Below are positions 1 to 49,593 of a stretch of DNA of 49,593 nt, piece by piece. The stretch is from Nitrosomonadales bacterium (GTDB taxonomy: Bacteria; Pseudomonadota; Gammaproteobacteria; Burkholderiales; Gallionellaceae), in the NCBI GenBank assembly GCA_016235045.1, contig JACRME010000023.1, positions 1 through 49,593 of the forward strand, given 5' to 3'. Numbering within the stretch: the first letter of the stretch is position 1; every line of letters begins with the position of its first letter. The position numbers and the translations under genes are program-made. Below the pieces are notes generated by a model. The model was not told the origin of the DNA and did no database searches. It saw only the letters and a list, made by a program, of their open reading frames with translations.

Positions 1-150
1 GGCGATCTGTCCGGTGCGGATGCGTTCCAGCGTGGTTATCTGCATGCGCAATACGCCGCTGGCAATGGCGACGCGCTGGGTGCTGGATTTTTCCGAAACG
101 TCCACCATGCGGGCGCGGCCGGATTCGGAAAAATGGGTCAGTTTGTCCAT
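1..150 (-). CDS. moaC: Cyclic pyranopterin monophosphate synthase MoaC (N-terminal part, cut by window edge)
   Basis: The first 50 residues are present, starting with ATG at 150-148 and running off the left edge. The opening ([19 protein letters not shown]) and the following basic Arg/Val stretch match the conserved N-terminus of MoaC. MoaC converts the 3',8-cyclo-GTP product of MoaA to cyclic pyranopterin monophosphate in molybdenum cofactor synthesis. It lies 13 bases behind the small protein at 164-565 and looks like the distal gene of the molybdoenzyme operon, so cofactor supply may be co-transcribed with the enzyme. The catalytic C-terminal half is outside the window. Confidence 0.88.
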
Positions 151-163
151 CTGCAATCTATTC

Positions 164-565
164 TCAGTTCAACAGGGGTTTTGCCACGACCTGGCGGTGC
201 AACTCATCCACTTCCTTGATCGCCATTTCGAGCGGCATGCTTTGTCCTTCCACTCTATCCATGATCAGGCGCTGAAGTATAGCGCCCAGCATCACGATAT
301 TGGGTTCAAGATTATCCCTGATGGACGCCAGAAAATTGGGGAAAAACGAATCCTGATCCAGCGTCGCCAGAAATTCGTCGTAGTCGTTGCCGGTGGCAAC
401 CCAGTAGCACAACTCGTACATCGCAGAAAATATCTTCAGCTTCCGGGCGTCGTCCATGTCGCCCATGTTCATTCTGACTTCTTCCAGCAGGTCGGCCCGA
501 AATTGTTCCAGATCATAATCGACCTCGCAGCCGACCACCTGCTCGGGTGTGAATTCCCATTCCAT
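164..565 (-). CDS. Small helical protein of unknown function in molybdoenzyme operon
   Basis: A 133-residue acidic protein, predicted from composition to be mostly helical, without signal peptide or membrane segment. The reading frame continues upstream to 697, but that part overlaps the polyferredoxin gene and reads as low-quality sequence. The ATG at 565 ([10 protein letters not shown]) is therefore the likely start, 13 bases after the polyferredoxin stop. I do not recognise a family. Position between the polyferredoxin and moaC, with tight spacing, argues for a role in assembly or electron supply of the molybdoenzyme; this is inference from context only. Confidence 0.7.
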
Positions 566-578
566 AATGCCTCCTCGA

Positions 579-1661
579 TCAGCCGAAAATACTGGCAAAG
601 TCGTCGTCGTCGCCGCTGCAGACCGGGCAAACATCCCCGCCGCTTTCCTTGACGAAGACCCGGTCGCATTGCGTGCAGCGCTGTTTCGCCACGGCAACCA
701 TCAACCTGCCCTTTTGTTTGTTGATGATAACTTCCTCCGCATGCTCCCGGCGCAGCACTTTCGGCTGGCACACTTCGGCGCAGACATCGCAGGCAACGCA
801 GCGGTCATTCAGCACGGCCAGCCGCCACGCGGTATTGCTTTCCAGCAACTGCAGCGCGCCTGTCGGGCACACCCGCACACAGGCCTCGCAATAGGTGCAG
901 CCGCGCACCACCTCCCAGTCTTCCGCCGGTATCGCATCATGCCTGAAGACGGTGATCGCACCCTCGCCCGTTGCATGCAGCTTGTTCAATATTGCCTTGC
1001 GCTCCGGCAGGAACGGCGCCGCGGCGCGGATCGCCTTGAGCGGTGCCGGGGCCGCGTCGAGCTTGCCGGACACCACATCCGCACCGTGCCCGACGATACG
1101 GTGAAACAGGCTGCGGCGCGTTGCATCCAGTTTTTCATGCTTGCCGGTTGCTTCCACTTCCCCGCTTCGCAGCGTGATCGCCGCCCAGGTCGCAGGCACA
1201 CCCGCGCTGCACAGCATTTCGCGCGCCGCAAGGTTGGAGCGGATCATGTCCTTTCCCCTGCTGGCATGCGAACACTCGACGCAGTGCTCCACACCGGCCA
1301 GTTCCAGTGCGATGTCCTGCCGCGACAACTCGGCCAGCACCACCGGATGCAGCGCCCCCAGGCAGGGAACGACCACCGTGGCCGCCAGTTCCGAAGGCGC
1401 ACAGGCGATGGTCATTTGTTTCGATTCGCCCGCCATTTTGAGCAGATGGTCGGCGGAGACGCCGATCTGGTTCAACGCCTCGGTCTGGCAGGCAGCCGCA
1501 CACAAGCCGCAATGTTTGCAACGCCCGCCCAGCACCTCGACTCCCGCATCGAACAGGCGGATGGCCTCATGCAGACAGGCATCCGCGCAGCGGCTGCATG
1601 CGCTGTAACTGTAGCGGTAGCGAACACAGCGCTCTGCATGGAATCCGGGGGCGACGAGCAT
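579..1661 (-). CDS. Polyferredoxin with four 4Fe-4S-type motifs and a C-terminal Cys4 knuckle
   Basis: A 360-residue soluble protein. The N-terminal part (about 18-65) has two ferredoxin-like Cys clusters (CSRCADAC and CKHCGLCAAAC). The C-terminal part (about 250-300) has two more (CTYCEACVRVCP and CVACDVCAEVC). The last 30 residues hold CTQC and CPVC, a zinc-ribbon or rubredoxin-like pair. The middle of about 180 residues carries scattered Cys and no fold I can name. No signal peptide is seen, so it is probably cytoplasmic. It starts 2 bases after the rhodanese-like gene and is clearly in the molybdoenzyme operon. It could carry electrons to or from the complex or serve maturation; the sequence does not decide. 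Confidence 0.8.
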   Translation of the reverse strand: MLVAPGFHAERCVRYRYSYSACSRCADACLHEAIRLFDAGVEVLGGRCKHCGLCAAACQTEALNQIGVSADHLLKMAGESKQMTIACAPSELAATVVVPCLGALHPVVLAELSRQDIALELAGVEHCVECSHASRGKDMIRSNLAAREMLCSAGVPATWAAITLRSGEVEATGKHEKLDATRRSLFHRIVGHGADVVSGKLDAAPAPLKAIRAAAPFLPERKAILNKLHATGEGAITVFRHDAIPAEDWEVVRGCTYCEACVRVCPTGALQLLESNTAWRLAVLNDRCVACDVCAEVCQPKVLRREHAEEVIINKQKGRLMVAVAKQRCTQCDRVFVKESGGDVCPVCSGDDDDFASIFG

Positions 1662-1663
1662 GG

Positions 1664-2158
1664 CTATTTGTTGATGGGTTCGAGTGCTGCCTTGCCGGTT
1701 TTTTTGCTGGATTTGGCATCAAATTTCAAGGACGGCTTTCCCAGATCGCAGGTGCCCTTTGGCACCACGAAACTGGTTGGCTCAATTGCGGTTGCAGTCT
1801 CCGACTGCACCCGCTTCCAGGCGTCGGCGCCGCCCTGTACCGCGTATACGCTGCGCCCGGCATCAGCCGGAATGGAGCGGACAATTTCCAGCGCTGCTTC
1901 GTCGCTGTCCGCCACAACGAACACCAGCCCCCTCCTGACAGGCGCGGTTTTGTCATAACGCGTTGAGAAAGCAAGCGGCGACAATCGTTGCGCCTCGGCA
2001 CTGCGCGCGTCCAGCAACTGGCAATTCGGCTCCTTTGCGATTCTCGCCGCCAGACTGTCCTCGTTCAGCAACAAGTCGTTCGCTGCAAGACTCAGCGTCG
2101 GCACTATCAGCAGGGTTGCCCCGACAACGCGCAATACATGTTTCTTGATGAAGTGCAT
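1664..2158 (-). CDS. Periplasmic rhodanese-like protein lacking the catalytic cysteine
   Basis: A 164-residue protein with an N-terminal signal peptide (MHFIKKHVLRVVGATLLIVP, cleavage near LSLAAND). The mature part resembles a rhodanese domain: a LLDAR-type strand, a VFVVADSDEA segment where active rhodaneses have the CRxG loop, and a VYAVQGGADAW ending. The active-site Cys position is Ala/Asp, so sulfurtransferase activity is not expected; one other Cys lies in a GTCDLG segment near the C-terminus. The start at 2158 is preceded by AGGA at good distance. It sits inside the molybdoenzyme operon, 20 bases after the TIM-barrel-like gene. A binding or chaperone role in the periplasm is possible; not proven. 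Confidence 0.72.
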   Translation of the reverse strand: MHFIKKHVLRVVGATLLIVPTLSLAANDLLLNEDSLAARIAKEPNCQLLDARSAEAQRLSPLAFSTRYDKTAPVRRGLVFVVADSDEAALEIVRSIPADAGRSVYAVQGGADAWKRVQSETATAIEPTSFVVPKGTCDLGKPSLKFDAKSSKKTGKAALEPINK

Positions 2159-2178
2159 CGATCGATCCTGTGAGTCGC

Positions 2179-2946
2179 TCATGCCGCTCGCAGACATTCG
2201 CCTGCATGAGCATCGGCACCGCTGATCGCGCCATCGATTTCCGCAACCGCAACTGCGTCGGCCGATTCTTCGACCATGACCATCGCGGGAGCACCGATGC
2301 GCACCATCTCCGCCTCGTCGCGCAGGTTGGGCGTCGGCAGCACCAACTGCCTGGCCTGCCCCCAGCGCACCCAGGGTTCGAGGTCGGCATCGGGATCGAG
2401 CCTGGGCGAAAACCAGAGTTTGTCGCCGTGGTTGAGCACCAGCGTGGCGCAGATATTCATATCCGCGTCCTGCAAATCGATGCTGACCAGCACCAGGGAA
2501 ACGCCCCGCTCCAGCATCCGGGCGATCCACCACTCGGCATCGGTTTCCGTTGGCGTGCCGTCGTTCAGCAACACGTCCCACCCGGCCACTCCCGTCGAAG
2601 GCATCATGCATTTGAAACCCGCATTCGGCGCCTCGGCAGCCAGCGACCAACTGACGGCAGTCGGGGCCGAACGCACCCAGACACCGACACGCTCGCCGCC
2701 ATACTGCGCCACCAGGCGCTCCACGGCCGCACTGTCGGTCAGTGCCAACTCGCCCAGCAACACCCTTTCGGCGCCGCGCGCCAGCAGTTCGACGGCGCGC
2801 GCCTCGCCGCCTGCGCCCATCGCCACATTCAACTGCGCCAGCGATTCTGGCAAACCGGCGCGGTCTTCGACAAAGCACACGCCCCCGACCGGCAACTCTT
2901 CCGCCTCGACCCAGCGGGCAAGTTTCAATGTCGATATCTGCTTCAT
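2179..2946 (-). CDS. HisA/HisF-like TIM-barrel-type protein, unknown role
   Basis: A 255-residue soluble protein. The alternation of short hydrophobic strands and Ala/Glu-rich helices (for example AVELLARGAERVLLGE, then a GVWVRS strand, and a later VSIDLQDADMN segment) resembles the HisA/HisF barrel family. It is divergent and sits far from any histidine gene, so it is not the biosynthetic HisA. The frame extends upstream to 3069, but that part overlaps the DUF309-like gene; ATG at 2946 (MKQISTLKLARW) is the better start. Operon position between the DUF309-like gene and the rhodanese-like gene ties it to the molybdoenzyme. Function unknown; the family assignment is tentative. Confidence 0.62.
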   Translation of the reverse strand: MKQISTLKLARWVEAEELPVGGVCFVEDRAGLPESLAQLNVAMGAGGEARAVELLARGAERVLLGELALTDSAAVERLVAQYGGERVGVWVRSAPTAVSWSLAAEAPNAGFKCMMPSTGVAGWDVLLNDGTPTETDAEWWIARMLERGVSLVLVSIDLQDADMNICATLVLNHGDKLWFSPRLDPDADLEPWVRWGQARQLVLPTPNLRDEAEMVRIGAPAMVMVEESADAVAVAEIDGAISGADAHAGECLRAA

Positions 2947-2950
2947 GGAA

Positions 2951-3346
2951 TCAACCTCGATCGAAAACCAGTTTGTTGTACACAAGAGGCTGGAACGGAC
3001 AGGGTGCGTCCGCGCCCAGCAGTGAAATGGCGTCGCGCAGAGTATGCAGAGTTTCCAGCACCGGCTCAACCCTGATGCCCAAGTGGCTCGGGTTATATTG
3101 CGGCAACACCATCAGCGCATCGTCGATGAACAGCCGCGCGCTTTCCTGGTTGCCGTCCTGGGTGAAATGCAGGGCCAGCGCGGCAAAGGCCAGCCCCTGC
3201 ATGAAGCGCGCATCCGGATTTTTGTCGCCCACCGGGCTGGTCTTGACGAGCTGCGACCAGCGTTCGTTCAGCCAGTCGTGAACCGCGCCGAAATCGTTTT
3301 CGTTCCACAGATGATCGAGTTCGTCCCAGTCCCACAGATAGTGCAT
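2951..3346 (-). CDS. DUF309-like small helical protein
   Basis: A 131-residue helical protein. It has a Trp-rich start (MHYLWDWDELDHLW) and a central segment FMQGLAFAALALHFTQDGN followed by a second helix, which recalls the QGLIQ-type repeat helix pair of DUF309 proteins. There is no signal peptide. It begins 1 base after the TorD-type chaperone stop and ends 4 bases before the next start, so translation is probably coupled. It may assist enzyme maturation, but nothing in the sequence shows this. DUF309 membership is my reading of the pattern and needs a profile search. Confidence 0.65.
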   Translation of the reverse strand: MHYLWDWDELDHLWNENDFGAVHDWLNERWSQLVKTSPVGDKNPDARFMQGLAFAALALHFTQDGNQESARLFIDDALMVLPQYNPSHLGIRVEPVLETLHTLRDAISLLGADAPCPFQPLVYNKLVFDRG

Positions 3347-3347
3347 T

Positions 3348-4196
3348 TCACTTCTTCCTTTGCAATCGTTCCTCGATCAGGGAAATATCGATCGCCAACT
3401 GGTCGGCGGCCGACTTTCCTTTCCCTGGCTGCCCTTTTTCGCAGGCGTTGCAGACCGGTTCGTTGGAATCGCTCTCGTACTCGATCTCGGCCAGCGGCAC
3501 TTTCAGTTTGCCGCCGTCCACATCGTCCACCCGCACCCCCAGCAACCCAAGCTCCCACTCGGCGAAACTGCCCAGCAGTTTTGCGATTTCGCGGTAGAAG
3601 GAGTACTCGGTCGCGCGTCCCAGCAGGGACGCATAGCCGCGCACCCACTTGCCCAGATGCAGCGCCCAGAAACGCTTGATGCTCTTGATCGTTTCGACAT
3701 AATCGCTGCGGTTACCGCCAGCCAGCGCTACGGCCGCGCGATCCAGCATTGCCGCGACGTACATCAGTTCGGCGCCGAGCTGGTCGTCGAACACCATGAA
3801 ACGTCCGCCGGACACCTTGAAGCCCGCCTGTTGGTAAATCTTGCGCACCTCAAAAAAGGATTGCTGCTGAAAACGCCCATACAAGCGGATTGACTCCACT
3901 GCCGGGCAGCCGCCCGTCACGACAAACAGCACCGCATATTCCTGAGCCAGCTCTTCCTGCAACTGCCCGATCGGCGCGTCGGTGAAATCCGGGCCAAACG
4001 CCGCACCCAGTCCGCGCAGGGAAGCCATCACTTCCGGCGACCTGATTGCCTGCAGGTATTCCGCCGTCGGCTCTTCCAGAAAGGCACCGCTCAAAATGCG
4101 GTAGATATTGGCTCTGGCTTTGCATTCCGCGACCAGCTCGCCGTCCGATAATTCTGCTTCGGCATTGATAACGCCTTCCAACACGGCTGTCGTCAT
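3348..4196 (-). CDS. TorD/DmsD-family molybdoenzyme chaperone
   Basis: A protein of about 282 residues with the all-helical TorD pattern: an N-terminal ARANIYRILSGAFLEEPT segment, a central LAQEYAVLFV segment, and a long C-terminal helix region. The family binds the twin-arginine leader of the cognate Mo enzyme and helps cofactor insertion before Tat export. Downstream of the domain is a Cys pair (VCNACEKG), unusual for TorD and possibly metal-binding. In-frame ATGs lie at 4238, 4202 and 4196. AAAGG stands directly against 4202 but at normal distance from 4196 (MTTAVLEG), so I chose 4196. It follows subunit A after a 156-base gap and heads the accessory gene run. Confidence 0.85.
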   Translation of the reverse strand: MTTAVLEGVINAEAELSDGELVAECKARANIYRILSGAFLEEPTAEYLQAIRSPEVMASLRGLGAAFGPDFTDAPIGQLQEELAQEYAVLFVVTGGCPAVESIRLYGRFQQQSFFEVRKIYQQAGFKVSGGRFMVFDDQLGAELMYVAAMLDRAAVALAGGNRSDYVETIKSIKRFWALHLGKWVRGYASLLGRATEYSFYREIAKLLGSFAEWELGLLGVRVDDVDGGKLKVPLAEIEYESDSNEPVCNACEKGQPGKGKSAADQLAIDISLIEERLQRKK

Positions 4197-4352
4197 TTTC
4201 ATCCTTTCAAAAAACAGCCCGGCTCGAGGAGATCGCACCGGGCTGCACTGCTCTACATCGCTCTGCTCTTGCTACTGCTCTTGCTGCTGCACCCCCCGCC
4301 CCCCGCCGCGGAGGCAATTCCCGGCGAACGGCAGGGAATCCTGTTCACCACC

Positions 4353-6965
4353 CTAGTCTTCCTTGACGCTGCCGGCGCCGCCCCACGAGGCCATTTCCGG
4401 ATGCATCTTGCGGTGCAGGTCTCCGGTATAGGCATAACGCATGGTCTGCTTGGCTGCCGCATGATGCTTCTCCCAATCGCCCTCGGCATCACCATACTTG
4501 TCGTCAGGACCGGCCTTGGTGACTTTCACCACGGTGTCGAACCAGCCCTGCGAACCGCCGATCGGGTCGACCACGGCCGGGATGATGACGTTCGGATGCA
4601 CGCCCTTGTCTTCCCACCAGACGTTGTTCAGGTCGGCATCGTCGGTGCCGCCGAATTCCGGACCGTTCTTGAGATTCAGGGTGGACAGACGGCCATACTC
4701 CCAGTGGCCGCAACCGGTGGCGATGGTGCACGACTTCGGATGGATGCCCTCGGTCACGTATGCCTTGGTCACGAGGTGGCCGACCGCGCTCTCGACACGC
4801 ACCAGGTCGCCGGTCTTGACGCCGATCTTCGCGGCCGTTTCGGTATTGAGCCAGACCGGATTGCTGTGGGCAATTTCGGCCAGCCATTTCACCGAGGCGG
4901 TACGCGACTGCACATGCACGTTGAATTTGTGCGTGCCCAGGATCAGCTCGTCGTCCTTCAATTCCTTGTGCCACGGAATCTGTTTGAAGGTCGGCATCGG
5001 GTTGAAGCCGTATTTCGCCCATTCTTCAACCCGGATGTTGATGAGACGGTCATGTGTGCCGAAGCCGACGAAGTTCCTGCCGTTGCGGCGCACGCCGATG
5101 GCATTGCCGTTCTTGCGGATCGTGCCATGGCCGTCCACGGTCGCACCGGCCATATCGGCCGCCGACAATTCCTTCATGTGCAGACCGAACTCGGCCTGGA
5201 TCTCGCGTCCGGTGTTGTCGGAAATCTTGCCGGTGCGCGGATTGAGCTTGCCGTAAATCGGCCAGCAACCGTGTTTCTTCAAGAAATCCAGACCGCCCGC
5301 CTCCTTCAGTTTCGGGATGGTATCGAACTGCTGGCGCATGTAATCTTCGCCATCCTTGAAGTTCCAGTATTTCTTCATCCCTTTGGAACCGTTCGGGTCG
5401 ATCTTGTGGATGAGGTCGCGCAGGATGATGCGGGTCTCGCGCGTCTCGCCCAGCGGCTTGATCACCGGCTGGCGGATACCCAGCCAAGGCCACAGCGAGT
5501 TGGGCATGGACTCCGGCTCCCAGCGCTCAAGGTACATGCAGTCCGGCAGGATGATGTCGGCCAGCGCAGTTTCCTCGCCGATCACCGTGCTGATGGAAAC
5601 ATAGTAAGGAATCAGCTTTTCGTCCCTGAACAGCTTGCCCCACACCGCCTGGGCACCCGGATTGGTATACACCGGATTGTCCATGTAAGTGAAATACACG
5701 TTGATCTTCTGCTTGCCTTCGGCAATCCAGAACGGCGTCATGTGGCTGACCTTGTGCTCGGCCAGCGGATAGTCCGGGTGGCTGGCCAGATAGGAAGCCT
5801 TGGCCGGCTTCGGCGGCATTGGCTCCGGCTGGTTGTATCCCATGCCGCGCGGCAGGCAGTAACCGCCGCGTTTTTCCACGTTGCCGGTCATGATCGACAG
5901 CATCATGGTGGCCTTTTCGTTGTACGAACCGTACAGATGCTTGGCCGGGCCGCGATAGGTGTAAGTCGTGGCCGGCTTGGTCTGGGCGAACTCGCGCGCG
6001 ATACGCTCGATGGTTTCGACCGGCACGCCGGACAACTTGGATGCCCACTCGGGCGTGAACTGTTTGTAATGCTTCTTCAGTTCGGCAGTCGAGACGTTGC
6101 ACCAGGTATCGATGAAGTCCGTGTCCTGCAGGTCTTCGCGCAAGATCACGTGCCCGATTGCCAGCGCCACCGCACCGTCGGTGCCGGGAAGCACCGGGAT
6201 CCATTCGTCGGAGCGGCCGGCGGTGTTGGACAGCCGTGTGTCGAAAGTCACCAGTTTGGCATGGTTCTCCGCCACGCCTTCGGTGATGCGCTGCGCATAG
6301 GGGTTGTGGAAATACGCCGCTTCCATGATGTTGGAACCGAAGTTCAGGATGTATTTGGTATTCTCGAAGTCCGGCGTTTCGATGTCCGGCCCCCAGGTGG
6401 GCTGCATGCCGATCTTCTTGGACGACTCGCACACCGAGGTGTGGTTGACGACGGTGGCAGAACCCAGCGTCGTGATGAAGCGCCCGATGGCGCCGCCGGT
6501 GCGGTCGCGGCCATACTTCATCATGATGGTGTTGGGATCCTGCTTGTGCGCCGCATTGACCTTTTCCGCCACTTCGGCCAGCGCCTCGTCCCAGGAAATG
6601 CGCTTCCACTTGCCTTCGCCGCGCGCGCCGACCCGCTTCAGCGGATACAGGACGCGATCCGGATTGTAGGTGTACCACATGCCGGCGTTGCCCTTGGCGC
6701 ACAGGCGGCCGCGGGTGGAGACGTGCTCCGGATTGCCCTCCAGCTTGACGATACGGCCGTCTTCCACGAAAGCGATGGCGCCGTCCTGGATGTTGCACAC
6801 GTGGCAGGTCAGCGGAATGGCCTGGCGTTCTGCCATGGTCACCGGGCCGATGTCCTTGCCGCCCAGTTCGTTTTCCATCGCCCTCAGCACACTGGGGGCA
6901 GCAGCGGCAGCGGCTGTGGCGCCCGCGCTGACTTTCAGGAATGTTCTGCGATTCATTTCAAACAT
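4353..6965 (-). CDS. Tat-exported molybdopterin oxidoreductase catalytic subunit (Psr/Ttr/Soe-like), with Asp replacing one FeS cysteine
   Basis: A DMSO-reductase-superfamily catalytic subunit of 870 residues. It starts with a twin-arginine leader (NRRTFLKVSAG, residues 5-15) and an Ala-rich h-region, so it acts in the periplasm. The N-terminal FeS motif reads C54-x2-C57-x3-D61-x27-C89: the usual third Cys is Asp. The Mo-ligand region (HTSVCESS, C179) has Cys, as in polysulfide, thiosulfate and tetrathionate reductases. The C-terminal MopB-binding domain is present (LILGTHKFNVHVQS region onward). Gene order B-C-A resembles ttrBCA, but the protein is shorter than classical TtrA. Candidate substrates are sulfur oxyanions, sulfite or arsenic compounds; unresolved. 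SD GGGGAG precedes the start at 6965. Confidence 0.9.
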   Translation of the reverse strand: MFEMNRRTFLKVSAGATAAAAAAPSVLRAMENELGGKDIGPVTMAERQAIPLTCHVCNIQDGAIAFVEDGRIVKLEGNPEHVSTRGRLCAKGNAGMWYTYNPDRVLYPLKRVGARGEGKWKRISWDEALAEVAEKVNAAHKQDPNTIMMKYGRDRTGGAIGRFITTLGSATVVNHTSVCESSKKIGMQPTWGPDIETPDFENTKYILNFGSNIMEAAYFHNPYAQRITEGVAENHAKLVTFDTRLSNTAGRSDEWIPVLPGTDGAVALAIGHVILREDLQDTDFIDTWCNVSTAELKKHYKQFTPEWASKLSGVPVETIERIAREFAQTKPATTYTYRGPAKHLYGSYNEKATMMLSIMTGNVEKRGGYCLPRGMGYNQPEPMPPKPAKASYLASHPDYPLAEHKVSHMTPFWIAEGKQKINVYFTYMDNPVYTNPGAQAVWGKLFRDEKLIPYYVSISTVIGEETALADIILPDCMYLERWEPESMPNSLWPWLGIRQPVIKPLGETRETRIILRDLIHKIDPNGSKGMKKYWNFKDGEDYMRQQFDTIPKLKEAGGLDFLKKHGCWPIYGKLNPRTGKISDNTGREIQAEFGLHMKELSAADMAGATVDGHGTIRKNGNAIGVRRNGRNFVGFGTHDRLINIRVEEWAKYGFNPMPTFKQIPWHKELKDDELILGTHKFNVHVQSRTASVKWLAEIAHSNPVWLNTETAAKIGVKTGDLVRVESAVGHLVTKAYVTEGIHPKSCTIATGCGHWEYGRLSTLNLKNGPEFGGTDDADLNNVWWEDKGVHPNVIIPAVVDPIGGSQGWFDTVVKVTKAGPDDKYGDAEGDWEKHHAAAKQTMRYAYTGDLHRKMHPEMASWGGAGSVKED

Positions 6966-6980
6966 GTCTGTCTCCCCGGT

Positions 6981-7835
6981 TTAGAAATAAGTTTGGACGA
7001 TCTGTCCGCCGATCAGGATGGAATAGCGCAGCGCCATCCCGCCCACCAGCAGTAAACCGCCCGCGAGCATCATGCCGCTCTGCTGTTTGCCGGAATTGGT
7101 CAGCAATACCGCGATCGGCGCAACCGTGCCGACCAGAATGCCCAGACCGAGGAACACCGCGCCCAGCGTGCCGCTGGTCATGAACATGAAGGTCAGTTCC
7201 GAACCGGAGCCGCCGTAGGCCGTCGTGCCGAGCAGCGAAACCAGCATCGCGGCAACCGCACCGGCAGACCACAGCATGAACCTGCGCAGCATCTCCAGCA
7301 GCTTTTCGCCTTTGGCGATGAAGGTCGCCACCGCCGCGCCGGAAAGCAGCGACAACGCCACGAACAGCACCGGCATCAACGGCGTGTTCCACACCGGACG
7401 GTTCTGGTGCACGGTCAGATCGAAGCCGGTATAGATCGGCAAGCCCAGCGCCAGCAGGGCCCCCGCCACCGCCAGCTTGCGGCTGGTCGCTTCGTCGTTC
7501 TTGCGCATCGTCATGAAATAGGCGATGGACACCAGTCCGAACGTCACCAGGTTCAGTCCGCCCCATGCCAGCGGCGAAGAGAAATTGAGGTAAGCCGGAT
7601 TCAGGATGTTGAGAAAGCGCATCGGCTGGGTCAGGTCGGCGATCAGCAGCAAGCCCCCTGCCGCCAGCAGCACAAACGATACGTTGAACGCCGGCTTCCT
7701 GAGCACCTGGAATTCAGGCCGGTACCAGGACAACGCCGAAAAGAAAAACATGGCGGCGGAGATGCCGATCACGAAGAAGTAGATTGCGTACGTTCCCGAC
7801 CACGGCATGATATGAAAAATATTGAAGTCACCCAT
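6981..7835 (-). CDS. NrfD/PsrC-type integral membrane subunit
   Basis: A 284-residue protein with about eight hydrophobic segments (first around residues 16-36, last around 254-275) in the NrfD/PsrC pattern. Such subunits anchor the periplasmic A-B dimer and exchange electrons with the quinone pool without haem. The gene lies between subunit B (10-base gap) and subunit A (15-base gap), so B, C and A are one transcript. A conserved-looking polar segment (DLTQPMRF, about residue 67) follows the second segment, as in PsrC proteins. No signal peptide, no Cys-rich extension. Confidence 0.88.
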   Translation of the reverse strand: MGDFNIFHIMPWSGTYAIYFFVIGISAAMFFFSALSWYRPEFQVLRKPAFNVSFVLLAAGGLLLIADLTQPMRFLNILNPAYLNFSSPLAWGGLNLVTFGLVSIAYFMTMRKNDEATSRKLAVAGALLALGLPIYTGFDLTVHQNRPVWNTPLMPVLFVALSLLSGAAVATFIAKGEKLLEMLRRFMLWSAGAVAAMLVSLLGTTAYGGSGSELTFMFMTSGTLGAVFLGLGILVGTVAPIAVLLTNSGKQQSGMMLAGGLLLVGGMALRYSILIGGQIVQTYF

Positions 7836-7845
7836 GATTCCCCCC

Positions 7846-8550
7846 TTAACTATGGTTCTGGTTGAACACGGCGCGCTCGACTTCCATCACATCCTGCGGG
7901 TTATAGATCTTGCGACCTATCTCGGTGTGATTGCGGTCTGCGCCGATGTAAAAGACGTGCGGCTTGGTACCCTCTTCCGGACGCAGCACCTGCGTCGGCA
8001 GCGAGTTCACCAGATAGGAAACTTCGCTGGCGGGATCGTTGAGGTCGCCGAAAATGCGCGAGCGTCCCACGCAGGTCTGCACACAAGCCGGAACCAGCCC
8101 CTGGGTCACGCGGTGATGGCAGAACGTGCACTTGTCCACCACGCGGGTGATGTCGGTATAGGTGCGATGCTTGGGCAACATGAAGCGCGCGTTGTACGGG
8201 CACGAAGCCATGCAGGCCTTGCAGCCGATGCAGCGGTCATAGCGCTGCAGCACGAAACCGCCGTCGTCCACCTTGTAGGTGGCTTCAACCGGACATGCGC
8301 GCACGCAAGGAGGATCGTCGCAGTGGTTGCACAGCCTGGGCAGGAACATCTTGCGCACAGTCGGATACTTACCGATGACCTTGTACGGCACCCAGGTACG
8401 GAACACGCCCAGCGGCACGTCGAATTCTGCCTTGCACGCCACCATGCAGGCATCGCAGCCTATGCAACGGCGCAGGTCGATCACCATGGCATAGCGCTTC
8501 TTGCCCGGCACCCCCCTTGTCTCTATCGATGAAATGCGCAATTCGCTCAT
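7846..8550 (-). CDS. Four-cluster 4Fe-4S electron-transfer subunit (PsrB/TtrB-type)
   Basis: A 234-residue protein with four ferredoxin-type Cys groups: CIGCDACMVAC (about 31-41), CNHCDDPPCVRACP (about 74-87), CIGCKACMASCP (about 107-118) and CTFCHHRVTQGLVPAC (about 140-155). This is the standard layout of the small subunit of PsrB, TtrB, DmsB and related enzymes, carrying electrons between the Mo subunit and the NrfD subunit. There is no own Tat leader, which is normal for a subunit co-exported with A. It is the first gene of the operon, 83 bases downstream of the start predicted for a sigma-54 promoter at 8644-8659. Confidence 0.9.
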   Translation of the reverse strand: MSELRISSIETRGVPGKKRYAMVIDLRRCIGCDACMVACKAEFDVPLGVFRTWVPYKVIGKYPTVRKMFLPRLCNHCDDPPCVRACPVEATYKVDDGGFVLQRYDRCIGCKACMASCPYNARFMLPKHRTYTDITRVVDKCTFCHHRVTQGLVPACVQTCVGRSRIFGDLNDPASEVSYLVNSLPTQVLRPEEGTKPHVFYIGADRNHTEIGRKIYNPQDVMEVERAVFNQNHS

Positions 8551-8643
8551 CTTGAACTCTCCCTGAAAAATTGAATCCCACCTGCTCCCGAAACTTCTAC
8601 GTCAACTATGTACTTATCGTGTTTGCACTCACGCACACCATTC

Positions 8644-8659
8644 AGCACTTTTTGTGCCA
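8644..8659 (-). promoter_or_regulatory. Sigma-54 promoter of the molybdoenzyme operon
   Basis: On the minus strand the bases read TGGCACAAAAAGTGCT. The -24 GG and -12 GC are separated by the required 10 bases; only the first T of TTGCW is changed to G. Transcription would start near 8633, about 83 bases before the subunit B gene. Three operator-like dyads lie upstream at 8724-8794, and a sigma-54 response regulator is encoded nearby at 12024-13418. Confidence 0.7.
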
Positions 8660-8723
8660 TGGCTGTTATCAAGCTGTTTTCCCTGAAAATAGAATTCGGC
8701 ACGGCAAAATAATCGGGCAGGTC

Positions 8724-8739
8724 ATTACCTTTTGGTCGC
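8724..8739. promoter_or_regulatory. Operator-like site 1 (degenerate) upstream of molybdoenzyme operon
   Basis: ATTACCTTTTGGTCGC, a degenerate copy of the dyad at 8746-8761, matching the core TTACC-N4-GGT. It lies about 66 bases upstream of the -24 element and exactly 22 bases (two helical turns) from the next copy. Confidence 0.55.
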
Positions 8740-8745
8740 AGCGTG

Positions 8746-8761
8746 ATTACCGTTTGGTAAT
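8746..8761. promoter_or_regulatory. Operator-like site 2 (best dyad) upstream of molybdoenzyme operon
   Basis: ATTACCGTTTGGTAAT, nearly perfect twofold symmetry. This is the best copy of a site found three times here and twice before the porin. It is likely an enhancer for the sigma-54 regulator encoded at 12024-13418; the protein-site link is inferred. Confidence 0.62.
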
Positions 8762-8778
8762 GGTTTCCGGCTTTGCCC

Positions 8779-8794
8779 ATTACCGTTGGGTCAC
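8779..8794. promoter_or_regulatory. Operator-like site 3 upstream of molybdoenzyme operon
   Basis: ATTACCGTTGGGTCAC, with an intact left half and a partly conserved right half. It is 33 bases (three helical turns) from site 2. It also lies about 130 bases upstream of moeB, so it could serve both divergent transcripts. The rest of the 8551-8924 gap shows no gene; a weak TATAGT at 8829-8834 might be a -10 box for moeB but has no clear -35 partner. Confidence 0.52.
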
Positions 8795-8924
8795 TCCCAT
8801 GTTCAACCGTCCGTCTTTACTGTAGTGGTATAGTTATTGCGTACTGTGTGCAGGGCCGCCGATGCGCATCCGGGCCTGCCGGAGCGCACTGACATCCCTA
8901 TCACCACCACCCGATGACGCCGAC

Positions 8925-9722
8925 ATGAACGATCAGCAACTGTTACGCTACAGCCGCCACATCCTGCTGGAGGAGATCGGCATCGAAGGGCAGCAACGCC
9001 TGCTCGACGCCCGTGCGCTCATCGTCGGGTTGGGCGGACTGGGTTCGCCTGCCGCGCTGTATCTCGCCGCCAGCGGCGTCGGCCATCTTACGATCTGCGA
9101 CAACGACAGGGTCGACTTCAGCAATCTGCAGCGCCAGATCATTCACCGCACCGCCTCCGTCGGCCTGACCAAGGTCGCTTCCGCGCAGGCGGCCCTGCAT
9201 GACATCAACCCGGATATCGAATGTGTCGGCCTGCCGATCCGCGCCGACGAGAAGCAATTGAACGAACTGGTTGCAAAATCAGACGTGGTGCTGGATTGCA
9301 GCGATAACTTCGATACGCGCTACGCCATCAATCGCGTCTGCCTGCGCCGGCGCAAGCCGCTGGTCTCCGGTGCCGCCGTGCAGTTTCACGGGCAGGTCGC
9401 GGTATACGATTTCCGCTGTGATGATTCACCCTGCTACAACTGCCTGTTCCCGGAAGATTTGCAGGCCGCCGAATTGCGTTGCGCCACGACCGGCGTGTTT
9501 GCGCCGCTGGTCGGCATCGTCGGCACCCTGCAGGCCGCCGAAGCGCTCAAGCTGCTGATGGGAATTCCCCACGGGTTGAGCGGCAGGCTGCTCAGCTTCA
9601 ACGCGCTGGACATGAACATCCTGCAAACCCGGCTGTGCCGGGATCCGGCCTGCCGCACATGCGGCGGGCACGCGGCAGGCGCCAGCACAACCGAACCCGC
9701 CGTTGGTATGCACCATGGTTAG
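8925..9722 (+). CDS. moeB: MoeB/ThiF-type adenylyltransferase (HesA/MoeB/ThiF family)
   Basis: A 265-residue E1-like protein. It has the nucleotide loop GLGGLGSP (about 37-44), the LQRQ segment, and two Cys pairs for structural zinc (CYNC about 172 and CRTC about 245). The family adenylates the C-terminal Gly-Gly of MoaD or ThiS. In this island with moaA and moaC, a molybdenum cofactor role is the natural reading, though ThiF-like proteins look alike. ATG at 8925 (MNDQQLLRYSRHILL) is the typical family start; upstream in-frame codons are not. It overlaps the following sensor gene, so it appears co-transcribed with the three-gene regulatory system. Confidence 0.85.
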   Translation: MNDQQLLRYSRHILLEEIGIEGQQRLLDARALIVGLGGLGSPAALYLAASGVGHLTICDNDRVDFSNLQRQIIHRTASVGLTKVASAQAALHDINPDIECVGLPIRADEKQLNELVAKSDVVLDCSDNFDTRYAINRVCLRRRKPLVSGAAVQFHGQVAVYDFRCDDSPCYNCLFPEDLQAAELRCATTGVFAPLVGIVGTLQAAEALKLLMGIPHGLSGRLLSFNALDMNILQTRLCRDPACRTCGGHAAGASTTEPAVGMHHG

Positions 9723-10596
9723 CTGTTTGCGCCGCTGGTTATGGTTGCTGCTGTTGCTTGCCCCGCTGGCGCAGGCAGCCGAAAAGACACCGTCTCCGGC
9801 CGCAGTGCGCATCGGGCTCACCCCGGTTTTCCTCGACGATCAGGCTGCCTTCGTCAGTGCCTGGCGCATCTATCTCGAGGCCCGCCTGCACCGGCCGGTC
9901 ACCTTCGTGCAGCGTGGCAGCTACCGCGAGACCGTGGATATGCTGCGTGAAGGCAAACTCGACTTCGCATGGGTGTGCGGTTACCCGTATGTGCGGAACC
10001 GCGACGTGTTCCGGCTGCTCGCCGTTCCGCTCTACAAGGGCGAGCCGCTTTACCAGTCCTATATCATCGTGCCGGCCGGCGACAAGCAGACGCGTTCGAT
10101 CAGCGATCTGCGCGGCAAGGTGTTTGCCTTTTCCGACCCCGATTCAAATTCCGGGCACCTGTATCCGGAATACCTGCTGGCCAAACGCGACGAAACGGCT
10201 GCCGGCTTTTTTTCCAAGACCTTCTATACCTGGAGCCACCGCAAAGTGGTCGAAGCCGTTGCGAGCGGGCTGGCGCAAGGCGGCGCAGTGGACGGCTATG
10301 TATGGGACACCCTGGTGTTTTCGCACCCGGAATTGACCAACAAGACGCGCGTAATCGCCGAATCGCCGCAGTTCGGCCATCCGCCTTTCGTCGCGAGCCG
10401 CAGCGTTTCGCCGCAGTTGTTCGACGATATGCAGAAAGCCCTGGTCAACATGGTTCACGACCCCGAAGGTTCACCCATGCTGGCCATCCTCAATCTGGAC
10501 GGCTTCGTCTACGGTGACCCGCACCTGTTCGACGGCATCGCCGAAATGTTCCAATTCATCGAAGCCCGGCGCAATGCTGCATCTCAAAGACATTAG
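9715..10596 (+). CDS. PhnD-like periplasmic binding protein, sensory component
   Basis: A 293-residue protein with a signal peptide (MVSCLRRWLWLLLLLAPLAQA) and a two-lobe PhnD/phosphonate-binding-like fold. Recognisable segments include RIGLTPVFLDDQ, LDFAWVCGYPYV and FSDPDSNSGHLYPEYLLA. No permease or ATPase follows; instead the next genes are a kinase and a regulator. Related stand-alone PhnD-like proteins (AioX, ArxX) or the N-terminal domain of TtrS sense the substrate of a neighbouring molybdoenzyme. The mature part has a single Cys (in WVCGYP). The start at 9715 overlaps the moeB stop; an ATG at 9703 is also possible. The ligand is unknown. Confidence 0.85.
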   Translation: MVSCLRRWLWLLLLLAPLAQAAEKTPSPAAVRIGLTPVFLDDQAAFVSAWRIYLEARLHRPVTFVQRGSYRETVDMLREGKLDFAWVCGYPYVRNRDVFRLLAVPLYKGEPLYQSYIIVPAGDKQTRSISDLRGKVFAFSDPDSNSGHLYPEYLLAKRDETAAGFFSKTFYTWSHRKVVEAVASGLAQGGAVDGYVWDTLVFSHPELTNKTRVIAESPQFGHPPFVASRSVSPQLFDDMQKALVNMVHDPEGSPMLAILNLDGFVYGDPHLFDGIAEMFQFIEARRNAASQRH

Positions 10597-12031
10597 CCTC
10601 TGGTACAAGATACCGCTACGCGTCGCTGCCCTGGTCATCGTTACCGCCGGCGTGCTGGCCTCGGTGCTGGTTTACCGCAGCATCAGCGACCTGCACGACA
10701 ACCTGACCGCCAATGCCACGCGGGTCGGGCGTTTGGTGGCCGACACGCTGGTGGAACCGATCCTGCACGACGACGTGTGGCGCGCATTCGAAGTCGTCAA
10801 CCTCCCGTTCCGCTCGATGCCGAATCAGGCTTCCGATCAGTCCGCGGAATATGTCCTGGTACTGGATACCCATAACCTGGTCTATGTCTCGAACAAGCCG
10901 GATCGGTTTCCGATGATGCGCGCACCGGAAATCAGCGAGCCTTCCATCGCGACCTATCTCAACACGCCTGCGCAGCCGTGGCCGGATGAAATGGCGGTGG
11001 TGGATGCCCCCGCATCGAACGCCCTGTTCCTGCTGACGCCGATCAAATCGGACGGCGTGCGTATCGGCACGCTGGTGATGAATTATTCCAAGACCCCGTT
11101 CTCCATCCGTTTGCGCAGCCTGACCCGGGATGCCATTCTGATCACGCTGCTGGTACTGGCGGCCCTGCTCCCGCTGGGGGTGTATTGGGGCAGGCGCATG
11201 GCTTCGCCGTTGCTGCAATTGTCCGATGCCATGAAAAGGATTGGCCCGCACCTTCCCGCCCCGGAAGAAATCCGGCTGGAGGAATCCAAGGACGAAATCG
11301 GCTTGCTCGCCAAATCCTTCAAGGCCATGCTGGGCGAGTTGAAGGAAAAGGAGCAGTTGCAGCAGCAGATCATCACTTCGGACCGACTGGCGGCGCTCGG
11401 TCGGCTGGCCTCCGGCGTTGCGCACGAGATCAACAATCCGCTGGGCGGCATGCTCAATGCGATCAGCACGTTCAAGCGCCATGGCGAGCAGGATCCGATC
11501 ACGCTGAAGACGCTCTCCATCCTCGAGCGGGGACTCCTGCAAATCAAGGAGACGGTGGCCGCATTGCTGGTCGAAGCCAGGGCGCAAACCCGCCCCTTCG
11601 ACCTGAACGACGTGGCGGACATCTGCACGCTGGTGCAACCCGATACCGATAAGAAACAGGTCAACTTCACGCGCGAGATCGATATCGTCGAGGCGCAGCC
11701 GATCTCCTCCACGCTGGTGCGCCAGGTCATCATCAACCTGCTGCTGAATGCCTTCCATGCCACGCAGCCGCACGGGCATGTCCATTTGCACATCTATTGC
11801 GACCGCGAGCACCTGTTCGTCGACGTGATCAACGACGGCTCGCACATTCCGCAAGACAAGGTGTCCTACCTGTTCGAACCATTCACCACTTTGAGCGAGG
11901 GCGGCAGCGGATTGGGACTTTGGGTGATTTATCAAATCGTGCAACAATTGGGCGGACTCATCACGGTACAGAGCGAGCCGGACAGGACGCAATTCACCGT
12001 GCAACTACCGCTGGAAAAACCTCATGAGTAA
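10574..12031 (+). CDS. Membrane sensor histidine kinase
   Basis: A 485-residue kinase. TM1 is near residues 16-37, followed by a periplasmic sensor region of about 150 residues, TM2 near 190-210, a HAMP-like linker, then the phospho-acceptor His in GVAHEINNPLGG (H284), an N-box (NLLLNAFHA) and a GSGLGL ATP lid. It overlaps the binding-protein gene by 23 bases and the response regulator by 8 bases. The ATG at 10574 was chosen over 10514, which would give a much larger overlap with a Cys/Ser-rich non-family extension. It probably receives the ligand-bound PhnD-like protein as signal, as proposed for AioS/ArxS systems. Confidence 0.88.
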   Translation: MLHLKDISLWYKIPLRVAALVIVTAGVLASVLVYRSISDLHDNLTANATRVGRLVADTLVEPILHDDVWRAFEVVNLPFRSMPNQASDQSAEYVLVLDTHNLVYVSNKPDRFPMMRAPEISEPSIATYLNTPAQPWPDEMAVVDAPASNALFLLTPIKSDGVRIGTLVMNYSKTPFSIRLRSLTRDAILITLLVLAALLPLGVYWGRRMASPLLQLSDAMKRIGPHLPAPEEIRLEESKDEIGLLAKSFKAMLGELKEKEQLQQQIITSDRLAALGRLASGVAHEINNPLGGMLNAISTFKRHGEQDPITLKTLSILERGLLQIKETVAALLVEARAQTRPFDLNDVADICTLVQPDTDKKQVNFTREIDIVEAQPISSTLVRQVIINLLLNAFHATQPHGHVHLHIYCDREHLFVDVINDGSHIPQDKVSYLFEPFTTLSEGGSGLGLWVIYQIVQQLGGLITVQSEPDRTQFTVQLPLEKPHE

Positions 12032-13418
12032 ATCCCTGCAACCGCTCATTTGCCTGATCGAAGACGACGAGATCATGGGCGAATCGCTGTTCGACCGCTT
12101 CGGACTGGAAGGCTTCCGCATCGAGTGGCATCACACCGGCCTGGAAGGCCTGCGCGCGATCGGCAACAAGCAGTATGACCTCATCATCAGCGACATTCAC
12201 CTGCCCGACCTCAATGGCGAAGAGATTTTCACGCGCCTGAGCGCCGATAACCGGCACCTGCCGCCGTTCATCTTCATCACCGGCTACGGCTCCATCGACC
12301 GCGCCGTGCGCCTGCTCAAGCTGGGCGCGGCGGACTACATCAGCAAGCCCTTCGATCTCGACTTGCTGATCGAAAAAGCGCATATGCTATGCCCCGAGCA
12401 ACCTGATGACGCACCGGCTGAAGTACACGGCTCGGACGCCTTGGGGATATCCCCCGCCATGCGCACCATCGAACAATCCATCCCGCGCCTGGCCAAGTTG
12501 GCCAGCACCATCCTGATCACCGGCGAGTCCGGCGCGGGCAAGGAACATGTGGCGCAACTCATCCACCGCCACGCGCGCCATGACCGTAACGCCCCCTTCG
12601 TCGCCATCAACTGCGGCGCGGTCACCGAAAGCCTGCTTGAATCCGAACTGTTCGGCCACGAGAAGGGCTCCTTCACCGGCGCGGCCAAGGCGCGCAAAGG
12701 CGTGTTCGAGCAGGCGCATGGCGGCACGCTGTTCCTGGACGAGATCGGCGAAATGACGCTCAACATGCAGGTCAAACTGCTGCGCGCCATCCAGGAGCGC
12801 GTCATCGTCCGCGTCGGCGGCGAAACGCCCATCCCGGTCGACGTGCGCCTGATCTGTGCCACCAACCGCGACCTGAAAAAGATGGTCGAAGAAGGCACCT
12901 TCCGCGAGGATCTTTACTACCGCATCCACGTCATCCGTCTGCGCATACCGCCGTTGCGGGAACGCAAGGAAGATATCGTGTGGTTCACGCAACTGTTTTT
13001 GCGCATGTGCGCGGAAGTCAGCCACGAGAGCCATGTCCTGACCCCGCCCGCCGAGCGCGCCCTGCTCAATTATGATTGGCCGGGCAACCTGCGCGAACTC
13101 AAGCACAGCGTGGAACGGGCCTGCATCCTCTCGACCGATCCAATGCTCGACGCGGAAGCCTTCTTCGACGATGCCACTGTGCCGGCAAACAGCCTGCACG
13201 AGCAAGAGCCTGCCGCCACCGACAGTACGCTCAACGAATACCTGCGCGAGTGCGAACGCAAATTCATCCTGCACTCGCTGGTGCAGAACCACTGGCATTA
13301 CGGCAACACCGCCGGCGCGCTCGGCATCAGCCGCAAGAACCTGTGGGAAAAAATGAAGAAGCTCGACATTCATGCCGACAAGCATGGAGATGTGATCGCC
13401 GTCGTTAACAGACAATAA
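12024..13418 (+). CDS. Sigma-54-dependent response regulator (NtrC family)
   Basis: A 464-residue activator. It has a receiver domain (phospho-acceptor D57 in ISDIHLPD), an AAA+ domain with Walker A GESGAGKE (167-174), the sigma-54 contact loop GSFTGA (215-220, Ser where GAFTGA is usual), Walker B LFLDEIGEM, and a Fis-type helix-turn-helix near 430-455 (NTAGALGISRKNLWEKM). It is translationally coupled to the kinase. The dyads TTACC-N4-GGT in front of the molybdoenzyme operon and the porin, each with a -24/-12 promoter, are its likely targets. Confidence 0.92.
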   Translation: MSKSLQPLICLIEDDEIMGESLFDRFGLEGFRIEWHHTGLEGLRAIGNKQYDLIISDIHLPDLNGEEIFTRLSADNRHLPPFIFITGYGSIDRAVRLLKLGAADYISKPFDLDLLIEKAHMLCPEQPDDAPAEVHGSDALGISPAMRTIEQSIPRLAKLASTILITGESGAGKEHVAQLIHRHARHDRNAPFVAINCGAVTESLLESELFGHEKGSFTGAAKARKGVFEQAHGGTLFLDEIGEMTLNMQVKLLRAIQERVIVRVGGETPIPVDVRLICATNRDLKKMVEEGTFREDLYYRIHVIRLRIPPLRERKEDIVWFTQLFLRMCAEVSHESHVLTPPAERALLNYDWPGNLRELKHSVERACILSTDPMLDAEAFFDDATVPANSLHEQEPAATDSTLNEYLRECERKFILHSLVQNHWHYGNTAGALGISRKNLWEKMKKLDIHADKHGDVIAVVNRQ

Positions 13419-13470
13419 AAAGGAGCGCCCGGAGACGCCCCTGAATTTGTTGCCTGAAGGAACTGTGCCC

Positions 13471-13496
13471 GGGACAGGCTGATGGATTCCTGTCCC
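13471..13496. repeat. Stem-loop between convergent regulator and porin genes
   Basis: GGGACAGG and CCTGTCCC form an 8-bp stem around a 10-base loop between the convergent response regulator and porin stop codons. No T-run follows on either strand, so terminator function is only possible. Confidence 0.4.
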
Positions 13497-13514
13497 ATGC
13501 AGATGATCCAACGC

Positions 13515-14618
13515 CTAGAACTTGTACACGGCCCCGACCGAGACTGCCGACGGATCCTTGCCCGCAGCGGAAGGAGCGCCGACGCCGCTGTGGCCCCAGC
13601 CGGATGCACTGAAGGACGCGCCGTCATCGTTCGTGACCTTGGCATAAGCGACATAGACTGTGGTGGACTTGTCCATGCTGTGGTCGTAGCCAACCGCCAT
13701 CATCGTCGCGCCATCGTTCGAATTCGCAACGGAGGACTTGGCGGTCTTGGTGAACTGCGCCTTCACCACGCCCTCGTCGGACACCTTGAAGCTGGCGCCT
13801 GCGGTGATCGTATTCTGGGTGGTGCTGGATCCGCCGTTGTTAGCTTCGGCGTTCGCACCGTTGCTGGTGTATTGCACACCCGCCTTGCCCATGCCGAAAT
13901 CATAGCTCGCCGACACCGAAGCCACCGTCAGCTTGGCATCCTTAAGCATCGTGGCAGCCACGCCCGCCACACCGATGCTCTGGTAGGACAGTGCTGCCGT
14001 CACCGGGCCGCCGCTGTAGCTGCCGCGCAGGGTGAAGCTGGATTGCTTGTTGGCAACGGCTTGGCCGGCACCCACGCTTTCCTGCGTGTTGGGCACGAAT
14101 GCCGCCAGCACGGAGACGCCGCCCATGCCGGGAGCGGCATACGCCAGCGCGCGGTTTACGCGACCGCCGACAATATTGCCCACCACGGCCAGGTTGCCGA
14201 CATCGCCCACCTGGTCGGCGAAGAAATTCACGTCATACAGGTACTGGTTGGTCAGCGGCAAGCGGCCCGCCAGGACGGTGCCGAAGCCACCGCCCAGTCC
14301 GATGAAGGTGTCGCGCGTGCCGTTGAAGATGGTGCCCGCACCGGAGCCATCCCCCGCCACGCTGGCTTCATACTGGAACAGCGCCTTCATGCCGTTGCTT
14401 AGCTCCGTCGCTCCCTTGAAACCCAGGCGGGAGGAGTTGCTGGTGATCTGCATGCCGTCCTGCGTGCCGGTGGCCGTCGCGCCGCCATTGCCGCTGTGGC
14501 TATCCAAAGACAGATGCGCTTGACCATAAACAGTAACTTCGGCCATCGCCATAGCCGGTGCGAACGCTGCCGCAACAGCCAGGGTAATCAATTTCTTCTT
14601 CATGCTGTATCTCCTCAC
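13515..14618 (-). CDS. Gram-negative (Neisseria/Burkholderia-type) outer-membrane porin
   Basis: A 367-residue protein with a signal peptide (MRRYSMKKKLITLAVAAAFA, cleavage after AMA). The mature protein starts EVTVYGQAHLSLDS and ends AVSVGAVYKF, with a C-terminal Phe and repeated amphipathic strands typical of 16-strand trimeric porins. A GLGGGFGTVLAGR segment near residue 110 is the standard constriction-loop region. It has its own sigma-54 promoter (14663-14678) and two copies of the operator found before the molybdoenzyme operon, so it probably imports or exports that enzyme's substrate or product. An alternative start at MKKKLITL (14603) is equally plausible. Confidence 0.9.
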   Translation of the reverse strand: MRRYSMKKKLITLAVAAAFAPAMAMAEVTVYGQAHLSLDSHSGNGGATATGTQDGMQITSNSSRLGFKGATELSNGMKALFQYEASVAGDGSGAGTIFNGTRDTFIGLGGGFGTVLAGRLPLTNQYLYDVNFFADQVGDVGNLAVVGNIVGGRVNRALAYAAPGMGGVSVLAAFVPNTQESVGAGQAVANKQSSFTLRGSYSGGPVTAALSYQSIGVAGVAATMLKDAKLTVASVSASYDFGMGKAGVQYTSNGANAEANNGGSSTTQNTITAGASFKVSDEGVVKAQFTKTAKSSVANSNDGATMMAVGYDHSMDKSTTVYVAYAKVTNDDGASFSASGWGHSGVGAPSAAGKDPSAVSVGAVYKF

Positions 14619-14662
14619 GGGTTGGAATTAAAGTTCGACGTTAGAACCGTCCTTCCCGTTTC

Positions 14663-14678
14663 AGCAATTGCCATGCCA
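14663..14678 (-). promoter_or_regulatory. Sigma-54 promoter of the porin gene
   Basis: On the minus strand the bases read TGGCATGGCAATTGCT, a near-consensus -24/-12 element with the GG and GC 10 bases apart and an intact TTGCT. Predicted start near 14652, about 34 bases before the porin ATG. Confidence 0.75.
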
Positions 14679-14759
14679 GCCGGTCCGGCCCGCTTAACAC
14701 AAAATTTACAAAGAAAAATCCCGCTTAACGGGCGCAAAATGCCCCGCTCTGCCGGGAGC

Positions 14760-14775
14760 GTTACCGCGCGGTGTC
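14760..14775. promoter_or_regulatory. Operator-like site 1 upstream of porin
   Basis: GTTACCGCGCGGTGTC, matching TTACC-N4-GGT. It lies about 83 bases upstream of the porin -24 element and 33 bases from the next copy, the same spacing as between sites 2 and 3 at the molybdoenzyme operon. Confidence 0.55.
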
Positions 14776-14792
14776 AGCAAAGGGTAACGGTT

Positions 14793-14808
14793 ATTACCGT
14801 TCGGTAAA
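14793..14808. promoter_or_regulatory. Operator-like site 2 upstream of porin
   Basis: ATTACCGTTCGGTAAA, 15 of 16 bases of a perfect dyad and almost the same as the site at 8746-8761. It is located immediately after the moaA stop codon. An overlapping half-site (GGTAACGGTTATTACC, 14783-14798) abuts it. Confidence 0.62.
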
Positions 14809-14813
14809 TGGAT

Positions 14814-15932
14814 TCATCCACCGATGTAATGCATCTCCACCCGTTCCCGGGCACGTTCGGTGGGAAGGTGGCGCTGCTGGGAATAGCGGTCGTCGCGTTG
14901 CCGCCAAATATCGGCGATCAGATTGGCGATCCCGTGATCGTTTATCCCGGCGCGCAACGGGGTGCGCAAATCAAATCCCGAACCCGCAAACAGGCAGGTA
15001 TAGAATTTGCCGTCGGTGGATATCCGAGCGCGCGTGCATTCGTGGCAAAACGCCTGCGTCACCGAAGCGATCACGCCGACCTCGCCGCCGCCGTCGGCAT
15101 AGCGCCAGCGCTCGGCCACTTCGCCCAATTGGCTGGGCTCGACCTGCTGCAAGGGATAGTGCAGCGCGATGCGGTCGAGAATTTCGCGTGCCGGAACGAC
15201 ATCCTCCATGCACCAGCCGTTGCTGCAGCCGACGTCCATGTATTCGATGAAACGCAACACCACGCCGCTGCGGCGGAAGTGTTCGGCCATGGGCACGATC
15301 TCGTGCTGGTTCGCGCCGCGCTTGACCACCATGTTGACCTTGACCTGATCGAAACCGGCCGTCTGCGCCGTTGCGATCCCGTCCAGCACGGTGGCAACGG
15401 ACACTTTCGAGTCGCTCATTGTCTTGAACGTCGCATCGCTCAAGCCGTCCAGGCTGACCGTTACGCGATCCAGGCCGGCCTCCCTGAGCGCGCGCGCTTT
15501 TCTGGCCAGGATCACGCCGTTGGTCGTCATTGCGATTTCCAGCGGTTTGCCTTCGACGGTTTGCAGGCGGGCGAGTTTTTCGACGAGCCGCTCGATACCG
15601 TGCCGGAGCAGGGGTTCGCCGCCGGTCAGTCGTATCTTCTGCACGCCGAGCCGGAGGAATTGCCGCGCAATGCGTTCGATCTCTTCGAAGGAGAGCAACT
15701 CGCCGCGCGGCAAAAAGGCGTGACTGCCGTCGAAAATCTCGCGCGGCATGCAATACGTGCAGCGCAGATTGCAGCGATCCGTAACCGAAATGCGCAAGTC
15801 GCGCAGCGGGCGCTGCAGCTTATCCAGTACCGGCGTCGTGTAATCGCGCGGCATTTCCAGCTTGTAGTAAGACGGCGCAACTGCACGCAGTGCTGCGGGT
15901 TGAAACGTGATGGTTCGAAAAGCGTCGGTCAT
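14814..15932 (-). CDS. moaA: GTP 3',8-cyclase MoaA
   Basis: A radical SAM enzyme of about 372 residues. The SAM cluster motif is CNLRCTYC, a GGEPLL segment follows, and the C-terminal second cluster has [11 protein letters not shown] and a later CLF; the chain ends in Gly-Gly as MoaA must. MoaA makes 3',8-cyclo-GTP, the first step of molybdenum cofactor synthesis. The frame is open to 15974; I took ATG 15932 ([10 protein letters not shown]), but ATG 15854 ([13 protein letters not shown]) is closer to the usual family N-terminus and none has a clear ribosome site. It lies between the porin and the tetraheme cytochrome and belongs functionally to the island with moeB and moaC. Confidence 0.92.
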
Positions 15933-16013
15933 GGCAGTGGAAGCCGAAGAATGATCTTGGCCGTGGTATTGCAAGTTTCACGCCATCAACTCAAGACAAG
16001 GCCTCGCAACAGG

Positions 16014-16613
16014 TTATTCGTCTTCAATCGGGTCTTCGTATTCCCTGGGCAGCAAATGCGCGACACCCTTGTGGCAGTCGATACAGGTCTTGCCCTTGGC
16101 TTTTGCTTTCACGTGAATATCGAAAACCACCTGTTTTTCCGGGTATCGCCGCATGGCGTCGAAACTGTGGCAGTTGCGGCATTCGCGCGAGTCCGACGCC
16201 TTCATGCGCTCCCATTCGCTGGTGGCCAGCACCATCCGCCGCGCTTCGAATTTTTCCGGGGTATCGATAACGCCGGTGATCTTTCCCCATATTTCCTGGC
16301 TCGCCTGGATCTTGCGCCATAATTTGTGCGTCCAGTCCTTGGGCACGTGGCAATCGGAACAGATCGCGCGCACCCCGCTCGGGTTGGTGTAGTGGATGGT
16401 TTTCTTGTATTCCCGATACACGTTATCGCGCATTTCGTGACAGCTAATGCAGAATTCAAGCTGGTTGGTGGCCTCCATGCCGGTGTTGAAACCGCCCCAG
16501 AACAGGATGCCGGAATAGAAACTGATCAGGGCAATCGTCAGCACGGAAAATTTCGCTGTCGGCTTGCGCAGGAATATCCAGGTTTGATCAAGGATGTTTT
16601 GCTTGTTTTTCAT
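16014..16613 (-). CDS. NapC/NirT-family tetraheme c-type cytochrome
   Basis: A 199-residue protein with one N-terminal membrane anchor (about 22-42) and four haem-binding CxxCH motifs: CISCH, CSDCH, CRNCH and CIDCH. This is the NapC/NirT/CymA layout: a membrane-anchored quinol dehydrogenase passing electrons between the quinone pool and periplasmic partners. No nitrate or nitrite reductase gene is adjacent, so the partner is open. It could serve the molybdoenzyme island or an extracellular electron route. It ends 81 bases before the moaA start and is oriented the same way; no operator copy is seen upstream. Confidence 0.9.
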   Translation of the reverse strand: MKNKQNILDQTWIFLRKPTAKFSVLTIALISFYSGILFWGGFNTGMEATNQLEFCISCHEMRDNVYREYKKTIHYTNPSGVRAICSDCHVPKDWTHKLWRKIQASQEIWGKITGVIDTPEKFEARRMVLATSEWERMKASDSRECRNCHSFDAMRRYPEKQVVFDIHVKAKAKGKTCIDCHKGVAHLLPREYEDPIEDE

Positions 16614-16721
16614 CTGCCGTTACGCTTGTGTTATCGAAATGGATAAGTCCGTTGCACCGGACAGATTGCGGGCCGGAGCCTGCTGCCAGTACCCGGTCGC
16701 GCGGGGCTGCCGAGGATGTCT

Positions 16722-16778
16722 AGGGAAGCGCTGATTTATCCGGTTTCGCCGGTATGACAAATTAATCAGCGTTTCCCT
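16722..16778. repeat. MITE-like inverted repeat downstream of tatB
   Basis: AGGGAAGCGCTGATT (16722-16736) pairs with AATCAGCGTTTCCCT (16764-16778), one mismatch in 15 bp, around a centre that is itself symmetrical (CCGGTTTCGCCGG). This looks like the two ends of a small transposon-derived element. It occupies the place where tatC would normally follow tatB. Confidence 0.5.
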
Positions 16779-16808
16779 TGATACATCGCGACTTTTAATA
16801 ACAGGCAC

Positions 16809-17165
16809 TCACGTCTGTTTGGGCGGGGAGGGGGGCTCGGGGGGCGCGGCGGGATTGCCCGAATCCGGCGCCGATTTCTCGAGCTCCTGCTCCAGTTGGC
16901 GCAGTTCGCTGCTCATGATGTTGCCGGTCTGCTGCACCGTGCGTTCCAGGGCCTGCGCTTCCGCTTTGACCTTGCGTTCCAGATCGCGCAGTTCCTCCAA
17001 CTCCATGCTGGTGGTGACGTCCATCTTGATGCGGTTGACGTAGCGTTGCATGCGTCCCCACCATTGCCCCATGGTGCGCGCCACCTTGGGCAGGCGCTCG
17101 GGGCCGATGACGATCAGCGCCACGACCATGATGACCATAATTTCCGAGAAATCCACGCCGAACAT
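16809..17165 (-). CDS. tatB: Sec-independent translocase subunit TatB
   Basis: A 118-residue protein with one N-terminal membrane helix (FSEIMVIMVVALIVIGPERL), the GPERLP hinge diagnostic of TatB, an amphipathic helix and a long Glu/Lys-rich C-terminal tail ending in a Pro-rich stretch. TatB with TatC recognises twin-arginine substrates such as molybdoenzyme subunit A at 4353-6965. It lies 46 bases downstream of tatA. No tatC follows. Confidence 0.92.
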   Translation of the reverse strand: MFGVDFSEIMVIMVVALIVIGPERLPKVARTMGQWWGRMQRYVNRIKMDVTTSMELEELRDLERKVKAEAQALERTVQQTGNIMSSELRQLEQELEKSAPDSGNPAAPPEPPSPPKQT

Positions 17166-17211
17166 CGAATCCCCTTAGTTCGCCCGCAACTGCAGCAATG
17201 TGGCGCAACCC

Positions 17212-17430
17212 TCAAACATGGTTGCGGGTTTTGCTTTTCGCTTCGCCGTCGGCGGCCTGCTCGCCTTCGCGCAATTGTCTGGGGGAGTCTTCATCCGTTT
17301 TCATCCCCTCCTTGAAGCCTTTTACCGCGCCACCCAGATCGCTGCCGATGTTGCGCAGTTTCTTGGTGCCGAATATCAGCACCACGACCAGCAGGACGAT
17401 CAACCAATGCCAGATACTGAACGAACCCAT
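17212..17430 (-). CDS. tatA: Sec-independent translocase subunit TatA
   Basis: A 72-residue protein: a single membrane helix ([14 protein letters not shown]), the [14 protein letters not shown] hinge, and an amphipathic helix typical of TatA. It forms the translocation pore of the Tat system. It lies directly upstream of tatB. The 103 bases between it and the apbC gene carry no recognisable feature apart from a good ribosome site (AGGAG) in front of tatA. Confidence 0.93.
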
Positions 17431-17533
17431 TTCTACTCTCCTGTGTTAGGGCGCCGTGTCGGCCCGCCGCAAGTTGCCGTCAGACCGCGCCAAAAGCATT
17501 GGCAGCAATATTCACGCCAAGCGCATTCCGGAA

Positions 17534-18625
17534 TCAGGTGTTCTGCACCACGATCTTGGGGAACGCCGCGCTGTGGTCCTGTGCCATTTCGGCGACCTTG
17601 ACCGCAACGCGCCGCGCGATCTGCTTGTACACCCTGGCGAGTTTGCCGTCGGGGTCGGCCACCACGGTCGGCGTGCCGGAATCGGTTTGTTCGCGGATGT
17701 TGATGTCCAGCGGCAGGCCGCCGAGGAATTCGGTGTTGTAGTCGGCGCACATCTTTTCGCCGCCGCCCGCGCCGAAGATATGCTCTTCGTGGCCGCACTT
17801 GGAGCAGATGTGCGTGCTCATGTTTTCCACGATGCCGACGATCTTGATACCGGTTTTCTCGAACATCTTGAGACCCTTGCGCGCATCCAGCAGCGCGATG
17901 TCCTGCGGCGTGGTCACGATCACGGCACCGGTCACCGGCACCTTCTGCGCCAGCGTCAACTGGATGTCGCCGGTTCCGGGCGGCAGGTCCAGCACCAGGT
18001 AGTCGAGGTTGTCCCACTTGGTCTGGTGCAGCAATTGATCCAGCGCCTGCGTCACCATCGGGCCGCGCCAGATCATCGGGGTGTCGGCATCGATGAGGAA
18101 GCCGATCGACATGGTCTGCAGGCCGTGGCCCATCATCGGGTTCATGGTCTTGCCGTCGGCCGATTCGGGTTGTCCGCTGATGCCAAGCATGGTGGGTTGC
18201 GACGGGCCGTAGATGTCGGCGTCCAGCATGCCGACGCGCGCGCCTTCGGCCGCCAGCGCCAGGGCCAGGTTCACCGCGGTCGTGCTCTTGCCCACGCCGC
18301 CCTTGCCGCTGGCCACGGCGATGATGTTCTTCACGCCGTCCACCAGTTTCACGCCGCGCTGCACCGCGTGCGGCACGACCTTGCTCGTCACGCTGGCGCT
18401 GACCTTGCCGACGCCGGGCAGGGTTGCCTTGAGGTGCGTTTCCACCATCGTGCGGATTTCTTCCCATACGCTTTTGGCAGGGTAGCCGAGCAGGACTTCC
18501 AGCGACACGTCGGTGCCGCCGATCTTGATGTTCTTGATGGATTTGCCGCTGATAAAGTCTTTTTTGGTGTTGGGGTCGATCAGGTTTTTCAATGCCCCCT
18601 GCACGTCGGCTTCTGTGAAACTCAT
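17534..18625 (-). CDS. apbC: Iron-sulfur cluster carrier ApbC/Mrp (P-loop ATPase)
   Basis: A 363-residue Mrp/NBP35-family protein. The N-terminal MIP18-like domain (about 1-90) is followed by the deviant Walker A GKGGVGKST (about 106-114), a DLPPGTGD Walker B-like segment and the conserved Cys pair CSKCG (about 272) that bridges a 4Fe-4S cluster in the dimer. It delivers FeS clusters to apo-proteins. The frame continues upstream to 19273, antisense to the NlpC/P60 gene; the ATG at 18625 with AGGAG ahead is the true start. It is transcribed toward tatA. Confidence 0.93.
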   Translation of the reverse strand: MSFTEADVQGALKNLIDPNTKKDFISGKSIKNIKIGGTDVSLEVLLGYPAKSVWEEIRTMVETHLKATLPGVGKVSASVTSKVVPHAVQRGVKLVDGVKNIIAVASGKGGVGKSTTAVNLALALAAEGARVGMLDADIYGPSQPTMLGISGQPESADGKTMNPMMGHGLQTMSIGFLIDADTPMIWRGPMVTQALDQLLHQTKWDNLDYLVLDLPPGTGDIQLTLAQKVPVTGAVIVTTPQDIALLDARKGLKMFEKTGIKIVGIVENMSTHICSKCGHEEHIFGAGGGEKMCADYNTEFLGGLPLDINIREQTDSGTPTVVADPDGKLARVYKQIARRVAVKVAEMAQDHSAAFPKIVVQNT

Positions 18626-18751
18626 TCTCTGCTCCTGCGAAATAATTATGAAAGGCGTAATTCTATACCAGAGTGTGCAGGCAAAGCCCTTCTTGGGGTG
18701 CGGTTTATCGACCGCTTTACAGCGCAAGCCGCCCTGCCTTACATTGCGGCC

Positions 18752-19213
18752 ATGAATAGACTGTTGCTCATTGCCTTTTCGCTGCTGCTGGCATCCTGCG
18801 GTTCGGCGCCAACCCGCCAGTACGCCGTTTCCGACGACCGGATGAACGACCTGGTGATGTATGCGGTGAGCCTGGCCGATACGCCCTATCGCTACGGCGG
18901 CAATTCGGCCAATGGCGGGTTCGATTGCAGCGGCTTCGTCGGCCATGTCTACCGTCATTCGCTCGGCGTTTCCATGCCGCGCACCAGCCGCGAGATCAGC
19001 CGGATCGGCAAGCCGGTCGGCCTGGGCGAACTGAGTCCGGGCGACCTGGTGTTCTATAACACCCAGCACGCTTCCTTCTCTCACGTCGGGATATACATCG
19101 GCGACGGCAAATTCGTGCACTCGCCCCGCAGCGGCGAGAGCGTACGCACGGAACAAATGCAGTTGAGTTATTGGCAGGCGCGTTTCGACGGTGCGCGGCG
19201 CATCCGCCGCTAG
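18752..19213 (+). CDS. NlpC/P60-family lipoprotein (peptidoglycan endopeptidase)
   Basis: A 153-residue protein with a lipoprotein signal (lipobox LLASC, Cys at 16) and an NlpC/P60 domain. The catalytic Cys is in FDCSGFV, the His in SHVGIYIG, and a second polar residue lies in FVHSPRSG. These enzymes cleave the gamma-D-Glu-diaminopimelate bond in peptidoglycan stem peptides, here at a membrane-anchored periplasmic location. It resembles E. coli Spr/YafL-size proteins. It is divergent from apbC. Confidence 0.9.
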   Translation: MNRLLLIAFSLLLASCGSAPTRQYAVSDDRMNDLVMYAVSLADTPYRYGGNSANGGFDCSGFVGHVYRHSLGVSMPRTSREISRIGKPVGLGELSPGDLVFYNTQHASFSHVGIYIGDGKFVHSPRSGESVRTEQMQLSYWQARFDGARRIRR

Positions 19214-19323
19214 CCCGGATATTTCATGAGGCAGTTTGCAGGAGCCCGGCTTGCCGGGCGATTTTCCGCACAAACCTTATCGCGCAACAAGTTGCGCTCC
19301 CACGGGCAGGCTGTCGAAAACGC

Positions 19324-22116
19324 CTAGTGCTTCAGGAAGGAAAGGTGCTTGCGCCATTTCCCGGTTCTTTCCAGGTCTGCCGCCTTGCTGAACGAAGACA
19401 GCAGGGACTGGAAGGCCTCCCGGGGCATCGGTTTGCTGTACAGATATCCCTGCGCGATCTGGCATCCGGCTTCACGCAGGTACACTGCCTGCTCCGGCGT
19501 ATCCACTCCTTCCGCCACCACGAATTGCCCCAGGCTGTGCGCAATGGAAATGATGGCTTTCACCAGCTCCGACCGGTGCGGGTCCACCGCGATGCTGCTC
19601 ACAAACACCCGGTCGATCTTCAGCGTGTTGATCGGATAGCGGGCAAGGTAACTCAGCGCGGAATAGCCCGTGCCGAAATCGTCGATCGCGATGGCGATCC
19701 CCAGCGCCTGGAACCGGTTCAATATCTCCAGCACCTCGCCGTGCTCGTCCAGCAACATGCTTTCGGTTATTTCCAGTTCGATCCATTCCGGCAGGCAATT
19801 GGTCTCCTCCAGAATCTGGTTCACCGTATTCACCAGATCGCCGGACTGGAACTGCCGGGCCGACAAGTTGATGGCAACCTTGTGCAGCGGCATGGCCGGG
19901 GCATTCCAGTCATGCGCAATAGCGCATGCTTCGCGCAACACCCATTCCCCGATTTCAACGATCAGCCCGCTGTCTTCGGCGATGTCGATGAACTGGTCGG
20001 GCGGCACCAGGCCGCGCTGCGGATGGTTCCAGCGCAATAGCGCCTCGGAGCCGATCAGCGCGCCGTCCGCCAGCCACACCTTGGGCTGGAAATACAGTTC
20101 CAGTTCGTTGCGTTCCACCGCCCGGCGCAATTCGGATTCCAGCGCGAAGCGTTCGCTGGCCAGGACGGTCAACTCCTTCGAGTAGAAACGGAAATTATTG
20201 CGCCCGGAACGTTTGGCGAGATACATCGCCGAGTCGGCGTGCTTGATCAGGTCGTCGGCATTGCTGCTGTCGTCCGGATAGACCGCGATGCCGATGCTGG
20301 CCGAAACGAACACTTCCTTGCCTTCCAGCGCAAACGGCGTGCGGAACGCATCCAGAATCTTGCCGGCGATCTTGCCCAGGTCGGTGCCGGGCGGCATTTC
20401 CGGGAGCAGGATCGCAAACTCGTCGCCGCCCAGCCGGGCCACCATGTCGTCGGCGCGCACGCAATCGGTGAGGCGGACGGCGGCCTCGCGCAGCAATTCG
20501 TCGCCCGCCGGATGGCCCATGGTGTCGTTGATCGCCTTGAAACGGTCCAGGTCGAGCAGCATCACCACGGCCTGCTGGCCGTGCCAGGAGGCTTCCGCCA
20601 GCATTTGTTTCAGGCGCTCGTTGAACGAGAACCGGTTCGGCAACGAGGTCAGCGTATCGTAGAAAGCCATCTGGTGGATCTTCTGCCGGTACGAGTGGAT
20701 GTCGGTAATGTCGCGCCCGACCGCCAGCACCGTAACGACCTCGCCGCGGCTGTCGCGTTCCGCGATCAGGCGCACGTGGCTGCAAATCTCCCGGCCATCG
20801 CGCCCCGGCCATCTCAGCTCGAATTCTGCGCTCTCGCCGGTCGCATACACTTCCGCTATCTTTGCCTCGTAGGCGGTTGCGTTGGCGCCGCCCGGAAATT
20901 CCGACGGTTTCCTGCCCAGCAACGCTTCCACCCCGCCTTCCACCATCGCGCCGAAGGCGGGATTGACGAACACGCGCCGCCCGTCGCGGGTGTAGCGCGA
21001 AATGTTGTCGGGCGAATTCTCGATCAGGGTGCGCGACTCGTATTCCCGCCCGATGAGTTCTTCTTCCATGCGCTTGCGCTCGGTAATGTCGTGCATGAAC
21101 CCATGCCAGCTCGTGCATCCGTCCGGCCCGCTTTGCGGCAGCGAGCGCAATTCGATCCAGCGCTCGCCCTTTAGCGCATGGTTGATGCGGAACTCCAGGC
21201 GGAACGGGGAATGCGTATGCAGCGACTCGTTCCTTGCCTTCAGGAAACGCGCGATGTCTTCGGGATGCGAGATGTCCATGAGCGGACGGATGTTGTCGGC
21301 AACCTCATCGCCGCTGATGCCGAGCAACTCGCCGATGCCGACGCTGGCGAACGGCATGGAAGTCCGGCCGTCGGGATGCAGCGTCGCGGTGTAAAAGAAT
21401 CCGGGGGCGCTGGCAAAAAAACGCAACATGCGCTGGTCGCGCTCCTTCACGCTGGCGGACAATTCGAGGTTCTGCATCGAAGCGGAAAGCGAGGCGAACG
21501 CCATGCGGTACATCTGGCGCTGCAGCAACAGCAGAAACCCCAGATAAACCAGCCCGATCATCCCCATGAATATATGTATGCGCTCGCCGGACATCATCAG
21601 CAGGAGTACGGACGGGATGACGGCGGCCAGTATGAAAGCGATGGCGGCCCGCGCGACCGGAGCCAATTCCACGCTGGCGAATGCGCTGACGCCGGCGATG
21701 ACGAAAACCGACATCATGAACGGCGGATCGAGCGGGGCCAAAGAGAAACAAAACCCGGTGGCACCCCAGCACAGTCCGCCGGCAGCCGCGCCCAGCGTCA
21801 GTCCCGCTTTCCATTTGCCGGAGGAGATACGAGTCTTGTCGGCAATGCGCAAATACCGCCGTACAAACGCATTGCGCACCAGCATGACCGCCCACAGCGC
21901 ACCGGCCCAGGCCAGCAGGACTTCGTGCGCCACCAGCGACCACAGCGAAACGACGACGATCACGGACACCAGCAGGCTGGATTTCAGCGCGAACGGGAAC
22001 CTGGCAAACGCCATATCAAGCTGCTTGATTTCCTGCAGCCCGTCCGCGCCTTTTCCTGTTAACGACAGATCGCCAGCCACTGCATATCCCCAATCGGTTC
22101 CCGCCATCCCGCCCAC
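19324..22116 (-). CDS. Membrane PAS-PAS-GGDEF-EAL cyclic-di-GMP protein
   Basis: A 930-residue protein. The N-terminal region (about 45-205) has five to six hydrophobic segments, followed by two PAS domains (about 230-350 and 355-480), a GGDEF domain with intact GGDEF near residue 563 and an inhibitory RxxD five residues before it, and an EAL domain (SEALLRW, then DDFGTGYSAL). Both catalytic sites look intact, so either synthesis or breakdown of c-di-GMP is possible. The start is uncertain: GTG at 22116 has GAAGGAG 11 bases ahead; ATGs at 22107 and 22014 are alternatives. A c-di-GMP riboswitch lies 3 kb away. Confidence 0.9.
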   Translation of the reverse strand: MGGMAGTDWGYAVAGDLSLTGKGADGLQEIKQLDMAFARFPFALKSSLLVSVIVVVSLWSLVAHEVLLAWAGALWAVMLVRNAFVRRYLRIADKTRISSGKWKAGLTLGAAAGGLCWGATGFCFSLAPLDPPFMMSVFVIAGVSAFASVELAPVARAAIAFILAAVIPSVLLLMMSGERIHIFMGMIGLVYLGFLLLLQRQMYRMAFASLSASMQNLELSASVKERDQRMLRFFASAPGFFYTATLHPDGRTSMPFASVGIGELLGISGDEVADNIRPLMDISHPEDIARFLKARNESLHTHSPFRLEFRINHALKGERWIELRSLPQSGPDGCTSWHGFMHDITERKRMEEELIGREYESRTLIENSPDNISRYTRDGRRVFVNPAFGAMVEGGVEALLGRKPSEFPGGANATAYEAKIAEVYATGESAEFELRWPGRDGREICSHVRLIAERDSRGEVVTVLAVGRDITDIHSYRQKIHQMAFYDTLTSLPNRFSFNERLKQMLAEASWHGQQAVVMLLDLDRFKAINDTMGHPAGDELLREAAVRLTDCVRADDMVARLGGDEFAILLPEMPPGTDLGKIAGKILDAFRTPFALEGKEVFVSASIGIAVYPDDSSNADDLIKHADSAMYLAKRSGRNNFRFYSKELTVLASERFALESELRRAVERNELELYFQPKVWLADGALIGSEALLRWNHPQRGLVPPDQFIDIAEDSGLIVEIGEWVLREACAIAHDWNAPAMPLHKVAINLSARQFQSGDLVNTVNQILEETNCLPEWIELEITESMLLDEHGEVLEILNRFQALGIAIAIDDFGTGYSALSYLARYPINTLKIDRVFVSSIAVDPHRSELVKAIISIAHSLGQFVVAEGVDTPEQAVYLREAGCQIAQGYLYSKPMPREAFQSLLSSFSKAADLERTGKWRKHLSFLKH

Positions 22117-22123
22117 GGCCTAG

Positions 22124-24163
<2,040 letters not shown>

Positions 24164-24171
24164 GAGCCAAT

Positions 24172-24690
24172 TTGAAAGCGAAACCGGAGCAGGATGCAGA
24201 CTTGTTCCGGCACGCGCTGGAGGGCGTGACGCCGCTTGTTGCGCCGGATCGTGTCGCCCCGGCGCGCAAACCGCGCAAGGCACCAGCGCCGCCCGACCTT
24301 TCCGCGCAGGTTGCCGACACCTTGTCGGATCACGGCGCAGGCGATGTCGCGATCACGGAGTTTCTGCGTCCCGGTTTGAACCGCATGACCCTGCGCAAAT
24401 TGCGCCATGGCGAATGGCACGTCCAGGACGTGCTGGATCTGCACGGTCTCAACAGCGATGCCGCTCGGCAATTGCTGGCGGAGTTCCTGCACGCTGCCAC
24501 GCAACGCGGGTTGCGTTGCGTCAACGTGATTCACGGCAAAGGCTGGCGCAGCGAGGGACGTGACGGGATCATCAAAGTCCGCACCCGCCATTGGCTGACC
24601 CAGCACCCGCAGGTGTTGGCCTTTTGCGAGGCACCCGCGCAAGCCGGCGGCGGCGGCGCGGTGTGGGTGTTGCTGAAAAGCCGGCCATAA
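24172..24690 (+). CDS. Smr-domain protein (SmrA/YdaL-like)
   Basis: A 172-residue protein starting at TTG 24172. The C-terminal Smr domain has LDLHGL (about 88-93) and VIHGKG (about 123-128), the signature pair of the small MutS-related domain. Stand-alone proteobacterial Smr proteins have nicking or RNA-cleaving endonuclease activity. The N-terminal half is basic and low-complexity. It is co-directional with trxB, 8 bases apart. Confidence 0.9.
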   Translation: MKAKPEQDADLFRHALEGVTPLVAPDRVAPARKPRKAPAPPDLSAQVADTLSDHGAGDVAITEFLRPGLNRMTLRKLRHGEWHVQDVLDLHGLNSDAARQLLAEFLHAATQRGLRCVNVIHGKGWRSEGRDGIIKVRTRHWLTQHPQVLAFCEAPAQAGGGGAVWVLLKSRP

Positions 24691-24746
24691 AGCAAACGCT
24701 TCAATCTCGTCCGGGCCAAATAACCCTGTTTGCAACCAGGCGACTA

Positions 24747-24780
24747 TCCAATCCGAACCGTCAATCCGGTTCGGATTGGA
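24747..24780. repeat. Strong stem-loop after smr gene
   Basis: TCCAATCCGAACCG and CGGTTCGGATTGGA form a 14-bp perfect stem with a 6-base loop, 57 bases after the smr stop. No T-run follows, so it is a possible 3'-end stabiliser or Rho-type end rather than a classic terminator. From here to about 25010 the sequence becomes clearly AT-rich without a supported gene. Confidence 0.5.
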
Positions 24781-25025
24781 TCGGAAATACTTGCGCTTGT
24801 CGGCTGAAATGTCTCTTTTATCCCTCTCTCAAAACTATTCCCATACCATTAAAAATGCCTTTCAGGTCAGCCAATGCGGCATTTATAAATCATGCCAAAA
24901 TATATTTAATATCATTAAAACCATCATTAATTAGCTTCATTTTTTGCTTAATGTACTTTTCTCAACTTTCCCAATTTGCCGCATTTTCCAGGCATGATCC
25001 ATGTCGGCGACATATCGACGCAATC

Positions 25026-25055
25026 TTGACGTCTTATTGACACAGCCAAAATACT
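25026..25055 (+). promoter_or_regulatory. Possible sigma-70 promoter before the c-di-GMP riboswitch
   Basis: TTGACG (25026-25031) and AATACT (25050-25055) are 18 bases apart, placing a start near 25062, just before the riboswitch. A second TTGACA at 25037-25042 has a poorer -10 partner. Confidence 0.35.
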
Positions 25056-25082
25056 CTGCGATTGTTCGCTCCGTGTAGGGTT

Positions 25083-25172
25083 AATTGAAGGGCAAACCCA
25101 TCGAAAGGTGGGGACGCAAAGTTACCGGTCTAAGGGGTCATTAATGACCCTATGACAGCGGGGTTGCTAGAT
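25083..25172 (+). promoter_or_regulatory. Cyclic-di-GMP-I (GEMM) riboswitch
   Basis: The stretch has the hallmarks of the GEMM-I aptamer in order: GGCAAACC, a stem capped by a GAAA tetraloop (CCATCGAAAGGTGG), the invariant GGACGCAAAG, the tetraloop-receptor CCGGTCTAAG, a second stem with symmetrical GGTCATTAATGACC, and the closing GCGGGGTTGC. It lies about 100 bases before the first gene of the chemosensory operon. No clear terminator hairpin separates the aptamer from the gene, so control at translation initiation is more likely than attenuation. c-di-GMP-I riboswitches upstream of chemotaxis and pilus genes are known from this class. Confidence 0.93.
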
Positions 25173-25271
25173 TAAGACGCGCATTTCTCGCTCTTTCCTG
25201 CTTCACCCCGGCTTTGCCTCCAGGTTTTCATCACCGGTTTGCGACCTTGCCTAAAGTTCAAGGAGGCTGTC

Positions 25272-26099
25272 GTGGGGTCATTTGTAGATCAAGCCAAAAC
25301 CATTTCTGTTGGCGTGCTGGGTTTCGATGCGCTGGAACTCCGGTTGATTCGCAATGTGCTCAGGATTTCCTCCTGCCGCCCCCAGGGCGGTTACGAAATA
25401 TACGTGGGCTCAAGCGCCGTCGATTGCGACATTTCGATTGTGAACGCGGATGATGTTGGCGCTTTGGCAAGCTCGCATTCGCTTTCCGGCAATCAGGGCC
25501 GCAATGTGCAGTTGATGGTGTACAGCTCGGAACCGACGCATCCCACCGTAAATCCCTATTATCTGCGCCCCCTGAGCCCGGTCAAATTGCTGAAGCTGCT
25601 GGATCAACTGGTTCTGGACAAGCAACTCAAGGAACCCGCCAACCAGATCTTCTCGGGCAAAGGCATAAACGACGCATCCCGCACCGATATCGATTGTCCG
25701 CTGGTCGACCTCACGACCACCCTCGGCTTTCCCAGGAACCGCCGCGCCCTGGTGGTCGACGACAGCCCCACCGTGCGCAAACAGCTCGAACTGGAACTGG
25801 AAGCTTCCAACATCCATGTCGATTCGGCCGAAACCGGGGAGACCGGCCTCAACCTGATGGACAAGAATTATTACGACATCATTTTTCTCGATGTGATGCT
25901 GCCGGGAGTCGACGGCTATCAGGTCTGCAAAAACATAAAAAAGAACCCCTCGCTCAGGCAGACGCCGGTCGTCATGCTGACCAGCAAGTCATCGCCCTTC
26001 GACCGCGTGCGCGGCACGCTGGCGGGATGCGACACCTATCTGACCAAGCCGGTGGACTATCAGGCGTTCAAGCAGGTACTGGAGAAATACGAGGTGTGA
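25272..26099 (+). CDS. Response regulator with N-terminal extension (PilG-like)
   Basis: A 275-residue protein. Residues 150-275 form a CheY-type receiver: DDSPT at the acidic pocket, phospho-acceptor Asp in IIFLDVMLPG, and LTSKSS and TKPVD for the Thr/Lys positions. The N-terminal 150 residues (starting MGSFVDQAKTISVGVLGFD) are a separate alpha/beta region I cannot name, perhaps a degenerate receiver. GTG at 25272 is chosen because AAGGAGG lies 5-6 bases ahead; a TTG at 25239 lies outside that. It is the first gene behind the c-di-GMP riboswitch and the head of a Pil-Chp-like operon. Confidence 0.85.
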   Translation: MGSFVDQAKTISVGVLGFDALELRLIRNVLRISSCRPQGGYEIYVGSSAVDCDISIVNADDVGALASSHSLSGNQGRNVQLMVYSSEPTHPTVNPYYLRPLSPVKLLKLLDQLVLDKQLKEPANQIFSGKGINDASRTDIDCPLVDLTTTLGFPRNRRALVVDDSPTVRKQLELELEASNIHVDSAETGETGLNLMDKNYYDIIFLDVMLPGVDGYQVCKNIKKNPSLRQTPVVMLTSKSSPFDRVRGTLAGCDTYLTKPVDYQAFKQVLEKYEV

Positions 26100-26163
26100 C
26101 GGCAGTACGGCAAGGCAGTTTTACAACTTTTAGCAGGTCCCGATAACGATAAGGAGATTCAAA

Positions 26164-26529
26164 ATGGCATCCAAAAAAGCGCTGGCAGTTGACGATTCCG
26201 CCGCCGATCTGGCCAATATCAAGAACATATTAAGCGACGCGGGTTGCCTGGTGGTGACTGCAAGCAGCGGAAAAGAAGCGGTGGAAAAGGCAAAGTCCGA
26301 AAAGCCTTCGGTGATCTTCCTGGATATCGTGATGCCCGACATGGACGGATATGAAGCCTGCAGGCTGCTATCGCAGGACGCGGCGACCAAGGGGATCCCG
26401 GTGGTGTTCGTGACCAGCAAGGGACAGAAAGCCGACAAGGTATGGGGCGAGCTGCAGGGCGCCAAGGGCCATGTGTCGAAACCATATACGGCCGACCAGA
26501 TCGTCGACCAGTTGAAAAGCCTGACCTGA
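26164..26529 (+). CDS. pilH: Stand-alone receiver protein (PilH-like)
   Basis: A 121-residue single receiver domain: DDSAAD acidic pocket, phospho-acceptor Asp in VIFLDIVMPDMDGYE, VTSKGQ, and SKPYT for the conserved Lys. It resembles PilH of twitching-motility chemosensory systems, which acts with the CheA kinase downstream. A good ribosome site (AAGGAG) precedes the ATG. Symbol by analogy of sequence and operon order. Confidence 0.85.
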   Translation: MASKKALAVDDSAADLANIKNILSDAGCLVVTASSGKEAVEKAKSEKPSVIFLDIVMPDMDGYEACRLLSQDAATKGIPVVFVTSKGQKADKVWGELQGAKGHVSKPYTADQIVDQLKSLT

Positions 26530-26530
26530 A

Positions 26531-27103
26531 ATGCAGGCCTCCGGCTCCATGGATCAAAACGCTTCCACCGGCTTCCCGCTTGCCGATGGCGTCGGCGAGT
26601 GGCTGTCGCCGAGCAAGGCGCTGGAACGTTTTGAACCGCCGTCGGAGATGGTGCTGGCCGCAGCCGTGGAAGAAAAACGCGCCCGCTACGGTTTCCGGAT
26701 TTCCAGCCTGGGCATCCTGATCAAACCCGGCTGCAACAGCGAGGTGCTGCACAAGCCGGACATATGGGATCTGCCGGGATCGTCTCCGTGGTTGCTGGGC
26801 TTGATCAACCTGCGCAGCAACCTGGTCCCGGTTTTCGACCTGCGCCAGTTGTTCGGCTTGCCGCAACGGGACGTTGCGGCGCCACAACTGGTGCTGGTGC
26901 TGGATCAGGGCGATAAAGCAGTCGGCCTGCTGATCGACGATTTCCCCAAGCCCCTGTTCGACATGAGCTTCCTGCCCGGCCTGCCGCAATTGCCGGAGGA
27001 ACTGCAGGCTCATGTACGCGGCGGCTACATGAAGGGCGACGGCGTCTGGCTGGAGTTTGACCACGAATCGTTTTTCGAAAACCTGGTGCGCTCGGAACAA
27101 TAA
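26531..27103 (+). CDS. pilI: CheW-like coupling protein (PilI-like)
   Basis: A 190-residue protein. After about 45 variable residues it has a CheW domain: YGFRISSLGILI, then LPGSSPWLLGLINLRSNLVPVFDLRQLFGL, which is the core GxxNLRGxxxPVxDL-type motif, and VGLLIDDF. It couples the MCP to the CheA kinase. The first ATG at 26531 is 1 base after the pilH stop; ATG 26549 (MDQNASTGF) is an alternative. Between pilH and the MCP gene, as in pilGHIJ operons. Confidence 0.85.
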   Translation: MQASGSMDQNASTGFPLADGVGEWLSPSKALERFEPPSEMVLAAAVEEKRARYGFRISSLGILIKPGCNSEVLHKPDIWDLPGSSPWLLGLINLRSNLVPVFDLRQLFGLPQRDVAAPQLVLVLDQGDKAVGLLIDDFPKPLFDMSFLPGLPQLPEELQAHVRGGYMKGDGVWLEFDHESFFENLVRSEQ

Positions 27104-27252
27104 ACAGGGTGCGGCCCGACCATGGGCAGGGAGCGGATTCCCGAAAACGGAACCGGCCAGGGATTGAAGAAGCAATGCGAAGCATCGATACAGCGTGAAA
27201 TGAATTCGCTTTAGTTTGTCGTATTTTGCCGTGAATTGAAAAGGGGAACACC

Positions 27253-29058
27253 ATGTTCAAGAACATACCAATCGTAACGCGCCTGATTTTCCTGGTGAGC
27301 GTTATCACCTTGCTGATGCTGGGCACCATCATCTACGCCACCAACGATGGTTTGCGTTCTATGGCGCGCCTGGACGACGACATGCAGCAGACGCTCAACA
27401 ACGTGCAGGCTTTCGAGCGCATCAACTTTCTGATGGCGGATACCCGCATTGCTTTGCTGGATGCCGCGCTGAACCCGGAGCCCTCCAACGTCGAGAGACG
27501 CATTGCTGATTTTCAGAAGAACCGCGCTGCGGTGACGGAACAGTCGAAAAAGTATGAGGCCACGCTGCAGGATGCCAGGCAGCTCGAATTGCTGAACGCC
27601 TGGAAAGCGCACCGTTCCACTTACGCGAAAGAAGCGATCGACCCGCTGGCGGCTGCCCTGCTGGCCGGAAAGACTGCCGACGCCGCGCGTCTGGTGCTAT
27701 ACCAGGTTGCGCAACTGAACGAACCCATCCGGGCGGACATCGACAGTATCCGCAGCTATAACCTCGAACTGCAGGAAAAGAGAACTGCGGAAGTGAATGC
27801 GGCCAGTTCGCGCACGCAATATTTTTCCATTGCACTGGTCATTGCGCTGACAGTGATTTCCGGCTTGCTGGCCTGGACCATCATCCGCACCATTTCGAAC
27901 TCGCTCAACGCCCTGCAGGGCACCATCTCCCGCATTGCGACGGGCGACACCCATGCCCGCGCCAACCTGAAGACAAAGGACGAGCTGGGACTGCTGGCCA
28001 ACCAGTTCGACAAGATGATGGACGAACGCGAAGCGGTGCAGGCGGCGATCAAGAAGGAAAACGACGAACTGAACTCGTCGGTGCTGTCGCTGCTGCAGGC
28101 GGTGGCGCAACTCGCGAAGAAGGACTTGACCGTGCGCGTGCCGGTGAACGAGAACGTCACCGGGGCGATCGCCGACGCGCTTAACCTGCTCACCAACGAA
28201 ACGGCCAAGGTGATGGCGGACGTGAACAATATTTCGGCCGACGTGACCAGGGCTTCCATGACGGTGCAGTCGAAAGCCGAGACGCTGCTGGCGGGCGCGC
28301 AGAAGGACCGCGACGAGGCCGACCGCACGGCGGCATCGCTGGAATCGGCGGCGCAGTCCATGCACAACATCGCGAATCTGGCGCAGGCCTGCAACGCCGT
28401 CGCCGACAACGCGATCAAGTCGACCCAGCAGGCGCTTTCCACGGTGAACAACACCGTGAGCGGCATCAACAGCACGCGCGACGTGATCCGCGAGACGGAA
28501 AAACGGATCAAGCGCCTGGGCGAGCGTTCGCAGGAAATTTCCGGCGTGGTCAACCTGATCAACGTGATTGCGGAGCGTACCCACATCCTGGCGCTCAACG
28601 CCAGCATGCACGCCGCCTCCGCGGGCGAGGCCGGACGCGGGTTCGCGGTGGTGGCGGACGAAGTGCAACGGCTGGCCGAAAATGCGCGCCAGGCCACGCA
28701 GCAGATCTCGGCGCTGGTGAGCAACATCCAGCTGGAAACCGCGGATACGGCCAGCACCATGAACAACGCCATCACCCAGATCGTGGAAGGCAGCCGTCTG
28801 GCGGAACAGGCCGGACAGCAAATGCAGATCACGCAGCAGAACACCGCCGAGCTGGTGGATTCCGTCAGGCAGATCGCCACCACCTCCGAGATCCAGGCGC
28901 AGGCGGGACAGGTGTTGCGCGACAGCGCGGTGCAAATCAAGCGCAGCAGCCAGCAGGCCACGGATCAACTGCACGAGCAGGCGGCGCAGACCTCCAATCT
29001 GCTGGATTATGCGAAGCAGCTTCTGGGAGCAGTGCGCGTCTTCAAGCTTCCCGTCTGA
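27253..29058 (+). CDS. Methyl-accepting chemotaxis protein with 4-helix-bundle sensor (PilJ position)
   Basis: A 601-residue transducer. TM1 is at about 10-33, a periplasmic helical region of about 155 residues fits the 4HB_MCP type, TM2 at about 190-213, then HAMP, and a cytoplasmic signalling hairpin with the conserved tip ERTHILALNASMHAASAGEA and GRGFAVVADEVQRLAENARQ. It occupies the PilJ place in the operon, but its sensor region looks like 4HB rather than the PilJ nitrate/nitrite-sensor-like type. The last 40 residues lack the CheR-tethering pentapeptide. The gap before it (27104-27252) holds only a ribosome site. Confidence 0.92.
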   Translation: MFKNIPIVTRLIFLVSVITLLMLGTIIYATNDGLRSMARLDDDMQQTLNNVQAFERINFLMADTRIALLDAALNPEPSNVERRIADFQKNRAAVTEQSKKYEATLQDARQLELLNAWKAHRSTYAKEAIDPLAAALLAGKTADAARLVLYQVAQLNEPIRADIDSIRSYNLELQEKRTAEVNAASSRTQYFSIALVIALTVISGLLAWTIIRTISNSLNALQGTISRIATGDTHARANLKTKDELGLLANQFDKMMDEREAVQAAIKKENDELNSSVLSLLQAVAQLAKKDLTVRVPVNENVTGAIADALNLLTNETAKVMADVNNISADVTRASMTVQSKAETLLAGAQKDRDEADRTAASLESAAQSMHNIANLAQACNAVADNAIKSTQQALSTVNNTVSGINSTRDVIRETEKRIKRLGERSQEISGVVNLINVIAERTHILALNASMHAASAGEAGRGFAVVADEVQRLAENARQATQQISALVSNIQLETADTASTMNNAITQIVEGSRLAEQAGQQMQITQQNTAELVDSVRQIATTSEIQAQAGQVLRDSAVQIKRSSQQATDQLHEQAAQTSNLLDYAKQLLGAVRVFKLPV

Positions 29059-29097
29059 GTCCCCAATCAGCCGTCACCAACCGGGAAAGCGACCGAT

Positions 29098-32000
29098 ATG
29101 CTTAAGCAACTCCTGATGCATTTCAGCCAGGTAGCATCCGAGCCTCTCGACGAGCTGTGGGGAGCCATGTCCGGCGATGCCTTGTCGAATCCCGATGCGG
29201 GCGAGATCGGGACCCTGCTGGATCAGTACATCGAATTGATGCTCCAGATCGGCAGTTTCGCCGACGAGGTCAAGCTGGGAGGATTGCAGATCGTCAGTGC
29301 CGCGGTGATCGAAAACCTGCTCGTCTTCAAGCGCGAAAAGAGGGCGCTCACCCCGGAGGAAGCCGGACTGCTGTCGGCTTTCGCCGAGCTGTTGCTGGGT
29401 TATGTGGTCAGCGAGGGCGACACTGCGGCAGCCGATGCGCTGGTCCGGCATCTCGCCCAGCCTGGCTGGCCGTCGCTGCCGGACGATGCGGAAGCCTTGC
29501 GAAAGCTGCTGGTCGAAGCCGAGGCGGCCACGGCAGCAAGCGGTGCACACGCTCCCGCCGCACCCGTTGCCGCCGAACTGCCCGGCACTGCGGAACCTTT
29601 GCCGCCTGCGGGTGTGCAACAAGTGGACGGCGAAATGCTGGACATGCTGGCAAAAGAATTCCTGCGCATGGAGGAACAAATCCTGCAGGATCTTGCGTCC
29701 ATCGTCGGTCCGCATCTTTCAACCACCGACTGGCGCGTGGCGCTGGACAACTATGCGGAACTGCTGGAACGCCTGGGCGTCGCGGCCAAATCCATCGGGT
29801 TGCCGGCGCTGGATGCGGTGTTCGCGCGTCTGGCCTATACGCTGTATGCGACCGCCGAAGAGATCCATCCCGAACAGTACGCATTGCTGAAGCAACTGTC
29901 CGGCCGCGTGGCCGTCTACCTGCACATGCCGCAGGATGAAATCGCAGCGGCAGGTTTGGTTGCCATTCTGGCCGACACCGCCTGGAGCAAGCCTGTCGCC
30001 GAAGAGGCAGCGCAGCAATGGGTGGCATCGCTGGTCGATGTCGAGATCGTCAAGTGCGAAAAACCGCAGGTGGAACGCCAAACCCGGGCCGGCGAAAAAG
30101 ACGTTTCCCTGGCCTTGCCGGACGATATCAATCCGGAATTGCTGGATGGCCTGCTGCAGGAACTGCCGGTACAGACCGCGGCCTTCACTTCCGCCATCGA
30201 GCGCCTGGCAACCGGCCAGGGCAGCGGCAAGGATGTGGAGCGCGCCATGCGCGCAGCCCACACGCTCAAGGGCGCCGCCAACACGGTGGGGGTGCGCGGC
30301 ATCGCCAACCTGACCCATCACATCGAGGATATTCTGGCGGCACTGTCCGAAGCCGGTGCGATGCCCGACCGCGTGCTCGCCGACATGCTGACCAATGCGG
30401 GAGATTGCCTGGAGGCGATGAGCGAGGCCTTGATGGGCATGGGTCCCGCCCCCGAACAGGCCGTGGAAGTAATGCAGGAGGTGCTGGACAGCGCCAACCG
30501 CATCGACCGGGAAGGCGTTGCCGCCGCCCTCGACGCTACCGCGGTCACACAGCGCGATACTGCCGAAGAACCCGAGCCGACCGTCCGGCAGGACAAGCCG
30601 GAGACGCATCCGCAGCCGGGAAATGTGCTGCGCGTTCCGTCGCCGGTGGTGGATGAATTGCTGCGGCTGGCGGGCGAAACGCTGATCTCGAATTCGCAGA
30701 TCCAGGATCGATTGCGGCTCACGTCGCTCCAGGCCGGCGAGATCAAGAACCAGTTGCAGACGTTCCAGCATCTGGTCGCCGAACTGGAACATCTGGTCGA
30801 TGTGCGCGGCGTGGCGGCACCGGAGCAGGAAATGCGCGGCAAGGGGGACTTCGACCCGCTGGAGTTCGAGCACTTCAGCGAACTGCACACGGTCACCCGG
30901 CGCCTGGTCGAGGCCGCCAACGACGCGCAGCAAATGCAGGCGCAGGTGAACGAGCAACTGCGCACGCTGGGCGATCTGCTGGAAGTGCAGCAGCGTCTGC
31001 ACACGGACAGCCAGCACGCGGTGATCCGCACGCGCCTGGTTCCGGTCAGCAGCGTGGTGTCGCGCCTGCAGCGCAGCGTGCGCCAGACTTCCCGCCTGCT
31101 GGACAAGCAGGTCACGCTGGCGATCAGGGGAGACAACACCAGCATCGACAGCAATGTGCTGAACGAATTGATGGATCCGCTCATGCACGTGCTGCGCAAT
31201 GCGGTCGACCATGGCATCGAGGCTCCCGCGGTGCGCACTGCCCAGGGCAAGCCGGCCACCGGCACGATCGAACTGAGTTTTGCGCGCGAGGGAAACAGCA
31301 TCGTCGTGCGCTGCAAGGACGACGGCGCGGGGCTGGATTATGCCGCGATCAGGCGCATCGCCGAGAACAAGGGCATGCTGGTCGACCCCGAGCGCGAACC
31401 TTCGCCCGACGAACTCGCGCGCCTGATTCTGGTTAACGGTTTTTCCACGCGCGAGGACACGACGCAGGTATCGGGACGCGGCGTCGGCATGAACGTGGTG
31501 TACAGCCGGATACTGGACATGAAAGGCAGGCTGGCGCTGAATTCGGAATTCGGCACCGGCTTGAGCGTCGAATTGCGCCTGCCGGCCACGCTGCTGTCGG
31601 CACACACCCTGGTCGTGCGGCATCGCAACAAGTTGATCGCCGTGTCCAGCCACGGTGTCGAAGACATCCACTACGTCACGCCCGGCCAGATCGAACAGGT
31701 CGGCTCGCAGCAGGTTTACCGCGTGGGCGATACCGTGCATTCCCTGGTCAGGCTGGAAAGCCTGGTGGACCTGCCGGACGACAGGCGCGAGGCCGACCGG
31801 CTGGGCTTTCCCGTGCTGCTCACCCGCGCCGACAATGGCGTGGCCACCGGCGTGCTGGTGCAGGAGGTGGTCAGCGACCAGGAAGTGGTGCTCAAAAATT
31901 TCGGGCGCTATGTGCCCAAGATCACCGGCACCGTGGGTGCGGTGATCCTCGGGGACGGCACGGTGGCACCGGTAGTCGACCTGGTGGAACTGCTGCGCAC

Positions 32001-32436
32001 CCCGGCGCAACGCCAGCAACGCGGGCGGTTTGCGTCCGCTGCCGACGAGGCGGGCGAAGCCAGCGCGGGAGCGCTCACTGCGCTGGTGGTGGACGATTCG
32101 CTCAGCGCGCGGCGCGCGGCTTCCGCGGTGATGCAGGATGCCGGCTATCAGGTGCGCACGGCGATCGACGGGCTGGAGGCGGTCGGCATACTGCAGAGAT
32201 TCGTGCCCAGCGTGATGCTGGTCGACATGGAGATGCCGCGCATGAACGGTATCGAACTGACCTCCCATGTGCGCGATTCGGCGCGCACAAGAAATGTGCC
32301 GGTGATCATGATCACCTCGCGCTCCACCGAGAAGCATCGCAAGATGTGCAAGGACGCCGGCGTGGATGTCTATCTCACCAAACCCTACAGCGATGATGTG
32401 CTGATCGATCACGTCCAGCGGCTGGTGCACGCATGA
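29098..32436 (+). CDS. Hybrid CheA kinase-receiver (ChpA/PilL-like)
   Basis: An 1112-residue protein. Order: a long helical N-terminus (1-330, probably degenerate Hpt-like), an Hpt domain with phospho-His in AAHTLKGAANTVG (about 385), the P3 dimer region, an ATPase domain (VLRNAVDHGIEAP, then KDDGAGLD and SGRGVGMNVV), a CheW-like domain (about 820-960), and a C-terminal receiver (VVDDSLSARR, phospho-acceptor Asp in MLVDMEMPRMNG, LTKPY). This layout is that of ChpA/PilL kinases that control type IV pili rather than flagella. Only one Hpt with a clear His is visible, against several in Pseudomonas ChpA. It overlaps the next gene by 4 bases. Confidence 0.93.
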   Translation: MLKQLLMHFSQVASEPLDELWGAMSGDALSNPDAGEIGTLLDQYIELMLQIGSFADEVKLGGLQIVSAAVIENLLVFKREKRALTPEEAGLLSAFAELLLGYVVSEGDTAAADALVRHLAQPGWPSLPDDAEALRKLLVEAEAATAASGAHAPAAPVAAELPGTAEPLPPAGVQQVDGEMLDMLAKEFLRMEEQILQDLASIVGPHLSTTDWRVALDNYAELLERLGVAAKSIGLPALDAVFARLAYTLYATAEEIHPEQYALLKQLSGRVAVYLHMPQDEIAAAGLVAILADTAWSKPVAEEAAQQWVASLVDVEIVKCEKPQVERQTRAGEKDVSLALPDDINPELLDGLLQELPVQTAAFTSAIERLATGQGSGKDVERAMRAAHTLKGAANTVGVRGIANLTHHIEDILAALSEAGAMPDRVLADMLTNAGDCLEAMSEALMGMGPAPEQAVEVMQEVLDSANRIDREGVAAALDATAVTQRDTAEEPEPTVRQDKPETHPQPGNVLRVPSPVVDELLRLAGETLISNSQIQDRLRLTSLQAGEIKNQLQTFQHLVAELEHLVDVRGVAAPEQEMRGKGDFDPLEFEHFSELHTVTRRLVEAANDAQQMQAQVNEQLRTLGDLLEVQQRLHTDSQHAVIRTRLVPVSSVVSRLQRSVRQTSRLLDKQVTLAIRGDNTSIDSNVLNELMDPLMHVLRNAVDHGIEAPAVRTAQGKPATGTIELSFAREGNSIVVRCKDDGAGLDYAAIRRIAENKGMLVDPEREPSPDELARLILVNGFSTREDTTQVSGRGVGMNVVYSRILDMKGRLALNSEFGTGLSVELRLPATLLSAHTLVVRHRNKLIAVSSHGVEDIHYVTPGQIEQVGSQQVYRVGDTVHSLVRLESLVDLPDDRREADRLGFPVLLTRADNGVATGVLVQEVVSDQEVVLKNFGRYVPKITGTVGAVILGDGTVAPVVDLVELLRTPAQRQQRGRFASAADEAGEASAGALTALVVDDSLSARRAASAVMQDAGYQVRTAIDGLEAVGILQRFVPSVMLVDMEMPRMNGIELTSHVRDSARTRNVPVIMITSRSTEKHRKMCKDAGVDVYLTKPYSDDVLIDHVQRLVHA

Positions 32437-32933
32437 GCACGACGCAACCCGCCCTGGCCGGGAACAGCATGGATGCTTCTGCCGTGGTGCTGAAGATCGA
32501 CAGCCTGAATCTGATGTTCCCGCAAAGCGACATACGCGCGCTGGAATCGGCTTCCGACGTGGACGCCAACAGCCCCGGGCAGGAGAGTACGGGATGGATC
32601 GGCTATTTGCGGCAACGCTGGCCGGTATATTGCCTGTCTGATCAGCTTGGTTTGCTGGACCTCGTCCCGCCCTCGCGCCGCACCTGCGCGTTGCTGGCGA
32701 TCGCGGACGGCTATATCGGAATACTGTGCGACGACGTGAGCATCCTCAAGCAGGTCGCGGGCAAACGCCATGCGGTGCCGCCGGCCATGAAGCGTGCCGA
32801 CTCGCCGGTTCTGGAGTTGCTTCCGTTCGGCGACAAACTGCTGTGCGTCAGCCGCCCCGCCAGTCTGTCGGCCCACATCGGGCAACTGGTTCGCCAGGCC
32901 TCGCTGCCCGGGGAGTTGCCATGTCCCGCATGA
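32433..32933 (+). CDS. CheW-like protein (first of two after CheA)
   Basis: A 166-residue protein whose start overlaps the CheA stop (ATGA). The pattern (VLKIDSLNLMFPQSDIRALE, then WPVYCLSDQLGLLD and CALLAIADGYIGILCDDV) fits a divergent CheW fold with the usual strands but without a clear NLRG core. It may couple or dock another component, as the ChpC proteins do. Translationally coupled on both sides. Confidence 0.72.
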   Translation: MSTTQPALAGNSMDASAVVLKIDSLNLMFPQSDIRALESASDVDANSPGQESTGWIGYLRQRWPVYCLSDQLGLLDLVPPSRRTCALLAIADGYIGILCDDVSILKQVAGKRHAVPPAMKRADSPVLELLPFGDKLLCVSRPASLSAHIGQLVRQASLPGELPCPA

Positions 32934-33361
32934 ACGCCTGGCTGCTGGATTTCGGCGATACCTGCCGGGCGGCGGTGGGCACGCGCGAACTGCTGCATCT
33001 GGTCGATGCGCCATCGGCCTTTGCCGTGCCCTGCACTCCCGTGTATTGCAGCCAAATCGTGTTGTGGCAGGAGCGCCTGTTGCCGGTGCTGGATATCGCG
33101 GCAAGAGTCGGCGCACTGCCCGCCACTGCGCCGTTCCTCGCCGTGGTCGGCTATCAGCAGCAGCGCGGGGAATATCCGCAATTCGGCGCGCTGAAGCTGG
33201 CTTCCCCCCCGAAACAACTGGCCGTCGGCGACGAGCAGGCATGCCGGTTGCCGGAGGGAAACGATGCCTGGCGGGAACTGGCCATATCCTGCTTCGAATA
33301 CCGGGGAGAGGCGGTACCGGTGCTGGATTTATGCCGCATCTTCAGTCGTGCACCCGACTGA
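32921..33361 (+). CDS. CheW-like protein (second of two after CheA)
   Basis: A 146-residue protein beginning at ATG 32921, 13 bases inside the previous gene. CheW-type pattern: ELLHLVDAPSAFAVPCTPVYCSQIVLWQERLLPVLDIAARVG and, near the end, FEYRGEAVPVLDLCRIFS. It is the last gene of the chemosensory operon. Two short coupling proteins in tandem after a hybrid CheA is the ChpA-ChpC type arrangement. In-frame codons further upstream are inside the preceding gene and not used. Confidence 0.72.
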   Translation: MSRMNAWLLDFGDTCRAAVGTRELLHLVDAPSAFAVPCTPVYCSQIVLWQERLLPVLDIAARVGALPATAPFLAVVGYQQQRGEYPQFGALKLASPPKQLAVGDEQACRLPEGNDAWRELAISCFEYRGEAVPVLDLCRIFSRAPD

Positions 33362-33442
33362 AGATGACGGATCGGTTTCATGGCAGGTAAAAACACAGGC
33401 GCCATTCCAATAATCGGCGCCGTAAACGAGGAGTGAGAGAAA

Positions 33443-34300
33443 GTGAACAGTACGACCCGGCAATCGCCGCTCAGCGATGAGGATCTCGCATCGCTGCGGC
33501 AGGAAGTGGAACTCTTGGCGCGCACCGCAGGCGCCGCGATCATGGAAATCTATCGCCGCGAGGATTTCGGCGAGACCAGCAAGGCCGACAACTCGCCCCT
33601 CACCCTGGCCGATCTGGCCTCGCACGATGCCATCGTGGCAGGGCTGCGCAAGCTTGCGCCGCACTATCCCATCCTCTCCGAAGAAGCCGCCGATATTCCC
33701 TATGCCGAGCGCAGCCAGTGGCCCAGTTTCTGGCTGGTCGACCCGCTCGACGGGACCAAGGAATTCCTGAAGCGCAACGGCGAATTCACCGTCAACATCG
33801 CGCTGGTGAAAAACGGCGTGCCGGTGCTGGGCGTGGTGTATGCGCCGGTGCTCGACGTTTGCTATAGCGCCGCGCGCGGCACCGGGGCTTTTGTGCAACG
33901 CGGCAATGCGGCGGCACAGGCCATCCGGGCCGAAGCGCATGCCGCGGAGTCCGCCATCAAAGTAGTTGCCAGTCGTTCGCACAGCGATGCGCGCACCGCC
34001 GCCCTGCTGCAGAAACTCGGGAACCACGAATGCATCAGCATGGGCAGTTCGCTCAAGCTTTGTCTGGTTGCCGAAGCGGCTGCGCATTTCTACCCGCGTC
34101 TGGGCCCCACCATGGAATGGGACACCGCGGCGGCACATGCCGTGGTCATCGAGGCCGGCGGCATGGTCTGCGATATCGCGGAACAGGCGCTGCGCTACAA
34201 CAAGGAAGATATGCACAATCCCGAGTTTCTGGTGCTGGCCAGTTCGAATACCGCGTTGTTGCGGTTGCTGAACGGACATCAGCATTCCTTGAACCTTTGA
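33443..34300 (+). CDS. cysQ: 3'(2'),5'-bisphosphate nucleotidase CysQ
   Basis: A 285-residue inositol-monophosphatase-fold enzyme starting at GTG 33443. Metal site motifs are SEEAAD (about 74), WLVDPLDGTKEFLKRNGEF (about 95-113) and MEWDTAAAHAVVIEAGG (about 224). It hydrolyses adenosine 3',5'-bisphosphate (PAP) to AMP, removing the by-product of PAPS-using enzymes. The PAPS-making and PAPS-using genes follow at 35617 and 37510, so this is probably a dedicated PAP phosphatase of a sulfation module. The 81 bases before it carry only a GAGGAG ribosome site. Confidence 0.95.
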   Translation: MNSTTRQSPLSDEDLASLRQEVELLARTAGAAIMEIYRREDFGETSKADNSPLTLADLASHDAIVAGLRKLAPHYPILSEEAADIPYAERSQWPSFWLVDPLDGTKEFLKRNGEFTVNIALVKNGVPVLGVVYAPVLDVCYSAARGTGAFVQRGNAAAQAIRAEAHAAESAIKVVASRSHSDARTAALLQKLGNHECISMGSSLKLCLVAEAAAHFYPRLGPTMEWDTAAAHAVVIEAGGMVCDIAEQALRYNKEDMHNPEFLVLASSNTALLRLLNGHQHSLNL

Positions 34301-34392
34301 ATCATCGAAATGAAAACGTCGGCAACTGACGCTGCGGCCCGGTTGCCGATTCGATCGGCATGGATTCATGCCAATTTATTCCGGAGGCGATA

Positions 34393-35565
34393 TTGAATAC
34401 CGAACGTGTATCACTGTGGACGCTGTTTACCCTGTTCCTGCGCATCGGCAGCACCGCCTTTGGCGGATTCATGGCCCTGATCGCCGTGGTCGAAAATCAT
34501 GTGGTGGAACGCCGCAAATGGCTCACGCATGAGGACATGCTGGATGGCGTGTCGCTGGCAACCGTGTTGCCCGGGCCCATCGCCGTCAACGTGATCGCCT
34601 ATGTCGGCCATCGCCTGCGCGGCATACCGGGTGCGCTGGCCTGCGCCGTCGGCGTGATCCTGCCGGCTTTCCTGTTGATGCTTGCATTGAGCGCGGCCTA
34701 TTTCGCCTGGGGGCAGATCCCGGCGGTGGGCAAATTGTTCATGGGTTTCATTCCCACGGTCGCGGCGATCATTCTGGTTGCCGCCTGGAACATGGGGCGC
34801 AAGACGATCAAGGGGATCCCCGAGGCGCTGATCGCGGGCATCGCGGCGGCACTCATGGTGTGGCAGGGCAGCTTCGCCGTTTCGCTGGCCATCATCGTCA
34901 TTTCCGGTACGGCAGGCTGGCTGATCTTCCGCGAAAAGAACGTGCCGGCCGGCAGCAAGCCCGCAGGCGAATTGAAAAATTCCGGCAAATTACTGAGCGT
35001 TGCCGTTGCTCCGGTGGCGTTTGCCGGCTCCTTCCTGAGCGTCAACTCCGCCATGCTGGTCAAGCTGTTCATGACTTTCGCCGGTATGAGCGTGTTCCTG
35101 TTCGGCGGCGGTTATGTGTTCATTCCCCTGATGCAAAACACCGTGGTGCAAAGCACCGGCTGGCTGACGCCGCAGGAATTCGTCGATGCCATCGCCATGA
35201 GCCAGATCATGCCGGGCCCCATCGTCCTGAGCACGGTTTTCATCGGCTACAAGATCGCCGGTTTGGCGGGTGCGGTGGTCGCCACCCTCGGTATCTTCCT
35301 GCCGCCGGGCATCCTGATGATCGCCGGAACGCATGTATTGAACCGCATCAAGCAGTCCGCGCTGATCAAGGCCGTGCTGCGCGGCGTCCGCCCCGCGATC
35401 ATCGGCATGATCGCCTCGGCGGTGATCACCGTGGCAATGAGCGCGCAACACCACTGGGTGTCGCTGCTTATTTTTGCCGCCGCGCTGCTGGCCCAATTGC
35501 GATTCAAACTGGATGTGGTGTGGGTCATACCGACGGCGGGGCTGGCCGGGTTGTTGATGTACTGA
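34393..35565 (+). CDS. chrA: ChrA-type (CHR family) anion transporter, two-domain
   Basis: A 390-residue membrane protein with two homologous halves, each with a CHR domain: TLFLRIGSTAFGGFMALI and LPGPIAVN in the first, FAGMSVFLFGGGYVFIPL and MPGPIVLST in the second. The family exports chromate and sulfate-like oxyanions by proton-coupled antiport. The TTG start at 34393 has CGGAGG at good distance; an upstream ATG (34360) has no ribosome site. It sits between cysQ and the APS kinase fusion, so it may carry sulfate or a related anion in the module rather than chromate; this is inference. Confidence 0.88.
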   Translation: MNTERVSLWTLFTLFLRIGSTAFGGFMALIAVVENHVVERRKWLTHEDMLDGVSLATVLPGPIAVNVIAYVGHRLRGIPGALACAVGVILPAFLLMLALSAAYFAWGQIPAVGKLFMGFIPTVAAIILVAAWNMGRKTIKGIPEALIAGIAAALMVWQGSFAVSLAIIVISGTAGWLIFREKNVPAGSKPAGELKNSGKLLSVAVAPVAFAGSFLSVNSAMLVKLFMTFAGMSVFLFGGGYVFIPLMQNTVVQSTGWLTPQEFVDAIAMSQIMPGPIVLSTVFIGYKIAGLAGAVVATLGIFLPPGILMIAGTHVLNRIKQSALIKAVLRGVRPAIIGMIASAVITVAMSAQHHWVSLLIFAAALLAQLRFKLDVVWVIPTAGLAGLLMY

Positions 35566-35616
35566 AGGCAGGCGAATCGAATTTAACGCATCGACAACGA
35601 ATAATGGGTGATCAAA

Positions 35617-37476
35617 ATGACCGGACACAGCAAGCAGGCTTTATATGCCACGACATTGCAGCTTGACGACGCACTGATCGCGCCTTACGGGGGGGCCCTG
35701 GTGCAGTCCTTCGTGCCCAGGCAGGACCAGCAGGATCTGCATGCGCGCCTGCCGCAACTGAAACGCATCGATATCTCCGCGCGCGAATTGATCGATCTCG
35801 AACTGATCGCAAGCGGCGCCTACAGCCCGCTCACCGGGTTCATGGACAGGCACACTTACGCAAGCGTGCTTGAATCGACCATTCTCCCGAATGGCATGCC
35901 GTGGGGACTGCCGGTCACCCTGGCGGCGGCAGATGAAGCCGTCGATTCGCTTTCCGTGGGACAGGGCGTGGCGCTGTATCACGATAACGAAGCGGTGGGA
36001 GTCATGCTGATCGCGGACATCTTCCCGTGGGACGCGGAAAGCGAAACGCGCATCTTCGGCGAGACCGAAGAACAGTTTCCCCAGATCGCCGAACGCAAAG
36101 CCCGCAAGATCCGCCACCTGCTGGGGGGCGTGGTATCGATGCTGATTTCGCGTGCCGCCGAGCAGCGCCTGAACCGGCATCAGTGGCCGAACGATTTGCG
36201 CAATCTGCATGTGCAGAAGCAATGGAACAAGATTGCGGCGATTCACTTGCAGAATCCCTGGCAGCGCAGCGACGAATACCTGCTGAAATGCGCGCTCGAG
36301 GCATCCGATGCCCTGCTGCTGCACAGCAGCACCGAGACCGCGCGCGCGCAGGGCGGCTTGCTGTCGTCGGTGTTGAAAGGCGCCAGCCGCTTGCTGCTGG
36401 AAAACTACATTCCAAGCAATCGCGTGCTGGAAAATCCGGCCCCGGAGGGTTTTTTCCACAGTTCGTCGCGCGCGATCCTGCAGCACGCGATCTTCAGCCA
36501 GAACTACGGTTGCGAGAGCATTTTCCTGCCCGCGCAGGGAGCGCTCGCCGGTTCGCAGCAGGAATTGACCAATCTGTTTGCCGAAGCCCGCAAGCACGGA
36601 CTGACGATCAGGCATGTATTTCTTGACCAGCCTTTCCATTGCGACTTGTGCGGCGGCATTGCCACCGAAAAATCCTGCCCGCATAGCGCCGCCGGACGCA
36701 CCATTTTCAGCGTTGCCGATATCGCAGCCCAGCTGAAGCACGGCAAGAGTCTGCCGCCCACGGTGGCACGGCCGGACGTGGCGCGCGCCGTCGCACGGGG
36801 CATGGCCAACAAGACGGACCCCGGCGACGTTACCGGCAAGTTCCTGTACCCGCATGCCTCGGAAGTCAGCCGCGACCTGGTCGAATCGTTGGCCGGACAC
36901 AAAGCCGGGGTGCTGTGGATGACGGGACTGTCGGGCTCCGGTAAATCGACCATCGCCCAGCGCGTCGGGCGCGAGTTGATCCTGAGCGGACACCGTGTGT
37001 ATGTGCTGGACGGCGACACCTTGCGCACCGGGCTGAACAGCGATCTGGGTTTCGGCGAGGAAGCGCGGCGCGAGAATCTGCGGCGCGCCGCCGAAGTGTC
37101 CAAGGTGCTGGTCGACGCGGGACTGATCGTCATCGCCTCCTTCATCTCGCCCTTCAGCGCCGAGCGGCAAATGGTGCGCAAGATCGTCGGCGCGGGTTTC
37201 CACGAAGTGTATGTCGAGGCGACGCTCGATACCTGCGAGGAGCGCGACCCCAAGGGACTGTACAAGCGCGCACGCGCGGGCGTCATCCCCAACTTCACCG
37301 GCATCAGCTCCCCGTACGAAGCACCCGAGCTTCCGGATCTGCGCCTGAACACCAGTCAACTCAGCCTGGACGAGTGCGTCGGGCAATTTCACGAATTTAT
37401 CGCACAGGCCGGGTTGTCGCGTGCCGACGGCCACGGCCACCGGCATGCTGTACGCAATGAAGCAGTCAACGCATGA
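35617..37476 (+). CDS. Degenerate ATP sulfurylase fused to intact APS kinase
   Basis: A 619-residue two-domain protein. Residues about 30-400 follow the ATP sulfurylase fold (LELIASGAYSPLTGFM is the N-terminal sulfurylase signature), and the zinc-like Cys pattern CDLCG...CPH is kept. However the catalytic QxRNPxHxxH is replaced by HLQNPWQRSDE (210-220), losing both His, and the GRDHAG loop reads PAQGALAG. The C-terminal domain is a normal APS kinase: P-loop GLSGSGKST (437-445), DGDTLRTGLNSDLGF, SFISPF and KGLYKRAR. It should make PAPS from APS but probably not APS from sulfate. GTG 35608 is an alternative start. Confidence 0.9.
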   Translation: MTGHSKQALYATTLQLDDALIAPYGGALVQSFVPRQDQQDLHARLPQLKRIDISARELIDLELIASGAYSPLTGFMDRHTYASVLESTILPNGMPWGLPVTLAAADEAVDSLSVGQGVALYHDNEAVGVMLIADIFPWDAESETRIFGETEEQFPQIAERKARKIRHLLGGVVSMLISRAAEQRLNRHQWPNDLRNLHVQKQWNKIAAIHLQNPWQRSDEYLLKCALEASDALLLHSSTETARAQGGLLSSVLKGASRLLLENYIPSNRVLENPAPEGFFHSSSRAILQHAIFSQNYGCESIFLPAQGALAGSQQELTNLFAEARKHGLTIRHVFLDQPFHCDLCGGIATEKSCPHSAAGRTIFSVADIAAQLKHGKSLPPTVARPDVARAVARGMANKTDPGDVTGKFLYPHASEVSRDLVESLAGHKAGVLWMTGLSGSGKSTIAQRVGRELILSGHRVYVLDGDTLRTGLNSDLGFGEEARRENLRRAAEVSKVLVDAGLIVIASFISPFSAERQMVRKIVGAGFHEVYVEATLDTCEERDPKGLYKRARAGVIPNFTGISSPYEAPELPDLRLNTSQLSLDECVGQFHEFIAQAGLSRADGHGHRHAVRNEAVNA

Positions 37477-37509
37477 CTTTTTAACCAAGTAATCTACCGA
37501 GGAGAAACT

Positions 37510-38532
37510 ATGCCGATATTCATGATTGGTACACAACGTTCAGGGTCGAATCTGCTGCGCCTGATGCTGAATCAACTTCCCGAGATCGCCGCACCGCATC
37601 CGCCCCATTTCATACAGCGCTTATTGCCGTTCGAGAAGGGTTACGGCGATCTTTCCAACGACAAGAATTTCATGCAAATGGTTGACGACGTCTGCAAGCT
37701 GGTCGAGCTCAATCCCGTCCCGTGGGAAGTGACGCTGGACCGCGAGGATATTGCTGCGCGTTGCCGCAACCGCTCTGTCGTAGCGGCAAGCGGCGCCGTA
37801 TACGATGTCATGGCCGAACACGTCAATGCGAACACCTGGTGCTGCAAGAGTCTGGCCAACATCAATTTCCTGGACGAGATCGAAGCCTGTTTCGGCGACG
37901 AGGCGCGTTATATTTACCTGTACCGGGACGGACGCGATGTCGCATTGTCTTTCCGCAAGGCTCTGGTTGGCGAAAAGAGCCTGTATCACATTGCAAAAGA
38001 ATGGGATGCCACGCAACGTGAGGCCGTATCCAAACGCAAACAGATCGGTCCGAAGCGTTTTTTCAGCGTCAGCTACGAAAGTCTCACGGGCTCGCCCGAA
38101 CAGGCTACGCGCGACCTGTGTGAGTGTCTCGGCGCAACCTACACCGACTCCATGCTGGAGTTCCATGAATCCGACGATGCCAAGAGCGCCGCCGGTGCCA
38201 GCTACATTTGGGGCAATGTCGCAAAGCCGCTCATGACGGACAACAGCAACAAATTCCTGCGTGAAATGAGTACTGACGATGTGCGCCTTTTTGAACTGGT
38301 CGCGGGGAATTCACTGGATGCGCTTGGTTACAAACGTTTCCAGACACAAGTTGGCGAAACCAGAACTTTTACGGCCGATGAAATCAGGCAATTCGAATCC
38401 GAAAACCAAATTCTCAAACAGGATGTGCTGAGCAAGGTTGATGCCGAAGATATGAAACGCCGGGAGCTGCAAGACGCGCATCTCAAGGCGATCCAGGACA
38501 GGCAGACCAATAACGCTATGGCGTCCGTATAG
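37510..38532 (+). CDS. PAPS-dependent sulfotransferase
   Basis: A 340-residue soluble protein. The N-terminal 5'-phosphosulfate loop is GTQRSGSNLL (7-16) and the 3'-phosphate motif is YRDGRDVALS (138-147), both diagnostic of sulfotransferases. The last 60 residues form a charged helix likely to coil. It transfers sulfate from PAPS to an unknown acceptor; the family includes enzymes acting on carbohydrates, lipids and small molecules, and no secretion signal is present. GAGGAG precedes the ATG. It is the last gene of the run cysQ-chrA-sulfurylase/kinase, closed by the terminator at 38567-38600. Confidence 0.9.
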   Translation: MPIFMIGTQRSGSNLLRLMLNQLPEIAAPHPPHFIQRLLPFEKGYGDLSNDKNFMQMVDDVCKLVELNPVPWEVTLDREDIAARCRNRSVVAASGAVYDVMAEHVNANTWCCKSLANINFLDEIEACFGDEARYIYLYRDGRDVALSFRKALVGEKSLYHIAKEWDATQREAVSKRKQIGPKRFFSVSYESLTGSPEQATRDLCECLGATYTDSMLEFHESDDAKSAAGASYIWGNVAKPLMTDNSNKFLREMSTDDVRLFELVAGNSLDALGYKRFQTQVGETRTFTADEIRQFESENQILKQDVLSKVDAEDMKRRELQDAHLKAIQDRQTNNAMASV

Positions 38533-38566
38533 CGTTGGAACTGTAACGCTTGCAACCAGGCGCTAA

Positions 38567-38600
38567 AACGACAAAGGCTCCCGCGGGAGCCTTTGTCGTT
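38567..38600. terminator. Bidirectional intrinsic terminator
   Basis: A perfect 34-base palindrome (17-base arms, centre CCCGCGGG, ends AACGACAAAGGC and GCCTTTGTCGTT) between the convergent sulfotransferase and peroxiredoxin genes. The T-rich outer arm supports termination for both. Confidence 0.85.
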
Positions 38601-38617
38601 GATAGATGGCGAACCGC

Positions 38618-39217
38618 TTACAGTTCCTGGGCGTGTGCTGCCAGGTATTTCGCCACGCCTTCGGTCGAGGCGCCCATACCGGCCTTGCCCTTGCTCCAGC
38701 CAGCCGGGCAGACTTCGCCGTGCTCTTCGGTGAATTGCAGCGCGTCGACCATGCGCAGCATTTCGTCGATGTTGCGGCCCAGCGGCAGGTTGTTCACGAC
38801 CTGGTGTTGCACAATGCCTTTCTTGTCGATCAGGAAAGAGCCGCGGAACGCCACGCCGCCAGCGGACTCGACATCGTAGGCCTTGGCGATTTCGTGCTTG
38901 ACGTCGGCTACCAGTGCATAGCCGACTTTGCCGATGCCGCCCTTGTCCACCGGGGTATTTTTCCATGCCAGGTGCGAAAATTGGGAATCGATGGAAACGC
39001 CGAGAATTTCGACATTGCGCTTTTTGAATTCTGCCAGCCGGTGATCGAAGGCGATCAACTCGGAAGGACAGACGAACGTAAAGTCGAGCGGATAGAAAAA
39101 TACTACCGCGTACTTGCCTTTGGTGAAGTCGGCGAATTTGATTTCCTTGATTTCGTTGCTGCCCAAAACTGCATTGGCCGTGAAATCCGGTGCTTGTTTA
39201 CCTACGAGTACGCCCAT
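38618..39217 (-). CDS. 2-Cys peroxiredoxin (AhpC/TSA family)
   Basis: A 199-residue peroxidase. The peroxidatic Cys is C50 in FYPLDFTFVCPSE and the resolving Cys near 171 is in GEVCPAGW, followed by the C-terminal helix of typical 2-Cys enzymes (YF-like tail is YLAAHAQEL). It reduces H2O2 and organic peroxides with a thioredoxin- or AhpF-type donor; no ahpF is adjacent. A sigma-70 promoter is visible upstream and AGGAGAT precedes the ATG. Convergent with the sulfation module. Confidence 0.95.
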   Translation of the reverse strand: MGVLVGKQAPDFTANAVLGSNEIKEIKFADFTKGKYAVVFFYPLDFTFVCPSELIAFDHRLAEFKKRNVEILGVSIDSQFSHLAWKNTPVDKGGIGKVGYALVADVKHEIAKAYDVESAGGVAFRGSFLIDKKGIVQHQVVNNLPLGRNIDEMLRMVDALQFTEEHGEVCPAGWSKGKAGMGASTEGVAKYLAAHAQEL

Positions 39218-39283
39218 GGTGATCTCCTGATATGGTGGTTGGTGAATTAATTGGTTTTTCTTGAGTGATTTGCTCTGGTATGA

Positions 39284-39311
39284 AATTTACCAGATACTCC
39301 AGCAGTGTCAA
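39284..39311 (-). promoter_or_regulatory. Sigma-70 promoter of the peroxiredoxin gene
   Basis: Minus strand: TTGACA (39311-39306), 16 bases, TAAATT (39289-39284), giving a leader of about 60 bases. The rest of the 39218-39564 gap, between this gene and msbA, shows no gene or RNA that I can support. Confidence 0.6.
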
Positions 39312-39564
39312 TAGAATCGTCCCTGAAACGCGATATTGTGCAACCGAACAAACCCGCTTGCACCAACGGTATTGCGACAAGTTCCCCCTAAATCGCCACA
39401 GTTGAACGCACATCCCGACATTGAGCCATTTTCCCCGAAACGCTGGCGATAGAATATCAGCTTTCAAAATAACCCACATTCAAAGAAAGCTTGCGAGGCA
39501 CTTTGCTCGCCACTCGGCTCGTTACAGGGGAATCCCCGGGTAGCAAAGGCCTGAAAACGCCTGA

Positions 39565-41316
<1,752 letters not shown>

Positions 41317-41365
41317 TTATAAAGTCAAAAGCCCGGTGCGTCCCTCGCGTGCCGACGACACCGGA

Positions 41366-41953
41366 TCAAACAGCTTCGGTATCGCGTGCTGCCTTGCCGG
41401 TCAGGGCTGCATACGCCATCTGCGCGATGACGGCACAGCCGACATAGATCACCGCCACCGCGACATAGGAGCCATAGTACTGCGAGACGCGTGCGGCGAA
41501 TTCGGCGACGCTCATGTTGCCGAAATAGCCGGCCAGCAGGTAAAAGCTCACGTTGGCGATGACGAAGGCCAGACTGCCTGCCGCGACCGCCGCTGCGAAC
41601 AACCCGGTCAGCCCCCTGGCAGTCAATGCATGCCGCGGCGCATACCAGCGCCCGACGAACCACAGCGCCGAGTAGGCGAACACCAGGAATCCGTAGGCCG
41701 AGGTCACGCACCAGCCGCTGACGCCTTGAAAGTTGATGGCGTAGTAATCGACCAAGGCCGCTTCAAGCAGCAACAGCGCCAGCACAACCGGCGCGCCGCG
41801 CATGCGGCCGAGGAACAGACCGCCCAGAAAGAACACGGCGTATGACGCATCGGGCAAAGCCGCCGACGATCCGAAGTGGTTGTAGCGCGTTATCGCCATC
41901 AGCGAAGCCAGCGCCGCGGCAATCCATAGCGATTTATTTTGCATGATTTTCAT
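41366..41953 (-). CDS. btuM: Solitary cobalamin transporter BtuM
   Basis: A 195-residue membrane protein with about six hydrophobic helices in the style of an ECF S-component. It follows btuB in a B12-riboswitch-controlled operon, as BtuM does in Thiobacillus denitrificans. A single Cys at residue 82 (SGWCVTSAYG) is at about the place of the conserved Cys80 that coordinates and decyanates cobalamin in that BtuM. GGGAGG lies 5 bases ahead of ATG 41953 (MKIMQNKSLW); ATG 41980 is a weaker choice and starts within a hairpin. Identification is by pattern and context, not alignment. Confidence 0.8.
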   Translation of the reverse strand: MKIMQNKSLWIAAALASLMAITRYNHFGSSAALPDASYAVFFLGGLFLGRMRGAPVVLALLLLEAALVDYYAINFQGVSGWCVTSAYGFLVFAYSALWFVGRWYAPRHALTARGLTGLFAAAVAAGSLAFVIANVSFYLLAGYFGNMSVAEFAARVSQYYGSYVAVAVIYVGCAVIAQMAYAALTGKAARDTEAV

Positions 41954-41969
41954 GTTGCCTCCCAAATAT

Positions 41970-41998
41970 GTTCGCGCCAATGCTGAATTGGCGCGAAC
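41970..41998. repeat. Stem-loop between btuB and btuM
   Basis: GTTCGCGCCAAT (41970-41981) and ATTGGCGCGAAC (41987-41998), a perfect 12-bp stem with a 5-base loop just ahead of the btuM ribosome site. No T-run, so more likely an intercistronic mRNA processing or stability element than a terminator. Confidence 0.5.
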
Positions 41999-42040
41999 TT
42001 TAACAGAAAAGGCAGGGTCAGGCGACAGCCCTGCCGCCCA

Positions 42041-43900
42041 TCAGCGGTAACTCATTCCGGCGAAAACGGTGCGGCCCGGCGTGCTGTAACCGTGCGCCAG
42101 CATGTAATCCCGGTTGAACACGTTATCCACCCGAGCCTGCAGGTCGAAATGCGGATCCACCGCATAGCTCAGCGTGAGGTTCGCCACGTCGTATGGCGCA
42201 AGCGTGGTGCGCCCGAAGGTGTTGATGTCGATATCCGCACGCACGCCGCTGTACTGCCATTCGCCCCCGGCTTTCAGCGCGCCGAATTGCTTCACGACCG
42301 CCAGGCCGGCAAAGTTTTTGGCGCGGCGCAGCAAAGCCTGGCCGGTCCGGGCATCGCGCGGATTCTGCCGGGTCACCGACAATTTCATCCCGGTATCGCC
42401 GATCTGCCGGCTGTAGGCCAGTTCCGCGCCTTCGATGCGCGCTTCGTTGAGGTTGACCATGGCAGATGCCGGCAAGTTATTGATGGCAATAAGGTCGTGG
42501 ATGCGATTGTCGAAATACACCACATCCAGACGTTCGCCGTCCTTGGCGTAATGCAGCCCCAACTCCTTGTTGCGCGAGTGTTCCGGCTTCAGGTCAGGAT
42601 TGCCGGCATAAGAGTAGCCGAAACCGTAATCCACAAACGGATAGAACATGTCGTTCAATGTGGGCGCCTTGAACGCCGTTGCCATGCTTGCGGTGAGGCG
42701 CCACGAATCTCCGAGATTGCCGCCATAACCCAGCAGCCAGGTCTTGGCCGTACCGAAGTCGGAATACTTGTCCTTGCGGTAATTCAACTGCAATTGCTCC
42801 GCCGCGAAGTTGAGGGTGTACCCGGCGAACAGGCTGTCGTCGGTGCGGCTGGTGCGGGTGAACGACGTGCTGCTGGCCGCCTGCTGCTTCAGTTTCTCCC
42901 AGCCGACCACCAGCGTGTCGCTCGCGCCGATGCGCAGCGTGTGCTGCCACAGGAACAGATCGCTGGTGGTCTTGAATTTCGAGCCCAGCGTGGCATCCGA
43001 CACGCCGTTCACATAGCTCTGCGAATCGTCCAGTCCGCGCGACAACTGCAGCTTGCTCAACCAGCCGTTGCCGATACGGTTGTCCGACACCGCAGACACC
43101 TCCTGGATATGCGACTTGCTGCTGTTCACATCGGTTTGCGCGCCGAACGCATTGTCGTTCTGGCTGGTTCCCTGGCTGTCGAACAGCGACGCCGACAGGG
43201 TGTGCGCATTGCCGAAGGCGTGGCGCACATTGGCCGATACGCTTTTGTTGTCGTAACCGTCCTTGTCCGGATTCACGCCGGGAACGATGCCGGTTTTGAC
43301 CGCCGAAACGCCATCCGTCTTGAACTTCGAAAGCTGCAGGCTGAATGCATTGCTTTCCGCCTCGCCGCCGATACCGGCGGACATGCGCCAGGTCTTGTGC
43401 GATCCCGCACCGAGACTGCCATTGAGGGAAGGCTCGCCTTTGCCGCGCCGGGTGAATATCTGGATTACCCCGCCGATGGCTTCGGATCCGTACAGGCTGC
43501 TGACATTGCCGCGCACCACCTCGATGCGGTCGATCTGATCCAGCATCAGTTGGTCGATCTGCGTCATGCCCGATGTCGCGGAGTTGATGCGCACACCATC
43601 CAGCAGCACCAACGTGTGGCTGGAATTCGTGCCGCGTATGAACAGGCTGCTCAGTTTGCCGATACCGCCGCTCTGGTAAACCTCTACCCCGGCCAGGCCT
43701 TTAAGCAGCGCAGGCACATCGGCCGCCTGCGAATTCTCGATGTCCTTGCGGGTAATGACGGTGGTATGCGACAGGGTTTGGGCCAGCGTTTGCTCGGTAC
43801 GTGCTGCGGTGACTACCACCTCATCCAGACTTTCGGGTGCGGCTTGCGCCAGGGGAGTTGCCGCAATCAACAATGCGGTGAAAAGATATTTTTGTTTCAT
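42041..43900 (-). CDS. btuB: TonB-dependent vitamin B12 receptor BtuB
   Basis: A 619-residue outer-membrane receptor. It has a signal peptide (MKQKYLFTALLIAATPLAQA), a TonB box-like segment LDEVVVTAAR, a plug domain (TLVLLDGVRINS, DRIEVVRGNVSSLYGSEAIGGVI) and a 22-strand barrel ending in aromatic/Arg residues (TVFAGMSYR). The specificity is given by the cobalamin riboswitch directly upstream and btuM downstream. No BtuCD-BtuF genes are visible in the window. Confidence 0.93.
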   Translation of the reverse strand: MKQKYLFTALLIAATPLAQAAPESLDEVVVTAARTEQTLAQTLSHTTVITRKDIENSQAADVPALLKGLAGVEVYQSGGIGKLSSLFIRGTNSSHTLVLLDGVRINSATSGMTQIDQLMLDQIDRIEVVRGNVSSLYGSEAIGGVIQIFTRRGKGEPSLNGSLGAGSHKTWRMSAGIGGEAESNAFSLQLSKFKTDGVSAVKTGIVPGVNPDKDGYDNKSVSANVRHAFGNAHTLSASLFDSQGTSQNDNAFGAQTDVNSSKSHIQEVSAVSDNRIGNGWLSKLQLSRGLDDSQSYVNGVSDATLGSKFKTTSDLFLWQHTLRIGASDTLVVGWEKLKQQAASSTSFTRTSRTDDSLFAGYTLNFAAEQLQLNYRKDKYSDFGTAKTWLLGYGGNLGDSWRLTASMATAFKAPTLNDMFYPFVDYGFGYSYAGNPDLKPEHSRNKELGLHYAKDGERLDVVYFDNRIHDLIAINNLPASAMVNLNEARIEGAELAYSRQIGDTGMKLSVTRQNPRDARTGQALLRRAKNFAGLAVVKQFGALKAGGEWQYSGVRADIDINTFGRTTLAPYDVANLTLSYAVDPHFDLQARVDNVFNRDYMLAHGYSTPGRTVFAGMSYR

Positions 43901-44029
43901 GTTTGCTTCCTGAATTTAAGTTCCAAGCGTCCCCGTTGGAACATTGAACAAAATCAGGAAAGCGGGCGGGAAGTAAAGAATGTTCCTTGGAATACGGCCA
44001 TCCATGCGCCCCACGCGCATTCCTGAAAC

Positions 44030-44195
44030 CTCGCCCAAGGCCGGTATCCGGGCTCGCAAGTCTTGACTTGCCGCCTTCCCATGCTTGCGCACAGTGGCCA
44101 ATTGGCAAATCCACACTTGCTTACCGTTGCGGGGGCAGCACAGGCATCGAAGTTAATACTTCCTCACCTGTTTCCCGTTTAACTGAAAGGCTTGC
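44030..44195 (-). promoter_or_regulatory. Cobalamin (AdoCbl) riboswitch
   Basis: Read on the minus strand the region has the aptamer landmarks in order: AAACGGGAAACAGGTGA, CTGTGCTGCCCCCGCAACGGT, a GCCACTG B12 box, GGGAAGGCGGCAAG, and GCGAGCCCGGATACCGGCC. Boundaries are approximate. It lies about 130-300 bases before btuB and should repress btuB-btuM when cobalamin is abundant. The AAAAC/T-poor segment between it and btuB has no obvious terminator, suggesting translational control. The remaining part of the 43901-44329 gap holds the start region of the zap genes. Confidence 0.93.
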
Positions 44196-44329
44196 GCCCT
44201 TCTGCACCTTGAGGCAGGGCGCATTCTACCAGAGCTTTTGCCCGCGGTTACCCCCGAAAATTCCAAAGCACTTGCAAAACACTCTGTTACCGATTGACTT
44301 AACAGGCTTTTTAAAATTATAGTTCGCCC

Positions 44330-44530
44330 ATGCATAGCGAACTCGACATCCTCGACCAGAAATTGGTGCAATTGGTGCAACTGACTCAGCGCCTGCGCGC
44401 CGAAAATCTGCAATTGCGCCAGGAAGTCGCAGCAGCCGTCAGCCTGCAACGCAAAAGCCAGGACAAGGTCAACGAAGCTGCAAAACGGCTGGAAAAACTG
44501 CTCGCCCAACTACCCGAGGATGCGCAATGA
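44330..44530 (+). CDS. ZapB-like small coiled-coil protein (TIGR02449 type)
   Basis: A 66-residue, almost fully helical protein with heptad-like Leu/Val spacing (LDQKLVQLVQLTQRLRAENL). It belongs to the short coiled-coil proteins found directly upstream of zapA in beta- and gammaproteobacteria. It overlaps zapA by 4 bases (ATGA). A role in the division-ring layer with ZapA is likely by position. Confidence 0.85.
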   Translation: MHSELDILDQKLVQLVQLTQRLRAENLQLRQEVAAAVSLQRKSQDKVNEAAKRLEKLLAQLPEDAQ

Positions 44531-44835
44531 GCAAGACCAGTTCGCTGGACGTGACCATCCTCGACCGCGAGTTGCGCGTCGCCTGTCCCGAAGACGAGCG
44601 CGCCGAATTGCTCGATGCTGTTGCTTATCTGGACAAAAAGATGCGCGAAATACGCGATGCCGGCAAGGTCGCCTCGGTCGAACGCATCGCCATCATGGCC
44701 GCACTCAACATCACCCACGAGCTTCTCACCACACGTCTCGGCGGCGGATTTGACCTCGCCGAATTCAAGCGTAGAATGGACTCTATGCAGGCAACCATCG
44801 ATGCCGCGATAGCCGAGCAAGATGAGTTGTTCTAG
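44527..44835 (+). CDS. zapA: Cell division protein ZapA
   Basis: A 102-residue protein: N-terminal beta strands (LDVTILDRELRVACPEDER) then a long helix and coiled-coil tail, the ZapA pattern with the conserved Glu-Arg stretch and ALNITHELL helix. It stabilises FtsZ bundles. 6S RNA follows immediately, the same order as in E. coli (zapA then ssrS). Confidence 0.92.
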   Translation: MSKTSSLDVTILDRELRVACPEDERAELLDAVAYLDKKMREIRDAGKVASVERIAIMAALNITHELLTTRLGGGFDLAEFKRRMDSMQATIDAAIAEQDELF

Positions 44836-45017
44836 TTTGTTCCCTGCGGTGTACGTGAGATTCATAATTCTTTGAACCAATGAGCTAATGCTTAGGTTGC
44901 GCCCTATCAAAGTTACTGTTGCGAGCATCCCCCGCGGATGCACCTGATGTAACCGGGAACCGACCCTCTTGAACCCCGGTTCAAGAAATTGAGTCAACGG
45001 CACAGGCGGGGAACTTC
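44836..45017 (+). ncRNA. ssrS: 6S RNA
   Basis: The ends pair: GTTCCCTGC at the 5' side with GCGGGGAAC at the 3' side. Inside is the typical long irregular hairpin, including the 3' half hairpin CTTGAACCCCGGTTCAAG (compare the CTTGAACCAAGGGTTCAAG of E. coli 6S). The place directly after zapA is the conserved location of ssrS. 6S RNA binds housekeeping RNA polymerase in stationary phase. Ends are approximate. Confidence 0.88.
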
Positions 45018-45023
45018 ATTCCA

Positions 45024-45050
45024 GTGCGATCTTTCGGGATCGCACTTTTT
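45024..45050 (+). terminator. Intrinsic terminator after 6S RNA
   Basis: GTGCGATC, loop TTTCGG, GATCGCAC, then TTTTT. A textbook intrinsic terminator. Confidence 0.88.
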
Positions 45051-45067
45051 ATTTGCGGAGTTGGATC

Positions 45068-45532
45068 ATGCGTTACTGGCTGATGAAGTCCGAGCCGAGC
45101 GACTGCAGCATCGACGATCTGGCGGCGATGAAGGGCCAGACCGTAGCCTGGTACGGCGTGCGAAACTACCAGGCACGCAACTTCATGCGCGACCAGATGC
45201 AGGTCGGCGACGGCGTGCTGTTCTATCACTCGAATTGCAAAGAACCCGGCATCGCCGGGATCGCCGAGGTATGCAGCACCGCCTATCCCGATGCCAAACA
45301 GTTCGACAAAAAGAGCAAATACTTCGACCCCAAATCCACACAGGAACAGCCGCGCTGGGTCAATGTGGATGTGAAGCTGGTGAAGAAGATATCACTCATC
45401 TCCATCGAAGAACTGAAACGCCATCCCGAGCTGGAGAACATGCGCACGCTGCAGAGAGGCAATCGCCTGTCCATTACCCCGCTTGATCCGGCGGAGTGGC
45501 GCTTCATCACAGGCAAACTGGTGCACGTATGA
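45068..45532 (+). CDS. EVE-domain protein
   Basis: A 154-residue single EVE domain: MRYWLMKSEPSDCSIDDL, then WYGVRNYQARNFMRD and FYHSNCKEPGIAGIAEV, which line the pocket of the PUA-like fold that binds modified bases. Family members are linked to RNA or DNA modification recognition. ATG 45068 is the family start; a TTG 15 bases earlier is not. It lies between the 6S RNA terminator and a repeat element, so it is probably monocistronic. Confidence 0.9.
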   Translation: MRYWLMKSEPSDCSIDDLAAMKGQTVAWYGVRNYQARNFMRDQMQVGDGVLFYHSNCKEPGIAGIAEVCSTAYPDAKQFDKKSKYFDPKSTQEQPRWVNVDVKLVKKISLISIEELKRHPELENMRTLQRGNRLSITPLDPAEWRFITGKLVHV

Positions 45533-45561
45533 TGGACAATACGGAAAATTCAAACTTCGTC

Positions 45562-45679
45562 ATTCCGGCGCAGGCCGGAATCCAGCAAAAACAAACACCC
45601 CGCGTAGCGGACAAAAGAACTTTATTGTCCCACTTCGCGGGCGATATTTAATCAACTGGATTCCGGCCTGCGCCGGATA
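45562..45679. repeat. REP/MITE-like element with 23-bp inverted ends
   Basis: ATTCCGGCGCAGGCCGGAAT plus TCCAG at the left (45562-45585) matches the reverse complement at the right (45656-45679) over about 22 of 24 bases. The inside shows a second, weaker symmetry. Such GTCATTCCGGCGCAGGCCGGAATC elements are widely scattered in betaproteobacteria. There is no coding sequence in it. Confidence 0.7.
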
Positions 45680-45757
45680 ACCAGCGACTTGCCCGCTTGC
45701 GGGCTTAGTCGAATGGCTAGTAGTTACATCAATGACGGCATATTTGAGGCGTCTCTA

Positions 45758-46555
45758 ATGGAATGGTACTTAGCCTATCTGACACTCGGCGCCATCACCG
45801 GCTTCCTCGCCGGCCTCTTCGGCGTCGGCGGCGGACTGGTGCTGGTGCCCATACTGCTGATGCTGTTCGACGCTCAGCATTTCTCCTCTGAACACACCCT
45901 GCATCTCGCACTCGGCACCTCGATGGCAACCATCATCTTCACCTCGCTCTCCAGCCTGCGCAAACACCATCACCACGGTGCGGTGAACTGGCAGGTCGTG
46001 CGCCGCATCACCCCCGGCATCCTGCTCGGCACCGCCATCGGCGCATTGACGGCATCTGCCATCCCCGCCAAAGGCCTGGGCATCTTCTTCGCTTCGTTCG
46101 TCTATTTCATTGCCGCACAGATCCTGTTAGGCCGTGACCCGCACCCGGCACGCCAGTTGCCCGGCGCGGCAGGCATGACGCTCACCGGCACCTTCACTGG
46201 ATGGATCAGCAGCCTCGTCTCCATCGGCGGCGGCGCGATCATCGTGCCCTTCCTCATCTGGTGCAACGTACCGATCCGCAATGCCATCGGCACCGCCTCC
46301 GCCATCGGCTTCCCCATCGCCGTCGGCGGCACAATAGGCTACATCGCCGTCGGCTCACACATCGAATCGTTGCCGGAGATGCACCTGGGCTACGTCTACT
46401 TGCCCGCCCTGCTCTGGGTCGCGCTCGCCAGCGTGCTCACCGCGCCGTTCGGCGCGAAGGCCGCGCATCGCATGAAAGTGGAATTGCTGCGCAAACTGTT
46501 CGCCATACTGCTGATCGTGCTGGCGACCAAGTTGCTGTTTAAGGTACTGGGTTAA
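45758..46555 (+). CDS. TauE/SafE-family membrane transporter (sulfite/anion exporter type)
   Basis: A 265-residue membrane protein with about eight helices and two internal repeats: GFLAGLFGVGGGLVLVPIL near the start and GWISSLVSIGGGAIIVPFLIW in the middle, the paired GxGGG-xxxVP motifs of the TauE/SafE family. Members export sulfite, sulfoacetate or related C1/C2 sulfonate-derived anions; the substrate here is not shown. The ATG at 45758 (MEWYLAYLTLG) begins a membrane segment; an upstream ATG at 45689 falls in the repeat tail. Its TAA overlaps the next ATG. Confidence 0.88.
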   Translation: MEWYLAYLTLGAITGFLAGLFGVGGGLVLVPILLMLFDAQHFSSEHTLHLALGTSMATIIFTSLSSLRKHHHHGAVNWQVVRRITPGILLGTAIGALTASAIPAKGLGIFFASFVYFIAAQILLGRDPHPARQLPGAAGMTLTGTFTGWISSLVSIGGGAIIVPFLIWCNVPIRNAIGTASAIGFPIAVGGTIGYIAVGSHIESLPEMHLGYVYLPALLWVALASVLTAPFGAKAAHRMKVELLRKLFAILLIVLATKLLFKVLG

Positions 46556-46956
46556 TGGATGCCTCATGGGAAGCGGCGGTGTCTCGCGGTGACGGGCAGA
46601 CAGCGCGCACTCTGCTCGCGCAAGGAGCAGATGTCGATTCGCGCGATCGCTTCGGCCAGACGGCCCTCATGTTCGCCGCACATGCCGGCCATCGCGAGAT
46701 CGTTGAGTTGCTGCTTGCCCATCGCGCCAACCTGAACGTAACGGCCAAGTTCGGACTCAGCGCCTTGATGCTCGCCATCGTGGCCAGTCATACGGAGATC
46801 GCAATCCTGCTTGCCCGGGCCGGCGCCGACCTGTCGCTGCGCGGAAGGGGCGCGCCGGGATTCGCAGGCAAGACTGCATACGATCTTGCCGCAGGGCGCG
46901 GCATGCAGGAACTGTCGGAAATATTGATGCCCAAACCCGACCAATCGAGACTATGA
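46555..46956 (+). CDS. Small ankyrin-repeat protein A
   Basis: A 133-residue protein of about four ankyrin repeats (DVDSRDRFGQTALMFAAHAGHREIVELLLAHRANL is one full unit, cited here in part: FGQTALMFAAHAG). No signal peptide. It is translationally coupled to the TauE-type gene (TAATG) and overlaps the next ankyrin gene by 4 bases. Ankyrin repeats bind proteins; the partner is unknown. Confidence 0.85.
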   Translation: MDASWEAAVSRGDGQTARTLLAQGADVDSRDRFGQTALMFAAHAGHREIVELLLAHRANLNVTAKFGLSALMLAIVASHTEIAILLARAGADLSLRGRGAPGFAGKTAYDLAAGRGMQELSEILMPKPDQSRL

Positions 46957-47498
46957 GTGATTCGAACGACACCCGTTGCGCCGAACACCGCAAGTTCAAG
47001 ATGATCGATGCGGCTTTCCGCGCCGGCGATCTCGCCGCGTTACACGCCGCGGTCGACGACCCCGCCGACATCCCGAACGGCACCATGCCGATGACGATAG
47101 GCCGCGGCCTCGAATATGCGATCTATCACAGCCCCTTGCCGTTCATCCGCACGCTGCTGGAAATAGGCGCCAATCCCAATCCCGAGGATCACATCGGCTT
47201 CCCTCCCCTGATCGCCGCACTTTCGTGCAGCCATCCGCATCCCGGCTCGCCCGGCAGGACGGACGTGCTGGAGATTCTGAAATTCCTGATCGAATTCAAG
47301 GCCGATCCCAACCAGCGCGGCATCAACGACTACACTGCGCTGCACATGGCGGTGAGCGAGCGCAATCTGGCTGCCGTGCAACTGCTCCTGCAAGCCGGGG
47401 CTGACTCGCGACTGCGTACAAGAATCGACGAATGCGAAACACCGCGGGAGATGGCGGAGAGGGCGGGGTTTGTTGAGATTGCGGAGATGCTGGGTTGA
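46953..47498 (+). CDS. Small ankyrin-repeat protein B
   Basis: A 181-residue protein with an N-terminal 40-residue leader rich in polar residues and then at least three ankyrin units (TLLEIGANPNPEDHIGFPPL, then YTALHMAVSERNLAAVQLLL). It is coupled by ATGA to ankyrin protein A. Together with the transporter the three genes make a small operon. Related pairs occur in bacterial genomes, but I know no function for this pair. Confidence 0.85.
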   Translation: MSDSNDTRCAEHRKFKMIDAAFRAGDLAALHAAVDDPADIPNGTMPMTIGRGLEYAIYHSPLPFIRTLLEIGANPNPEDHIGFPPLIAALSCSHPHPGSPGRTDVLEILKFLIEFKADPNQRGINDYTALHMAVSERNLAAVQLLLQAGADSRLRTRIDECETPREMAERAGFVEIAEMLG

Positions 47499-47569
47499 CT
47501 CGGAGGAACTGAGCCGATAGTCAAAATAATTCGACTCCGGTACATTTGGCATTAAGCAGGAGAAAATAC

Positions 47570-48277
47570 ATGCCCACTTGGGATATTGATGAAGCAAGAA
47601 CTCTAGTCGCAGCCTTGCATGGAAAAAAGCAATCCTTGTTAGCACACCAAAGTATGACTTCAACAATTGATCGTCTGGATTATGCACGGTACCACTATCG
47701 CAATATTTGGGATCTATTCCATAAACATTTCGAAAAGCATCAGTCCCCCGTGGACTTCTTTAAAACTTCAATTAAGGACATGGGGAATGACGAAGAAATT
47801 GAGCTTTACAGGTGTATTGGCGCGCATGTCACAGCTTGTGTTCAAAGCCTTCATTCGATAGCCGATATTTATTCGCACGCAATTTACTATGCGCTTGGCT
47901 ACAACCTAGCGCCATCGCCATTACCGGAAGATAAAATCTATTTGAAAGCCGTTAAGAATAAACTAGCAAACACCCAAGAGCATCAACACCTCGCTCAAGG
48001 TTTGAGTTCCTTCTCTTCGAATTCGGATTTTACTTACCTTGATGCACTTTCCAATCAGTGCAAGCATAGAAGCCTTATTCGTCCAGGAATCTTTGTTGAT
48101 TTAACCGGCAAGCAATTGTCCCCGTACACCCTTGAGTTTGATGGATTCATTTACAAAATGAACACGTACCCACGACGCGAAATTCTTTCTTTTCTTCAGC
48201 AGGAAATTGATCGCCAGTCTTTATGCATCATTGAACTAGGTAATGAACTGAATGCAGCGCTTATAACTGCCCGCTGA
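47570..48277 (+). CDS. AT-rich orphan protein of unknown function
   Basis: A 235-residue protein starting at ATG 47570 with AGCAGGAG ahead. Composition is mostly helical with several His and Cys (CIGAHVTACVQSLHSIADIY), which would suit a HEPN-like or related helical bundle, but I do not recognise a family. The gene is visibly richer in A+T than its neighbours, with different codon use (many AAA, GAA, TTT), pointing to horizontal transfer. It stands between the ankyrin pair and a run of intergenic repeats. A terminator-like hairpin lies at 48405-48431. Confidence 0.7.
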   Translation: MPTWDIDEARTLVAALHGKKQSLLAHQSMTSTIDRLDYARYHYRNIWDLFHKHFEKHQSPVDFFKTSIKDMGNDEEIELYRCIGAHVTACVQSLHSIADIYSHAIYYALGYNLAPSPLPEDKIYLKAVKNKLANTQEHQHLAQGLSSFSSNSDFTYLDALSNQCKHRSLIRPGIFVDLTGKQLSPYTLEFDGFIYKMNTYPRREILSFLQQEIDRQSLCIIELGNELNAALITAR

Positions 48278-48404
48278 CGCAACATCTAATATGAATTTAA
48301 GCCAGCGTAGGCGCAATAACCAACGGGTATTGCGCCGTATATAGGTCATCAGAACATCTGGTGCAATGCGCTACGCTACATTTGGATTTTGATTCATAGT
48401 CGAG

Positions 48405-48438
48405 AAGGGTGGGCACGAAGTGCCCACCCTTTGTTTTT
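48405..48438 (+). terminator. Hairpin terminator made of a GGGTGGGCAC repeat
   Basis: AAGGGTGGGCAC, loop GAA, GTGCCCACCCTT, then TTGTTTTT. It can end the orphan gene's transcript. The GGGTGGGCAC core is the same as in the inverted repeat at the right window edge, so it probably belongs to a repeat family. Confidence 0.7.
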
Positions 48439-48601
48439 GATTTTCGCTTTTTTTCCCCTGTGCGCCGCCGAGTAGCGCAGGCTGGTCAGGGGATGTCGGC
48501 GAGGACTGTCTGAGCGCGTAGCGCGAGTTCCGCAGCCGCCTGACCAGTCGAGCAACGCAGGGAACCCCGAAGGGGCGGCGCACCGGGGTCGCCTTCTTTT
48601 T

Positions 48602-48737
48602 GGTTACTTTTTCTTTGGCGAAGCAAGAAAAAGTGACTAGCTGTCGGGCTACCCCCGACGGTGTTGCGTTTGAATCTACAAACCAGCGTGCTTCGCCCAT
48701 GCTTCGACAAGCTCAGCACGAACGGTATGGTGGAAAC
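48602..48737. repeat. Run of proteobacterial intergenic repeats
   Basis: GTTACTTTTTCTT and AAGAAAAAGTGAC (48603-48615 and 48625-48637) form a 13-bp stem with a single T/C difference; GTCGGG...CCCGAC follows (48643-48659); then a TTCGACAAGCTCAGCACGAA stretch (from about 48703), a sequence scattered in many proteobacterial genomes. No gene is supported in 48278-48737; two open frames here are repeat-derived. Confidence 0.6.
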
Positions 48738-49460
48738 CTAAGCTCCCAAATAAGCCCGCTGCACCGCATCACTCCCCAGCAAGTCACTCGCCGCACCCGA
48801 CAAGGTGATCGCCCCGCTCTCCAGCACATAGCCGCGTTGCGCGGCTTCCAGCGCCAGTTTGGCATTCTGTTCGACCAGCAGGATGGTGACGCCCTGTGCC
48901 GAAATGTTGCGGATGGTTTCGAATATCTTTTTCACCATCAGCGGGGCGAGGCCCATGCTGGGTTCGTCGAGCATCAACAAGGTGGGGTGGCTCATCAGCG
49001 CGCGCGCCATGGCGACCATCTGCTGTTCGCCGCCGGAGAGAGTGCCGGCGAGTTGAGCGCGGCGTTCGGCGAGGCGCGGGAATAGTGCGTACTGGCGTTC
49101 GAGGTCGGCGGCGGTTTCGGCCTTGTCGCTGCGCACGTAAGCACCCATCAGCAGGTTCTCTTCCACCGTGAGGCGCGCGAAGATGCCGCGGCCTTCCGGC
49201 ACGAGCGAGATGCCGTTGGCGACGCGCTGGTGGGCGGGGATGTGCAGCAGGGATTGTTCCTGGTAGTTAACTTTGCCGGAAGCGGGATGCAGCAATCCGG
49301 CCAGCGCTTTGAGGGTGGTGGTTTTGCCTGCGCCGTTGCTGCCGATGAGGGTGACGAGTTCGCCCCGGGCGATGGTCAGGCTGATGCCTTTGAGCGCCTG
49401 GATGCCGCCGTAGGAGACTTTTAGGTTTTCGACTTCGAGAAGTGGGGATGGCTGTGTCAT
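48738..49460 (-). CDS. livF: Branched-chain amino acid-type ABC transporter ATPase LivF
   Basis: A 240-residue ATPase. Walker A GSNGAGKTT (about 37), Q-loop and the LivF-type VPEGRGIFARLTVEENLLMGA, signature LSGGEQQMVAMARAL, Walker B LLMLDEPSMGLAP, H-loop region LLVEQN. It is the second ATPase of a Liv-type permease for branched-chain amino acids, amides or urea. ATG 49460 (MTQPSPLLEV) is the family start. The livG partner expected upstream on this strand is beyond the right edge, so the operon seems interrupted by the repeat at 49521-49593 or continues after it. Confidence 0.9.
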   Translation of the reverse strand: MTQPSPLLEVENLKVSYGGIQALKGISLTIARGELVTLIGSNGAGKTTTLKALAGLLHPASGKVNYQEQSLLHIPAHQRVANGISLVPEGRGIFARLTVEENLLMGAYVRSDKAETAADLERQYALFPRLAERRAQLAGTLSGGEQQMVAMARALMSHPTLLMLDEPSMGLAPLMVKKIFETIRNISAQGVTILLVEQNAKLALEAAQRGYVLESGAITLSGAASDLLGSDAVQRAYLGA

Positions 49461-49520
49461 GCGTTTACCCTCTCCCCTGCCCCTCTCCCGCAAGCGGGCG
49501 AGGGGAAATGAGTATTTGTA

Positions 49521-49593
49521 GGGTGGGCACGTTCTTTGTGCCCACGCTGTTCATCGGCCCTCAACCGCGTGGGCACAAAGAACGTGCCCACCC
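49521..49593. repeat. 27-bp perfect inverted repeat at right window edge
   Basis: GGGTGGGCACGTTCTTTGTG plus CCCACGC (49521-49547) is exactly repeated in reverse complement at 49567-49593. Each arm is itself a near-palindrome (GTGGGCAC...GTGCCCAC). The window stops at the last base of the repeat, which suggests that the sequence contig breaks there. Confidence 0.85.

Follow-up and report, generated by a model that had tools for sequence, protein, structure and literature searches.

The window, the whole 49,593-nt stretch of DNA analysed here, contains a predicted molybdoenzyme operon and a porin gene, both on the minus strand and both preceded by sigma-54 promoters and operator dyads, with a divergent regulatory unit between them:

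579..1661, minus strand: 4Fe-4S protein, distantly ArxB2-like (27%)
1664..2878, minus strand: 404-aa open frame with no Pfam match
3348..4238, minus strand: TorD/NarJ-type chaperone (Pfam PF02613)
4353..6965, minus strand: molybdopterin catalytic subunit (A, "MoA") with a Tat signal (Pfam PF00384/PF01568/PF04879, TAT_signal)
6981..7835, minus strand: NrfD/PsrC-type membrane subunit (C) (Pfam PF03916)
7846..8550, minus strand: iron-sulfur subunit (B), heading the operon (Pfam Fer4_11 and others)
8644..8659, minus strand: sigma-54 (-24/-12) promoter of the enzyme operon, TGGCACAAAAAGTGCT (pattern match and conservation)
8725..8738, plus strand: operator dyad 1, TTACCTTTTGGTCG, one half degenerate
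8747..8760, plus strand: operator dyad 2, TTACCGTTTGGTAA, perfect
8780..8793, plus strand: operator dyad 3, TTACCGTTGGGTCA, one half degenerate
8862..9722, plus strand: MoeB/ThiF-type adenylyltransferase, which opens the divergent unit; its start is not fixed
9703..10596, plus strand: X, AioX-type periplasmic binding protein
10514..12031, plus strand: S, HAMP-HisKA-HATPase sensor kinase whose start is not fixed
12024..13418, plus strand: R, response regulator (receiver, sigma-54 AAA+ domain, Fis-type HTH)
13515..14618, minus strand: Gram-negative porin (Pfam PF13609)
14663..14678, minus strand: sigma-54 promoter of the porin gene, TGGCATGGCAATTGCT (pattern match)
14761..14774, plus strand: porin-side operator dyad, TTACCGCGCGGTGT, one half degenerate
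14794..14807, plus strand: porin-side operator dyad, TTACCGTTCGGTAA, perfect

An exact match to TGGCAY-N6-TGCT is found nowhere in the window except at the two promoters. With one mismatch allowed, this pattern occurs at chance level (9 found vs 9.08 expected); on their own, without the dyads and the conservation of both, the promoters would not be credible. The core TTACC-N4-GGT has seven matches over both strands, corresponding to five sites that all lie within the two promoters; 0.50 matches are expected, and seven were reached in none of 100 shuffles. Both halves are perfect in two of the five dyads (8747 and 14794); the remaining three (8725, 8780 and 14761) each have one degenerate half. 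The earlier note had described the same two minus-strand promoters, five dyads spaced 22, 33 and 33 bp apart, and a sigma-54 response regulator gene between the promoters. All of these were recovered, the regulator as an NtrC-type activator; the 14-mer starts given here lie one base inside the earlier 16-mers.

The host genome is a draft of 3,145,614 bases in 33 contigs. Perfect TTACC-N4-GGTAA dyads occur in four places across it: two in the window and one each at C29 and C30. The C29 dyad lies inside a reading frame, which we read as part of a putative ArsR-like gene, and is for its position taken as chance. The C30 dyad is intergenic, upstream of a GGDEF gene, with a weak -24/-12 candidate only (score 8). 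Phased pairs (TTACCN4GGT-N6-35-TTACC) are confined to the two window promoters, with none in the reversed control. A genome scan for the motif had been proposed earlier: the phased pairs proved unique, and the loose 16-mer (up to three mismatches, both strands) occurred at control frequency, with 27 matches vs 18 in the reversed control. Once the eight matches that belong to the window, C29 and C30 sites are taken away, 19 remain vs 18, so weak single sites are not enriched. Perfect dyads were also present in 8 of 12 orthologue-bearing genomes scanned, and the extra sites fetched from such genomes mostly have neither a second site nor a promoter when they lie away from arx or molybdoenzyme loci.

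The arrangement recurs before orthologous operons. Carriers whose records bear no metagenome-assembly mark include Azoarcus sp. KH32C, Hydrogenophilus thiooxidans SS56 and Herbaspirillum sp. ST 5-3. Among 31 enzyme operons and 10 nearby porin genes (the window counted in both), a dyad and a sigma-54 promoter together precede 30 of the operons (0.14 expected in shuffles). A strict TTACC-N4-GGTAA dyad at 9/10 or better was found upstream of 24/31 (0.21 expected in shuffles), and a sigma-54 site scoring at least 9 upstream of 30/31 (4.79 expected). When the inner position may be C or G, an option adopted only once a TTACG group had been seen, a dyad is present in 31/31 (0.94 expected). Dyad spacings are within 1 bp of 22, 33 or 44 in 29 of 36 cases. 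Four promoters of distant homologues (39-42%) were tested, and no dyad was found in them. Of the ten porin genes, seven are preceded by a dyad and a sigma-54 site of their own (0.07 expected for the combination), and two of the other three sit inside the enzyme operon. The porin at locus L077 has no dyad; the enzyme at this locus has both dyad and promoter, but no XSR genes lie within its 22.6 kb. The dyads are thus conserved in orthologous intergenic regions, and the earlier proposal of a shared sigma-54 regulon tying the porin to the enzyme gains support from the operons, the porins, the unique phased pairs and the NtrC-type regulator.

The enzyme encoded by the operon appears to be a periplasmic FeS-NrfD-molybdopterin complex of an undescribed clade, possibly an arsenite or antimonite oxidoreductase. 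MoA is 73-87% identical among cluster loci and the B subunit 77-93% across orthologous loci, while conservation of the 404-aa frame is mostly C-terminal. In a quick tree, MoA forms a separate clade outside ArxA and ArrA (all trees were quick, with SH-aLRT support only, and long branches were flagged). Its position there, its 27-28% identity to ArxA and its ArrA-model score (199 bits, where ArxA reaches 431 and an ArrA-type enzyme 1032) rule out both assignments. AioA is ruled out by 22% identity and by the partner subunits, an FeS/NrfD pair rather than an AioB-type small subunit. The best NCBIfam match is the PhsA thiosulfate reductase model, at 361 bits with a cut-off of 694, which rules MoA out as a curated PhsA/PsrA member. 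The complex nevertheless shares with PsrABC/PhsABC a catalytic subunit with a Cys at the equal place (MoA Cys179 aligns with the Cys of ArrA and PhsA), plus FeS and membrane subunits, although E. coli PhsA is only 29% identical. Over the stretch that aligns with ArrA, MoA also retains G-R, H and K, which we take to correspond to ArrA R165, H189 and K198; G-R and H occur in Thermomicrobium, clade-2 and TtrA-like enzymes as well and are therefore not diagnostic. Outside its own clade, MoA is closest to uncharacterised enzymes (40% clade 2, 33% Thermomicrobium), and no paper on it was among the literature matches listed. SoeABC, pointed to as an arsenite-oxidation candidate in PMC6620896, was rejected as its identity, SoeABC being cytoplasmic.

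By homology, R is the regulator of an X-S-R three-component system of the AioXSR/ArxXSR type, with genes for a HAMP histidine kinase and an AAA+ sigma-54 response regulator adjoining that for X. X falls in the AioX subfamily, matching the arsenite-binding AioX at E 6.5e-62 and ArrX at 2.7e-40, and keeps all seven AioX pocket residues (Cys106 and six others). These residues and V56/F57 are kept in 27/27 complete enzyme-linked X proteins, whereas ArxX of the compared arx loci has A56 and T163. The pocket does not fix the ligand of X, since ArrX has the same residues yet binds arsenate, according to PMC5908839. The genome has no second close X. Across loci with more than 3 kb upstream, an R gene lies at most 5 kb away in 27/28, and the regulators of enzyme clusters form one group of 27 in a quick tree (support 94).

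The operators resemble those of characterised systems. The footprinted AioR box, GTTCGGATTTCCGAAC, has the same 16-bp length and layout as the window dyad; against the AioR-type pattern GT[TC][AC][CG][GCT]..AAC, however, the first base is A in 4/5 window sites. The AioXSR-aioBA systems of the arsenite oxidisers Rhizobium NT-26 and Agrobacterium GW4 likewise combine periplasmic X, kinase S, NtrC-type R, a sigma-54 promoter and 16-bp dyads, with the half-site GTTCGG where (A/G)TTACC predominates here. Their second target besides the enzyme is a chemoreceptor gene, mcp (PMC5335332), in place of the porin. ArxXSR-arxB2ABCD systems (Sulfuricella pSCD and others) also have XSR beside the operon, an R 56-58% identical, GTTACC-type dyads in betaproteobacterial loci, and NrfD, TorD and ArxB2-like subunits; gene order is B2-A-B-C-D in Arx but B-C-A-D here. 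Phased dyad pairs precede four of nine aio and arx operons scanned. They are 33 bp apart at NT-26 aioB, as in the window, and at Cereibacter arxB2, 43 bp apart at Paraburkholderia aioB (with GTTACG- and GTTACC-type dyads) and 42 bp apart at the arx operon of genome G020. Among these nine promoters, L130 has a single dyad, L135 degenerate dyads only and L134 none, and no sigma-54 site is in place at L133, L134 or L115. The earlier note missed both the AioXSR-type nature of X, S and R and the likeness of the dyad to the AioR box.

The best reading of the locus is a sigma-54 regulon of the AioR type that serves a porin and a periplasmic molybdoenzyme not yet described, with trivalent arsenic or antimony as the probable signal. 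Its dyads and promoters, their conservation, the gene content and the X/S/R homology are read from the sequence itself. We infer the remainder, namely R as the dyad binder, the ligand of X, the substrate and direction of the enzyme and the cargo of the porin. The oxyanion bound by periplasmic X would be small, with trivalent arsenic or antimony the likeliest candidates, and the complex would activate S, which would phosphorylate R. R would then bind two or three 16-bp dyads, (A/G)TTACC-N4-GGTAA(Y), which share one helix face and in the window sit upstream of the -24 elements by some 80-135 bp. By activating sigma-54 polymerase at both promoters, it would switch on enzyme and porin together: the first promoter would drive the FeS-NrfD-molybdopterin complex, and the second a porin passing the oxyanion substrate or product across the outer membrane.

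A less probable alternative, though one to be taken seriously, keeps the same regulon and regulator but assigns signal and substrate to sulfur, selenium or another oxyanion, with XSR taken over from arsenic control. MoA is as near PhsA (29%) as ArxA and closest to uncharacterised enzymes, which keeps a sulfur or selenium substrate in play. The PhsA model, although far below cut-off, is its best match, its best solved relative is the PsrA-type thiosulfate reductase 2vpw, and several hosts bear sulfur-oxidiser names. ArxA is also carried by five genomes (G182, G358, G302, G020 and G150), where an arsenite role of MoA would be redundant. Against this stand the AioX pocket and loop, kept throughout the complete enzyme-linked X proteins, and the host genome, in which ACR3 is present but close homologues of ArxA and AioA are absent. 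Arsenic genes are also over-represented nearby, with few controls: ars, arx or arr genes or a second XSR lie near the enzyme in 13/33 loci (compiled by hand; stretches of 3-37 kb) vs 0/10 control windows (L116-L118 and L120-L126; 8.9-16 kb). For example, ars genes lie beside the cluster on Azoarcus pAZKH. Three of the 13, from whole genomes, rely on arx genes at a distance of 9-16 kb, and four count only a second XSR (for L081, only its R is in view); L097, among the 33, is another contig of L086's genome. No arsenic gene was counted in the other 20, the window among them. L114, L115 and L119 were left out of the controls because their dyads lie at arx loci, and the own-genome stretches L127 and L128, likewise devoid of arsenic genes, did not enter the count.

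It is unlikely that the porin, whose nearest solved chains are PorB (4aui) and Omp32, is part of the neighbourhood but functionally separate from the enzyme. Porins are common, and cluster porins are only 37-44% identical among themselves, compared with 73-87% for MoA. However, the two paralogues in the host genome are 34% identical, and the porins' own dyads and promoters (7/10), with two more porins in the operon, recur while gene orders change.

More doubtful still is that an activator or repressor other than the adjacent R reads the dyads, as the L077 dyad without XSR and the solitary C30 dyad might suggest. R is NtrC-type and adjacent, and similar dyads occur at aio and arx operons with homologous R. 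Furthermore, TTACG-N4-CGTAA dyads accompany regulators with the recognition helix TRKT in 7/8 cases and those with SRKN in 0/18, an association that represents one evolutionary event because the eight TRKT regulators form one clade. A chance or composition artefact, in keeping with the control-level frequency of the low-stringency 16-mer, is rejected as having almost no probability given the window shuffles (0/100), the unique phased pairs and the conservation over orthologous operons (30/31 vs 0.14 expected).

Under the arsenic/antimony reading, the enzyme could represent a further metalloid (As(III) or Sb(III)) respiratory molybdoenzyme family, distinct from Aio, Arx and Arr and served by its own co-regulated outer-membrane porin, spread horizontally among iron-/sulfur-oxidising and groundwater proteobacteria; this broader view is slightly less likely than not. 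Should the arsenic or antimony reading hold, surveys restricted to aioA, arxA and arrA overlook a metalloid-transforming group of bacteria, and the porin joins the pathway. The operator, which connects an arsenite-type sensor with a molybdoenzyme clade as yet unassigned, is searchable as phased (A/G)TTACC-N4-GGTAA or TTACG-N4-CGTAA dyads before sigma-54 promoters. As two half-site types occur within one regulator clade, DNA recognition by the R family is testable. A one-residue recognition code is not confirmed, since the Hydrogenophaga SRKT regulator (L135), outside the TRKT clade, goes with a GTTACC half-site. The sole SRKS regulator (L066) has mixed dyads.

All five dyads and both -24/-12 promoters described in the earlier note are present at the positions claimed, and its dyad spacings of 22, 33 and 33 bp are exact. 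The features concerned are listed here.

4353..6965 (-): molybdopterin catalytic subunit, here MoA
7846..8550 (-): FeS subunit, first gene of the enzyme operon, followed by NrfD, MoA (Tat signal), a TorD-type chaperone, a 404-aa frame and an ArxB2-like FeS protein
8644..8659 (-): sigma-54 site of the enzyme operon
8725, 8747, 8780: three dyads (putative operators; starts of the 14-mers, one base inside the 16-mers of the earlier note) before the enzyme operon
9703-13418 (+): X (AioX-like, PhnD-type binding protein), S (HAMP kinase) and R (NtrC-type regulator), together XSR, preceded by a MoeB/ThiF gene in a unit divergent from the enzyme operon
14663..14678 (-): sigma-54 site in the separate promoter of the porin gene, which lies after XSR on the minus strand
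14761, 14794: two dyads before the porin gene
14814-19273: moaA, NapC/NirT-type cytochrome, TatA and Mrp-type ATPase, beyond the porin

TTACC-N4-GGT occurs at five sites in the window, every one within the two promoters (0.50 matches expected; seven reached by 0 of 100 shuffles). The perfect dyad is found in four places in the draft genome, and a genome-wide scan returned phased dyad pairs solely at the two window promoters, with none in a reversed control. A loose 16-mer with three mismatches allowed gave 27 genome matches versus 18 in the control, and 19 versus 18 after removal of known sites, so weak single matches carry no meaning. Another contig carries one isolated perfect 16-bp dyad, ATTACCGCTTGGTAAT (C30:57911-57924, or L127:7912), on the upstream side of a gene for a GGDEF protein (diguanylate cyclase); the only -24/-12 candidate there is weak, and the gene is a possible third regulon member.

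MoA relatives came from a scan of named genome contigs (24), a search of 399 same-order genomes, the present one included (12 more, 76-81% identity, surroundings fetched), and Azoarcus sp. KH32C plasmid pAZKH (one more, 78%). Duplicate copies from five genomes found by both sources (L057, L058, L060, L062, L068) were left out, and 33 loci were retained, window included, 31 with sufficient sequence upstream of the FeS gene. When the same intergenic regions were compared across these related genomes, as the earlier note had suggested, dyad and sigma-54 site occurred together in 30 of 31 (0.14 expected). The strict TTACC-N4-GGTAA dyad, matched at 9/10 or better, precedes 24 of 31 operons (0.21 expected from dinucleotide shuffles), while the remaining seven form a TTACG group. 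When the inner position may be either C or G, a post hoc choice made after this group had been noticed, all 31 score at least 9 (0.94 expected; 0.83 in another run). Sigma-54 sites precede 30 operons (4.79 expected); the sole exception, L067, has one with a single departure in the -12 GC. The spacing between neighbouring dyads departs by no more than 1 bp from 22, 33 or 44 in 29 of 36 cases, which are not independent trials as the loci are related. The dyad was absent from all four promoters of distant homologues (39-42%) tested (L069, L070, L071, L073; L072, with a split FeS match, was left out), and these stretches lack the enzyme-linked XSR; L073 has an X-like gene (29%). In the 399-genome search, neither the 3 further genomes of the same genus nor the 9 of the same family yielded a close MoA; the cluster is patchily distributed and appears to have been acquired horizontally.

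The sequence protected by AioR, GTTCGGATTTCCGAAC (PMC5335332), shares its 16-bp layout with (A/G)TTACC-N4-GGTAA(Y) here, where four of the five window sites begin with A. The dyad search was extended to nine aio and arx promoters whose regulators are homologous. Clear pairs precede NT-26 aioB and Cereibacter arxB2 (33 bp), Paraburkholderia aioB (43 bp; one GTTACG, one GTTACC) and the arx genes of genome G020 (42 bp). At two further arx loci (L114, L119) a good dyad is paired with a weaker one ~31 bp away. Sulfuricella pSCD arx has a single dyad, the dyads of Hydrogenophaga aioB are all degenerate, and none precedes Pseudosulfitobacter aioB, where an IS element stands between the gene and its regulators. 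A suitably placed sigma-54 site was found in 6/9, being absent in L133, L134 and L115. The architecture is thus common to the family rather than peculiar to the window, yet some promoters lack it. The regulatory logic is already known as that of AioR; in the portion of the open-access literature searched, no mention was found of the enzyme clade, the porin link or the TTACG variant. Adjoining its arx cluster, G020 also carries a third molybdoenzyme (L115:14810-17666; 886-aa frame; best match PhsA, far under cut-off) with two GTTACC dyads at a distance of 42 bp, as well as a sigma-54 site.

By analogy with AioXSR, from which the early steps are inferred, X with its bound oxyanion would activate S, and S would phosphorylate R. 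Oligomers of R on the phased dyads would then reach sigma-54 polymerase by looping and open the two promoters, resulting in joint production of enzyme and porin. Sequence and its conservation bear out the operators and promoters; of all the steps, the substrate is the weakest.

Among the 28 loci with >3 kb upstream, 27 encode R no more than 5 kb from the start of the operon. In a tree, the 27 enzyme-linked regulators group together (SH-aLRT 94, quick method). Eight regulators with recognition helix TRKT form one clade, and seven have TTACG-N4-CGTAA dyads (L059, L061, L067, L081, L082, L083, L129), each with a second dyad 44 bp off, versus 0/18 SRKN regulators. This covariation supports R as the likely binder, though it counts as one evolutionary event because the TRKT regulators are one clade. 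A one-residue recognition rule does not fit Hydrogenophaga R (SRKT with a GTTACC half-site). One locus, L077, has dyad and sigma-54 promoter but no XSR within 22.6 kb; arsA, arsD, arsC and an ArsR-like gene stand upstream in its place.

The match of X to AioX has E 6.5e-62, that to ArrX 2.7e-40. All seven AioX pocket residues given in PMC5908839, and V56 and F57, are kept in 27/27 complete enzyme-linked X; a 28th (L085), incomplete, agrees over the part present. The same paper gives arsenite Kd values of 177 and 311 nM for AioX and ArxX, and reports arsenate as ligand of ArrX, which has the same pocket residues, so these alone leave the ligand unfixed.

Among the 33 loci, 13 have ars/arx/arr genes or a second XSR nearby, versus 0/10 control stretches (Fisher p 0.02; hand count), the controls being few, shorter, from orthologue-bearing genomes and picked from chance dyad sites. 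On pAZKH, XSR and one hypothetical gene are followed by ACR3, arsA, arsD, arsC and an HTH gene. Thirteen arsenic queries against the window matched only its own MoA and FeS genes; an ACR3 pump (75%) is encoded elsewhere in the genome. As this genome lacks close homologues of ArxA and AioA, and also a second close X, MoA would be the natural target of its XSR. ArxA is also encoded in five MoA-bearing genomes (G182, G358, G302, G020, G150), which argues against a simple arsenite role. An ArrA-type arsenate reductase gene (L064:18-2582; 1032 bits, curated cut-off 1600) lies ~10 kb from one MoA gene.

MoA shares 27-28% identity with ArxA, 25% with an ArrA-type enzyme, 29% with PhsA and 22% with AioA, being closer to uncharacterised enzymes (clade 2, 39-40%; Rhodococcus and Thermomicrobium, 32-33%). 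For all 25 NCBIfam models listed, its score is far under the curated cut-off. In a quick tree, with long branches flagged, MoA belongs to a single clade that lies apart from the ArxA+ArrA group. A Cys occupies the ArrA/PhsA Cys position and G-R, H and K align with ArrA, residues partly common to uncharacterised relatives; such residues and relationships fix no substrate on their own.

The proposed tie between porin and enzyme held up elsewhere: a similar porin gene lies close by, in varying position, in 10/33 loci. Of these ten porin genes, seven (the window's among them) are preceded by a dyad and a sigma-54 site of their own, where 0.07 would be expected to have both. In two loci, L063 and L092, the gene is placed within the operon, between MoA and TorD; that of L077 has neither arrangement. 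The window porin is 34% identical to two paralogues in its own genome versus 37-44% to cluster porins elsewhere, and its closest solved chains are PorB (4aui) and Omp32, the latter anion-selective. A close moaA also adjoins the porin in L074 and L076.

Further along the window, 25239-32436 encodes a response regulator, CheW, a methyl-accepting protein and a CheA-like kinase (Hpt, HATPase, CheW and receiver domains); these genes have no dyad and resemble an ordinary cluster for chemosensing or pilus control. At 34360-37476, a chromate-type transporter gene lies next to an ATP-sulfurylase/APS-kinase fusion gene.
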